NCBI GenBank assembly: GCA_032622095.1
Contig: CP136061.1
Coordinates: 264,400,077-264,464,076, forward strand
Source: Siphonodentalium dalli
Taxonomy: Eukaryota > Mollusca > Scaphopoda > Gadilida > Siphonodentaliidae
Direction of reading: 5' to 3'
DNA: 64,000 nucleotides
Positions 1-64,000 of this stretch are shown piece by piece. The position numbers and the translations under genes were made by a program. The notes beneath the pieces are model-generated. The model did no database searches. It had not been told where the DNA came from and saw only the letters and a list, made by a program, of their open reading frames with translations. Position 1 is the stretch's first letter; every line of letters begins with the position of its first letter.

Positions 1-976
1 AATACCAAACTAGTAATAAAATAAAGTTCACATAAACAATGCTTAGTCGTGAACCATATATGTAGAATGTTTGTCCAATGTGGTCGCCAAAATGGACAAA
101 ATCGAATGAAATTTACAATTTGCGGAAAATTGAATAGCTGGTCATACAAGAACGAACGTGCCCTCGAATTATACAATGAAGAATGGTTTCAGAGTATAAG
201 GGGAGCTGTTAATAATAGTATGTTAAAATTATCTCTAATTTATCTCACGAGAGAGCAACCGAAAGCCAGGTTTCATACAACGTTTAAATGTGGACCTTTT
301 GGGCGCCAAGAATGTGACATTTTCTAGAAGAAATATACATGTATGTAATGAAAACAGTCTCACGAATGTGACCGATAATCATAGGAAAGTATGAGAGTTA
401 TTTACATGGTACTAGGTACAATGTGTAGATCGTATTGTCCGTGTCCTAAAATAGTTGTCCTAGTTTCATCGCCGCGATTGCATTGTTTTCTGTCCTTGTC
501 ACTCTATTCGCCCCTATAGTCTTTCACACAATCTGGTATATATCGGATGCAAGATTAATGCGTCCTGGTGTCGCCGATGAGGGATATTGTAGAAAAACGT
601 ACTTCACAAGGTCGAAAAATGGGCATTTATTACAATTTCTGTATAAAAGTTTGATCAAGGCGGACTGTAGCGGAATTTCCAAGCCACACTCGTATGGGCG
701 ATAGCCCCTATGGATTATTGGATTGACTTCGTCGTGAAAATCGTCCAGCGCCCGTCAAATTGTATTGAGTCAATTTACTTCAAAAGCTGTAATTTTGTTA
801 TTGAAAAAGTGGAAACATGGTTTTTTTTACTACAAAAGCTGGCATTTTTACTTCAAAAGCGGAAACCTTACTTTACTACAAATCTGGCGATTTTATTACA
901 AAAGTGACGAGGTACATCAAAAGCTGGCGATTTTTACTTCACAAGTGGAGACCTACTTCAAAAGTGGTCAGTTACT
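1..976. other. no recognisable gene; short degenerate repeats
   Basis: I see no gene here. From about 765 to 990 a degenerate short repeat recurs in which CTTCAAAAGC or TACAAAAGTG alternates with TGGCGATTTT-like words, roughly every 20-25 bases. Small ORFs across it open in several frames, as expected of a simple repeat. Confidence 0.6.
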
Positions 977-1415
977 TCAAAAGCTGGCGTAACAACCTAT
1001 GGGAATTATCTTGTGTGCAGTCAAATGTCCTGACAAGGTGATTAGTTTTGGACAGCTATCACATTTATACGGGCGATCACCTGTGGATTTGTTTATGCGT
1101 CGCCAGGCCACTTGATTTAGTGAATGCTTTTGGGAATTCACCCCACTGAGAATGTCGGCCACCAGTGTGAATTATCTTATGTTTCGTCAAGTGGCTTGAT
1201 TGAGTGAATGCTTTATCGCATATACATGTATCGCACTGATACTGTCGATCTCCAGTGTGAACCCTCTTGTGTGCAGTCAAATTTCCCGACGTGGTGAATG
1301 ATTTTGGACATATATCACATTTATACGGGCGGCCACCAGTGTGAATTATCTTATGCTTCGACAGGTTGTTCGATTTAGTGAATGCTTTTGTGCAAATATC
1401 GCACTGATACGGTCG
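977..1415 (-). pseudogene. decaying downstream fingers of ZNF-1
   Basis: Downstream of the ZNF-1 stop the same frame continues with recognisable C2H2 fingers (PYQCDICTKAF, PYKCDICPKSF, then QYQCDTC with a small insertion). Further on come fingers whose zinc ligands are lost (RHSQWGEFPKAF) and frame changes. This is the eroded 3' tail of the array, not a separate gene. The stop sits exactly where the linker Asp of HTGD would be, so the array was truncated from within. Confidence 0.75.
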
Positions 1416-3101
1416 CTAACCAGTGTGAATTGTCTTATGCTTCGTCATGTGGCTTGACTCAATGAATGATTTTTCACAAATATCACATTTATACGGGCGA
1501 TCGCCAGTGTGGATTCTCTTATGCCTCGTCAGGTGGCTTGATGTAATGAATGCTTTCTCGCATATATCACACTGATACGGTCGATCGTCGAAGTGAATTA
1601 TCTTATGCTTCATCAGGTGGCTTGATGTAGTGAATGCTTTCTCGCATATATCGCACTGATACGGTCGATCACCAGTGTGGATTCTCATATGTGTCGACAG
1701 ATTACTTGATTGAGTGAATGATTTCTCGCAGATATCGCACTGATACGGTCGGTCACCAGTGTGGATTCTCTTATGCTTCATCAGGTGGCTTGATGTAGTG
1801 AATGCTTTCTCGCATATATCGCACTGATACGGTCGGTCACCAGTGTGGATTCTCTTATGTGTCGACAGGTGGCTTGATGTAGTGAATGCTTTCTCGCATA
1901 TATCGCACTGATACGGTCGGTCACCAGTGTGGATTCTCTTATGTGTCGACAGATCACTTGATTGGGTGAATGATTTATCGCATATATCGCACTGATACGG
2001 TCGGTCACCGGTGTGAATTAGCTTGTGTCTCGTCAGGTGGCTTGATGTAGTGAATGCTTTCTCGCATATATCACATTTATACGGTCGATCACCAGTGTGG
2101 ATTATCTTGGGTCTCGTCAGGTGGCTCGATGTAGTGAATGCTTTCTCGCATATATCACATTTATACGGTCGATCACCAGTGTGAATTCTCTTATGTTTCG
2201 TCAGGTTGCTTGCTTGGGTGAATGATTTCTCGCATATATCGCACTGATACGGTCGGTCACCGTTGTCAATTATCTTATGCCTCGTCAGGCTGCTTGATTC
2301 AGTGAATGTTTTCTCGCAAATATCGCACGGATACGGTCGGTCACCAGTGTGAATCCTCTTGTGTTTCGTCAGGTTGCTTGCTTGAGTGAATGATTTCTCG
2401 CATTTATCGCACTGATACGGTCGGTCACCGGTGTGAATTATCTTATGCCTCGTCAGGCTGCTTGATTCAGTGAATGCTTTCTCGCATATATCGCACTGAT
2501 ACGGTCGACCGCCTGTGTGAATCTTCTTGTGTGCAGTCAAATTTCCTGACTGGGTGAATGATTTTTCACATATATCACATTTATGAGGGCGGTCGTCGAA
2601 GTGAATAAACTTATGCCCAGCCAGGTGGCTTGACGTAGTGAATGCTTTCTCGCAAATATCGCACTGATGCGGTCGGTCACCAGTGTGAATTATCTTATGC
2701 CTCGTCAGGTGGCTTGTTTCAGTGAATGATTTATCGCATATATCGCATTGATACGGTCGGTCACCAGTGTGAATTATCTTATGCCTCGCCAGGTGGGTTG
2801 ATGTAATGAATGCTTTCTTGCATATATCGCACTGATAGGGTCGATCGCCAGTGTGAATTCTCTTGTGCATGGTCAAATTTCCTGACTGAGTGAATGATTT
2901 TTGACAAATATCACATTCATACGGGCGATTACTTGAGTGGATTATCTTATGGTTCGTCAAGTCCCTTGATTGACTAAATTCCTTCTCGCATATATCGCAC
3001 TGATACCGTAGATCTCCAGAATGAATCAATTGGTGCTTAATTAAATCGCCCGAAACAGTGAAAGATTTATCACATCGATGTGCACCGTCGCCGGAATACA
3101 T
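1416..3101 (-). CDS. poly-C2H2 zinc-finger protein (ZNF-1), about 20 fingers
   Basis: The 561-residue ORF is almost entirely C2H2 zinc fingers joined by TGDRPY linkers. The finger consensus is C-x2-C-x3-F-x5-L-x2-H-x3-H. Two finger types dominate: one with FTTSSHL and one with FTQSSNL or FTQASNL helices. The first finger lacks its first Cys pair. One finger has the final His replaced by Asp (HKIID) and one has Pro for the first His (TRPKIIH), so at least three cannot bind zinc normally. C2H2 arrays of this kind are usually nuclear sequence-specific DNA-binding proteins. No KRAB, BTB, SCAN or other effector domain is visible, and the start at 3101 may be an internal Met of an exon whose upstream exons lie elsewhere. 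The ORF stops at a TAG in the linker while finger-like sequence continues beyond, so the gene may be truncated or a recent pseudogene. Confidence 0.85.
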   Translation of the reverse strand: MYSGDGAHRCDKSFTVSGDLIKHQLIHSGDLRYQCDICEKEFSQSRDLTNHKIIHSSNRPYECDICQKSFTQSGNLTMHKRIHTGDRPYQCDICKKAFITSTHLARHKIIHTGDRPYQCDICDKSFTETSHLTRHKIIHTGDRPHQCDICEKAFTTSSHLAGHKFIHFDDRPHKCDICEKSFTQSGNLTAHKKIHTGGRPYQCDICEKAFTESSSLTRHKIIHTGDRPYQCDKCEKSFTQASNLTKHKRIHTGDRPYPCDICEKTFTESSSLTRHKIIDNGDRPYQCDICEKSFTQASNLTKHKRIHTGDRPYKCDICEKAFTTSSHLTRPKIIHTGDRPYKCDICEKAFTTSSHLTRHKLIHTGDRPYQCDICDKSFTQSSDLSTHKRIHTGDRPYQCDICEKAFTTSSHLSTHKRIHTGDRPYQCDICEKAFTTSSHLMKHKRIHTGDRPYQCDICEKSFTQSSNLSTHMRIHTGDRPYQCDICEKAFTTSSHLMKHKIIHFDDRPYQCDICEKAFITSSHLTRHKRIHTGDRPYKCDICEKSFIESSHMTKHKTIHTG

Positions 3102-3360
3102 TATCTTATTTACGGCGTTAGACCTCTTTCAGATAACGTATTCACATATATTACACTGATGCCGGATTGATAACAGAATGACAAGAGAAAATGCACAGTT
3201 ATATTTAATGCGAGGGTGATTTGATGCTGCTTTAAAGTATCTTAAAACTAAAAAAATAAATTGGTCACAGATAAGTAACCTCACAGTTCTGGTCTGCCAG
3301 ATATGAGCACATTATTTAACGTTTATCAATATCACAGTGTGTGGAATTCAGTGGTGTAAA
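3102..3360 (-). other. ZNF-1 5' flank, shared with ZNF-2
   Basis: About 3210-3345 matches 55625-55765. Shared words include AAGTAT(C/T)TTAAAACTAAAA, GGTCACAGATAAGT, GGTCTGCC(A/G)GATA and ACATTATT(T/G)AACGTTT. The two zinc-finger loci therefore share 5' flank as well as coding sequence and arose by a duplication larger than the finger array. Confidence 0.75.
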
Positions 3361-6135
3361 TATCTTCTGAAGCCACATACTTCAATGCTAACATTTGTTA
3401 ATGCGTATCAAATGCCAAATTAAAAATGTTCAAACTGCTTTCGGATTATGTAAGCTTGACATCATTCTTTGGAAACGTTCCCAGATACAAAAAACTAAAA
3501 TTGTAATCCACTGCTGGCAACAGCCAATTACCAATCGATGTCATGAAACTCAACCCCATCTAAAGTTACCACTAGTGCAGCCCTTTTAATTCAGATTGAT
3601 TGGCTTCGGCAATCTGCTACGGCAACCCTTTACCGTGGCCCAGTTTGCTTCAGCAAATGGCTTCGGCATTGCCGATTGCCGTAGCCAATTATGAAGGCTG
3701 ACTAGTGTGACACCCCAGTTTAACCGCGTTTCATTTAATGTTAACCACAGTTATAAGATGCAGTTAAACTGTATTCCACAACTGGCTGATTGTGCGGTTA
3801 AAACATATCATTCGCGATTAAACTGGTATCTGTTTCAGCGGAACAACCATGCACATGGTATACTACAGGTATGTACTAGTATTGTTGTGTCGTGTTTTAG
3901 TTGCCATGACTGTTTGTACATTTTTGGCGGTGTTACGACACTCTCAAAATGGCTAATGTGTGTGGGATGTTGCCGTCGGTGGCCAAAAACATATTGGTAT
4001 TCTTTACATACGGTGGGGGAAAACAAACAAATCAAAACACATTCTTCCCAATGGAGAACTCTTAATACATATGGAATTAATAGATTTTATATATATTTAT
4101 TTGCCTGTAAATATTGGGGAGCGTAACTACTAGCTCCCCAATATAATTATATACATATGATTATGATAACATTTGACAAATTCTCAATTATATTGATGTT
4201 TTATAGTTATTTTAATTATCAAGAGTCAAGATAGTATCAAGATTCAAAATATGAGAATACAATAGAAGAAAATTCGAAAAGTATGACATGTACATGTATA
4301 CCACTCAACTGATCTATTAAATTTTTGGCTAAACACGCCAAACCGAAGGTCGGCCAAAAATAAGAGAAGAGAAGTGTTAATTGTATACATCAGATCTAAA
4401 ATTACAGCCCCTCCATGGTTATTTATAAACAAGGGTGAGTATCGGTTAGCTCGTGTAGTTATTATAGCAAGACCAATATAGATATAGACTAAATTCTTCT
4501 GATAGTATTAGAAATAATACCATTTCGCCGTAAATATGTACTCGGTGTGACAAAGATACATACATCGAATACATGTATGTGTTATATGTATTGATATACA
4601 ATAGGTAAATTCTGAAACAGTTATGTTGCAAACGTTAACATTGTATTACTTGGTTACTCATGAAATAATTGTCGGGTACTGTACGCCATTTTCAATAAAT
4701 TTCTGGTGATAACAATGGTACAGTATCCCTTTAAACACAGTGGGCTAAATTCCGCTATGTATTAACAATTTCCAAATTCTCTATTATATACAATATTTAC
4801 ACACTAATAATTGTAGACTCGAAATGACAGAATTAAAGGTGTGAACAGCTCAGAATAGACCCCCAAGTCTCATCACAAGGAATATATGGCCCAGGGTGAC
4901 TAAACAAGGAAAGCAAACCCACCTCTGTGGGTAAGTCATCCCCGATCACACAAGTATTGTCATACCGAACTACAATAGCTCCCAATTGAACTACTGGGTA
5001 ATAACTGAACAGAAACTGAATGAGTATTATACGGAATAATAAATGCAGCAAACTCTACAAATGAGGGTAAATCAATTTCATTGGATAACTAACATTGTGT
5101 AAAATGGAAACATCATTGCGGTGGGTACAACATCCAACATTTAAACCAGCATATTTTACATCCGCAAATGTGTACACACATGATGTATGAACGCAATAAT
5201 TATGTCATCAACACAATGATTTATGTTCAACTAATTTATGCTATATATTTACAGTGACGACTTTATATAACTTTGCCCGTATGCTAGTATTGATCTCTGC
5301 AATTGATTGATCTAAAAATTCAACAAATTATTCCCGACGGAGATGAGCAATTTATTCCAACTATCATTATCGTAATACTAATGCCTTCTCATATGATAAC
5401 TATACTAAACTATTCGAATAACCTTTTGAATATGTTCTCGTTTAATACTTGAAAATCAAATTGTCAACAACACGGCGACGCCGTGTACGAACGTAACACA
5501 AGCTCCAGGTTAAATGTTGAATTATGTATTTCGCAAAGGACTTTCGAATTGTGGATGTGAATTAGACCTGGACCTGTGTCCGATAACATGTACCCGTATA
5601 TATATGAAATAGTTAACATTAAATGTCCAATTGTTATTCAGAATAAGTTTCTATGATAAGATAAATTAACATCCAATTGGATTATTTTGATATATAGGGT
5701 TGTCAAATGTTATATTGCTAAAAATGCTATACACTGTCAAATAACGGTGTTAAAGTTGTCAATATATAAACCTGTGAGTGTGACACGCCATTCAAAACGT
5801 GACTAGCTGAACACTTTTAAGACATACGAGTTTTTTGGTTAATACCTATAGGCGGTCAATACTCTACCTGACAATGGAATATCAAACTTGTCACATGTAT
5901 ATACAAACATATGTAAAAGGAGTCGAATTAGCATGTCTCAATTATGGTTACAGATTACATCGAATAATTTCTGTCAAAACTATTTCATTATAGAGATAGC
6001 GTCAAGTTTTTGCGAAATGACACGGAAATTAGTTGAATAGCGTCATTGGAGGTATGTAATTTGGTGAGATAATCACATAAGAGCTTCACGCGGATTGGTT
6101 AACGGCTTGCACAAAGGAGCTCTTAGTTATTCATG
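3361..6135. other. intergenic, no gene recognised
   Basis: AT-rich sequence with only short, unrelated ORFs. At 3597-3690 there is an imperfect inverted repeat built on GGCTTCGGCAATC and its complement. I see no conserved domain, splice-flanked exon or RNA gene. Confidence 0.5.
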
Positions 6136-6412
6136 ACGCTCATAAATGACAGACAGACACAATAGAGCTTTACGCAGATTGGTCGGCAGTTGGCACGCCA
6201 GAGCCCCAGAGCGCCCAGGGTGGGAATTGACACAATGGAGTCTGTCACGACAAACTACGCCCATACGTGAACGCTCATAAAGGACAGACTGACACAATAG
6301 AGCTTTAAGCGGATTAGTCGGCAGTTGGCACGCCAGAGCCCCAGAGCGCCCAGGGTGGGAATTGACACAATGGAGTCTGTCAAGGCAAACTACGCCCATA
6401 CGTGAACGCTCA
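6136..6412. repeat. tandem duplication, two 135-bp units
   Basis: ACGCTCATAA recurs at 6136 and 6271 and the next ACGCTCA is at 6406, so the period is exactly 135 bp. The two units are nearly identical, differing at a few sites such as TACGCAGATTGG versus TAAGCGGATTAG. Because 135 is divisible by three, a minus-strand ORF runs through both units; it is a by-product of the duplication. Confidence 0.85.
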
Positions 6413-7149
6413 GATTTCCATAGGCGACACGCGCCGTTTGAAATTACTGGGGTCTTATAATAAATGCATAATAATAATTCAAAGAAATACAAACAAATTT
6501 ATTTCACTTAACTATTTAAACATTAAGACATTATACACAATAAATTTCAAAATAATTATTGTCTTATTGGTTTGGGGAAAACACCACTCGCGGACGCCGT
6601 TGTCTCTTTTCTCTTTGAATCGGCGTTTCTTCTCGCACAATGTCGTGTTCTGAAACGCTCAGGGTAATGAAGATCCTATTCAACTTTCAACAAATCCATT
6701 ATATGTTGCCGTATACTCTGATGGATCTTATGGCGTCATCAGCAATCGAGGACAAAGCTTCAAGTGCACAACATGTGACAGAAAGTGTACCACATGCCAA
6801 CATGTAAAATTATATTTCCTACCATACTTGTTCCGTCTTGGAACTATATATGTGAGCGCTGAATGGTCATGTTGTCACTAATGAGATTTGCGCGGTGTGG
6901 TGACATAATTACACATATAATGGGTAGCGCGGATTAGCAACAATGTATCACATTTTCGCTTAAAAACTAAGCTCTATTGTGTAATGTGTTTCCCAATGCG
7001 CGCAACGTTCATTTGTGTCAGAGCGACCCCATCGTGTTGACGTGCGCCCGCAAGTGAAAGCATATCACATTTCTCTTCATGTCCAGAGGCGGTCGTAATT
7101 AAAGACAGTCGCGCTCATTTAGTAAAATCCCTATAGCAATTTGAGCGTC

Positions 7150-7500
7150 CCATATAAAAATGTACCTGGGTAAATCTTGGTGTTTACCTAGGTATACCCC
7201 TGATGAACCCCGGTACATGTAGGTTTTACCCTGGTTCCACCCAGGTCACACCCAGGTTACACCCAGGTAAATCAGGGCTTTATAAAGATTTACCCTGGTG
7301 TTTTCTATATATGTTAGGTTAAACCCCAGTTTACCCGGGTTTTTACAGATATAATTTAGAAAAACGCTGTCACACCCCGACACCCGGGTATTTAGACCCA
7401 GGTTATCCGGAGTATTTACACCCAGGTATTTACACCAGGTTTTCGCCCAGGTATTTACTACAGTGTTCACCCGGATATATACACCTGTGGTATTTTGTTA
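7150..7500. repeat. ACCCAGGT-type minisatellite
   Basis: Dense degenerate repeats of ACCCAGGTATTTAC and related words. The left edge carries CATATAAAAATGTACCTGGG, which reappears in inverted form near 22890 at the edge of the palindromic minisatellite. The two arrays therefore belong to the same repeat family. Confidence 0.7.
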
Positions 7501-7504
7501 AACT

Positions 7505-9535
7505 GTATAATCTGCACTTGAAGTTACCGTATTAACCCGTTCTATATTACAGCATCATTGGCGTGTAGTTACCTTATTAACCATTCTATATTAAAGCATT
7601 AATTGACAGGTAGTTACCTTATTAACCCTTTCTATATTAAAACATCATTGGCGTGTAGTTACCATGTTAACCCTTTCAATATTAAAGCACCATTGACGGA
7701 TAGTTGCCTTATTAACCCTGTATATACTAAAGAACCATTGTCGTGTAGTTACCTTATTAACCCTTCCTATACATTGACGTGTAGTTACTTTATTAACCCT
7801 TTCTATACTAAGTATCATTGGCATATAGTTACCTTATTAACCCTTTCTATATTAAAGCATTAATTGACAGGTAGTTACCTTAAACAACCCGTTATATACT
7901 AAGTATCATAGGTGAGTAGTTACATTATTAACCATGTCTATACTAAAGCGCCATTGATGGGTAGTTACCTTATTAACCATTTTTGTATCAAAGCATCGTT
8001 GACGTGCAGTACCATATTATAACCCTTTCTATATTAAAGCATCATTGACGGATAGTTACCATATTAACCCTTTCTATATTAAAGCACCATTGGCGTGTAA
8101 TTACCTTATTAACCCTGTCTATATTGAAGCAATAATTGACTGGTAGGCCCTAGTTACCTTATTAACCCTTTCTATAATAAGTGTCATTGTGATTAGTTAC
8201 ATTATTAACCCTTTCTACAATAAAGCATCATTGACATGAAGTTACCTTATTAACCATTTCTGTATTCAAGAATTATTGACGTGTAGTTACCTTATTAACC
8301 TTTTCTATATTAAGACATCATTTACGTGTAGTTACCATGTTAACCCTTTCTATATTAAAGTATCATTGACGGGTAGTTGCCTTATTAACCATGTATATAC
8401 CTAAGTATCAGTGTCGTGTAGTTACCTTATTAACACGTTCTATACTAAGTATCATTGACGTGTAGTTACCTTATTAACCCTTTCTATATAAAAGCGCCAT
8501 TGATGGGTAGTTACCTTATTAACCATTTTTGTATTGAAGCATCATTGGCGTGTAATTACCTTATTAACCCGTTCTATATTGAAGCAATAATTGACAGGTA
8601 GGCCCTAGTTACCTTATTAACCCTTTCTATAATAAGTGTCATTGGTGATTAGTTACATTATTAACCCTTTCTACAATAAAGCACCATTGACATGAAGTTA
8701 CCCTTAACCATTTCTGTATTAAAAAATTATTGACGTGTAGTTACCTTATAAACCCTTTCTATATTGAGACATCATTTACGTGTAGTTCCATGTTAACCCT
8801 TTCTATATTAAAGTATCATTGACGGGTAGTTGCCTTGTTAACCCTGTATATACCTACTAGTAAGTATCAGTGTCGTGTAGTTACCTTATTAACCCTTTCT
8901 ATACTAAGTATCATTGGCGGTTAGTTACCTTATTAACCCGTTATATACTAAGTATCATTGACGTGTAGTTACCTTATTAACCCTTTCTACATAAAAGCAC
9001 CATTGATGGGTAGTTACATTATTAACCATTTTTTGTATTGAAGCATCATTGGCGTGTAGTTACCTTATTAACCCTTTCTATATTAAAGCATCATTGACAT
9101 GTAGTTATCATATTAGCCAGTTCTATATTAAAGCATCATTGACGGTAGTTGTCATATTAACCCTTTCTATATTAAAGCACTATTGGCGTGTAATTACCAT
9201 ATTAACCCTTTCTATATTAAAACATCATTGTCGTGTAGTTACCCTATTAGCTCTTTCTATATTAAAGCATCATTGACGTGTAGAACTTTATCTTATTAAC
9301 CCTTTCTTTATTAAAGAATTATTGACATGTTACCTTATTAACCCTTTCTATATTAAAGCATCATTGACAAGAAGTTAACTTATTAACCTTTCTATACTAA
9401 GTATCATTGCCGTGTAGTTAGTTACCTTATTAACCCTTTCTATATTAAGACGTCGGTCATTGACAGGTAGTTTACCTTATTAACCCTTTCTGTATTCAAG
9501 CATCATTGGCGAGTAGTTACCTTATTACTTGAAGT
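7505..9535. repeat. 45-bp satellite array with ~455-bp higher-order period
   Basis: A unit of about 45 bp containing GTAGTTACCTTATTAACCC, then TTTCTATATTAAAG, then CATCATTGACGT, repeats about 45 times over 2 kb. A variant with GGTAGGCCCTAG occurs at about 8142 and 8597, each followed by the same unusual neighbours. This shows a higher-order repeat of about 455 bp, or ten units. ORFs such as 7603-7863 and 9049-9276 are repeat translations, because 45 is a multiple of three. Confidence 0.9.
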
Positions 9536-11062
9536 TTATTATGACAGTATGACAATACACTACCCCGGACAAATGAAGCAATATCACACCTAGCTATAAC
9601 TAGTGAACATTAAACTGACAAACAGACAATTTTCAGGGCCATTACCGGTATTTAATATTAAAGGGATACAAACTAAAGATATTTCTAATTATCAGTAAGA
9701 ATTATTCTCTAAGTGATACTTATTATATCAAATAAATGATTGCGTATACTATAGTAGACCATATACCAACAGGAAAATATAAGTGAATACAATTATTGTG
9801 TTTCAAAATTCGTTTCGTTTCGTTTCTGCAGCCAGATTACAATCTTAACTTTTAGTTTATACCGTTCTTCATTTTACCGCCGATAATTCCTTGTGGTGTT
9901 TTGAGTTAATATTGTCGCGAATCAACGCGGATTGACAGAAGGAAATGGTGTATTGGCTACAAACGGATAAACTGTGGACTTATATATAAGATTCGCCTAT
10001 TTTTTCCGGATGGATGTTCGTAAATATCGAAAAAGACTGAATTTCAGGTGACAAAAAATATTTCAATTCCCGGAACAGTAAGAATTCAGCTACGATAACG
10101 AAACGGATCAACTATAGTACTAATTGAACAGTACCTCAGCTACCTGGCCATCTGCCCATAACCAGAATATTGTCTCGCTAGGACAATACACAAAATTGAA
10201 TTTGCGGTACCGTACACGCATGATTCAGTGCCAGTGGCCTGCTCATGAACCTGTCCAGAAGATGAAGAATTGAGAAGTTTGATCCACGATAGTAAGGCCT
10301 AAGGGGTCTGTACATGTAGTAAGTACTGATAGTGATAAGCCTGCCTACTTTTGCTGTTTTACTGGTCTTAACTGAGTACTGTGTCAATGTGATATTGTTA
10401 ATTCAGTTCCACTCTAATGTATTTTAACTGGTAATGATGCATCACTATTAAAGGCACCAGTAATCCTAGGTCAATATGACCGCTTTCGCCGATTGCTGCT
10501 TCTTATCCAGTAGAAGGATACGCACTACGTTCATGACTGAACTACGGTAATCCCTAAATACCAGGAGCACGCGGCGTAGAAACTTGGTACAACAGTTGTT
10601 ACACATGTACATGTACACGACAAAGAAAATTATCAACAAGTGAGCGTCATCATCAAAATTGCAACTTAAAACATGGCAAAGATAAATTGGTAATCCCTAC
10701 ATACCAGGAGGACAAGGCATTGAAACTTGGGACAACAGTACTGTTGTTACACGGCAAAGAAAATTAAAACACACTGCAGATGAATGTTTATACATGTACT
10801 GTGCAGTCGAGATCACCTGGACTACAAATATTTAAGGATTATACTATTTGATGAGTAGATGCGTGACTGATAAAAGAATTAGAGACTCCATATTTACTCG
10901 GAAGATAACAATATACGATGCCATACAGTTGTTCCATGGCACCTCAACCTTTGGTGGAAACCGTAAAACTAATGAAAATGATGAAAGCCAGACTCAACAT
11001 CAAGACTACATGTGCATGCACAAGTGACGGTTCAATGATTTTGACTCCATCAGGTGATATTT
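9536..11062. other. intergenic; one ~140-bp duplicated segment
   Basis: No gene recognised. About 10549-10640 (TAATCCCTAAATACCAGGAG) is repeated at 10690-10770 (TAATCCCTACATACCAGGAG) with the shared tail GACAAAGAAAATT or GGCAAAGAAAATT. The segment at 10470-10550 (ATGACCGCTTTCGCCGATTG) has a relative near 40480-40560. Confidence 0.5.
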
Positions 11063-11435
11063 AAGCGACACCAATTTTTAAGTCTGGTTTACGATAATGT
11101 ACGGAGAAAAAAAGTAGATTCAGGAGGGAAAAAAATAAAAAAGATTATCATTTATATCGACAAGTAAATCGTGGAATTTTACATAAATTTTACAAAAATT
11201 GTGAAAAAATGTTTTTGAATGAAATTCTGTTCAAACCAAACAAGACACATCTTGTCATGAAATACATGAAAATATGGATCTGTAAATGATCATAAGCAGA
11301 ACCGGATGCGACAGCACATGAAAATCAGTATGCGTGTAAAATATTTTGGGACAAAAAAAGTTAAAAAATTTTCATGAAATGGAAAAAAAGTTGTAGGAGG
11401 TGTTCGTAAACCAGACTTAAAAATTGGTGTCGCCT
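11063..11435. mobile_element. MITE, family GGCGACACC (copy 1)
   Basis: The ends are inverted copies of one sequence: AGCGACACCAATTTTTAAGT followed by CTGGTTTACGA on the left, and its complement ending ATTGGTGTCGCCT on the right. The same termini bound 19926-20263. The interior is A/T-rich and non-coding. The target duplication is unclear, so the superfamily is not assigned. Confidence 0.8.
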
Positions 11436-11642
11436 TACGCTCATGTTAACACAGGTTCACATATTCTCAAATAATTGTCTCCCTCAACCATACTAGTATT
11501 TATATTTGATAGAACCTCAGTGAGACCATGTTGAAAATTACCATCAATGCAGTTCCAGTGTTGACGCAACACGATCATGTTACTTCAAACCAGTTGCAAT
11601 GTTCCTTAGCATGGTAATTCGTGAAAATAAATGTCAATGCAA

Positions 11643-11774
11643 CTTACTCTCAGGCTCCAAATAAAAGTGCAGGCCAAAATAATAGTGCATGGGGTGAAAT
11701 TCCATTGAAAGTTAATAAAAGTACAGACCCAAATTATAGTGCAGGGGTAACTCTGAGCAAAACATCAACTGTGG
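11643..11774. mobile_element. left part of an interrupted CTCCAAATAA MITE
   Basis: ACTCTCAGGCTCCAAATAAA and the next ~130 bases match the complement of 39530-39659. They include the words AAGTGCAGGCC, AAAAGTACAGACCCAAAT and CTCTGAGCAAAACATCAACTG. The match breaks at a TTAA where the foldback element 11775-14392 begins and resumes after it, so this is one older MITE split in two. Confidence 0.8.
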
Positions 11775-12857
11775 TTAAAGGTACTCAACCCAATAAAACT
11801 CCTCTCAATTACTATTTCAATGGCTTCGGGGGTCAAAAATATTTGATTCGAGTCGAGGAAGTCACCCATCAAAGCTCAGATTTGTTAGATATCGATTTTA
11901 GAAATCTATTATTTTTCATTATCGGGAATACCGGTGTAACAGTTTATCTCCCCCCCCCCTGATCATCTCCTCCCCCCCCCCCCCCCCCGCCTGAATTTTA
12001 CATACCTTAACATCTATTGGCGTGATAGTCTCATTTTATCATTCACTATGACTATGTGACGTAGAAAAACTATCATTGGTGGCAAGGACGCATGTCTTTT
12101 CTACGGCAGAGACATTATTGTTCAGATTTTTTTTTATTGAAAATCACCCAGTTTATCTTCCTCCCCCGCCTGAATTTTCCATACCTTAACATCTATTGGC
12201 GAGTTAGTTTCATTTTATCGTTCACTATCACTATGTGACTAAGAAAAACTATCACAGGTGACAAGTAAGCATGATTTTTCTGTAAAAGAGACAATAATTA
12301 TAGTTTGGAGAATTTTCATTGGAATTTACCTAGTTTATCTCCCCCCCCCCCACCTGGATTTTCCATACCTTAACATCTATTGGCGAGATAGTCTCATTTT
12401 ATCATTCACTATGACTATGTGACTTATAAAAACTATCATTGGTGGGCAAGGAATCATGTCTTTTCTTCGGCAGAGACATTATTGTTCAGATTTATTTTTA
12501 TTGAAAATCACCCAGTTTATCTCCCACCCCCCCCCCGCCTGAATTTTCCATACCTTAACATCTATTGGCGAGTTAGTCTCATTTTATCGTTCACTATCAC
12601 TATGTGACTAAGAAAAACTATCATAGGTGACATTTTACCAAGTTTGTGATTTGGAGGGGCATAATCTAATTGGCGTATGTCAGTTATGTATGTTATGTAT
12701 ATGTCTATTATGGGCAGCTCCCTAGAACATTAAGGGTTGATATTCAGATCAATAAGGACAGATTTGCATATATGTTTTCTTTAGTTTGCTTTAATTGCAA
12801 ATAACAACAGATGAAATACAGTGATGTGTAGTAACAATTTATGACAAAATCACTATA

Positions 12858-13265
12858 CAGTAATGCCCTAAATAATTGACTCCTTAACCCTTTCAGTGTT
12901 AAGTCCGATGTTTTGTATGAACCCATATTTCCTTGATCATTTTCCAAATTTATTGATTATAATAATGTGACACACTGATGGAAAGAGCTCGAAGAGCTCT
13001 TTCCATCAATTTTTCACATTATTATAATCAATAAATTTGGGAAATGCAATGATCAAGGAAATATGGGTTGATACAAAAATCGGACTTGGCACTGAAAGGG
13101 TTAACTCGGACTTGGCACTGAAAGGGTTAACCACAGCAGAATTATTGTTAATTTTTCAAGATTTAGTACGAAATATGGCTTGTTGTCATTCGTCGGAAAG
13201 TTCTCAACTAAATCCTGAAAAATTACCCATAATGCTGCTGTGGTTAAGGAGTTGATTATCAGTGT
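12858..13265. mobile_element. mariner-type MITE (CAGTAATGC), interrupted
   Basis: It starts TA-CAGTAATGCCCTAA and contains CTCCTTAACC on the left and CACAGCAGAATTA further right. Its second inner end, AATGCTGCTGTGGTTAAGGAG, is near 13240; the last bases of the right terminus are lost. It matches the intact 162-bp element at 17589-17750, but a second element has entered at its internal TTAA. Confidence 0.75.
12884..13130. mobile_element. piggyBac-type palindromic MITE inside the mariner MITE
   Basis: TTAA-CCCTTTCAGTG on the left and CACTGAAAGGG-TTAA on the right are inverted termini with duplicated TTAA, the classic piggyBac arrangement. The whole element is a near-perfect hairpin centred near 12993 (GAAAGAGCTCGAAGAGCTCTTTC). 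The last 26 bp, ending in GGGTTAA, are tandemly doubled at 13101-13130. The empty site is seen in the 17589 element as CTCCTTAACCACAGCAG. Confidence 0.85.
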
Positions 13266-14392
13266 GTATCAATAATACTTCATATTGAATGATATTGAAT
13301 GAACATGTCTGAGGCCATTTGTTGAATGCATTTAGAAGAACACATAAAACTGAATGGTAATTCAAATGAGACTAACTCGCCAATAGATGTTAAGGTATGG
13401 AAAATTCAGGCGGGGGGGGGGGGGGGAAGAGATAAACTGGGTGATTTTCAATAAAAAAAATCTGAACAATAATGTCTCTGCCGAAGAAAAGACATGCTTC
13501 CTTGCCACCAATGATAGTTTTTCTAAGTCACAGTCATAGTGAATGATAAAATGAGACTATCTCGCCAATAGATGTTATAAAGGTATGGAAAATCCAGGCG
13601 GGGGGAGATAAACTAGGTAAATTCCAATGAAAATTCTCCGAACTATAATTATTGTCTCTTTTACAGAAAAATCATGCTTGTCACCTATGATAGTTTTTCT
13701 TAGTCACATAGTGATAGTGAACGATAAAATGAGACTAACTCGCCAATAGATGTTAAGGTATGGAAAATTCAGGCGGGGGGGGGGGATATAAACTGGGTGA
13801 TTTTCAATAAAAAAAATCTGAACAATAATGTCTCTGCCGAAGAAAAGACATGCTTCCTTGCCACCAATGATAGTTTTTCTAAGTCACATAGTGAATGATA
13901 AAATGAGACTATCTCGCCAATAGATGTTAAGGTATGGAAAATCCAGGCGGGGGGGGGGAAGATGATCAGGGCGGGGGGGGGATAAACTAGGTAAAACCAG
14001 TTTATCTCCCCCCCCTGGGGGGGGGGGGGGGAAGATGCGCAGGGGGGGGGGAGTTGATTTGTCACACCGTTACTATCTGGCCCAGAACTCAGTCAAAATT
14101 GCGTTAAAAATTACCACTTGATTTTAGAGTTATCCATCCTTGTCTGTTTGGATTGATTTTGAGTACACATCCAGAGCAGATTACGGCAGTTATTAGTACT
14201 TATTAGAATAATAACAAATTTCAAAAATCAATATCTAATAACTCTGAGCTTTGTTTGATGGGTTCCTCGACTCGAATCAAGTATTTTTTACCCCCAAAGC
14301 CAAAGCAATAGTAATATAGGACCCTCTGATCGGATTGTTGTTGTTGGAATCTGTTGAGATGGGGACCCTCTTTACGGGTTGAGTACCTTTAA

Positions 14393-14500
14393 CCAAATAA
14401 TTTTTATAGCCGGTTCAAGTATACGAGTCAACATGTGTAGACTAGTACAGGTACATGTATGTATCATGTGGTGTTATTTTGGTTTGCCACATACTTGAAT
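14393..14500. mobile_element. right part of the interrupted CTCCAAATAA MITE
   Basis: After the foldback's right TTAA, the words ATTTTTATAG, GGTTCAAGTAT, GACTCAACATG-like and TCATGTGGTGTT continue the sequence seen in the complement of 39430-39530. This is the remainder of the MITE begun at 11643. Confidence 0.65.
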
Positions 14501-15406
14501 ATGTACTCTTGAGTGCCTAATGTACGATTATTAAAATCGAGGTAAAATTCCCACCTGTACGATCGTTATTTGGTCCTGTACGTTTATTAAATTAACCAAA
14601 AGAAATAATTCACCAATCTTAAATTGTGTTATTCATATAAGAAATGAACGGCGGTTTCAATGCGGTCATGGGGTTTTGACCGCGAGAAAAAATCAGCCAG
14701 GGTTCATGCGGAGTTTGCTGATTTTTTCAACGCGGTCAAAACCCATGACCACGTTGAATCCGCCATTTATTATTTATATTTATATACTTAAATTCATTAT
14801 GAACTAGGATTGTATGTCTTTCCCACTATTTATTCATCTATTTAAACGAACGCATGGAGTTCAGTTCAGACAGTTCAAATCCTTGTTTTTTGGAAAACCA
14901 AACACTGATTGTAGACCGAAACAAATTTCTTGCCAAATCCGGACCTACTAGATACTCAAGCAGTCAGTATTTTCCGACAATCCCCGGTGATTTCTGGGAC
15001 CAATGTGTACATAAACCTATGAACGACACTGGAAGTGACGTCACGTTACGTTCATACATGTAGGTTTATGAACGCATTGAATAAGGGGTGTGTCTACCGT
15101 AACGCTATGGGGAAATCGGAAGAGATATCAGGTGTACTAGTATGTAAATATAGATAAATGAACTCTGATTGTTGACAGTGATCAGCACACTGTACATGCA
15201 GATTCACAGACCTGGCTATCCATCGAAACTATTTCTGTCACATGGCATCAGTAAACCAGTCAGATGGTGTGTTTTGTTGGGATGTATGGTACTAATATTT
15301 CCAGTCTGTACGTTTATTCCGCCCTGTACTATTATTCAGTTATGCGACATTTTCCAACCTGTACTATTATTCCACCCTGTACTTTTATAGGCACTCAAGA
15401 GTACAT
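14501..15406. mobile_element. MITE with ATGTACTCTTGAGTGCCTA ends
   Basis: The termini ATGTACTCTTGAGTGCCTA (14501) and its complement (ending 15406) are perfect inverted repeats. Subterminal motifs CTGTACGTTTATT and CTGTACTATTATTCC repeat near both ends. They resemble the CTGCACTTTTATT motifs of the 39228-39659 element, so the two families are related. A nested imperfect hairpin lies at 14648-14769 (GCGGTCATGGGTTTTGACCGC-type arms). No credible coding region. Confidence 0.75.
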
Positions 15407-16605
15407 GCAAAGTAAAGCCCAGTTTTTGCACAAGAACACACCACAAATATCGAACTGGACATCAAAAGCAGAACCGGATTGTATCGATTGCATAAACATA
15501 AGAAGTTGGTCACTGACCGACATTTGCTATTGCAGAAGAAAATAAAAAAATTCTCTGGTGTGGTTTATAGGACTATGCAATGCCGACTTAAAAATAAAAA
15601 TTCACATAAACATCGCATGAAGCAGTCTAACCACAAACTCGGTAATTCCAAATGTATGAACTATCACCATGATATCCCGGTATATCATTGTCAGGACTGT
15701 TTGTACGAAAGTTTGTTATTCTACTATGCATAATTTTGCTATATCATTGTACTCGGACTGTATTGCAATGTAATATATTAGTACATGTACCTGTATACTG
15801 TGTGCACATTATATACATGTAGGCCTACTTTCACTTTAGTATGTGTCATAAAAGACTCATTTTGTTAAATTGAAAAAAACATGTGTGAAAAGTTGAAAAC
15901 AGAGAGAATACATGTACATGTGCCGGCACCATATACCTCTTTGTGTGCTGTACTACCAGACCAGTACCGGTACTATTCATGTACATGTACTACACTACAA
16001 TAAGAGAAATTTTAATTGATTCTGCTGCCCTTGTGCCACAGGCCTCAAACACGCCAAACAAGTATCTGTAGCCAGGCCCACCAGTACCAGGCTACTAGTA
16101 AATGAAGTACTGAAAGTGTCACATCATTAATCGAGCCCAATCTTAGTTATACTAGTCTCTTGTGTAGTTTGGGTTACTATTCATAAGATATTTAATGAAT
16201 GTTTGGAATGTATGGTAGCATTCTTACCTGGATCAACATATGCCATGCACAACGCTGGTCATCATATCATCACCACTGTTGGCAGTAAACCCCGGCGGGC
16301 ATCAGTAAACCGCTCATCGGGCTATAACAGTTAGAGTTTTCCATACCAGGGCTAATCTAATCAGTTAAAATTAGTCAATTTAGAGGGAATACCAACCAGT
16401 GGAAGACGTACATTCATATTCAGATATCAGTTATCGAGAAAAACCCCATCTTAGTCGAGCGGACTTAGAATATCGGGGTAAACTTAAATTTCATTCAGCA
16501 ACACTTTCGCGGCAGAATATAAAAATAGTACATTATAATCACTTATAGTACATGTACATGTAGCCCAGGTGCAGTGCTAGCCTATCTATTATATATTTTG
16601 AAAGA
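15407..16605. other. intergenic; many TACATGTA words
   Basis: No gene recognised. Self-complementary ACATGTACATGT words occur repeatedly (about 15780, 15910, 15980 and 16550), as elsewhere in the window. The short ORFs at 15479-15733 lack any domain I recognise. Confidence 0.45.
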
Positions 16606-17442
16606 TCTGTGTGTTTGTGTGTTTGTTTGTGTGTAATCGATGGACTCGAAAACGACTCAGCCAATTTCGATGAAATTTGGTATTTTAGGGTATTTTCGGC
16701 CGGCGACGAACATAGGCATATTTATTTGTCCGTGCGAGGTCAACTTTTCACGTGCCGAGGTCAAATCTGTTTTTACGCCGTTTTGCGCTAATATATTTCA
16801 GTTCGGTGCTCACAAATCGATTCGATATAGCGCGAATAATAAATTGCCAGTCATATAATTTGCACGGTTAGAATCTGTGTGGCTTCATCTTTCCAACGAT
16901 ATATAATATGTATGTATCCGTTTTAGTTATCTGCCTCAATTATTAAGAAGAAGTGGTACGATCTTTTATCAGGATAAAAACAATGCGTAACTTCTATGAC
17001 GTCGTTAGAGGTCATAAAGTTAGATCACGTTAACTCTCACCCGGCCGATGCATTTGACTGTTTCAGACGTCTTGGCGATATCTCGGGCACCGATGGTAAT
17101 TTATCTTTACGTTGAAACTTGAGGCGCGTTTATATACTTCAGTGGAAATCAAATCGGGTTAAACTGGCGGATTTTTACGGACGAAATTTTATGCATATGG
17201 TATCTGGGTATCCGCTGGGCCGATTTCCACCATTTTTGGGGTGTTGGTGTTTGACCCCACCTGACCTTGACCTTCAAAATGGTCAATTCAAGGTCAAATC
17301 GGGTAAAACCGGATGGATTTCGACGGGTACTTTTGTTCGGGCACTGTGTTTTGGACGGGTCAAATCGTGACCCCACTTGACTTTGGCCTTCAAAATAGAC
17401 AATTCAAGGTCAAAGCCCGGACGAAGTCGGGTCACCTTCTAG
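16606..17442 (+). mobile_element. non-autonomous Helitron-like element
   Basis: It begins A|TCTGTGTGTTTGTGTG and ends with an imperfect hairpin (CCCGGACGAAGTCGGG) followed by TCACCTTCTAG|T. A 5' TC, a 3' CTAG preceded by a short hairpin, and insertion between A and T are Helitron hallmarks, and there are no inverted repeats or target duplication. No Rep/helicase is encoded. The 3' half carries several TCAAGGTCA or TGACCTTGA words, which are nuclear-receptor extended half-sites. Confidence 0.65.
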
Positions 17443-17588
17443 TATTATATAATATCAAAACTTTTGGTCAGTTTCTCGATGCCTGACACTTGTAAACGCT
17501 TGAACCGGTATATAGTACATGTATGTGAATTAAAGATCTTATTAGTGACACAACACTTCACAAGAGGCTACACATACATTTGTAACTA

Positions 17589-17750
17589 CAGTAATGCTCT
17601 AATTAATCGACTCCTTAACCACAGCAGAATTACGGGTAACTCGGGGACAGCTTTCTGATGAATGGCAACAAGCCATATATCCGACTAAATCCTGAAAAGT
17701 TACACATAATTCTGCTGTGGTTAAGGGGTCGATTTCTTAGGGCACTACTG
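17589..17750. mobile_element. intact 162-bp mariner-type MITE
   Basis: TA-CAGTAATGCTCTAATTAATC on the left and its inverted counterpart ending GGCACTACTG-TA on the right. The inverted repeats extend about 44 bp each (through CCTTAACCACAGCAGAATTA), and TA is duplicated at both edges. It is the uninterrupted relative of 12858-13265. Confidence 0.85.
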
Positions 17751-18169
17751 TATCTGTTTTAGTGCACATCAAATTTATTTGTTGTCTTTCCTCTTGTAAT
17801 TTGTCTTTGGTTGTGTTCGCCATTTCGATGGACAACTACATGTACTGACATCAAATGACTGAAATGAGTCAAAATTTAGCAGTGCAGCCAATTATATAGA
17901 AAAACAGAATTAAATAGCATCCAAATTCCAAATGAGCATATATGATAAAACAAACTTTATTGAGCACACTTTTAATACTAGTAATTACAGCTACAATAAA
18001 AGCACCTAATAAAAATTCTAAGTTTGGTAAAACTGTCTGTATACAAAGTTTATCTGACCATGATGAATACAACCTATAAATGGGATCATATACATGTATG
18101 TTAGATATCATTACATGATTATTTGAAAACACATATCCGTATGGAAAACAAACTATTTTACCACTGGCC

Positions 18170-18291
18170 AAGTGGTCCTGCTAATATGCTATGGTGCTGG
18201 TGGTCCTGCTAAATTGCTATGATGCGGGTAGTGCAATTCATAGCAATTAAGCAGGACCCAACCGCATCATAGCACATTAGCAGGAACACTT
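18170..18291. repeat. inverted repeat, GGTCCTGCTAAT arms
   Basis: AAGTGGTCCTGCTAATATGC on the left pairs with ATTAGCAGGAACACTT on the right, and the inner GTCCTGCTAAATTGCTATGA pairs with CATAGCAATTAAGCAGGAC. The arms are about 55 bp with a short centre, giving a strong hairpin. No other copies were noticed. Confidence 0.7.
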
Positions 18292-18970
18292 GAACAGGGG
18301 TATATTTACAGTGTCAAATCGAATGGGCATCTTTTAACAATATTCTTGAACAATTTCCTGAAGTGTTCGAAAATTGAGAACTGAATTTATATTTTTTTTT
18401 TTGAGGTTTCGATTGAAAAAATTCTAACTTACATGTAGCTCATCAGGATTAACAGACTACCAGTATGTTTGGTATATTTTTCTGTAATCGACACATGCTG
18501 AGGTGGGGAAATATCATCCATTGTCGCACAGCTATATTCTCTTTCCCAACAAAGTCCATAGAACATACATGTAAAATTACAGCTATGCTTTAATTAATCA
18601 ACTCGCCTTATAAAGGTTGACCACCGGGTATTACTGCAGTATTCAGGCGTGTTCATGCGATCAACCGCAGTCAGTTATACCGCCGCAGAATGTGGTCCAC
18701 CTCACATTTGCAGTTAGGCTGTATTTTTCATGCAATGTTTATATGAATTTTGTTTTAAAGTTGACATTGTAACCACACCAGAAATTTTGTTTATTGTTTC
18801 AATATGTCTAGATAGAATTCAGAATTTTTGTGGTAAAAACAATTAACTTGGTTATCACAGTTAACACATATTACTGTGGTAAGATTACCAGCAGATACCG
18901 CATGTCAACAGGGACTGCATGCTCTAATTAATTATCAGGTCTAAAATGTTTATACTGGATACAGTTCATT

Positions 18971-19896
18971 TTAAAGGTACTCAATCCGGTTCGATGATCC
19001 CCATATAATCAGATTCCAACAACAACAACATCATACATTTGTATTTAGAAAGGCTGCTTCAGTTAACGGTATCAGAATTGATTAATTGCCCTAAAATAAT
19101 GCTAACCACTGTCAACTAAAGTATACAATTGCCTGACATATGTTATTTATCAACATGTTGTTCTACAAAATTTGGCCTTATTATCAACAGAAAGCTTCTT
19201 GATTTTAGAGTTATCCATCTTCATCTGAAATTTGGTCCGAGACCGTGGGCCACTATTAATTCTTGATCGTGAAAAATAGTATATTTCAAAAATTGATATC
19301 TAATAACTCTGAGCTTTGATAGGTGGGTTCCTCGACTCGTACCAAATATCTTTTACCCCAAGTCCAAATAAATAGTAATGTGCGAGCGTTAATTCAGGGG
19401 CCCTTAATCGGATTATGCATCTTTAAATTCAAATACAGTTTAAAGATGCATAATCCGATTAAGTGCCCCTCATTTACTATTTACATGTAATCGGGGGGGG
19501 GTAAAATATTTTAATCAAGTCGAGGGACCCACCTACATGTATCAAAGCTCAGAGTTATTAGATATCGATTTTTGAAATTTTAATATTTATCACCATCGAT
19601 ACTTAATAGTGGCCCAGAATTTTTTTACGAGCCGACAGTCTCAGACCAAGTTGCGGATGAAGATGAATAACTCTAAAATGAAGAGGCTTTGTGTTGATAA
19701 TAAGGCCAAACTTCGTCGAACAGCATGTTGATAAATATAACGTATCAGGCAATTGTATACTATACATGTAGTTGACAGTGGTTAGCATTATTTTTGGGCA
19801 ATTAATCGATTCTGATAATTGAAGCAGTATTTCTAAAAAAAATGTTGTTGGAATCTAATTATATGGGGACCATCGAATCTGATTGAACACCTTTAA
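18971..19896. mobile_element. TTAA-flanked foldback element (FB-2)
   Basis: TTAAAGGTACTCAATCCGG on the left and GATTGAACACCTTTAA on the right, with TTAA at both edges. It is nearly palindromic around about 19437 (inner arms TAATCCGATTAAG and GATGCATAATCC). It shares with FB-1 the ends and the inner words CTTGATTTTAGAGTTATCCATC and ATATCTAATAACTCTGAGCTTTG. It is a shorter member of the same family, lacking the poly-C subrepeats. Confidence 0.8.
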
Positions 19897-19925
19897 TAGT
19901 TAGCTATATGAGTTATATACACATA

Positions 19926-20263
19926 AGGCGACACCAATTTTTAAGTCCGGTTTACGAACACCTCCTACAACTTTTTTTCCATTTCATGAAAAAAAAAAAA
20001 ACTTTTTTGTCCCAAACAAATACGCGTGCTGATTTTCATGTGCTGTCGCATCCGGTTCTGCTTATGATCATTTGCAGATCCATATTTTCATGTATTTCAT
20101 GACAAGAAATGTCTTGTTTGGTTCAGAATTTCATTGGAATTTTTTATAATATAAATTGGGGGGACAATTTTTGGATTTTTATTTTTTTCCCTCCTGCATC
20201 TACTTTTTTTCTCCCCACATCAGCCCACATGTTCGTAAACCAGACTTAAAATTGGTGTCGCCT
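19926..20263. mobile_element. MITE, family GGCGACACC (copy 2)
   Basis: AGGCGACACCAATTTTTAAG at the left and its inverted copy ending GGTGTCGCCT at the right. The interior is related to copy 1 in opposite orientation (ACACCTCCTACAACTTTTTT; TGCTGTCGCATCCGGTTCTG). It lies only 30 bases past FB-2. Confidence 0.85.
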
Positions 20264-20556
20264 AATAGACATTTAAACTTTGAAAATTGTAGGTTTCCGG
20301 GTGATAACTTCAGTTTGTGTGATCATATCTGAACCAAATGTGGTATGTAAGTTTATCAGACGATTCAGACCAAAATGCAGGTCAAGTTCGAATATGGGTG
20401 TGCTCCGCCCATTTTTGCGAGAGTTATGGCCCTTTTTCGACTTAGAATTGTGTTAATTTCTGGTTTCCGCATCATAATTTTAGTTTGTGTGATCAAATCT
20501 GAATCAAATTTAGACTGAATTAGATAAAAATATATCACTTGGGTCTGTTTAAGCTG

Positions 20557-20662
20557 GAAAATACTCAAAATTTGTATAATTTTCTGCTAGTATGCAGATA
20601 TAATAGCAGAAAATTATACAAATTTTTGAGTATTTTCTGCTATTATATCTGCATACTAGCCT
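20557..20662. repeat. interlocking palindrome
   Basis: GAAAATACTCAAAATTTGTA, then TAATTTTCTGCTAGTATGCAG, ATATAATAGCAGAAAATTAT, and ACAAATTTTTGAGTATTTTC, followed by CTGCTATTATATCTGCATAC. The second half is the reverse complement of the first, and one segment is repeated so that two alternative hairpins are possible. Confidence 0.8.
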
Positions 20663-21711
20663 TTTTGCTGAATCGTGAATGCCGGTTATATTGCTGTGTG
20701 AAATCCTAGTACCAGATAGCATTGGGTATGTATATAGCATACCACCTGAAATGGCTTGAATATCACATACCAAAGCGGGGTGGGGATGTGTGTGACGCCC
20801 TCCTTGATCATAGTCTATATTCTACAGGGTATGTTAACTGTTTCGAGTTGGTGCAATTAATGTGATTGTTTAATCTCTGAAATCTATTTTTAGCATATTT
20901 TGCTCTCTGATCAATTGCTACTGATATAAAAAAGGATAAAGATGGTTTGTCTCTTTCCCAAATATTCTGTTTACATGTACATTTGGGGGTTTATGAGTCA
21001 AATAATAACAGGCAACATGTCCTTCTAACACTAAGAAATAATGTGTTCTCATGAACCAGGACATAATATGACTTTCTGGAGCATTACAACACATTATTAC
21101 AAATCTATATTTGTAAGCAGTAAGATAATGACAGGAAACATGTCCTCAGACTAAGAAATAATTTTTTGGTGTGTATTTCACATCACAGCTCATGTGTATA
21201 CTCACATTCGTTTATGTCATTCAAAGGGAGAAACCCATTTAGAAAGTTTAAATGAGACAAAACTACCTCACTGTAGTTGCAAGGTACAACATGTACATGT
21301 ACATGTATTCTGGTAAATGACATTGGAACTAAAATAATGATTTTTGTGTCCACCGGTATGTCATGTACCGGTATACATTGCAATTACATGTACATGTAAC
21401 TTGGCTGACATACCATATACATGTATGAAGAGGGAATTTGCAAGTGTTTGTTAATCAAAATTTTAACCCAACTCTTGTTGTCAGTAAGTTTTAACCCATG
21501 CAGTTTAACGAGTTTATATATGTATATATTACATGTGTTTCTATACATGTATTTTATCTTTAGTTAGTTTGTTGTCCTTGAATAAACTTGTATTGCTGCA
21601 CAATCAGTTTCCTTAATGTTCTATTATACTAAAACAACTCCATTGATAACAATACCCCTGAATCCCATCAAAATCTACTTCATTGCCATCCTCATCATTT
21701 CACTTTGGTAT
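20663..21711. other. intergenic, no gene recognised
   Basis: Only short ORFs without domains. ATGTCCT(T/C)CTAACACTAAGAAATAAT-like sequence at 21015 recurs near 21135. ACATGTACATGTACATGT words occur at 21290 and 21390. Confidence 0.4.
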
Positions 21712-22900
21712 CCCCACCCAGGTGTACATGTACCTTGGTGTTATTCACCCAGGTGTACCCTGGTGTTTCCTACCTGGGTGTTTCCCACCCAGGTGTACCT
21801 TGGTGTTATTCACCCAGGTGTACCCTGGTGTGTCCTACCTGGGTGTTCCCCACCCAGGTGTACCTTGGTGTTATTCACCCAGGTGTACCCTGGTGTGTCC
21901 TACCTGGGTGTTCCCCACCCAGGTGTACCTTGATGTTATTCACCCAGGTGTACCCTGGTGTTTCCTACCTGGGTGTTTCCCACCCAGGTGTACCTTGGTG
22001 TTATTCACCCAGGTGTACCCTGGTGTGTCCTACCTGGGTGTTCCCCACCCAGGTGTACCTTGGTGTTTCCAACCCAGGTATACCTTGGTGTTTTCTTACG
22101 CCGGTGTACCTTGGTGTTTTCTTACCCAGGTGGATTTCCCATTGAGATGCAACTGGGTTAGAAAACCCCAAGGTACACCCAGGTAAGCAAACACCAAGGT
22201 ACACCTGGGCAGGAAAACACCAAGGTACACCTGGGTAAGAAAAGTTAGAAAACACCAAGGTACACCTGGGTAAGAAAACACCAAGGTACACCTGGGTTGG
22301 AAACACCAAGGTACACCTGTGTGGGGAACACCCAGGTAGGACACACCAGGGTACACCTGTGTGAATAACACCAAGGTACACCTGGGTGGGAAACACCCAG
22401 GTAGGAAACACCAGGGTACACCTGGGTGGGGAACACCCAGGTAGTACACACCAGGGTACACCTGGGTGAATAACACCAAGGTACACCTGGGTGGGAAACA
22501 CCCAGGTAGGAAACACCAGGGTACACCTGGGTGAATAACACCATGGTACACCTGGGTGGGAAACACCCAGGTAGGAAACAGCAGGGTACACATGGGTGAA
22601 TAACACCATGGTACACCTGGGTGGGGAAACACCCGGGTAGGAAACACCAGGATACACCTGGGTGGGAAACACCCATGTAGGGTACACCTGGGTGTGGTCA
22701 CCTGGGTAATTTACACCCAGGTTTACCCATACCAGGGTTTTTATCCAGTTTCAGGTGGGTAAATCATGGTAAAACCCAGGTTTTGCGGGGTCTTGATGGT
22801 TGATGGATGTCTTGGTAGATAGATTTTTACCTGGGTTTCGGCCCAAAAAACCTGGGTGGATTTACCCAGGTACATACCCAGGTACATTTTTATATGGGGT
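21712..22900. repeat. palindromic CACCCAGGTGTACC minisatellite
   Basis: The left arm (21712-22138) repeats CACCCAGGTGTACCTTGGTG, TTATTCACCCAGGTGTACCC and TGGTGTTTCCTACCTGGGTG. The right arm (about 22160-22700) is the same array in reverse orientation, meeting at about 22145. The right margin ends in TACCCAGGTACATTTTTATATG, shared in inverted form with 7150. Long ORFs in several frames on both strands (for example 22001-22687) arise because the period is a multiple of three. They are not evidence of protein coding. Confidence 0.9.
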
Positions 22901-23845
22901 GTATAAACAATAAGGCTCAATGGTGTCTTATTCTCACCCTGGAGCGGCATCATGTAGAACAAAGCTCCTTTGTGTAAGCTGTTTACCACTCCGCGTGAAG
23001 CTCATTGGTGATACTCGTGCCAAATTACATATATGTCTCTAGATACCGGTATGTATTTATTTCCAAAATATGCCAACTCTAGTTGAATTGAAGCTTAACA
23101 ACTGATATGTCATGGATATGTCTACATAACATCAACAGTGACTCGAAAGTCAAGATTGAGTTCACTGTCCTGAGATGTTATGAGCTTAAAATGTGTTAGA
23201 GCCAAATAGCCAAAACACATGTTCGGTTCGTGTAATAGCTTGCTGGTGGAAATGATACCTCACTGCATGGATATACAGGGGATATGCTGGGAGATGTATC
23301 ATTTGTTTTTGTAAAATTGGATGCATATGCCTTATAATAGTGTTTTGTGTGCAACTATCAACTGCTGATGGGTTACTGACTTACTGTATAAGTGTATTTG
23401 TCCACTATATTGATGCGTTAGAATTTCCATTTACCAGATTGGAATTTGACCACACAGGAAGAACTATAGCATACTCTCATCACACGTTGACTTGGAAACT
23501 CCATTGAATGGATATGTATGTGGTAGACATATGCCTATCAGCCCATATTTAAAGACAAAAATATATACCTGTATATTCCATTTTATTTTAATTAAACAGC
23601 TTCTGAAACAGATGAAACTGTCGTTTGGTATAAAGGAGATAATTTCCCAGTTATGTGAGTGAAATCAGTAGGGTTTTATGCGGATTTTAGACATAAAATT
23701 AGTGAAATGCCAGATGCAAAAAAAGAAGAAACCTTTCTGCAATTTTTTTACTTGGACTTGGGCTACAGAGGCTAACATTTTGAAAATTCCCGTGGCATCC
23801 TCATACATGTACTCCCCCAAACCTCTAACTTTTGATGTATTAGAC
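22901..23845. other. intergenic, no gene recognised
   Basis: AT-rich sequence with no domain-bearing ORF and no repeat that I could relate to the rest of the window. Confidence 0.4.
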
Positions 23846-24374
23846 TTAAAGGTGGATTATCTCTTTGTAAACATGTATTATATAGTTACCGGGGTATGAA
23901 ATATTAGATTTGAATCGAAGACTCCTGTCCGGAAATGCTTCTATCGATTAATATTAATTTTATTTCGAATATTTTCTGGACTAAAAAGGTGTGTTTGTTC
24001 AGCTAACGAACACTAGTGGTTACTGTTAACAGAGACCATAAATTATATTGTGCAATTTTGTCACAAATAAACGTCAATTATACTCATTATCGCTTATATC
24101 TGTGGAACAAAACAATACAAACAACCAATCTGTGACATTTGACATTGGTTGCGTAGCCGTAGGAACAGCCCAGTGCTCTATATCGCAATACGGTCTCATC
24201 CGAATGGTCGGTTCTAAAAATAGTAACATAAACGGGCCCGATTTAATATTCGAAATAAAATCAATATTAATTGATAGAAGCTTTTCCGGACATAGGTCTC
24301 CAGTTCATATCTATTATTTTATACCCACGCAACTATTTAAAAAAATATTATTTAAAGAGATAATCCATCTTTAA
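23846..24374 (+). mobile_element. TTAA-flanked MITE with small ORF (copy A)
   Basis: TTAA-AGGTGGATTATCTCTTTG at the left and the inverted AAAGAGATAATCCATCT-TTAA at the right. Beyond the perfect ends, the outer ~130 bp on each side are imperfect inverted copies of each other (shared words GTCCGGAAA, GCTTCTATC, TTTTATTTCGAATATT). An ORF (24048-24374) runs from the middle into the right end with SVTFDI, GTAQCSISQYG, RMVGSKN and IFEIKSILIDRSFSG. It stays open in four copies of this family. TTAA targeting suggests the piggyBac superfamily. Confidence 0.8.
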
Positions 24375-25159
24375 ATCCCCATGCCTACAAACACAACGTT
24401 TGGTCATGCAATGAACATATGCATGAAGCACAGCGACATCCTATGAATTTTTCCGTAATCTACGGAACCAATGGCTACCCAGTTGGAACCAAGATTAGGA
24501 CCAGTAACCCATCCTCTCTCGATGAGCCGAATACGATTTTATTGAACTCAGGAAATGCATTGTCAAGCGCATGTTCACATACACATACTTGTAAGTGGGC
24601 GCGCTTAAAACTTTTAATTAACGTTTGTCTGGGGTAGATCATTCAGTTTTGGCACTGCAACGATGCAACGGCCGACTTTATTTCACCACATTTCCATTGA
24701 TCTGGTTGATTGAAAATTTGGTTGCCCATAACAATCCAAAAGAACTGGTCTAGCGTCAGCTGCAAATCCGTCCATTGTAACAGATAATATGTCAGAGTGT
24801 GATTTCAAACTTTAGAGAATGTTAAGTGCAGTACATTATCTATTCAATGTAGAGTCGCGACGGTATCACCCTCTGTAAGTCAATGCATTGCTAACATATC
24901 ATGAGCGATATTCATGCGAGCTTTATGCAATTGATTGGTGATTATAATTGTTATTATTCCATTTTGTGAGTGCAACTATTGGTATACAATCGGATAGATC
25001 TCAGTTGTAAAGAAAATAGAGCAACATTACAAAATATATCGATACCGCCTGTCATAACTAAAGACGTTTGGGCTGTCCCACGCGCATCATGTAGGGCAAT
25101 AAGATTATCTCCTTCTTTGAGTCGATCTGAGATAAAGCCTATTGCTTAATTTGACCTTA
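24375..25159. other. intergenic, no gene recognised
   Basis: Short ORFs only. No domains, repeats or RNA genes that I can support. Confidence 0.4.
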
Positions 25160-26357
25160 TTTATTTCAACATGAATACGATCCTCTCCCTTTGCTTGGAG
25201 TCATGTATTTGTTTTGTGAAAATATTCCCGGTTTGCCATGAAATATCTAAAAAATCTGTCAATACCATGGGCTTTGTTATCACCCACTGTCGGAATATAT
25301 GTTTGTGGAGACAGCTTCGTGTTCTGCTTGGGTCACACTCTATTACCACCCCCTTTATCTCGAGTTGATCGCAACGATTATGTGATGTTGAGTTTATTGT
25401 ATCATCGAGTATCAAGTATACATTTGTCTTTGTCATTTTAGCAAGTGCATATGACAGAAATTCAAAAAGAAAGTATTGCAGTAAGTCCAGTGCTAGCCAA
25501 TGATATAATTACAATATAATATAATTGCAATAGAATAGAATATAATTACAAACAAATTGCACAGCCGCTACGGAAGGTGACATTGATGACCCAGTTATTT
25601 GGTACGTCAAATCTATGGTGTCGACGCGTTGTGCATTCATCAGGTCTGTTTGGAATTTGCTTCCCTTGTACGTCCGTTTGACTCAATCAATGAAGGTGTG
25701 TAGGGCGATAGATTATGTCATCAATTCGCGAGCCCCCGTGCTATTATTTGGTAGCATGCCCTCGCAAAAATAACTTATGCGTCACACATTATTATGCATG
25801 AGGATCTTTCTATAGATCGGGTAAATGTTGGCGCTGGGTATTGCTGTTAAAAAGGTCACATCCATTAAAACCGCCATAAACAGAATTAACATTATAAACA
25901 AACCTTGTTCTTATACCAATCATAAATACATGTATCACCTTAATTTCAGTATGCTATGTTAGTACTTTGTGTTATATTGTAGGCCTATGTAAGCAAATGT
26001 CATCGTATGTACATGTATATATACTGCAATACTTTCTTTTTGAATTTCTGTCATATGCACTTGCTAACATGACAAAGACAAATGTGTACTTGATACTGGA
26101 TGATACAATAAACTCAACATCACACAATCGTTGCGATCAACTCGAGATAAAGGGGGTGGTAATAGAGTGTGACCCAAGCAGAACACGAAGCTGTCTCCAC
26201 AAACATATATTCCAACAGTGAGTGATAACAGTGAGTGATAACAAAGCCCATGGTATTGACAGATTTTTAGATATTTCATGGAAAACCGGGAATGTTTTCA
26301 CAAAACAAATACATGACTCCAAGCAAAGGGAGGGGATCATATTCATGTTGAAATAAA
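25160..26357. repeat. large inverted repeat, ~325-bp arms
   Basis: 25160-25483 and 26023-26357 are near-identical inverted copies around a 540-bp spacer. Each arm carries the same ORF start (MTKTNVYLILDDTINSTSHN), then CDQLEIKGVVIECDPSRTRS. The right arm differs by a short tandem duplication of GTGAGTGATAACA near 26220, which breaks its frame. The encoded peptide matches no family I recognise. The unit may be a foldback element or a duplicated exon. Confidence 0.85.
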
Positions 26358-26369
26358 TAAGCTAAATTT

Positions 26370-26885
26370 GAATATACTACTACTGACATCTGTCAACTCT
26401 GCATCAAAGAACCTGAGGACATTCTTCACTTCATTATAGCCTGTGAAAGTCTCCATTCTGTAAGAAGCCGCTTCATAATAGCCATAAAAGAAACTTTTAC
26501 CCAAGCTGGATTGAACCACAGTATACAAAACCATTACTTTTTGAAACTAATACTTGACTGCTCATCATTCGATATCCCAAAGTACTGCGTGCTGAAAATT
26601 GAATCAATCACCAGATGCCTGTGCTACCAACTACACCATGCTCGTATTCGTATCCTGTCCTGTGAGAAGACTGGTCTAACAGCTCCGCCAATGGACCCTG
26701 GCAGTCAGTGACAGCCACACGTTAGAATCGACACTACTTGTAAATAACTATACTTATTGCAGACTGAATACATACATGTATACACATATCAATCCTATGT
26801 GCTCAAGAAGACGTGGCTACGTCCGCCCATAAGGACGGTTCTCCTGATACAGGAGGGTGTACAGAGAAGGTAACGGTAAAGGTAA
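26370..26885 (+). mobile_element. 3' end of a non-LTR retrotransposon
   Basis: In frame from about 26394 the sequence encodes CQLCIKEPEDILHFIIACES followed by LHSVRSRFIIAIKETF. This is the C-x2-C ... H-x4-C cysteine/histidine motif found at the C-terminus of many CR1/L2/jockey-group ORF2 proteins. The reading continues to a stop near 26709. The 3' tail ends in the short repeat GGTAACGGTAAAGGTAAAAT, a simple-repeat tail typical of these elements. Endonuclease and reverse transcriptase are absent, so it is a strongly 5'-truncated copy. It abuts a MITE fragment. Confidence 0.65.
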
Positions 26886-27060
26886 AATAACCACTATTGT
26901 TCGTTAGCTAAACAACCACAGCTTTTTAGACCAGAACATATTCGAAATAAAAATTAATATCAATCAATTTAAGCATTTCCGGAAAGAAGTCTTCAATTCA
27001 GAACTAATATTTTATACCCCGGTAGCTATATAATACATGTTGACAAATAGATAATCCACA
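26886..27060 (-). mobile_element. truncated copy of the TTAA MITE (copy B)
   Basis: TAACCACTATTG, CTTTTTAGACCAGAA, ATTCGAAATAAAA, GCATTTCCGGA and TTATACCCCGG match the right half of the full elements. It ends at AGATAATCCAC. The left half is missing, and the retrotransposon tail joins it at ATAACCACTATTG. Confidence 0.75.
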
Positions 27061-27499
27061 GATAAGAAATAAACAAATAACGGGAAAAAGAAACTCTGTA
27101 TTGTGACATTGTTCTATTCTATCCACCGCTGCTTAAGACCACTTTTTTAAAACAACTGTTTCTGGATAGAAACAATTATATTTTCTTTGGTGCGTATGAT
27201 CCGAAAGTTTCTTAACTGCATCAATAATTCAATATGGCTTCTGCATGGTGCCACTACATCTATGCTACATTAAACTAACGGAAACTGGATATGATAAGCA
27301 CATACCGGAAATATATCGCACACAGGCCTGCGTTCATCCGTGAAGCAGATGATAAACACACACCGGGAATATATCGCATGTATGTACAGGCGTGGATTCG
27401 TTAAGCAGTTTGCACAATGAGACAAAGTGAGAAAATGCTGGAAATCATGCAGCGAATCTGCATATTTGCTGTCACATTAAAACAGAATCCACATGGATA
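27061..27499. other. upstream flank of ZNF-3
   Basis: Two partial repeats of CACAC(A/C)GGGAATATATCGCA-like sequence (27300-27390) precede the finger array. No start exon or promoter can be assigned confidently. Confidence 0.4.
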
Positions 27500-29583
27500 T
27501 AGCTCTTATTAATGTGATGTGTGTGATAAATCATTTACCCAATCTAGTACCATGGCGAAACATAAGAGGATCCACACTGGGAATCGCCTGTATCAATGTG
27601 AAGTGTGCCAGAAATCATTTTTTGAGTTGAGTAGCCTGACAGTACACAAACGGATACACACGGGAGATCGCCCATACCAATGTGATGTGTGCCAGAAATT
27701 ATTTACTGAGTCGAGTAACCTAACAAAACATAAGAGAATCCATACCGGGGATCGTCCGTTTCATTGTGATATTTGCAATAAATCATTTATCGAGTCGAGT
27801 AACCTGACGAGACATAAGAAGATCCACACGAGTAATCGCCCGTATCAATGTGATGTGTGCGAAAAAACATTTGATCAGTTGAGTAACCTGACAAAACGTA
27901 AGCTAATCCACACTGAGGATCGCCCGTTTCAATGTGATGTGTGCGAGAAATCATTTGCTCGGTCGTGTAATTTAACGAGGCATATGATGATCCACACCGG
28001 GGATAGTCCGTTTCAATGTGATGTGTGTGAGAAATCATTTAATCAGTCGAGTAGCCTGACAAAACATAAGATGGTCCACACTGGGAATCGCCCGTATCAA
28101 TGTGAAGAGTGCCAGAAATCATTTTTTGAGTTGAGTAGCCTGACAGTACACAAACGGATACACACGGGAGATCGCCCATACCAATGTGATGTGTGCGAGA
28201 AATCATTTACTGAGTCGAGTAACCTGACGAAACATAAGAGGATCCACACCGGGGATCGTCCGTTTCATTGTGATATTTGCGATAAATCATTAACCGAGTC
28301 GAGTAGCCTGACGAAACATAAGAGGATCCACACGGGGGATCGCCCGTACCAATGTGAAGAGTGCGAGAAATCATTTGATCGGTTTAGTAACCTGACGAAA
28401 CATAAGATGATCCACACTGGGGATCGTCCGTTTCAATGTGATGTGTGCGAGAAATCATTTACCGAGTCGAGTAGCCTGACAACGCATAAAATGATCCACA
28501 CGGGCGATAGCCCTTATCAATGTGATATGTGCGAGAAATCATTTACTCAGGCGATAAGCGTGACTGTTCACAAGCGGATATACACACGGGAGATCGTCCA
28601 TATCAATGTGATTTGTGCCAGAAATCATTTATCCAGTCGAGTAGCCTGACGAAACATAAGAGAATCCACACCGGGGTTCGTCCGTTTCAATGTCATGTGT
28701 GCGATAAATCATTTACTCAGTCGAGTGGCCTGACACAACATAAGAGGATCCACACTGGGGATCGACCGTATCAATGTGATATGTGCGATAAATCATTTAC
28801 CCATTTGAGTACCCTGACTATACACAAACGGGTACACACGGGAGATCGTCCATATCAATGTGATTTGTGCCATAAATCGTTTATTCACTCGAGTGGCCTG
28901 GCGACACATAAGAAGAACCACACCGAGGATCGCCCGTATCGATGTGATGTTTGCGATAAATCATTTGCTGAGTCTAGTAGTCTGACTATACACAAACGGG
29001 TACACACGGGAGATCGCCCGTACCGATGTGATGTGTGCCAGAAATCATTTATTCACTCGAGTGGCCTGGCGACACATAAGAAGAACCACAACGGGAATCG
29101 ACCGTTTCAATGTGATGTTTGCGATAAATCATTTACTGAGTCGAGTAGCCTGACTGCACAAGCAGATACACACGGGAGATCGCCCGTACCGATGTGATGT
29201 GTGCCAGAAATCATTTATTCAGTCTAGTGACCTGACGAGGCATAATATGATCCATACCGGGGTTTGTCCGTTTCAATGTGATGTGTGCGAGAAATCATTT
29301 ACTCGGTTGAGTAACTTGACGAGACATAAGTTAACCCACTCATCCGCACCAATGTGATTTATACAAGACGTCATTTTTACAATTGGGTAGTCTGACGATA
29401 AAAAGCGGACACACACGGGAGATCGTCCGTGTCAATGTGGTATGTGTCAGATATCATTTATTCAGTCGAGCGACCTTATAAAACATAAAGAATCCACACG
29501 TCGGATTGCCCGTATCGATGTGTTGTGTGCGAGAAATCATTTGCTCGTTTGAGTACACTGACCATTCATAAGTTAAAGATGGA
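27500..29583 (+). pseudogene. poly-C2H2 zinc-finger array (ZNF-3), frame-broken
   Basis: About 22 C2H2 fingers with TGDRPY, TGDRPF or TGNRPY linkers lie on the plus strand. An ORF of 376 residues (27519-28649) holds 13 fingers. A one-base change near 28580 moves the array into another frame (28529-29197, about seven fingers), and a second shift near 29155 moves it again. The last fingers (29200-29570) are increasingly damaged. One finger has Arg for its first zinc His (TKRKLIH). A TAA stands where the usual Gln codon of YQCD would be at the 5' edge (near 27511). The final finger runs into a MITE at 29573 and ends eight codons later at a stop inside it. Fingers with FFELSSLTV and FTESSNLTK occur twice, showing internal block duplication. 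The family is DNA-binding; this copy is probably dead or assembled with errors. Confidence 0.8.
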
Positions 29584-30165
29584 TTATCTCTTTAAATAAC
29601 AAATTTTAAATAGTTGCGTGGGTATAAAATAATAGATATGAACTGAAGACCTATGTCCGGAAAAGCTTTTATCAATTAATATTGATTTTATTTCGAATAT
29701 TAAATCGGGCCCATTTATGTTAATATTTTTAGAACCGACCATTCGGATGCTACCGTATTGCGATATAGAGCACTGGGCTGTTCCTACGGCGGCTACGCAA
29801 CGAATGTCAAATGTCACAGATTGGTTGTTTGTACTGTTTTGTTCCACATATATAAGCTGAACAAACACACCTTTTTAGACCAGAAAATATTCGAAATAAA
29901 ATTACTATTAATCGATAGAAGCATTTCCGGACAGGAGTCTTCGATTCAAATCTAATATTTTAAACCCCGGTAACAATATAATACATGTTTACAAAGAGAT
30001 AATCAACCTTTATACCCCGGTAACTATATAATACATGTTTACAAAGAGATAATCCACCTTTATACCCCGGTAACTATATAATACATGTTTACAAAGAGAT
30101 AAACCATCTTTATACCCCGGTAACAATATAATACATGTTTACAATGAGATAAACCATCTTTATAA
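29573..30165 (-). mobile_element. TTAA MITE (copy C) with amplified terminus
   Basis: It starts TTAA-AGATGGATTATCTCTTTA immediately inside ZNF-3. The small ORF (29584-29868, minus) carries the same SVTFDI and ISQYG segments, with a three-base insertion that keeps frame. Part of the interior is deleted near 29850. The right terminus is repeated four times with an exact 50-bp period (TATACCCCGG at 30011, 30061 and 30111, TAAACCCCGG at 29961). Confidence 0.85.
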
Positions 30166-31474
30166 GCCCACGTAAGTCATCAGAGGGCTCTGAGTGTACT
30201 GGGAGCACACACGCGACGCTGGGAGAGCTGAATTGCAATACCGTTCCTTTGAAAATTTGTTTCTTAAAAATAGATGACCTTTGACATGCCCTATTGAACT
30301 CTTGGTATCGTGTTTCCGAGTCACCTATTTAGCGATTGGACGATCGCGTTTGTCTTAACCAATCAGAATTAACGTTGCTCACAGGCGGTTGTTAGGCAAG
30401 TGATGCTATTCAAACAAATGGAAATCGCCACCTCGGATTATTATTTCCACGAATTGCCAATTACGACACACGCGGTGGGCAAGAAAAAAACTGCTTACAT
30501 TATGATATACAAGGTGAGTACATGTACATGATCATTATCGGATGTAGGATGTACCATTGTACGCCTTGTTTGACCGCGAATGTAATAAATTCACTAATTG
30601 AGTAATTACAGGCGAGTGATGCAGACTGACTCTTGACCGTTGACTCTAACTTCTAAGTTCTAACTAAGTAACTTACTTAGTTCTAACTTCTCAGACTCAG
30701 TGACTCGGGTTCAAAGTCATAATTCCACGATTCACTCTTGCACCATATTTCTAAATTACAATTTGAACGAATCAAGATCTACCTCGTTTGTGAATATACT
30801 TGTGAGTACTGTGTACACAGCGAACAATTAATTTATGAACACAGTTTTGTCAAAGGTGTCACTAACTGCGACCAGAAATTATTTAGACATCGAATTCTCG
30901 CATTGTTGACTCGTCGACTGATACTGATAGAACACTGACACGCGGCGGTGGTAAAATGACTTTCACGGTTATAATCCTGATGAGAAAGTATGGGATAATA
31001 CAATAAGTCTGCCGTACATTACACTGGCTACAGTACAGTACCGTTTATTAATATTACAGTTTGTTTTGAATATGTCAGAGCAAAACTGGTAGTCACCGTA
31101 GTGGTAACCATTCTGCAATACCAAATGGCCTCACCTTAGGCTTAGTGTAAACAATATTTTATTCTCAAGAATTGCACATATAATACATAATATAAGGACG
31201 ATAACAATTTAACATAAGAGAAAAGGATTTGGCAGTAAGCCAAAGGCTTATAGGTGGCCATTTCCTTAGTATATATATTGCATCATGGTTTGATTGGGTC
31301 TCAATGATGAATTGCCTGTTCCACAAGCACCCGCAACCTATCCCGTTGCCAATCGCTGCGAGTCAACCCCTCACCCACAATCACACCTCTGGTATGCTTG
31401 AGTATACGAGAGCACAATATTTTTGTTTTATGTAGGCTTTTGGTTCACTCTTTACAGTTCATAACCATATTATG
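30166..31474. promoter_or_regulatory. candidate promoter/first-exon region, weak
   Basis: 30330-30370 carries an inverted CCAAT word (GATTGG) and a forward one (ACCAATCAG). Downstream, ATGATATACAAG is followed by GTGAGT at 30514, a good 5' splice site. This could be a promoter with a short first exon on the plus strand. No downstream exon can be identified, so this is a weak inference. The rest is intergenic. Confidence 0.25.
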
Positions 31475-32698
31475 TCAGTTAAATCGTTTGGTGTCGTCGA
31501 TGAACTTTTGGACGGCAATGAATATGTCGGCATTTTTGGTATAAGATATATCTACGGACCCATGCAGTAATATTTTGACTTCCAAGTTCACATTCAGATT
31601 GGCTAAATAACGGACTCTTTCACGCTCGAATATTGGACAGTGGAGTAAGAAGTGCTCAGCAGTTTCTAATTCTCCACAGTCGCAAAATGGACTATTATTC
31701 AAATGATTGCAAAACAGGTCATATTTCAGGTTACTGCAGTTTGTTCGCAGGCGACAGTGGTAGATTTGGCTTGGTCTTCGGTACGCTATATAATAACATG
31801 ACGGTATGATAATTCGATCGGTTAAAAGAAAATTCTTAAAGTCAGAGACAGATTCACATTCTTTCGCCTTTGGCGGAAGGTTGTTCCATAACTTGACGGT
31901 AGCTGGAAGAAATGAATTTTCGTATCTTGTCGCGTAAACTCTGGGAGTCCTGAGACCCTTTTGTCTGAAATTATAATTGGTTAAACTTCCAGATTCAATA
32001 GGAACTAGAGTATATAAGTAAGGAGGCGTGGTTCTCCTAATCATTTTAAAAAATTGCACAAGTTTAGTTTTTTCTCTCCTGCTAGATAGTGAGTCCCAAC
32101 CGGTTTCCCGTAATAGTGATTGTTTGCTGCAGCTTCTAGTTGCTCCCGTGACTAATCTAGCAGCCTCGTATTGGATATCTTCCAGAGAGGTTGAATTTTC
32201 AACTGAGCAATTACCCCATACCGAGGAGGCATATTCCAACACTGGACGGATGTATGACAAGTATATACGCTCAAGTGTTCTCCTGTCCAGAATGAATTTA
32301 TATTTCCTCAGTATGTACATTCGACTTGCGGCTCGATTTTCAATATCAGTGACATGATCTTTCCACGTACCGTCTCTGTTAAAAGTAAGACCTAAATGTT
32401 TGTGGGTTTCGACTTCTACAATATCCTTGTCCGACATCTGCAGGGGAGGGTGGACAATTATGTTATTTTTCCATGATACTAAAAGTGATTCTGTTTTCAT
32501 GGGATTAAATTTCACTAGCCATTTTTGAGACCATTCGAAAATCAGACTAATATCGTTGTTGATTACCTCTGCGGCAATAACTGGGTCTTCAATGGATAGA
32601 AATAAAGAGGTATCATCAGCAAAAAGCCTTACATTGCACGTAACCTTAGGCTTCACCACTACTATTATGTTTATGCACTTCATTTTCAAGTTAATCAT
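31475..32698 (-). mobile_element. 5'-truncated non-LTR retrotransposon, reverse transcriptase C-terminal half
   Basis: A 407-residue minus-strand ORF begins with about 20 unrelated residues and then joins reverse transcriptase at the catalytic box (RLFADDTSLF, about residues 26-35). It continues with NPMKTESLLVS, the palm/thumb motif HKHLGLTFNRDG, and the thumb region YLSYIRPVLEYASSVWGN. Near the C-terminus, CDCGELETAEHFLLHCPIF is the Cys/His motif of CR1/jockey-group ORF2 proteins. The endonuclease and the first reverse transcriptase motifs are missing, so it cannot be active. The remaining frame has no internal stop, so the insertion is fairly young. The 5' truncation is typical of target-primed reverse transcription. 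Confidence 0.9.
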
Positions 32699-34080
32699 GA
32701 TTTCAAGGAAATACCGTAGTGGGAATTGTCTTGGATCCAGCTATTATTTTTCGAAACTTTCAAAGTTTTGTAATTGATATTTTCCATTAATTTATGCATT
32801 GATCATCAAATAAAATCACGTGAGTTTGAATTTGATCCAAATATTTGTACATGTAATATTTAAAAAATATTATAATAGTCTCTCGTTGATATATTATATG
32901 TTAAACATTTTAAATTTACGCAACTACAGACACTGTTCTTAATCGATGTTGCAGATATAATTGAGAACCGACATGCACAACATACATGTAAATATACTGC
33001 ATGCACCAGTACATATAAAAAGGCCAAAAAAATATGCATGTTTCGACTGACCAAAATCCATGTTCAATACCTCAAATTGTCCTCAATCCTAATTTTATTT
33101 CTTCGTCAGCGATAATTTTTTGCCTAACATTACTGTTACACACTTTTACCTCTTCCTGTTATAAATACAAAACAAATTTAAACACAACTCCATCATGAAA
33201 ACACTATACATTAGACCTAAACAACTATCATGTGAGCTGGCCTTCCATGTAGGCCTATCAGTTAACCATGCATATCCATGTGTAAGCTGAGATACAAAAT
33301 GTATTAACTTACTGAATGCGAAATATTTACATGATTTGTGGTTATGTTAAAACCCAAGTGGTTTGTCATTCAATTCTTTTATTGTTTAGTCAGCCAACGA
33401 TCAGTGAGAGTCAGTACAATTGCATATTTCTCCTTTTGTTTCGCACAAGGAGAACTTTTCTGAAAGTAAATTTATCTTCTCATGTCCATGGTCAGTGGCT
33501 CAGTGGACACTGACCCCAGTGACAAGGCACTGTTCATCGCAGTTACCATGGAACCGTACATGTTAAAACTCAACCATTTTAAGTTACATGTACCACTGCA
33601 AACTTAGCATGAAAGATAAATGTCTTATTAGCATCATAGTAGTAACTGTTCAAATAATTGTTCCCATCACAGAACACATGACCAACGCTGATAATCCTCA
33701 AGCGTATTAGGCCAAAAAATAATAATACCTGTGGGATTGTGGGATAGACATATGTCCAGTTAAACTTTTCAGATGTCCATTATTTAACTGAGATGGGAAA
33801 GGTTATAAATATACCTTCGAAAATTTCAATATTTAATCAACTATTACAGTGACCATAAACATTTTGACAAGTGGACAAGTGCAAATTTTGACACCCGCGA
33901 ATAAAATATTGCGAGTAATTATCGGTGTTGGGGTAATCGCTCCTTTTTCATGGGAAGGACTTGGCCAATGCATTCTCTTTTATATTAGTATGCGAGGCGC
34001 CATATTGGTGACTCGCCTATATAAGAGAATGCACTGGCACATGGTTTGCAAAATTTCAGGAAGCTCCAGTTAAGAAAGGG
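32699..34080. other. intergenic; hairpin at 33945-34050
   Basis: No gene recognised. An inverted repeat pairs CCAATGCATTCTCTTTTATA with TATAAGAGAATGCACTGG (33966-34038). A related hairpin is at 38740-38815 (CCAACGCATTCTCTTACAT and TATAAGAGAAGGCACTGG). Both are followed by similar context (ACATGG), so they are two copies of one small element. Confidence 0.55.
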
Positions 34081-34617
34081 TTAAAGATGGATTATCTCTT
34101 TAAATAATTTTTTTTAAATAGTTGCGTGGGTATAAAATAATAGATATGAACTGAAGACCCCTGTCTGGAAAAGCTTCTATCAATTAATATTGATTTTATT
34201 TTGAATATTAAATCGGGACCTTGTATGTGTCTATTTTTAGAACAGACCATTCGGATGATACCATATTGTGATACAGAGTACTGGACTGTTCCTATGGCTA
34301 CGCACCGAAAGTCAAATGTCCCAGATTGATTGCTTGTATTGTTGTGTTCCACTTATATAACCGATAACGAGTATAATTAACGATTATATGTGACAAAATT
34401 GTACAATACAATTTAGGTCTCTGTTAACAGTAACCACTATTGTTCATAAGCTGAACAAACACACCTTTTTAGACCAGAAAATATTCTAAATAAAATTAAT
34501 ATTAATTGATAGAAGCATTTTCCGGACAGGAGTCTTCGATTCAAATCTAATATTTTTTACCCCGCCCAGTAACTATATAATACGTTACTAGTTTACAAAG
34601 AGATAATCCACCTTTAA
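34081..34617 (-). mobile_element. TTAA MITE (copy D), full length
   Basis: TTAA-AGATGGATTATCTCTTTA at the left and AAAGAGATAATCCACCT-TTAA at the right. The minus-strand ORF (34092-34352) is open and has diverged (MEHNNTSNQSGTFDFRC; IFKIKSILIDRSFSRQG) but has no stop or shift. Confidence 0.85.
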
Positions 34618-35108
34618 TAAATAGCATCAGCTTAGAAGCAGTATCAGCTTAGAAGATAATCAATATATGTAGGAAAATCATTACACAGGGGTGCTGTAAT
34701 GTGACACAGGGATTGTCGGGGATAGGTGCTGATGATTTTAAATAATTAGCAATAAAAAGTGTTTATCATCAGCTTAGAATATATGTAGGGGCAACTTTCT
34801 CAGGTGTCTCATAGAATAGGTGCGGTTGACCCCAGGTAAATCAAAGAGACACTAATAATTAGCTTGGATGACTTGTAGGCACAATAATTATTTAACCCTC
34901 ATAAAAGCAAACTCCTGGTATCCCAAACAGTAGTTACTACTGTTTATTTTTAATGCTTTTAAATTAAATGTCAGCAAATTTACATGGTTGTATTTGAGCT
35001 CGATAGTTCAAACTGCTCGGCATAAACAATGACTGTTAGTCGTTCCTTTTATTTAACAGTTCAAACTCCCTGAAAAGAAGCCATATATTACTTACAATGC
35101 AGCATACT
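34618..35108. other. intergenic
   Basis: No gene recognised. AGCTTAGAA(G/T) words occur three times at 34628-34790 near ATATATGTAGG. Otherwise nothing is visible. Confidence 0.4.
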
Positions 35109-35800
35109 GGGAGGCCCTTTTTCACATTTATTATTTATTTACGCTTAAGCTCAAATATTTGCGCTTAAGCGCAAATAACCTCTATCATTTGCGCTTAAAT
35201 GCAAATATTTACGCTTATGCATAAACAATTTGTGCTTAATCGCAAATCATTTGCACTTAAGTGCAAATCATTTGCGCTTAAGCGCAAATAAAAATTAATA
35301 TGCATTGAATCCCCCTTGAATTAATTTCAAATGGCACAGGCCTAAACACATCACTAAAGTTTATATAGCCCACATATGATCGAAACAATCCCCCAGTAAC
35401 CCGAGATGTTTTATGACCATGGCCATGGTATAGATCTGTGCAGGATATGTCTCTTTTATATAATATACTATATCTCTGGGATGGAGGCACAAATTCTTGG
35501 GGACAGGGATTCTGATATTATGAAAATTGGAATTTTTTTCATCAACTTTCCAGTATGTATGGGCCACTACTACTAGTATGGGCCCATGATAATATAATAT
35601 GAGATGGACTCAATCATTCACATCAGAGAGATGTAAGGGAGTGTTAGGTATTTTCACTTAAGCGCAAACGATTTGCGCTTAAGCGCAAATAAATTGATAG
35701 ACACATATTTACGCTTAAGCTTAAGCGCAATTGATTTACGCTTAAGCGCAAATATTTGCGCTTAAGCGTAAATAAATAATAAATGTGAAAGGGGCCTCCC
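35109..35800. mobile_element. foldback MITE with GCGCTTAAGC palindrome arrays
   Basis: GGGAGGCCCTTTTTCACATT, then TATTATTTATTTACGCTTAAG, opens the element, and its complement closes it (CTTAAGCGTAAATAAATAAT ... GGGGCCTCCC). Inside each end is an array of the 18-bp palindrome TTTGCGCTTAAGCGCAAA and variants (TTTGCACTTAAGTGCAAA, TTTACGCTTATGCATAAA). There are about seven copies on the left (35147-35290) and four on the right (35655-35780). The variants often change both halves together, keeping the dyad. The interior is non-coding. Confidence 0.8.
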
Positions 35801-37430
35801 ATATAGCATACACTTGATCAAATGATTGGTTGTGCAACCCCACTTGTTAAAATCATGTTTATATTGTGTATGTATTATTGTATACTTAAAGTGTTTTATT
35901 TTCTCTTTTCAGGGATATTTTGGATCTACATCCTACTTATCACACAAACTGTATCAACTATCAGAAGTTCAACTCTGTGATCTGACATTTACTGGTTCTG
36001 AATACATTTTGAAAAGGCATCAGACAATTTCCTTGGACAGGTGTAAAAATAAAATTCACAATCGGAGATTAAATGGAACTGTTGTATCGTGACTATGATG
36101 ACACAAATGTCAAATCAATATATTCTGTGGGCTGTGGTGGTGGTATGTTCTTCATATCAAAGACAATATCAACATCAAGCACACAAACCTTGAAATTTCA
36201 GCTTCCTTATAATACTACTAGTAGAAGGAAATGATGAGAACACAGGATAACAGAAAATACATCATCGATTCTAAATTATATTGGAGGTAGTAATATGTGT
36301 ACTAGTACACAGTATAGTGATTCTTGACCTGAAGTCACAAAGGAATTCACTCCAGGGAGCTGATCAATGTGTATTTATTTATTCAGTGCAACATGTATTA
36401 TGAAAGTACATGTTATTGATCCACTTGTTCTAAGGAAAATATACACGGCTTCAATTCTGGAGAATGTATATCTTGTTCTATTACGTTTGGAAAGTGCCAT
36501 AATTTACACTTGAAGGGGCATGTGCATGTGTGACCAACATTGTGTGTAAAGGAAAGACATGAAGACTCCTGGGTGATGAGATTGCCTTCTGATTAATAAA
36601 ATATTGGTGCCAACAATATGATCGTATTATTTTGAACTATATCCAAATTCACCAACAAGCAATATTGTTATTAGAATGAAATACAGCCATCATACCGGTT
36701 GTTATTTTTTCATTCTTGCCACATTTGTCATGTTCCAGGGGTCAGCGTGTGCAATAAAGAGAGGATATACAACGAATCCCCAGTTAAATGATAACGGAAT
36801 TTACAAAACGAGTCCAGAAAATTAGATCTGGACGAGCATTTGTTGAGGTCCAGACCTAATATAGTGGACGAGTTTTGTAAATTCTGCTATAGTCTATACT
36901 CTGAGTTATAGATTATATTTATTACATGATCTAAAGCCTCGACAAAACCTACTTAAATCAACAAATGGGACGCTAAACTAACATCGGCTTATATAAGACA
37001 TGCGATGACTTATCATGTAACTGTGCGTTGTTTGCGCGTGTAAAGAAATATTCCCAGATAAATAAAGACACTTTGATGTATTTAATGATGTATATAATGA
37101 CATAACTTTTCAAACTCTTCATGATTATAGCTGGTTGGAAAAAATATTGGAAGGCATAATATACGTGTAAATAAAGAGTGTAAATATACGACAGACCGGA
37201 AGTCACCTGGCACTATTTCCTGTTATTAAATGAACGTTTAATATCACAATTTATCACATAATTAACACACAAAACCAGGTTCATAATTATTGGTAAGACA
37301 CACGTGTAATATTAGCACGTGCGATAACGTCACACCAATATTTAAATGACTTGCTATTGCTGAAGTTCATGATAGCTGTCTTCGATGAATACTTCGCGTT
37401 TATTTGATCATGTGATAACAGGTATCTCAA
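35801..37430. other. intergenic; possible terminal exon and one inverted repeat
   Basis: A pyrimidine tract with CAG (TTTTCTCTTTTCAG near 35910) precedes a 60-codon open stretch (GYFGSTSYLSHKLYQLSEVQ onward) ending near 36092. It could be a terminal exon, but no family is recognised. At 36787-36889 GGAATTTACAAAACGAGTCCA is inverted as TGGACGAGTTTTGTAAATTC. Confidence 0.3.
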
Positions 37431-37433
37431 ACT

Positions 37434-37551
37434 CGTTCTATTTTATTCGTAATGTATCAACCTCATTCACTAAATTCTAATTGAGCCTCGGTAAACCTCG
37501 GCTCAAATCGAATTTAGTTAACTCGGTTGATAGATTCCGTATAAAATATAA
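37434..37551. repeat. inverted repeat, ~54-bp arms
   Basis: TCTATTTTATTCGTAATGTA, then TCAACCTCATTCACTAAATT and CTAATTGAGCC, pairs with GGCTCAAATCGAATTTAGTT and AACTCGGTTGATAGATTCCG. The loop is only about five bases, so a long hairpin is likely. Confidence 0.75.
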
Positions 37552-39227
37552 CATCGGTGCTATCGTCCCAAATTTATGAAACTCCTACGATCCCATAAGA
37601 AAAACAATGCAACATATGAGGTATTTCACTGTTCGTGCAGAAAATTGTGCTGTCTTTGCGCATTTGCACTCGTATGGTAAACTGACGACAGGAACACACA
37701 CAATCAGTTGTTGAGTATACATTTTTTATACCAACGTTTCATATATACATGTATATAGTGGCACATGCGTCCATATGCTTGCGATATATACACTGGCGAG
37801 AGTCTGCTAATTTGATCACTTCTTTTCATAACAATGTGTTCCAGACTCGTGATGTTTCAATATTTTGGAAGGTGTGTCCATACGGTTGTGACGTTGATGA
37901 ACACGTCCTGGCATATGGACTGAAAGATCCTTTATTGGTGCAGTAGTGCAGTGGAAACTGATTGAAGTATTAACTCAGTATAACCAAAATAAAACTACAG
38001 TCTTAGCATCGTGGTATCCCAGTAATTGGTTGCAGTGTTCTCTGCTCTACTTGGTATGATTGTGATTTGATATTCATGGTTTGTTGTGTTAGTTATATTT
38101 AAACAGGTAACTACAAGCAATTGCAATAAAATCCGAAAAAAAATATTCAGTTTCTAACTAGCAATTTCACGATCCCATTGCACATGTAGGAACACACACA
38201 TTGCAAACATGTTAAGATGCGGCGTGGACTTCCGGAATGTTTATGAAATTCATGCGATCGTGGAAGTGTATTTGACAGGTCAAGCTATCATTACGCCATT
38301 GCACTTGTAAGATAAACTGACGACATCAGCACACACATGCGGTTTTGTATAACATATTTCATACCAAGCCATTGATATGGTGGCAAGTGCTTTCATATGA
38401 TTGCGACACACAATATGGAAATAGTATGTCCACCCATTAGTGGTAGGAAGTTCAATGGTGGATATTACTTAATTTAACAATGCGTTCCATAGAAGGAACG
38501 CCCATATGGTTGCGACATGGATCAACTCGTCTTTTATAGATGTACCAGCGTAGTCTGATAATGGGTGATATGAGAGCGCATTAAAATATATAATACGGCG
38601 TTGGAATTGTGACATAACCAGTAATTGTGTAGTGTTCTCACCGCTATATATATATACCTACTATTAGAGTTTTTATGCTGATGGTGCTTGGTGTCTATTA
38701 AATTTAACAATTTCATGACTTGAGTTTCCGGAAATATTATGAAAACCCTGTGCCAACGCATTCTCTTACATGTACGAAGCTTCGTATATAAGAGAAGGCA
38801 CTGGAACATGGTGCAACTCCCAGCATTAAAAGGTTAAACAAATATTGCAGGATCGTGACTTTTGTGAGCTTATATCGTACTCTCAGATGTCTAATCATTG
38901 TGATGGTCAATAATAGTGATAGCGGAGACCTAGACTGAAATTAACAATATTGATGGAAATTTAATTCTATTTCAATTTAATTCTATATATGTCTCTATGC
39001 CATTTTATCTAAAATTTCTAATCAAGCGGCACATGCGGACACTATTGCAAGGCATCTGGTAGTATATAAACATTTTAATAATTGCCCGGGGGAATGACAT
39101 TAGTATAAGGGACGCAAAGCAAAATCCACCACAAAGCACTTAAATCGTGCCATTTCAAAGTTGGATCTTCACATTCTATGACGCACAGTATTAATTTATT
39201 TAAGTTATTTCATAATTTATTAACTGT
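37552..39227. other. intergenic with a diverged direct repeat
   Basis: No gene recognised. Two diverged copies of the same sequence appear at about 37610-37950 and 38160-38540. They share the words CACACA, ACTTGTA or ACTCGTATG, GATAAACTGACGACA, ATTTCATACCAA, GGCAAGTGC and CCATATGGTTGCGAC. Both contain the phrase CATA(C/T)GGTTG(T/C)GAC followed by GATCAAC- or GATGAAC-like text. Confidence 0.5.
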
Positions 39228-39659
39228 ACTACTCTTGGGCTCCAAATAAGCATGCATGCACATTTATTATTCTCTTGGGACCCCCCCCCCCCCCTGCACA
39301 GTGCTTATTTGGGTCTGCACGTTTATTAATTTTGAGGCTATGAAACTTGAAATCAGCACAAACTCAAGATTTCTATATGACTCTGATACCAACATGATGA
39401 GTTTATATCTTTATGCATGTATATGACACACATGTGAACATTTAAATACTGAATAAAACACCACATGACACATACCGTACCATGTTGAGTCCATACTTGA
39501 CCTACACGAACTGTAAAAATAAAATGTTTAACAGTTGATGTTTTGCTCAGAGTTTCCACTGCACTATTATTTGGGTCTGCACTTTTATTAGCTTTCAATG
39601 AAATTTCTCCCCTGAACTATTATTGGGGCCTGCACTTTTATTTGGAGCCCGAGAGTAGT
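39228..39659. mobile_element. uninterrupted CTCCAAATAA MITE
   Basis: ACTACTCTTGGGCTCCAAAT at the left and ATTTGGAGCCCGAGAGTAGT at the right are inverted termini. TGCACTTTTATT or TGCACGTTTATT motifs repeat near both ends. A C-run of about 14 bases lies at 39279. The complement of its right part matches 11643-11774 and 14393-14490, and TTAA at 39528 marks the site that is occupied there by FB-1. Confidence 0.8.
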
Positions 39660-41515
39660 TACTTCCCTATCGCAACAGCAAAAACTTTGTACTGGTGGAA
39701 TATATCATTCTGGATGGGCTTAGATACATAGATACATAGATATTCATGGCATGGTCTGAGAAAATGCTACTAGATTGAACATTTATATGATTGCCTCATT
39801 AGTCATGTACATGTATAACTAGAAGGTCGTGACAGTTGGCCTAAGTTGGCCTGGAATTATTATGTTTAGCATACATATTATTCCAATTGTCAAGTCGACA
39901 ATAGCAATATTTAATAATTTTTCCACAAATAGCCACTAGTTAATATACATGTATATATATGCTAGCCATGCTGACCAAGCTCCCGCGTAATGCTTAATGT
40001 TTAAATAGAGAACACAGTGTTAAAATCATGAATTATTTAATAGGTGAGAATGTTAAAACTAATCACCGTGCGTTATGCTTATTATCGTATATTTAACTTG
40101 ATGTGTTCATCACGGGAAACAGAATTCATACACACATATGGAAAGTTGACCCGGACGCACATCCTCTCACTAGTCACTGCACGAACTATGCAGTGTGCCG
40201 AGACCAAGTGGGATAGGGAGATGTTCTTCTTTTCCTTCACTCAACAAGAAGATAACTGACTCACTCTGTTTGTCACCAATTCACTGGGCATCACATGTTT
40301 GTTACATATGGGTGTCGACTGCTCTGTAGATGGATACAATTGTATTTTGACCTGAGTCACATTCACAGTGACTCAGTGAGTGGTTGAGGTTGAGCCAGAA
40401 GTCGTTGATAACTAAATTTACTAATCTGTAATCACTAAATTGACTAATACAATCCTAATATTATTAGATTAGTAGGCCACATGACCGCTTTCACCGATTA
40501 CCGCTTCCACAATTGCCAGCTACGTGCTACGTTCAACGGTTCTTGACTGAACTCTATACTGTCTATAGTAAATGGGTGACTCAGTCAGCTCTAAAATATC
40601 CATTTTCTGATTTCCTTGACCCAAGTTGAGGCTTGACCTGACAGTGTTAGATATTAACAATTAAATTTACCATTTAGAGAAGTAGTTAGTAGACTGAACA
40701 ATTTGCCGTTTGCAGTTGCAACTCTAAAGTCTAACACTCTAAGACTCTAACCAGTAACCAGTCCATGTGAAAACAAACTTAAAATTGAACAATAACAGAA
40801 CAAGTCAAATCGCCGTGGTGATCAGTTTGCACAGACCAGTCCACCAGTGACCTTCATTTTCTAATTTTTTTCAGTCACAGATTCGTCATTGAGTTTCTTT
40901 CCGACTGACTGATTTTCACTTTTAAACTTCAACAAGTTCAAAACAACTTGTTGTTGTTGTTATTCTTATTCTTTTGACTGCAAAGTATTTCCAGTAATGG
41001 GTTCGCTGTTCTATCTTCGCTTGTGCTTTCTCGTTTTTTCTCAACGCTTACGTGCTGTGATGCCGTTGTACATTTAAAATACGAGCGATAACAATAACTC
41101 GCAAATAAGAGAGCGCCACCATTTTGTAACGAAATTACGTCATCATTTCCAACGTTACTATGGCCTGCCAGGGGACGTATTTTTCAAACATTAACGGTAC
41201 GGAATCTGGCGAGGTTTGCCGAATGATGCGGCGGCCGTGTCAGCTAAATATACATTAAGCATTTAATTTTGAATAAGGTTGATTTTGTTTTACAAATTTA
41301 ATAGTGTTGCTATGGGGAGGCTAATGGAAGAAGAAAATAAATTCGTTTTATTAATTTGACAATTCTATTACAACATGGCGGCCACCATAGGGCCCCATAG
41401 GTCTGAATCGCCCGGATGTAAAAACATTTTTTTCATGTTGACGGGGTATAGAAATTACTGACGTCACAACTATACATGCGTCGCTTATGTTACTGTAAAA
41501 CAACCCTTTGGGTTG
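39660..41515. other. intergenic, no gene recognised
   Basis: Short ORFs without domains. GACCGCTTTCACCGATTACC at about 40483 resembles 10470. The segment around 40980-41110 has locally higher GC, but no exon structure can be supported. Confidence 0.4.
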
Positions 41516-41519
41516 TGAT

Positions 41520-42512
41520 AAATTCATTGTTCAATATATCTATGATGTAATCCCTTTTTGAAGTTTCAATCGCGTAAAATTGTGATCTTGGATGTCGCCC
41601 TTTGCCATTTCACATATAAATTCATTGTTCAATATATCCATTATGTAATCCCGATTTGAAGTTTCAATCGCGTAAAATTGTGATATTGGAAGGGTGATAT
41701 CACCCTTTGACATTTCACATATAAATTTATTGTGCAATATATTGATGATGTAATCCCGTTTTGAAATTATAATAGGTAAAATTGTGATCATGGAAGGGTG
41801 ATATCATCCTTTGCCATTTCACATATAAATTCATTGTACAATATATTGATGATGTAATCCCGTTCTGAAATTATAATAGGTAAAATTGTGATCTTGGATG
41901 GGTGATGTCACCCTTTTCCATTTCACATATAAATTCATTGTTCAATATATCCATTATGTAATCCCGATTTGAAGTTTTAATCGCGCAAAGTTTTGATCAG
42001 TAAGTCCATGATGTAATCCCGTTTTAAGTTTGAATCGTGTAACATTGCAATTGTGGTCATGGGAGGGTGACATCACCCTTTGCCATATCACATATTTCAA
42101 TTGAACAGTAAGTCCATGATGTAATCCCGTTTTGAAGTTTGAATCTCGTAAAATTGCAATTGTGGTCATAGAAGGGTGACATCATCCTTTGCCAGTATCA
42201 CATATATATTTACTGTACAATATATCCATGATGTAATCCCGTCTTGAAGTTAGAATCGCGTAAAATTGTATCATGGAAGGGTGTTATCACCCTTTGCCAT
42301 ATCACATATAAATCCATTGTACAGTAAGTCCATGATCTAATCCCGTTTTGAACTTTGAATCGAGTAAAATTGTGGTGATGTAAGGCTGATATCACACTTT
42401 GCCATATCGCATATAAATTCATTGTACAATAAATCCATGTTGTAACACAATTAATATTTTGAAGTTTGAATCCCGTCAAATTGTGGTCATTGAAGGGCGA
42501 TATCACTCTTTA
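41520..42512. repeat. ~104-bp tandem repeat, about ten units
   Basis: GTAATCCCG followed by TTTTGAAGTTT recurs at about 41547, 41647, 41751, 41857, 41959, 42014, 42121, 42231, 42338 and 42443. Each unit also has AAAATTGTGATC, GGAAGGGTGATATCACCCTT and CATATAAATTCATTG. GGGTGATATCACCC is itself a palindrome in most units. One unit is about 55 bp, from an internal deletion. Minus-strand ORFs here are repeat translations. Confidence 0.9.
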
Positions 42513-42860
42513 GCAGAAAACAAACATTTTTATTTTAGCTTTTATATTTCAATATTTATACTTATTTTCGATGCGATCACTTAATTATTTAATTTTTATT
42601 CTTTATTGCAGAGACTACGAAAATTGACGACAAGATACAACTATGAGACAAAGTGCCATGTCCAAGTTGTTGCCATGTCACAAATGGAGATACCAGAATC
42701 AGTGCGACACATGTGTATATGTATAGTTAGATATACACATCAGTGTCACCATATATGCTGGTTACAAGCCGAATGTCACCCTAAAGTAGATTTCACAAAT
42801 ATATATATGGATATATATGTTCAAATCCAAATTTATACCGGGTATAAATGTGCATAAACT
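42513..42860 (+). other. possible exon after a strong acceptor
   Basis: TTATTCTTTATTGCAG at about 42611 is a good splice acceptor. It is followed by an open frame of about 80 codons to 42857 (LRKLTTRYNYETKCHVQVVA; CHHICWLQAECHPKVD). No family is recognised and no partner exon can be located. The last part merges into the AT-rich repeat, which argues against coding. Confidence 0.2.
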
Positions 42861-43460
42861 GGAGTTTATAATAAGAATAAATGTAGCTACATATATTTAT
42901 GCAGGTTTATTCCGTGAATAACTTGTATACATTTGAGTTTATAACCAGAATAAATATAGCTACATATATTTATGCAGCTTTATTCAGTGAATAAATTTGT
43001 ATTTATGCATGAAATCTGGAAGTTTATTCATGAATAAATCGCTGAATATGTGCATAAATTTCGGGATTTATACAAATTTATTCAGTTAATAAATTGACAT
43101 ACATTTCTGATTTATGCTCATTTATCTGGAATTTATTCAATGCATAAATTCCAGTCTTCGTGCAGTGTATTCATTCCGCATGGTAAATGTGCAAATAAAT
43201 TTTAATAAATTTCTGATCTATGTGGATAAATTCCATATTTATAACATAATAATTTAGACATTTATCAAAATTTATAACCCTGATAAATTTTTGGTTAATT
43301 CGGAACTTTATTATTTAATAAATCCCAATAATTTTTAAATAAATTCCCATATTTATCGACATTTATCATTAAGATAAATTCCAATAAATTTGACATTTCC
43401 AGTTTTCCACACATTTATCAGGGATTTATTACTATGATAAATTCCATATTTCATGCAGTG
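42861..43460. repeat. ATAAATT-rich degenerate palindromic repeats
   Basis: About 600 bp of degenerate 18-25 bp repeats built from TTTATTC(A/C)(T/G)GAATAAA, CCAATAAATTT and TTTATCA..TGATAAATT. TAGCTACATATATTTATGCAG occurs twice (about 42888 and 42957). Many units are self-complementary. Non-coding. Confidence 0.75.
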
Positions 43461-43674
43461 TTACCTCATGGTTACATATACCTAAAAAACAGTCCACATG
43501 ACAGTTAATCCTTATATGTAACTTGTGCTCTGATCCGTGATCGCCTCTCATCTAGATCAACAATTCTGCTATATGGATCTGATTTTTATTATGGTCAATA
43601 AACTAAATCAATATTGCAAACATACATCTTAGTGAGAACTGGTAAATCATGATCCCCGCCCGCAAAAAACACCG

Positions 43675-45220
43675 AATGGAGAACAAAATTACAATGAATT
43701 TATTGATATACTGCATACCATCGGTGCGAACTGGATTTGATGAGTTAGTATGTATAATACAAAATAGAATATATGCCAGTCCATTCCGATAGTATTGCCC
43801 TCGACGTACCAGCAAAGGGTTGAACAATGTCATAACATACATGCCCTATTCAGGTCAACAACAGTTACTGGCTGCTGTGGCTAATATTGACACTTCCCAC
43901 TCGCAGAGGACTCGCATCCAACAGTGCAATCGCAGGCATAGCTACCACATGATATAATACACGCTCGGAACACGGACCCCACTGACAATCACATCATAAC
44001 GCCTGAATATTAAATGTTATGATAAAATATTACTACCGAAGCGCACAAAAGAGGCCGGATCTACACAGCGATATGGTATGCCCTTTTTTATATGTGTTCC
44101 TCTGTTGGTGGTTCTAGAGCTGTCACGAAGTCTCGAACAATATAACACTATCCCCAAAACAGCCGTATATGTATGTTCAATAATTTAGTTTGTAATTCCA
44201 GGAACCATTATCTCTCGTTATAAAAGTGTCCAAAGGAGATTGTATTTCAGTTGTACATTGAATGAACATCTTTGACTTATTATTCTATAGCACGTGCATG
44301 GTAATAGTATACTAACTGGGACAATGACTCATGAAAGTATGCAGAATCGGTGTGTCTTGTCGTGTTAAGACTAAAAGCTCACCTGATCTGAAAGCAGTTT
44401 GATCATTTTTAATTTGGTCTTTAGATGAACAGCAACAATCGACGCATTGAAGTATGCAGCATGTAACTATGCACACCACTGTAACACATACAGGGAACGT
44501 GTGATATTTCTGAACGTTCAATAATGTTCCGGTATCGGGCTAGCCTGGGGCTCCATTACTGTCATATTACGCCTGGAGTTGTTTGTCAGTTCTTTCCTAT
44601 CGAGATATATATTGGTTCATTAAATATAAATGTCAGGCATTTTGTTGAAATCCGAGCGGTAGTTACCTTGAAACACCTAACGTTTTGCCATAGGTGACAA
44701 ACAAAAATCCATTTTTTACCGTGTAATTTTAAAAGTAACAGGCCCAATATTTCTGCGGAAGTTGCATTGGTTGATGCACAACACAACATCCGGAATCGGA
44801 GGCGGAACAAAGGCAATGCCAAATAGCGGCTAAAAGATAGAGACGATTATGTGACCTAAGGGTGATTCTACCGTAAATGAGCAAACCCATGTCCTGCGTT
44901 ATTAGTTCATCCTATGAAAAAACAATGGTCACCATACATGTACATAAAAGTGCCATGTGTATATTACAGGCTACGTTTCCCCGAAACAGCGAGTGGGATG
45001 TGTCAACATTGGCCACAACGCCAGTAACTGGTGTTGCCCTCAATAGGGCAGGTATGTTACGGTAAGTTGACGGTAAGTCGAGGACAATACTATTGGGAAG
45101 GGACTGGCATATATTCTATTTTGTGTTATACATAATTGCTCATCAATCCCAGCTTGCATCGATGGTTTGCAGTATATCAATAAATTCATTGTAATTTTGT
45201 TCTGCATCAGATATTTCGTT
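43675..45220. repeat. inverted repeat, ~250-bp arms, 1 kb spacer
   Basis: 43675-43920 and about 44965-45215 are inverted copies. Shared words are GAGAACAAAATTACAATGAA, TTTATTGATATACTGCA, ACAAAATAGAATATATGCCA, ATAGTATTG, CAGTTACTGGC, GACACTTCCCACTCGC-type and GCCCTATT. The 1 kb spacer has no recognisable coding sequence. Probably a foldback or MITE with degraded ends. Confidence 0.7.
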
Positions 45221-45545
45221 TTTCTTTTTTGGAAAGGGGTTACCACATTACGAGCAGCGCACGGTCTGGGCGTTTATAACTAACGTATTAGAAAATGAGG
45301 GGAGTAGTAATTATGAGCTACATTGTAGATCTAGATATCAATCATGATCGACCAGTGCGCACTAAGAGGTATGTTTGCAAGTTTGACTAATATGAAATGT
45401 CTGATCAACTTGCATTTATATTTCATAGAACATAACCACACACATATGATTTCTTGAATTTAACAATCAAGATAACGGTAATTTAACAATCAAAACTGTA
45501 CGAGTGTACTCGTTCTGTTCAGACTGGTTTATACATAATACCTAT

Positions 45546-45727
45546 TTAAAGATGGATTATCTCTTTAAATAACAAATTTTAAATAGTTTCGTGGGTATAA
45601 AATAATAGATATGAACTGAAGACCTATGTCCGGAAAAGCTTCTATCAATTAATATTGACTCAAATCTAATATGTTATACCCCGGTAACTATATAATACAT
45701 GTTTACAAAGAGATATTCCACCTTTAA
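45546..45727. mobile_element. TTAA MITE (copy E), internally deleted
   Basis: TTAA-AGATGGATTATCTCTTTA at the left and CAAAGAGATATTCCACCT-TTAA at the right, but only 182 bp long. The middle, including the small ORF, is deleted between ATTAATATTGA and CTCAAATCTAATATG. Confidence 0.85.
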
Positions 45728-45861
45728 GTGTGTTCAATTCATATTTATTAGTGATATTTGTGGACGTGTATTGCTAAAGGGTGGACAACGATCAACATAA
45801 ACAAACCTTACCAGGCGCATGGCAAAATTATCACTGATCTGCTAGCGATGCATGGATTGAT

Positions 45862-46131
45862 ATGACGCGACACTGTTGCATCCTACTTCGGTATTGGGAA
45901 GTGGGTATGTTCGGGAACAGTCATAAACATAGAAACGTAAGAGCACAACAGAAGCAACACTCAAAATATGGTCGACCAAAGTTGGCGTGTGCTCCAAAAT
46001 TAAACTCGTTACCCCCAACCACCGAAGCTTTCATTGAAAATATGAAGCGTGCTCATTTTCAAGTAGCTACATGGCGTTATGCATCAGACGAGTCGCAACA
46101 CACTATGGAGGCAACACTTCGGACGGTCTAA
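45862..46131 (+). pseudogene. fragment of a transposon-associated protein (tentative)
   Basis: An 89-residue ORF contains YGRPKLACAPKLNSLPPTTE and AFIENMKRAHFQVATWRYA. The pattern L-PPT-x-A-(x)-H/N-x-KRA-x-(Y/F)Q-x-W resembles a segment in uncharacterised, repeat-associated animal proteins. That assignment is from memory of the pattern only. Downstream sequence loses any continuation, so it is a fragment lying between two copies of the TTAA MITE. Confidence 0.3.
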
Positions 46132-46469
46132 AGATGGCGACGAACTCGTTCCTACCATGGTTGCCGACGACACTTACAAAAGGCCCCGGATAGCATACTG
46201 AAGCTGATACGGTGTTCGTGCACCAGCAATTCGCCTTGCTAATCAACATGATTTCCCATATATATCGCATCTATACCGGTGTGTAAGCTCATATGTCTCG
46301 TTGTGTCTCTTGATGTGGGTGTTCTAGTGCTGGTTTGCCGTGCAAGTCATTTTGTTCGTAACAAGGGGCGATTCTTTCAACGATTTTACAAAACATTGTG
46401 ACGTTAACGATTATAAGGCTGAAACATATGTTTCAAATAGAGGATTCAGTATGGTGAACGATTGTTTTT

Positions 46470-46997
46470 TTAAAGATGGATTATCTCTTTAAATAACAAA
46501 TTTTAAATAGTTGCGTGGGTATAAAATAATAGATATGAACTGAAGACCTATGTCCGGAAAAGCTTCTATCAATTAATATTGATTTTATTTCGAATATTAA
46601 ATCGGGCCCATTTATGTTACTATTTTTAGAACCGACCATTCGGATGAGACCGTATTGCGATATAGAGCACTGGGCTGTTCCTACGGCTACGCAACGAATG
46701 TCAAATGTCACAGATTGGTTGTTTGTACTGTTTTGTTCCACAGATATAAGCGATAATGAGTATAATTAACGTTTATTTGTGACAAAATTGCACAATATAA
46801 TTTATGGTCTCTGTTAGCAGTAACCACTATTGTGCGTTAGCTGAACAAACACACCTTTTTAGACCAGAACATATTCGAAATAAAATTAATAATAATCGAT
46901 AGAAGCATTTCCGGACGTGGAACAAAACAGTACAAACAACCAATCTGTGACATTTGACATTTAAAATTTGTTATTTAAAGAGATAATCCATCTTTAA
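46470..46997 (-). mobile_element. TTAA MITE (copy F), chimeric right end
   Basis: The left end is TTAA-AGATGGATTATCTCTTTA and the small ORF is open (46481-46741, minus). The right end is unusual: after GCATTTCCGGACG it jumps to the middle/left-end sequence in reverse (TGGAACAAAACAGTACAAAC; AAAATTTGTTATTTAAAGAG). It closes with ATCCATCT-TTAA. So both ends derive from the same terminus. The element abuts the last finger of ZNF-2 and supplies its TAA stop. Confidence 0.8.
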
Positions 46998-47893
46998 GTG
47001 AATGATTTATCGCATATATCACATTGATATGGTCGATCTCCAATGTGAATCCTCTTGTGAGTAGTCAAATTTGCTGACTGGGTGAATGATTTTGGACATA
47101 TATCACATTTATACGGGTGATCACCTGTGTGGATTTGTTTATGCATCGTCATGTCGCTTGATTCAGTGAATGCTTTTGGGCATTTATCGTACTGATACGG
47201 TCAATCGCCAGTGTGAATTCCCTTGTGTGCTGTCAAATGTCCCGACCGTGTGAATGATTTTGGACATATATCACATTTATACGGGCGATCACCAGAGTGG
47301 ATTATTTTATGTGCCGTCAGGCTGCTTGATTGAGTGAAAGTTTTTGGGCAAATATCGCACTGATACGGTCGGTCACCAGTGTGAATTCTCTTATGTGCAG
47401 TCAAATTTCCTGACCGTGCGAATGATTTTGGACATATGTCACATTTATACGGGCGGTCACCGGAGTGGATTCTCTTATGCTTCGTCATGCCGCTTGAGTC
47501 AGTGAATGATTTCTCGCAAATATCGCACTGATACGGTCGATCACCGGAGTGAATTCTCTTATGCTTCGTCAGATCGCCTGATTTAGTGAATGATTTCTCG
47601 CAAATATCGCTATGATACGGTCGATCTCCAGTGTGAATCATCTTGTGTGTAATCAAATTTCCTGACTGGGTGAATGCTTTTTGACAGATATCACATTTAT
47701 ACGGGCGATCATCAGAGTGGATTCTTTGATGTGTCGTCAGTCCACTTGAATGACTAAATACTTTCTCGCATATATCACACTGATACGGACTGTCGTCGAT
47801 TTGAATCATTTTGACTGAATTATGACACTGATACGACATATATCCAGTGTGAGTCATTTGGTGTTTAATTAAATCGCCCGACACAGTGAATGA
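46998..47893 (-). pseudogene. C2H2 zinc-finger gene ZNF-2 (main part)
   Basis: A minus-strand finger array paralogous to ZNF-1. An ORF of 227 residues (47201-47884) has seven good fingers with TGDRPY or SGDRPY linkers plus a degenerate one. One finger has Ser for its first Cys (PYHSDICEKSF). The ORF ends at TGA (47201-47203) where related linkers have CGA (Arg of TGDRP). Beyond this stop the same frame continues for two more fingers (CPKAFTESSDM, CPKSFTQSANL) and a third cut off by the MITE at 46997. At the 5' side the LTR element interrupts the gene inside a finger, and the missing start of that finger lies at 55467-55516. The nonsense codon, MITE truncation and 7.6 kb insertion make it a pseudogene in this assembly. 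Confidence 0.85.
47889..47893. other. 5-bp target duplication, left copy
   Basis: AATGA immediately before the 5' LTR and again at 55467-55471 after the 3' LTR. Rejoining the flanks at this sequence restores the finger reading C-D-K-S-F-T-V-S-G-D-L-I-K-H seen in ZNF-1, which confirms the insertion point. The exact size could be four to six bases because of chance identity at the junctions. Confidence 0.85.
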
Positions 47894-48108
47894 TGTTGTA
47901 AAGTGGCGAATCGGGCAGGGTTAATCCCCAAGAAGGCAGCCAATGACGTCAGGACCACGTGACCGCAGACTGAAACCTTACTCTTGAACAAGAAACCAGA
48001 TTGATTTATATCTCTGAAGAATCTAAGTTCATCTACGAGCGAAATCGTGGATGTAACCTTACTGGAGGATCTATCGCCACGACAAGTCAATACCAGTAAG
48101 TTTACTAT
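47894..48108 (+). repeat. 5' LTR
   Basis: Starts TGTTGTAAAGTGG and ends near TTTACTAT; the exact 3' edge is ambiguous by a few bases. It contains a perfect cAMP-response palindrome TGACGTCA (47944-47951) and an E-box CACGTG (47956-47961) five bases further on. A weak TATA-like TTTATATC lies at about 48003. CCAGTAAGT near its 3' end could act as a splice donor. Transcription is probably driven from here. Confidence 0.9.
47944..47961. promoter_or_regulatory. CRE plus E-box in 5' LTR
   Basis: TGACGTCA followed by CACGTG, both perfect palindromic sites (CREB/ATF-type and bHLH-type respectively). The same pair is in the 3' LTR at 55302-55319. Binding is inferred from consensus only. Confidence 0.55.
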
Positions 48109-49362
48109 AATTGACGCCGTCGACAAATTCTTAAAATCGTGATTTTGAGAAGGATTCGTCGAAGGATTTCACGGACTCACAGCGAAATCTCTGTGATTCC
48201 AAATTCAAAGGATTGACTTTGGAAAAGTGAAGATTCTTCTTTATTCTTCTTGCGGAGAGGGATGACACTCTCCGATAATTGTTTGCACGCTACTACGATT
48301 ATATTGTGGTAGCTTGCGTATTGTGCTTAATTGTGAAATTAGGTTTTTGGGAAATAATTTTTCCCAAAATCCTTGTGAAAATTCGCGCAAGCTTCGCCAG
48401 GAGGAATTCTGGGAAAGGATTCCAAATTTGGTGAAGAAGGCGGAGCAAACACCCATATTTGGGAAAAGTGTTCCATATTTGGGAAAAGTGACGGGAATTC
48501 AGCTCCCATATTAGGAGAAGAAGTCACGTGGTGTTCTATATTTGGAAAGCCGACCATGCGGTCTGCCATATTTGGAACGACTCTTGAGTAGTGTGCCATA
48601 TTTGGAAAGCCAGAAAACTCGGAAATCAACATTCGTTAAAATTCAATAATTCTCAGAACTGATCCACCGAAATTAAGACAATTTATTACTTCTGGGCAGA
48701 AGAAACATTCGGGTTATTTCCACACACACGTGGTAGCGCATGGACTATGTCTGGTACACGTGAGAGCAAACTAACGACGAGTCCACAAAACGGAATATTT
48801 CTTCCACCGATGAGTTCCCTCACATTCACATCGAGGGCTATAAGACTATAATTAAAAGTCACACCAGCAATACACATCAGGAAATATATATCCCACATGT
48901 GGGCATGTATTGTGTTTCAACAATTAAAAGTTATTCTTCTCATTGGTATCTTCGGTTTGAGATATTACACGACCGCATTCTAGTTTTTCGGACATATCTT
49001 AAAGGGACAATACCAGTTTGTGAAAATTGTTTCGAAGAAATCCAATAAACAAAATCAACACAGCTTGTAACCCCTCTATCGAGGGAAATATCATTCGGAC
49101 ACTTCTCTTAAAGAGACATACTTGATACCAAGCACGGACTCTTCCGACTGTTATTGTTTATAGTCAGTATTCCGATTTTATCTTTTGGAGATAAATAAGG
49201 GAAGAGAGTTGGAAATAACATCTTGTCTAACATTAATGACACTTACCTTTCAGCAGAAGAGTTTTTGACAAAGGTTTGAGAAACATATCGAAAAAAACTG
49301 CCCCTTTCAAATTGGGGAAGATCTAACCAGTACATTGCAAAGATATTGAAAGTCTTGAAAAG
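48109..49362 (+). other. 1.25 kb leader of the LTR element
   Basis: Untranslated leader between the 5' LTR and the first large ORF. It holds a hairpin GGAGAG..CTCTCC (48254-48271), a palindrome TTTTGGGAAATAATTTTCCC (about 48344), the CArG cluster, and the first CCCTC hairpin (49072). TTACCTTTCAG at about 49243-49253 is a good splice acceptor. Together with the LTR donor it could remove most of the leader. Several upstream ATGs would otherwise precede the main ORF. Confidence 0.5.
48422..48605. promoter_or_regulatory. cluster of seven CArG (SRF-type) boxes
   Basis: CCAAATTTGG (48422), CCATATTTGG (48453, 48473, 48566, 48596), CCATATTAGG (48506) and the near match CTATATTTGG (48536). Six of seven fit CC(A/T)6GG exactly. 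Start-to-start distances are 31, 20, 33, 30, 30 and 30 bp, close to whole helical turns. Each is followed by GAAA or similar, so they derive from a short repeat, but the boxes are better kept than the DNA between them. Such clusters bind serum response factor or related MADS proteins in animals; binding here is inferred. Confidence 0.6.
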
Positions 49363-52300
49363 ATGGCCTACCAGAACATTAACATGGCCCAACAACAGGA
49401 AATAGAGAATGGGGGAGCACGATCAAAACCGTATTATCCCATGCAAATAAGTACTCCATACCCCTCGCAACATAGTGAACCAGCAGCGGAAGGAATGACA
49501 CACCCCTATGGGGGAGGAAATCATTCTTATCACAGCAGCACCGACACTCTGGGTCAATATCAGGAAAGGGGTCAAGATCATAATATTATTCCCCGATTAA
49601 GTTCTAGGGATATGTATCGAGAGGTATCATGTTTCTATGAGGATGAGTCCTCGGAATATGACAGTAATTCCTCAGACTATGACGGTATTGCCTCAGATTT
49701 TGGTGAGGAACAGAAAGGGGGAGATGAGGTGGGAATAAAACCGAAAGATGATTCTTCGGACTCGGATGAGCAACTGAAAATATCAAGGGCTTCCGTCAAA
49801 GAACACCTCAAAGATTTACTCCCCCAACCAACTATCAATGACCTCCTCAACAACAAAATACCTGGATTCGCACGTTCTAAAACAGTCATAAAACAGGAGG
49901 CCATAACCCCGCAACACTATGGGGAAAATACCACCCGTCATAACACAAGACAGCCAAATAGACCCCCTGAACAAAAATATGGGGAACAGAGACCCCATGA
50001 TACAAAATATGGGGAACATAGACCCCCTGCTGCAATACCAGTCCAAAAGCAATGGAGGGATCATGTTGATTTTATTGTCGAGCCCACAGGTAATCAACAT
50101 CGTTACCCGACAGACAGGGTACATGGATCCCAAAATGAGGCACGAGTACCGGCTAACCAACCTGATGTACTGCCACAGAGGCCAGCAATGCAAAATCACC
50201 AACAGAGAGAGCGTGAAGATGGAGCTCGTGAAAAGGAAAATTATGAACATCGTCAAAGGAACTGTCGTTCTCGTTTCAGGGGGGAATTCATGCCTCCAAA
50301 GTTTGACGGATTGCCCAGTTCGAGTTGGCAAACATTCCGTACCAAGTTCGAGAACTATGCCGCCATGAGAGGATGGGATTATCAGCTGGTAGTGACTCCT
50401 TTGCGCTGGTGTCTGGAAGGTTTCGCTGGCGACCATTACGCTAGATTGGTACAGCAATCCCCTCATATAGAGGGACCGGAAATGTTACATCGGATGGAGG
50501 AAAGGTTCGGAACCTGTGACATCAAAATACCAAGATCTCTGAATTTTGATGGAGCACCAAAATCGAGTTGGGAAACCTTTCAAATAAAGTTTGAGATGTA
50601 TGCCGCCATGAAGGAATGGGATGACCAAGAAATGGTGAATCAGTTGTGGTGGTGTTTGGAAGGTATGGCTAGCGATCATTACACCATACTAGTACAGCAA
50701 TCCCCTCATATAGAGGGACCAGAAATGTTACTAAGGATGCGGATTAAGTTCGCACGTGACATCAAAATACCAAGATCTCTGAATTTTGATGGAGAACCAA
50801 AATCGAGTTGGGAAACCTTTCAAACCAAGTTTCAGATGTATGCCGCCACGAATGGATGGGATGACCAGCAAGTGGTGAATCAGTTGTGGTGGTGTTTGGA
50901 AAGTATCGCTAGCTATAGCTACACCATAATAGTACAGCAATCCCCTCATATAGAGGGACCGGAGCTGTTAAGACGGATGGAGAAAATATTCGGAATGCGC
51001 GAAATACCACAACGGTATACGACTGACTCAAGTTCAGAGATGCATGTGCGGAAATCCCCATCAAAGCCATCGCACCACATACCTGCTACCCACACTGAGA
51101 TAAAATGCGTACCGGTACTGAAACAAACCGAAAATACGTATACAGTCACCTTACCACTGCCGAGCAGAGTCTCAAACCCCTGCAGGGGCGACCCAGACCA
51201 AACGATAGAAACCGAGGTGCCTGAAATTCAAACAGTGCCTGAAATTCAAACAGGAAATCCCAATTATAAATTGGAGAAATGTATACAAGATCTAGAAGAA
51301 CAACTCTCAACCTTGCGTACGGAAATAAAAAGTACCTGCATAAAAGAGCAAACATCAGAATTTCACATGAACAGAACAGTACAAGGAACAACTCAAGGTG
51401 ACATAACCAATCCCCAAATGTTGGGGACATCCCCACTCACATGGGATCCTCTGGGGACATGTACGCAAATTGCGGCATCACCTTATGGAATGCCCAAGAA
51501 CAGATATTACCGAGATGGGAACGCGGGGACAGGGCTACCCTCAATTGAGGGACATCCTACCACGGTGATATATTCAAATGATAAATCTGTACTAGACATT
51601 TCAATTTCAGGAGAATGTCAGGAGGTACCCATGACTAAAAACGACTCAAATGTCAGCTTTATAGTTGGAGATAAAGGACTATCCTCCATTGAGGAACATC
51701 CTTCAATAGTGATATGCGCACAAGAACCGACTGTTGACATGGCCCAAAATATAAACAATCCAAATAACAGTAGAGATTCAGGGCCACCCTCTATCAAGGG
51801 ACATTCAGAAATAAAGACACGTGTCAAAGAACAGACTATATGTGATGTATCTCAAGAAATCGAAGAAAATATCCAACTATTAAACAACTGTATGCCCTCA
51901 TCTAAGGGACATCATACCTTGACTGTATCCAAAGGTGAGCAAGGAAATGTTCATTTAATAAACAACTTCACCCCCTCATGCGAGGGAGATAACATAATGA
52001 CTGTGTCCGAAGACAAGGACCAAGAACATATTGTGCGAGAAAACTCTAAAATATACCGGTTGGCAAGAAAACAGGAAACATCTGAACCTACCTTAATTGA
52101 GGACCAGTGTTCGAGATATCGGTATAACAACACCGCTAACTCTAATCATAGTGATGCAGTCTTTACAGGTACTGGTAGCTATACTCAAACTGCAGAGGAT
52201 GCAAAGGATGAACCCTCTACACGGAGGGATAACCTAAATGAAGACATGGGCATGAGTGACAAAAAGAAGATTGAAACTAAATTAGAAGTTCAATATGTCA

Positions 52301-53217
52301 TGCCAGATGAGTGCCAACCATGCCGACCAAGAACTACATGTATCAACATAGACCGAACACTGGACATGATACAACATATGACACTTTTAGGAAAACCACT
52401 AATGGCTGATGCCCATATTCACTGTATAACTGACAGAAAGGATACAACATCAATGGAAGAATTGTTACAAACCCATTACATTGAAAAAATCCAAAATAAT
52501 ACTCAGCTAGAAAACATAACAAAATACCCAGAATCGTACATTTCAAAACATGCCAGTAATAGTAAGACCTTGGAATCCCTCATCATGAGGGGCGATGAAT
52601 TGGGTCTTTGGAGGCCGGGAGAAGGAGATCCAAAGGATGTCATTATAAGCCTCTTAAATATGGATCCAACAACAACATCTGAACAACCAGCTGTTAAAGA
52701 GAACACCAGTGACCTATCGCAGAAGATAGAAACGCATACTGGTACCAATAATACCAGTCGTGAATCCCTCATAGTGAGGGCCAAGCAGATAAGACTGCAA
52801 ATTACTAAGGAATGCGAACCACACGAGGCAAGAATACATATTCAAGAAAATGCCCAAATAACAACTGGCACAAATGACAGAGACTGCCATGGAGACATGA
52901 TGACAGCTGAAGGTATATCTGGAGAGACAGACAAAGAGAGTCAATATGAGCACCTAGCTTTTAATGATAGCACTAGTGACCTAATGCAGAATATGGATAC
53001 CCATACTGGTACCGGTACCAATAATACCAGTCTGGAATCCCTCATAGTGAGGGTCAATCAGATACACGTAAGCCCGCAAATGACTAAGGCATGCGAACCA
53101 AGCGAGGCAAGACTAAATATTTATGAAACTGCCCAAAGAACTGCTTGTATAAATGATATAGACTGCCATGGAGATATTACGACAGATGATGGTATATCTG
53201 AACAGACAGACGGATAG
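49363..53217 (+). CDS. Gag-like protein with triplicated capsid-type domain
   Basis: 1284 codons; the start AAGATGG has a good Kozak context. Residues about 85-130 are Ser/Asp/Glu-rich. Residues about 306-546 are three tandem ~80-residue domains of the pattern PPKFDG..SSWQTFRTKFENYAA, then GWD......L.WCLEG.A..HY, then LVQQSPHIEGPEML.RM...FG. This is the pattern of retrotransposon Gag capsid N-terminal regions, here repeated every 240 bp. Residues about 634-660 (KLEKCIQDLEEQLSTLRTEI) look like a coiled coil. The C-terminal third is low-complexity, with two ~82-residue tandem modules (52703-52945 and 52970-53226) carrying THTGTNNTS and ESLIVR. PLMADAHIHCITDRKD (about residues 1011-1026) resembles the HxH start of TatD enzymes. 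No CCHC zinc knuckle. Expected role is RNA binding and particle assembly. The ORF ends at TAG, and the same frame continues to 53562. Confidence 0.75.
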   Translation: MAYQNINMAQQQEIENGGARSKPYYPMQISTPYPSQHSEPAAEGMTHPYGGGNHSYHSSTDTLGQYQERGQDHNIIPRLSSRDMYREVSCFYEDESSEYDSNSSDYDGIASDFGEEQKGGDEVGIKPKDDSSDSDEQLKISRASVKEHLKDLLPQPTINDLLNNKIPGFARSKTVIKQEAITPQHYGENTTRHNTRQPNRPPEQKYGEQRPHDTKYGEHRPPAAIPVQKQWRDHVDFIVEPTGNQHRYPTDRVHGSQNEARVPANQPDVLPQRPAMQNHQQREREDGAREKENYEHRQRNCRSRFRGEFMPPKFDGLPSSSWQTFRTKFENYAAMRGWDYQLVVTPLRWCLEGFAGDHYARLVQQSPHIEGPEMLHRMEERFGTCDIKIPRSLNFDGAPKSSWETFQIKFEMYAAMKEWDDQEMVNQLWWCLEGMASDHYTILVQQSPHIEGPEMLLRMRIKFARDIKIPRSLNFDGEPKSSWETFQTKFQMYAATNGWDDQQVVNQLWWCLESIASYSYTIIVQQSPHIEGPELLRRMEKIFGMREIPQRYTTDSSSEMHVRKSPSKPSHHIPATHTEIKCVPVLKQTENTYTVTLPLPSRVSNPCRGDPDQTIETEVPEIQTVPEIQTGNPNYKLEKCIQDLEEQLSTLRTEIKSTCIKEQTSEFHMNRTVQGTTQGDITNPQMLGTSPLTWDPLGTCTQIAASPYGMPKNRYYRDGNAGTGLPSIEGHPTTVIYSNDKSVLDISISGECQEVPMTKNDSNVSFIVGDKGLSSIEEHPSIVICAQEPTVDMAQNINNPNNSRDSGPPSIKGHSEIKTRVKEQTICDVSQEIEENIQLLNNCMPSSKGHHTLTVSKGEQGNVHLINNFTPSCEGDNIMTVSEDKDQEHIVRENSKIYRLARKQETSEPTLIEDQCSRYRYNNTANSNHSDAVFTGTGSYTQTAEDAKDEPSTRRDNLNEDMGMSDKKKIETKLEVQYVMPDECQPCRPRTTCINIDRTLDMIQHMTLLGKPLMADAHIHCITDRKDTTSMEELLQTHYIEKIQNNTQLENITKYPESYISKHASNSKTLESLIMRGDELGLWRPGEGDPKDVIISLLNMDPTTTSEQPAVKENTSDLSQKIETHTGTNNTSRESLIVRAKQIRLQITKECEPHEARIHIQENAQITTGTNDRDCHGDMMTAEGISGETDKESQYEHLAFNDSTSDLMQNMDTHTGTGTNNTSLESLIVRVNQIHVSPQMTKACEPSEARLNIYETAQRTACINDIDCHGDITTDDGISEQTDG

Positions 53218-53639
53218 AGTCAATGTACTAGTAGTAGCACTGAAGGCCATACAAGTCTATTAACTTTTCCACCTAGTTACGGAAACTGGAGTGATACTGA
53301 ACCTTCTGATTTGATTAGCTGCATACCAGATACATGTGACACCCAGCCTGTTAACAAAGACTGGACGGAAACACAAATGGTCACATGCATATCAGAAACT
53401 TGGGACGACGACAGTAGAATCTATGAGCCACCACCAGTACCATTCCCATCAATGGTAACACCAGTTGTCGACGACTCACACAGTGATGATACAATGCAAG
53501 ACATTGGTGAACTGCCTTGGGATCCGGGTGGACATTCTTCGTCAATGAAATCACATCTATAGAATCGGAAGAGCAGCATTCTATAGAATGGGTTGATCAG
53601 CATTGGGACCCAGAGTCAGTGACAAGATTTGAACAATGA
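53215..53639 (+). pseudogene. continuation of the Gag-like frame beyond a TAG
   Basis: After TAG (53215-53217) the same frame stays open for 115 codons to 53562, with a Pro/Asp-rich segment (EPPPVPFPSMVTPVVDD). The second C-terminal module aligns with the first as ETDKE-SQ versus QTDG-stop-SQ, so the stop stands where the sister module has GAG (Glu): one base change. Past about 53535 another frame continues the acidic text (ESEEQHSIEWVDQHWDPE) to a TGA at 53637. This suggests a second, frameshifting change. The ancestral protein probably ran on at least to here. Confidence 0.6.
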
Positions 53640-53996
53640 ACAGATTTGAACCCTCAGGGGTATATTGAAGATCAATTAATTCCCTCTACGAGGGAGCTAT
53701 AACTCAACACATCAAACTTATTATTGGCCACAAAGAATTTAAGACAGTAACTGATAATTCCCACATAGCCTATAGATAGTGGGTGAGAAATCTGCTATAA
53801 GAAATGAGAATTCCACGAGCCCTTGGGTGATGCAAATATCCAGACTACCCCATTAAGGGGTCGAAGTAAAGAAAGACTAAGAAAGAAGAATATAGTGGGA
53901 GCTTGGAAGATGAACACATACAATTAGCTGTATAGACTATAATAACTGGAAGTGACGTACAATTGATCTCCAAATGCGAATGATCAGCGACATACC
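53640..53996 (+). other. spacer between Gag-like and TatD reading frames
   Basis: Multiple stops in all plus-strand frames. It contains hairpins at 53651, 53682 and 53847. No reverse transcriptase, integrase or protease fragments are visible. TATAGATAGTGGG and CTGTATAGACTATAA are the only other visible motifs. Confidence 0.5.
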
Positions 53997-54767
53997 ATGA
54001 ACCCACTTAACACTGATATGTGGGATTCCCTTTATAGGGTAAGGCATCTAAGATCCAAGATGAAGCAACTGCTCTTCCAGAAAGTCAGAAGACCGGAGAC
54101 CTACCCGGACTCAGATGAGAAGTGGGACAATCTGACAAGAGTAGCAATTGGTTTGCACCCAACTCATGCGGCAAGAATGGCCCCCGGAGCAGGAGGACCG
54201 AGCGCTAAACAGATGAAATATCATCTGCAATGCCCAGAAGTTACCGCTTTTGGCGAAGTGGGGTTGGACCGGACAATTCGTCCCGAGTTCTGGAGGAGAC
54301 AAACATCGCTCTTCCAGAGACTTATTGAGCTAGTAACAACGGACAAACCCCTCGTGCTCCACTTTAGAGGGTCAAGGGAATCTGGGGACGCCGAAGATGT
54401 ATTCAACCGGGGATTGGTCATGGCAAAATAAAATTTGTCACCCCTTCAACCAATACACCTACATTGTTTCACCGGCAGTAAGGCAATGGTGGAGAAATGG
54501 ATACAAGCGTTTCCCAGATGCTATTTTGGGTTCACTGCGAAAGTTGGAGATTTCACCAACACCCAAAAAGATGCCCTACAGGCCGTACCGGACGACAGAC
54601 TATTGACTGAGACAGATGCCCCATACATAGGAAAAAACCTGGGAGTAAGATATATACCCACGATGGTGGGAGATGTCGCTGTATTAATGGCAGAAGTGAG
54701 AGGATCTACAGTCGACCAGATCCTGAAGGTCACCGTCAAGAACGCCCGTGACCTATATCGACTGTGA
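53997..54767 (+). pseudogene. TatD-type metal-dependent DNase domain with one in-frame stop
   Basis: In one reading frame, broken only by TAA at 54429-54431, the sequence carries the TatD family motifs in order. These are AIGLHPTHA, TAFGEVGLDRT (metal-binding Glu), KPLVLHFRG (His), then after the stop LHCFTGSK (His), YFGFTAKVG, and LLTETDAPYIG (Asp). The C-terminus (YIPTMVGDVAVLMAEVRG) is the usual helix segment. TatD proteins are TIM-barrel nucleases needing two metal ions; animal TATDN2 is the nearest familiar type. The first metal motif, HxH, is not in this ORF. The only candidate is DAHIHC in the upstream ORF. Whether the enzyme is made at all depends on stop suppression or another copy. 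The match to TatD is confident, function is not. Confidence 0.8.
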
Positions 54768-55251
54768 GATCTCTCTAACGATATCCAGAGACGACGGATG
54801 CGGAAGGCCTCGGTCCCATCATTCTGTCCCTCTCATGAAGGGAAGGAGTAGCCCTTGCAGACCTAAGGCAGGATCGACACACCATCGCCAGGCTGGATGG
54901 AAAACAAGGGTTGATGGTAGTTCCCCTCCAATTATAGAGAGAGACAGCGTCATGGGGACCGAGAAAATTACATGAGTCCGACCCCTGTTTGGGGAATGAA
55001 TAACGGATAGTCAAACACCCCGGTACGGAACAAGACAACAGAATAAAGACCCCTAAGGGGAAAGAATAACACATAGTCAAAAGAGAGAACCGAAGAAACC
55101 ACACAATCATCGTGGGGAAAGGAGGAGGGATGGAATACCCCACACTACTGACACCAAGGCCTTGAGGGATAAAAGAACCCCTGATGGGGGGACAAGAAGA
55201 CAGGAATCAGACCATACAAGGCACCCTCCAAAAATGGAAAATTGGGAAGAG
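54768..55251 (+). other. 3' untranslated region and polypurine tract
   Basis: Purine-rich, non-coding, with hairpins at 54827, 54982, 55050 and 55178. The last 14 bases before the 3' LTR are AAAATTGGGAAGAG, a fair polypurine tract for plus-strand priming. It places the LTR start at TGTTG. Confidence 0.65.
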
Positions 55252-55466
55252 TGTTGTAAAGTGGCGAATCGGGCAGGGTTAATCCCCAAGAAGGCAGCCA
55301 ATGACGTCAGGACCACGTGACCGCAGACTGAAACCTTACTCTTGAACAAGAAACCAGATTGATTTATATCTCTGAAGAATCTAAGTTCATCTACGAGCGA
55401 AATCGTGGATGTAACCTTACTGGAGGATCTATCGCCACGACAAGTCAATACCAGTAAGTTTACTAT
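55252..55466 (+). repeat. 3' LTR
   Basis: I find no difference from the 5' LTR over its 215 bases, including the CRE at 55302-55309 and the E-box at 55314-55319. It is followed by the AATGA duplication and then by ZNF-2 sequence. Confidence 0.9.
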
Positions 55467-55775
55467 AATGATTTATCACAAATATCACATCGATACAGAA
55501 CATTGCAGGTGTTCATCTCTTACTTACGAGCGTTCAGAAAATGTTTTCTCGCAAATTTAGACTACACTGGTGCCGTGTTAACAACATAATGCTAAGAGAC
55601 AAAGTACAGCCGTGTGCTAATGCTCGTGCGATTTGAAGCTGCCTCCCAGGAAAGTATTTTAAAACTAAAAGAAATATTAGGTCACAGATAAGTGACCACA
55701 AAAACTTATGGTCTGCCGGATACGGAAACATTATTGAACGTTTGTGAATACCACACATTCTATGGGTTACAGTTA
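55467..55775 (-). pseudogene. ZNF-2 5' end beyond the insertion
   Basis: On the minus strand 55516 to 55467 reads MNTCNVLYRCDICDKSF. This is the first half of the finger whose second half (TVSGDLIKHQ) lies left of the LTR element. The flank to 55765 matches the ZNF-1 5' flank (AAAGTATTTTAAAACTAAAA; GGTCACAGATAAGTGACC). The Met at 55516 is a plausible but unproven start. Confidence 0.75.
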
Positions 55776-55779
55776 CACA

Positions 55780-55970
55780 GATGGATTATCTCTTTAAATA
55801 AAAATTTTTAAATAGTTGCACGGGTATAAAATGATAGATATGAACTGAAGACCTATGTCCGGAAAAGCTTCTATCAATTAATATTGATTTTATTTCGAAT
55901 ATTAAATCGGGCCCATTTATGTTACTATTTTTAGAACCGACCATTCGGATGAGACCGTATTGCTATATAG
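55780..55970 (-). mobile_element. TTAA MITE (copy G), truncated
   Basis: AGATGGATTATCTCTTTAAA through GACCGTATTGCTATATAG matches the left third of the other copies. The leading TTAA has changed and the rest is missing where the ACGTTGGCC array begins. Confidence 0.8.
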
Positions 55971-55975
55971 CCCAG

Positions 55976-56470
55976 ATAGCACACGTACGTTGGGCCAACG
56001 TTGGAATAATTACGTTGGCCCAACGTCGGCTTTTGTGGTTGGGACGACGATGGCCCGACGTCGACTTGCGTTGGAATAATTACGTTGGCCCAACGTCAGC
56101 TTTTGTGGTAGGTACGACGATGGCCCAACGTCGACTTGCGTTGGAATAATTACGTTGGCCCAACGTCGGCTTTTGTGGTTGGTACGACGATGGCCCAACA
56201 TCGACTTGTTGGAATAATTACGTTGGCGCAACGTCGGATTTTGTGGTTGGGACAACGATGGCGCAACGTCGACATGCGTCAGATTTTGAACGTTTCAAAC
56301 ATGGCTACGTTGGCCCGACGTTGGACAACCAACGTTGGGACAACGTTGGTTTTACCGCTGGTTTAACGTTGGCCCGACGTTGAAAACGTAACGTACGAGG
56401 CGATATGTGAGGTTAGTAGGTGCGTTAGATGTCGACGTTGGACCAACGATGGCCCAACGTTGGTCATAGT
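55976..56470. repeat. 70-bp tandem array of GTTGGCCCAACGT
   Basis: TTGGAATAATTACGTTGGCC recurs at 56001, 56071, 56141 and 56209, a 70-bp period. Each unit has CCCAACGTCGGCTTTTGTGG and TACGACGATGGCCCAACGTC. The motif ACGTTGGGCCAACGT is a perfect palindrome, and degenerate copies continue to 56465. ORFs across it are artefacts. Confidence 0.85.
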
Positions 56471-56604
56471 GTGGATAAATCGGTCGTTTACGTCGTAGCG
56501 TCATTTTAACGTCATTCTTAACCGGTCGCGTGTTTCTTTTTCAAATAACGCTTTGGTTTATTGACTGAACTTGCATTTGTGTTCTGAGTGAGCTTCTCGG
56601 TTTA

Positions 56605-56672
56605 ATGGATTATTATTTGGATAATGCACCACGGAACACCATCACCAGCTATAGGGACCCGAAGAAGTACCG
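56605..56672 (+). CDS. candidate first coding exon (hypothetical)
   Basis: ATG at 56605 opens a frame reading MDYYLDNAPRNTITSYRDPK, then KYR. It ends at a strong 5' splice site (TACCG|GTAAGT, 56673). The exon lies just after the GTTGGCC array, with no upstream in-frame gene. I do not recognise the peptide. No second exon could be found downstream, so the call rests on start context and splice site only. Confidence 0.3.
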
Positions 56673-58427
56673 GTAAGTACTTTAGTTGAGAATATCATGC
56701 CGAATAACTTGGAATTTCAACGAACTTTGGTCAAAATTGTCAACAGTGGGATATTTCATACATGACACAACATTAATTGGAACTTTCGCACGGTCACACC
56801 AACAATATTATAGGTTGAGATTGTTCTCGTAGTTTGATTTTCCAACAATTATTAATTGTTTATGGAACATCATTTGCACATTGTCCTACTTTTTGTAAAA
56901 AAAATTGACTGAAATGGCATCAGTTGGAAATTTACGACCTTAGGGTGGGGGGTCTCAGGTTGGAAATTTCCAACAATTGGAATTCTTGAGGCCAGTCTAG
57001 ATGTTAGGAGTTTGCTATTTTCATGTTCGGATCTCAAAATGTTCTCAGTGTATTCCGTTCCTCTTCTGGTTGTGGCAACAATACTACTGATCCATTTAGA
57101 ATAATGCTAACATCCAGGCTGTGAGGGGCCAGTAACTTTTGGGGAATTCAAACCCCAAAAGGGGGTGCAGTTGAAAATTCCAAGATGGATGCACCCTCCC
57201 AAACGCTGAAACCCATCTAGCCACGTCCCTGTCATGGATTTTCATGGATAATTAAGTTCAGCCTACGACAGTGGATACCGTTCCACTTTCAGTTGTATAC
57301 CCTATAATAGGCTATTATGCTTATAGCTGTTGGGGGGTGTACTACCAAAATAGGAATTTACGATTGCACCACCCCCTTTCGTTGTATAAAATGCTCAAGC
57401 TGCAAACCAGAGTTCATTCTCTTCGCTACGGTGTCTGACGCCCTGTTATGTAGGAGATTGATTTATGCATGGAGTTCGAACAACCTCCCCTTAATTCGGT
57501 ATTTTCCAACCGGTACCTTAAATCCACTTGTCGGTTTGCGCTCCAAAATACACCTAATAATATTCTCTTGTGAATTGTTTCCCGTGTCGAAATAGGTCGA
57601 TAAATACATGTCACAAAAAATGCATTGAAGTCATAACAAATACAAGTTTGAACACGATGTTTGGGTCCCAACCAAAAATCAGCTATTTACACGGAGCGTT
57701 CCGTGTTAGTCTATATATTCCTGATATATGTTATAAATAAAGAGCGTTCGTTTCACTTCTCTGCGAAACATTTAAAACAGCTGGAAAATGACAATGGAAA
57801 GTACTTACCAGAGCATATGGCGCCAATGTATCAATATTCTGTCAACCAGGCCATTCTTGTGTGATTACCATGCAGTACATACTTAATCGGAGGGGGGCTT
57901 ATATTGAGGTGTGAAAGGGTCTATCTGCTCTTTCGAGTATGATTCCCGGGGAAGTTTTTAGTTTCTGAAATATGTACATGTACCTATTTATGGTCTCCGA
58001 ATCAGTGACGTGGCTACATGGTCTTTGTTATGGTGTGTCAACGTTGAATTTCATCTTGAACCAGACACCAAACTCCTTCGCGAGTTTCAATTTGCACCAC
58101 CCGCCTTGCATTGAAACTTTCCAACCGGCACCCAGGCTTTTCAACTGTTGGCAATTTCCAAACTGAATAAGACTGGAACATTTCCAAAATGGTGTTCATG
58201 TCAGACAACAATTTTTACTAAAGTCTAAAAGTTTTAAAAATATGATACCGGAGGTGTAAACAAAAATATTCCTACTGATTGTTGGAAAATCAGACAATGA
58301 AAACACGTACTTAAAGTTACCAAGTAATGATGTGTCAGACATGAAATTTTCAACTTTTTTCTACAATGACTCACGTCACAAAGGTTTAAAACGCGAGCCG
58401 CTGCCCAGCAATTGGCATACACCCATA
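56673..58427. other. intergenic or intron, no gene recognised
   Basis: If the 56605 exon is real this would be intron. Short phrases recur (AATTTCCAAC, TTGGAAAT, CAACTGTTGG). No domain-bearing ORF was seen. Confidence 0.4.
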
Positions 58428-61400
58428 TAGTCCAGGAGATATTGGTCAACCTCTGCACCCCCCCCCCCCCAGGACTCAACTTCACCCCACTAATTTTCTT
58501 CCTTAAGGTATCCTCTAATTATTTTCACTTGTTAACAAGAAAAAAAAGTGGCCGCAGAGACTCCAGACAAGATGGCGTCCATCATGGCGGCCATTGTTTT
58601 TAAATGCACCATGTCTCTTTGATCGCCGTTATAGTAAAGATGATGTCACATGCGGTCTTGTTTTCAGCTCTATTCGTTATGCTAATATACAGCCCTTACA
58701 AATTAGCCAAAAATCCGACACCAGAATCCAATATGGCGGCCAAGATGGCCGCCGAAATGTGAAAATATGCTATTTTTCTGACATGTTACCACCTTTCGTT
58801 TGTCTCTGTGGGAAAATGTTGGCATCTTTGCGTCATGTTATACATTTATCATATAGAGGAGTCATTTTCGACCACATGGGGACCATAATATACATTCATT
58901 GCGGGATATTTTTGTCCGATATCACGTTTTCCCAAATGCCGGTATAATAGGTCAAAGCCGAATCTACGTTAATAATGCGATGTAATGTTTCGAATCAATG
59001 AATGTTATTGCTATTATAACAACACCCATGCATATATATGTGCAGGAGATACTCGAGCTATGATTCCTCTTATACCTGAGTTGAGGAATATTTACCCAAA
59101 TCCAAGATGGCTGCCAAAATGGCCACCAGAAATAAAAAATCGCCGAAAATCGCCGATTTTAACATCAGTGAGCATTATTGTCATGAAAACTCCACACCTG
59201 CTTACTATTGTGACTCGGGAACACCTAGACGAAGAACGTTCCTTGTACCATATCCAAATAAAAGTACCCCAAATCCAAAATGGCGCCCACAATGGCGGAC
59301 AGATTTTGAAAAATCACCGAAATTCCCTCATATTCACATCATTGGGTATTATTGTCGAGACAACTCCATCCATGCGTACAGTTGAGTTGGAAATACTGAG
59401 GTGAAGTAATTATCTTAAATCTCAAGCAAGAAATGGTTTTCCATATCTCAGATGGCGGCCAAAATGGCGACCGAAATTTGAAAATACGCCTACATTCCTT
59501 TACTTTCTTAGGATGGGCGTTATTGTTTCGCGATTTCTACCCACCATTACATGTTGATATGTATGAATTATTCATTAGGGTTTGGCAAGTGATACTCAGT
59601 CAATATGGCGGCCAAACTGGCGGTCATAAATTGAAAAGAAGCCGATATTATCACATACTAATTTCAACTTTTTGTCATAATATCGATTTGTATAGACGAA
59701 ACGGTACATACTATAAGCCATATATTAGTTCCAATGTAAGTCGTAGCCTTTTGAAATGATGAAAACCCACAATCGCGATGTGGCATTTCAAAATCCATTC
59801 TCCACTAAGGGCTCATACTGGCCGTAACCGTATATAGGTGCGCCGAATAGTCATATTATGACTTCCAAGAATAAAAAAACAGTACCTGAGCTTATTCTGA
59901 ATTGCCACATTCAGCATTATCTAGACCCGTTTCCGTCTCTTCGTCAGATTAATCTATCTCACTCACAACAACAGTTTACTACACTTCTTTGTAGAAGGGT
60001 GCCACTAATCGGAATGTTTCAAACAATACATATGCCGGTGTCCAGCTCACGTGTTTGTTTCGAAAGCTTGGAATTCTTAGCGAGCTTCATTCGTGGTATA
60101 GCTTATGGTATAATTCAGATGCTACATATGGGGTATAGGCATCATCTTGTGCGATACACTAGAAAGGTATCCGGTCGATGCGTATACTAGCTTTCAGAAG
60201 GACCTATCTATCTGCGTATTGTCAGCTTTGGTTGCCCAATGGGGATAACAACGTGTACACCTGGTGATCTTCCCAAACAGCTACTTCCCAATATATGGTT
60301 CATCAATTCGCATACTCATCTAATGCACTGACGTACCCGGACAACTTCTGAATATGGCTTCGAGTGTTGAAAGCCCGACATTTGACGGATGCATTTCTGC
60401 TAAGGCGTAGAAGACCATAATGCATAATATACCCAAACTCCTTGAACATGATCATAAGAACAAGCTTGTTGGCGTCCAGCAATCGTCTCACCGAACAGAT
60501 CCAAGCAGATGATAACAATACACACGGTGCTAGTTTGTGGGTATGTGTCATGATAGTGGAAATGAAATTGGACCATGACTGCACCGCCCCTTATTTTGTT
60601 ATGTTTTAGATTCAGACAGGATCTCATGTGTGGCTTTGCTTTCCTTGTATGCTAAGATTGTATGTTCCCATCCGTTTGGAAGCCGTTCTTAAACAGCTGG
60701 ACCAGGCGTGTGCCATTGGCTACTGCTGTATAAGCCCCACCAAGACTGGAGTATAGTCTTAAAGGCGATACCTTTGATAGTTTGATATGTCATACTCACG
60801 CTGGGTGGTATGGTTCAAGAAAGTACAAATGCTTTTGCATTCAGTTCAACAAACGTTGGTACACCAAGTGATTTCTTGGTAACATCACCATTGCGAACAT
60901 TTTCCTGCATGAGACATTAACTGCTATATTCTAAAGTTATATATATAAAGCTATATGACCATACAGGTCGCGTTTCCCAACGTCCACCGCCATTGCCATC
61001 GAGACTGTAAATTGTTCTTTAAATACATAATGAAATAAATGCACCACAGTTCCTGACATTTTCTTGAATAATATCGCCAACATAATAACACTAACACTGA
61101 GAGAGGATAACAAAAAACGCATACATTCATGCTATAAAGACATTATCCTTCAGTCCATCCGACTGTTTTGAGGGAGGCTAGCATAGTATTATCCAGACAA
61201 AAATGTACGTAGTTGAATCAGAAAGGCTTCGAAACGGATGTGGAAATACAATCTTACCACACCAAATAAAACCGACACGCATGACATTCTATATCTTAAA
61301 CATGCACCAGGTGTAGGGTGGTGTATACCGTGGCCCATTTCATTCCCACTATCATGGCGCATGTCCATAAACTAGCACCGCGAGCATCGGTTCTCTCTGC

Positions 61401-63409
61401 TGGGAGATATTCGACGAGACAAATGCGGGGCGTCACACAGGTTGCTTCGGATCATGGTCAAGAAGTGTGGTAGTCTGTACACTATGGTCTTCTCCTTAGC
61501 AGATAGACATCTGCCCAAGGGAATGAGACAGCTAGCAACCTTCGAAACACTGTCGAAGTTGTCCACATATGCCAATACGTTCGCTGAGTTTGTGAGTTGA
61601 CGAACCATCTATTGGGAAGTGACTAGCTAACTGGTTCGCCAGGTGTACATGTCGTTATCCCCATGGGGTATGAGACACATACATAGAGATGACCTTCTGT
61701 AAGCTTGTATACTCATCGGTCATATGCCTTCATAGTTCAAGATGACGCACAAATATCACATTGAGCAAATATTTAAAATCGTAAGCTAGACACCGGAATA
61801 TGAATTGTTTGAAACGTTATGATTAGAGGGACCCTACTCCCAGGAAGTGGTGAATACTTTGTCGGTGTGAGCAACCTAGATTTATCAGACAAAGAAATGG
61901 AAGCTGGTCCATATAACTATGGACGTGACGTGGCAAATCGGAATCTGTTATCAGGTAATTGTTCTGATATAACTATTCGGCGCACCTACGCTTACGGTCA
62001 TTATCGGCGCTAAGTGGAGAATGGATTTCGAAATGCCACATCGCGATATTAATTGTGGTTTTCATCTTTCCAGAAGGATACGAGCTATGTTATGCATTTT
62101 GATACCTTCAAGTTGAACTGGTAGATGGTGTATGTACAGTTTCGTCCATACATACCGATATTACGACAAAAAGTTGAAATTAAGATGTGAAAATATCGAT
62201 TTCTTTTCAAATTGTAGCCGCCAATTTAGCAACGATATTGGATGTGAGTATCAATTCCCAAACCCTAATGAATACTTCATGTCACTATTCCATATCAACA
62301 TGTAATGGTGGATAGAAATCGCGAAACAATAACGCCCATCGTAAGAAAGTAAAGGAATGTAGACTTGTTTTCAAATTTCGGGCGCCATTTTGGCCGCCAT
62401 CTACGATTTGGAAAACAATTTCTTGCATGAGATGTAAGGTAATAACTTCACCTCAGTATTTCCAACTCAACTGTAAGCATGGGTGGAGTTGTCTCGACAA
62501 TAATGCCCAATGATGTGAATATGAGGGAATTTCGGTGATTTTTCAAAATCTGTCCGCCATTGTGGGCGCCATTTTGGATTTGGGGTACTTTTATTTGGAT
62601 ATGGTACAAGGAAAGTTAATCGCCTAAGTGTTTCCAACTCACAATAGTAAGCAGGTGTGGAGTTTTCATGACAATAATGCTCACTGATGTTAAAATCGGC
62701 GATTTTTTATTTCTGGTGGCCATTTTGGCCGCCATCTTGCATTTGGGTAAATATTCCTCAACTCAGGTATAAGAGGAATCATAGCTCGAGTATCTCCTGC
62801 ACATATATATGCATGGGTGTTGTTATAATAGCAATAACATTCATTGATTCGAAACATTACATCGCGTTATTAACGTAGATTCGGCTTTGACCTATTATAC
62901 CGGCATTTGGGAAAACGTGATATCGGACAAAAATATCCCGCAATGAATGTATATTATGGTCCCCATGTGGTCGAAAATGACTCCTCTATATGATAAATGT
63001 ATAACATGACGCAAAGATGCCAACATTTTCCCACAGAGACAAACGAAAGGTGGTAACATGTCAGAAAAATAGCATATTTTCACATTTCGGCGGCCATCTT
63101 GGCCGCCATATTGGATTCTGGTATCGGATTTTTGGCTAATTTGTAAGGGCTGTATATTAGCATAACGAATCGAGCTGAAAACAAGACCGCATATGACATC
63201 ATCTTTACTATAACGGCGATCAAAGAGACATGGTGCATTTAAAAAAAATGGCCGCCATGATGGACGCCATCTTGTCTGGAGTCTCTGCGGCCACTTTTTT
63301 TTCTTGTTAACAAGTGAAAAAAATTATAGGAGACCTTAAGGAAGAAATTAGTGGGGTGAAGTTGAGTCCTGGGGGGGGGTGCAGAGGTTGACCAATATCT
63401 CCTGGACTA
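58428..63409. mobile_element. 5 kb foldback element with ~1.42 kb arms
   Basis: 58428-59850 and about 61965-63409 are inverted copies. The outer ends read TAGTCCAGGAGATATTGGTC and its complement; the inner ends are near GGTGCGCCGAATAGT. A C-run in the left arm (58455) matches a G-run in the right (63372). Each arm contains diverged subrepeats that begin with two ATGGCGGCC-type words about 14 bp apart (58571, 58733, 59107, 59277, 59450 and 59603 in the left arm). The arms have small differences, such as a few substitutions and short gaps. No terminal duplication is clear. Confidence 0.85.
59851..61964. other. unique centre of the 5 kb foldback
   Basis: 2.1 kb between the arms with ORFs up to about 110 codons (59858-60190 plus; 60303-60584 and 61372-61608 minus). 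None shows a transposase or other motif I recognise. If the element was once autonomous, a decayed transposase would be expected here. Confidence 0.4.
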
Positions 63410-64000
63410 ATAGTTGCAAAAACATTATTTCATTTTACAAACTTTACATTACGTGCGTATCATTTTACATTGTTTACGTCAAAGAATAACGTCATATTGA
63501 TACGTTGTGTCAATGTTCACATGACTCACAATAATTATTTCAGCTGTAGTGTTGACCTATAGTCGTAACGTTGAGTAATATTAGGATTTATGTATTTGGT
63601 TGGGGTCAATTTTTGTATTGATGCATCCCCCACAAACGACCAATGACTACATAATGGACGTTGTCACTGTATTAAATGCCGCGTGTGCCTAAAACATAAA
63701 TGTGAACACCCCCCCCCCAATAATAGACATGATTAGATATTATTGGGCGGGTAATTTTAACTTTTTGGGGATATGTGGGACGTGACGGCATGCAAGGGGG
63801 TGGCGACATGCACAACTTTTGGAAATTTTTAATAATTTTGGCGATACATATATGGGGCATTTTTTACCATTAAACAAATATTACCCATCCCATATTTTGT
63901 CTGAGGTATTCATATCAATTAATTACTTGGCTTGGGGCTCACCAAGCTACCAACTGAAATAGTTTGTTGTTGCAGTAGGCCTACATTTAGAGCAGTTTGA
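63410..64000. other. intergenic to window end
   Basis: No gene recognised. Short poly-C (63710) and G-rich stretches. Nothing else supportable. Confidence 0.4.

Follow-up and report, generated by a model that had tools for sequence, protein, structure and literature searches.

A pol-less LTR element in the scaphopod Siphonodentalium dalli and its apparent Ty3/gypsy-type partners encoding TatD and Tpt1 domains

How does a retroelement without a pol gene come to carry the sequence of a nuclease, and does it make use of it? This question is raised by an LTR element in contig CP136061.1 of the Siphonodentalium dalli assembly GCA_032622095.1, lying within a stretch of 64,000 nucleotides (positions 264,400,077 to 264,464,076 of the forward strand) that is referred to here as the window and in which all coordinates are counted. 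A first-pass annotation had proposed that a non-autonomous element family captured a working TatD nuclease and borrows pol from another element.

The 5' LTR (47894 to 48109, plus strand) and the identical 3' LTR (55252 to 55467, plus strand) were delimited by the direct repeat and by comparison of copies. In a repeat search they form a 218-bp direct repeat at 100% identity, which confirms the identical LTRs reported at first, but their length had to be corrected from 215 to 216 bp (TG...TA) because an A follows the 215-bp repeat in 12 of the 12 two-LTR copies listed and because the target-site duplications, previously given as 5 bp, are 4 bp long (11 of the 12 copies), with a mismatched fifth base in six of these 11. 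In the window, flank comparison identified the duplication as ATGA (47890 to 47893 and 55468 to 55471, unstranded), and joining the flanks with a single 4-bp copy yields an intact C2H2 finger in a 246-codon frame. Paired LTRs and a target duplication are thus present, as in the class of non-autonomous LTR elements. Moreover, the alignment of copies confirmed the polypurine tract directly 5' of the 3' LTR (55226 to 55251, plus strand), which is shared by 10 of the 12 listed rows and lost in L012, with no row for L027. The window insertion is young; its two LTRs, like those of L011, are still identical, and identical pairs were found in nine of 12 copies. Downstream of the 5' LTR lies a leader (48110 to 48548, plus strand; element positions 1-655 including the LTR) that is common to the long copies described below and 95% identical to L017, L019 and L021. 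No tRNA genes were found within the 64-kb window, no clear primer site was recognised, and an Rfam search of 47800-55600 gave no match up to E 0.1.

The apparent absence of pol was borne out. Searching the whole 64 kb by tblastn (E up to 0.01) with the reverse transcriptase (RT), integrase, PHD, Tpt1, TatD, helix-hairpin-helix (HhH) and CA-CTD/NC sequences of one long copy returned only TatD, at 54093-54764. Furthermore, RT and integrase are missing from all eight complete short copies, so that the window element is not a single deleted copy, and 15 of 16 two-LTR copies contain TatD sequence, so that it is not a one-off either. Longer relatives do carry pol: RT and/or integrase were detected in six of seven long copies, and the seventh, at C3:16.7 Mb, no longer has this part. 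Thus, the idea of a multi-copy non-autonomous element that borrows pol is supported by the existence of pol-bearing partners with matching LTRs.

The idea that this element captured a working nuclease did not hold. The TatD motifs occur in the order first described, and Pfam TatD_DNase matches both TatD pieces of the window (3.1e-10 and 1.9e-20). Pfam, tblastn and sister-copy comparison define a truncated region (54093 to 54764, plus strand) that corresponds to residues 52-276 of the TatD segment of a long copy; ~51 N-terminal residues, among them the metal-binding HxH, are missing. It is broken by a TAA at 54429 and, relative to the sister copies, by one inserted and one deleted base. The short copies retain TatD profile positions ~46-49 to 253 (66-253 in one copy) among the 150 of 529 candidates that were scored. 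That the short element itself carries and uses a working recruited TatD is very improbable. In its favour, L009, L010, L012, L014 and L015 have an uninterrupted TatD frame (220-266 codons); however, the N-terminal HxH, and with it a complete domain, is absent from eight of eight complete short copies, and the region is disrupted in L013 as well as in the window copy and L011, while the LTR pairs of the window copy and L011 have not yet diverged. A DAHIH motif in the Gag-like ORF was considered as a displaced HxH and rejected because its similarity to the TatD N-terminus is only at chance level. The dN/dS comparison suggested earlier, restricted in the short copies to frames of more than 200 codons (L011, L013, L024, L027 and the window copy excluded), gave w values of 0.9-1.8 among three open copies of short subfamily B, with only 4-9 changes each, and of 0.36-0.54 between subfamilies. 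TatD in the short copies is a truncated remnant under relaxed change.

The complete domain is a feature of the long copies, which bear pol. The long copies encode a gag with HhH, a Ty3-type pol (protease-RT-RNase H-integrase) ending in a PHD finger and a third ORF, ORF3, which combines a Tpt1/KptA RNA 2'-phosphotransferase domain with a complete TatD domain. Their RT is closest to Ty3 (3.4e-47). In the TatD domain, the six metal ligands align with those of E. coli YcfH (9.4e-15). Comparing only frames that are open in the long copies concerned, 19 synonymous and 7 nonsynonymous changes were counted (w 0.10, p 1e-7); TatD is thus under purifying selection in the long copies. The Tpt1 domain is also complete. 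Its closest solved chains, 7yw3 (5.6e-31) and 7yw2 (2.2e-30), are both named tRNA 2'-phosphotransferase 1, and the long partner of the window family has the conserved Arg/His motifs of Tpt1/KptA proteins. Constraint on Tpt1 was not significant (5 synonymous and 6 nonsynonymous changes, p 0.07).

The short copies fall into two subfamilies, A and B, whose bodies are 97.5-98.1% alike over 6 kb. The LTRs of short A are 96.7-98.6% identical to those of long A, and the LTRs of short B are 97.2-99.1% identical to those of long B, whereas A and B LTRs share only 86-90% (the 5' LTR of L009 apart) despite bodies that are ~98% alike. AU tests rejected swapped LTR groupings (p 2.3e-5 and 1.3e-4) for groups that had been named after the identities seen; the LTR trees were built without L034 (no clean LTR), L035 (motif not found), L024, L025 and L027. 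Domains, identities and AU tests thus agree on an autonomous partner with matching LTRs. Because nearly identical short bodies are joined to the LTRs of two different long partners, the short elements look like companions that are mobilised in trans and swap LTRs. Such an element, with its LTRs, leader, Gag-derived frame and the 3' part of a larger partner, would be copied by the proteins of that partner, and the TatD piece of the window would belong to the partner-type 3' end. The LTRs were probably exchanged by template switching in shared particles; the exchange could also have run via gene conversion. In short copy L009 the two LTRs differ although the target duplications match, and a long-A copy at C5:238.3 Mb has no matching target duplication.

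It is unlikely that the short element arose from a long one by plain internal deletion. Short and long copies have both ends and fragments of gag in common; however, positions 655-6200 mostly lack a DNA match in the long copies, apart from gag pieces at 77-90%. Moreover, a capsid segment is tripled in the short element, and 2.9 kb of its ORF are unmatched: from about residue 565 of 1,411 onwards, nothing in the long gag, pol or ORF3 matches it clearly at the protein level. This Gag-like ORF is listed with 1,284 codons in the window (49363 to 53217, plus strand), where it ends with a TAG at 53215, after which the same frame is open to 53562; sister copies have longer open frames. Three repeats of ~240 bp within it (50273 to 50992, plus strand) are 70-88% identical. 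The description as a triple Gag was correct for the long Gag-like ORF with three repeats, but all three units match a single capsid-type segment in long gag, and the capsid C-terminal and CCHC part of long gag has no match in any short copy. AlphaFold2 without an alignment reached a pLDDT of 40.6 on the repeats, and the fold was not used. The product might be a Gag-derived protein that aids entry into partner particles or interferes with them, as the tripled capsid segment, the missing C-terminal and zinc-knuckle part and frames of ~1,410 codons open in three copies could suggest. We consider this improbable, since the ORF is interrupted in five of eight complete short copies and 33 of 43 changes between subfamilies are nonsynonymous, with 79% expected (p 0.41). 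The Gag-like ORF now evolves neutrally. The same part of the element holds all 11 CCCTC-N-GAGGG hairpins of the window (49072 to 53694, plus strand), where 0.09 are expected; their stems are not extra-conserved among short copies (variable columns: 4 of 110 in stems, 0 of 51 in loops and 133 of 5,400 in total).

TatD is not restricted to this lineage. When 150 of 451 genome-wide candidates were scored, 125 matches were only 39-50% identical. In each of five additional families, chosen because their open frames were long, pol-PHD precedes an ORF3 that ends in TatD with retained metal ligands; Tpt1 is present in two of them (with QAH in place of the usual QGH motif in L042) and absent from three. 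The RT, integrase and TatD trees have two pairings in common. For 38 of 69 Tpt1 matches, which include split pieces of single copies, a TatD match in the same orientation follows no more than 12 kb downstream. Taken together, the complete TatD and pol-PHD in five further families, the shared pairings and the purifying selection indicate that TatD is an old component, maintained within a Ty3/gypsy group and co-inherited with pol: the linkage was found in six of six families read, and selection keeps TatD in the one family tested. The short element is therefore not the site of TatD capture. A pattern search of IMG/VR for relatives matched 2 and 3 stretches, none of which was confirmed.

What ORF3 does can be proposed from its domains. 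Its most likely role would be end processing of the element's own nucleic acids: TatD may trim or resolve RNA:DNA or single-stranded intermediates, while Tpt1 may remove 2'-phosphates left by RNases or cap 5'-monophosphate ends with ADP-ribose. ORF3 could instead act against host defence, degrading or repairing nucleic acids, rather than in copying of the element. We regard this as doubtful. Tpt1/KptA has been discussed as RNA repair in virus-host conflict (PMC9503650), and TatD matches the defence family QatD at 5.5e-15, a score that TatD models in general reach equally; however, no defence target is known, and the tight linkage with pol fits both readings. Judging from sequence comparisons, the window element is probably a trans-copied companion of the Ty3/gypsy type that has swapped LTRs with a partner whose ORF3 TatD and Tpt1 process its own nucleic-acid ends. 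A wider scenario is tentative: a large Ty3/gypsy group might carry an end-processing kit (TatD as standard, NAD+-dependent Tpt1 in several families) that shields RNA and cDNA from host cleavage, while non-autonomous parasites would have dropped the kit and gained C-rich/G-rich hairpins as recognition signals for partner particles.

In soybean, Du et al. in 2010 reportedly described non-autonomous LTR elements that have autonomous partners and swap LTRs, and other plant examples exist. The short element resembles them in its lack of pol, partner-matched LTRs and LTR exchange, and differs in its animal host, tripled capsid segment, TatD remnant and hairpin excess. RT affinity and domain order place the long copies with Ty3/gypsy (Metaviridae), to which they add a terminal PHD in pol, an HhH in gag, Tpt1 and TatD in ORF3, and TG...TA LTRs. 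ORF3 shares the full domain of TRPT1/Tpt1/KptA proteins (PMC9458441, PMC9503650) but joins it to TatD within a retroelement ORF, and has a complete TatD domain like TatD/TATDN proteins such as Tatdn2 (PMC12709183), although it forms the final part of ORF3 in a retroelement. The retroelement TatD shows ~29% identity to L041, a TatD protein of host-like type from this genome. Troyka is likewise a gypsy-related LTR element of animals, but its 3-bp duplications and CG...CG ends (PMC12440569) rule out identity with the elements described here (4 bp, TG...TA); a term search of that text returned no TatD, PHD, Tpt1 or ORF3. The open papers searched contained no description of LTR retrotransposons carrying TatD or Tpt1. 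To our knowledge, none have been reported.

The linkage of TatD to pol makes RNA-end repair or hybrid processing by retroelements testable, and the young pair of autonomous and non-autonomous elements allows LTR exchange to be followed. Moreover, gene models labelled 'TATDN2-like' in genomes of this kind may represent ORFs of transposons. For instance, a figure legend on the giant squid Hox region lists a putative TATDN2 together with ZMYM1 and a pogo transposon-derived name (PMC6962438); that TATDN2 is possibly a transposon ORF.

The paired LTR element reported by the first-pass annotation is present in the window at 47894-55467, with identical LTRs and a purine tract. However, two of its measurements had to be revised. 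The base 3' of the 215-bp repeat is an A in all 12 two-LTR copies compared, and a 4-bp target duplication occurs in 11 of these copies, six of which mismatch at the fifth base. Moreover, when the flanks are joined with a single 4-bp copy, an unbroken C2H2 finger in a 246-codon frame is restored. Thus, the LTR is 216 bp long instead of 215 bp, the target duplication is ATGA (4 bp instead of 5 bp) and the element is inserted within a zinc-finger exon. This exon consists of 84-bp repeats (46994-47884 and from 55472 onward), and a finger spans the insertion site once joined. The C2H2 zinc-finger arrays point to a eukaryotic, probably animal, host. The window also holds an element-like, MITE-like stretch of about 528 bp with 39-bp perfect inverted ends (46470-46997), a 192-bp piece of which (97% alike) is found on the opposite side of the LTR element (55779-55970), followed by tandem repeats of 35/70 bp (56000-56294). 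The Gag-like ORF described previously has 1,284 codons and contains three capsid-type repeats.

In the 2.23-Gb genome (nine contigs), where the window occupies C1:264400077-264464076, the LTR search identified 21 loci with 37 matches in total, and two LTRs are present at 16 of these loci. These are eight short copies (the window copy and L009-L015; 7.14-7.36 kb from LTR start to LTR start), seven long copies (C9:188.3, C5:238.3, C9:14.4, C4:24.0, C5:199.3, C3:16.7 and C2:166.5 Mb; 9.9-29.2 kb by the same measure, including copies with inserts or rearrangements) and a decayed remnant (L025, C6:114.5 Mb). TatD is not a one-off, a possibility that the annotation had left to be checked, as it is present in 15 of the 16 copies, the remnant alone showing none. 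Among the five single-LTR loci, TatD adjoins the LTR in L033-L035; no TatD was seen in the stretches taken for L031 and L032, and two of the genome TatD matches listed lie 6-7 kb from the L032 LTR. L012 and L013 look like one insertion that was duplicated along with its surroundings because they share their flanks. Since nine of the 12 LTR pairs compared are identical (the others are at 98.1% in L012 and L013 and at 92% in L009), the insertions are in the main recent. One long copy (L018/L019, C5:238343667-238358148) has identical LTRs and lacks a matching target duplication, which may reflect rearrangement or inter-copy recombination. In the C4:24.0 Mb copy, a 759-codon ORF, which by eye looks like a non-LTR reverse transcriptase (RT), is inserted behind the 5' LTR (L023 408-2684, element orientation).

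The short element indeed lacks RT and integrase. When the window was searched with long-copy segments, TatD alone matched, and the long-copy RT and integrase match none of the eight short copies. RT and/or integrase were matched in six of the seven long copies, and the C3:16.7 Mb copy has lost this stretch. The alternative that the window copy is a mere deletion derivative among pol-bearing copies therefore does not hold, because all eight short copies are without RT and integrase. At the DNA level, short and long elements have in common element positions 1-655, gag pieces (77-90%) and positions 6200-7573, with no match over the rest of the element.

The domains of the long element were read from one long copy in separate pieces. 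Its gag matches HHH_3 (3.3e-9) and, weakly, PNMA and CCHC. The pol encodes a protease, RT (2.2e-26; nearest relative Ty3, 3.4e-47), RNase H (9.5e-32) and integrase (H2C2 2.1e-17, core 2.9e-14), and ends in a PHD finger (1.1e-9). The third ORF (ORF3; 1,346 codons) contains a PTS_2-RNA/Tpt1 domain (2.5e-41), for which the closest solved chains are named tRNA 2'-phosphotransferase 1, and a complete TatD domain (7.3e-37). The long frames are open in some copies. The metal ligand positions of TatD align with E. coli YcfH.

When the long lineages L018 and L022 are compared, TatD differs by 19 synonymous and 7 nonsynonymous changes (w 0.10; neutrality rejected at p 1e-7), and the counts for a 391-codon integrase-to-PHD part are 18 and 3 (w 0.04). 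Gag (L019 against L023) gave 30/34 (w 0.30), Tpt1 5/6 (w 0.33, p 0.07, not significant) and ORF3 minus both domains 51/76 (p 8e-6). The short Gag-like ORF changes neutrally between subfamilies (L010 against L015: 10/33, w 0.87, p 0.41). The TatD motifs noted in the window element are there, but the segment is not complete: in all eight short copies it begins only at residue 52 or 57 (of 276), and its change is relaxed. The idea that the short element had captured a working TatD was thus abandoned. The low w between long and short TatD (0.09-0.19) is as expected if most divergence arose in long elements. Thus, the autonomous element retains the nuclease, which decays in its companion.

The two short subfamilies (A, the window copy and L009-L011; B, L012-L015) share 97.5-98.1% identity across their first 6 kb, and their LTRs are only 86-90% alike, the L009 5' LTR excepted; the switch is sharp and lies at the LTR. 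The LTRs of short A share 96.7-98.6% identity with those of long A (L016-L021), and those of short B 97.2-99.1% with those of long B (L022/L023). AU tests, for which groups were defined after the identities had been seen, rejected, for the LTRs, a grouping of short A with short B (p 2.3e-5) and, for the TatD/3' body, one of short A with long A (p 1.3e-4). In the LTR tree, short A and long A are joined at 100/98; the remaining inner branches are weak. L009 (C8:127295685-127303237), whose target duplications match, is a hybrid of two LTR types: its 5' LTR is close to type B, its 3' LTR belongs to type A, and the two are 92% alike. The mosaic has the pattern of swapping between partners. For Onsen, PMC5668417 reports high rates of recombination among LTR elements in the course of bursts.

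TatD extends beyond this family. Of 451 candidates for the TatD C-terminal piece, 150 were scored; 125 of these share only 39-50% identity with the query, and many lie in long open frames. The best 150 of 529 PF01026 candidates all exceed the curated cut-off; those listed include host-like short ORFs such as L041 (C6:103.06 Mb), where TatD follows a CCCH-like stretch and the 4 kb taken gave no match to RT or integrase. L041 and further ORFs of about 300 codons (C3:80.50, C7:145.79, C1:56.55, C1:9.27 and C6:103.42 Mb), with top PF01026 scores among the matches listed, may be host-like genes or retrocopies. Five other families (L037-L040 and L042), picked for long open frames and thus not a random sample, all have RT, integrase, a pol-terminal PHD finger and then an ORF3 ending in TatD, with metal ligands kept and 36-45% identity to the long-element TatD. 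Tpt1 also occurs in two of the five (L037 and L042). An LTR-like end repeat was found in L037 only, the other four stretches being too short to include the two ends. Trees of RT, integrase and TatD agree on two pairings, our long-element family with L037, and L038 with L040; L039 and L042 are weakly placed by integrase and TatD. At least 38 of 69 Tpt1 matches have a same-strand TatD match downstream within 12 kb, at least 34 within 3.4 kb (chance 0.0004 per match). TatD is thus a trait of an element group rather than a single capture.

The window contains the motif CCCTC-N-GAGGG 11 times, always within the element (0.09 expected); in the element body, the C-rich 5' arm is found 11 times and the reverse order never (0.14 expected). 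ORF3 contains seven against none in both L018 (0.29 expected) and L022 (0.26 expected), and L037, L038, L039 and L040 have 0, 1, 0 and 0. The 11 hairpins are not independent, since three arose via capsid triplication and at least two via a 280-bp duplication, leaving about seven separate settings. The short ORF holds nine, three in each reading frame, and therefore the common unit is nucleic acid and not peptide. Stem conservation above the rest of the element was not seen among short copies. A role as packaging signals is a guess.

Among the open papers listed for TatD, TATDN2, KptA or Tpt1 with retrotransposons, none is about such an element, and the best matches in the broader open literature had no KptA, Tpt1 or TatD in elements. 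In PMC5408686, PMC6962438 and PMC5840709, TATDN2 is the name of a retrocopy or neighbouring gene. The short element would be transcribed from its own LTR, packaged and copied by its partner, and inserted with a 4-bp duplication. According to PMC9458441, TRPT1 ADP-ribosylates 5'-monophosphate RNA, the product being XRN1-resistant but untranslated, and PMC12709183 reports that Tatdn2 loss increases R-loops in medaka primordial germ cells. By analogy, ORF3 may have an end-processing role, in which it may protect, repair or trim the RNA and cDNA ends of the element.
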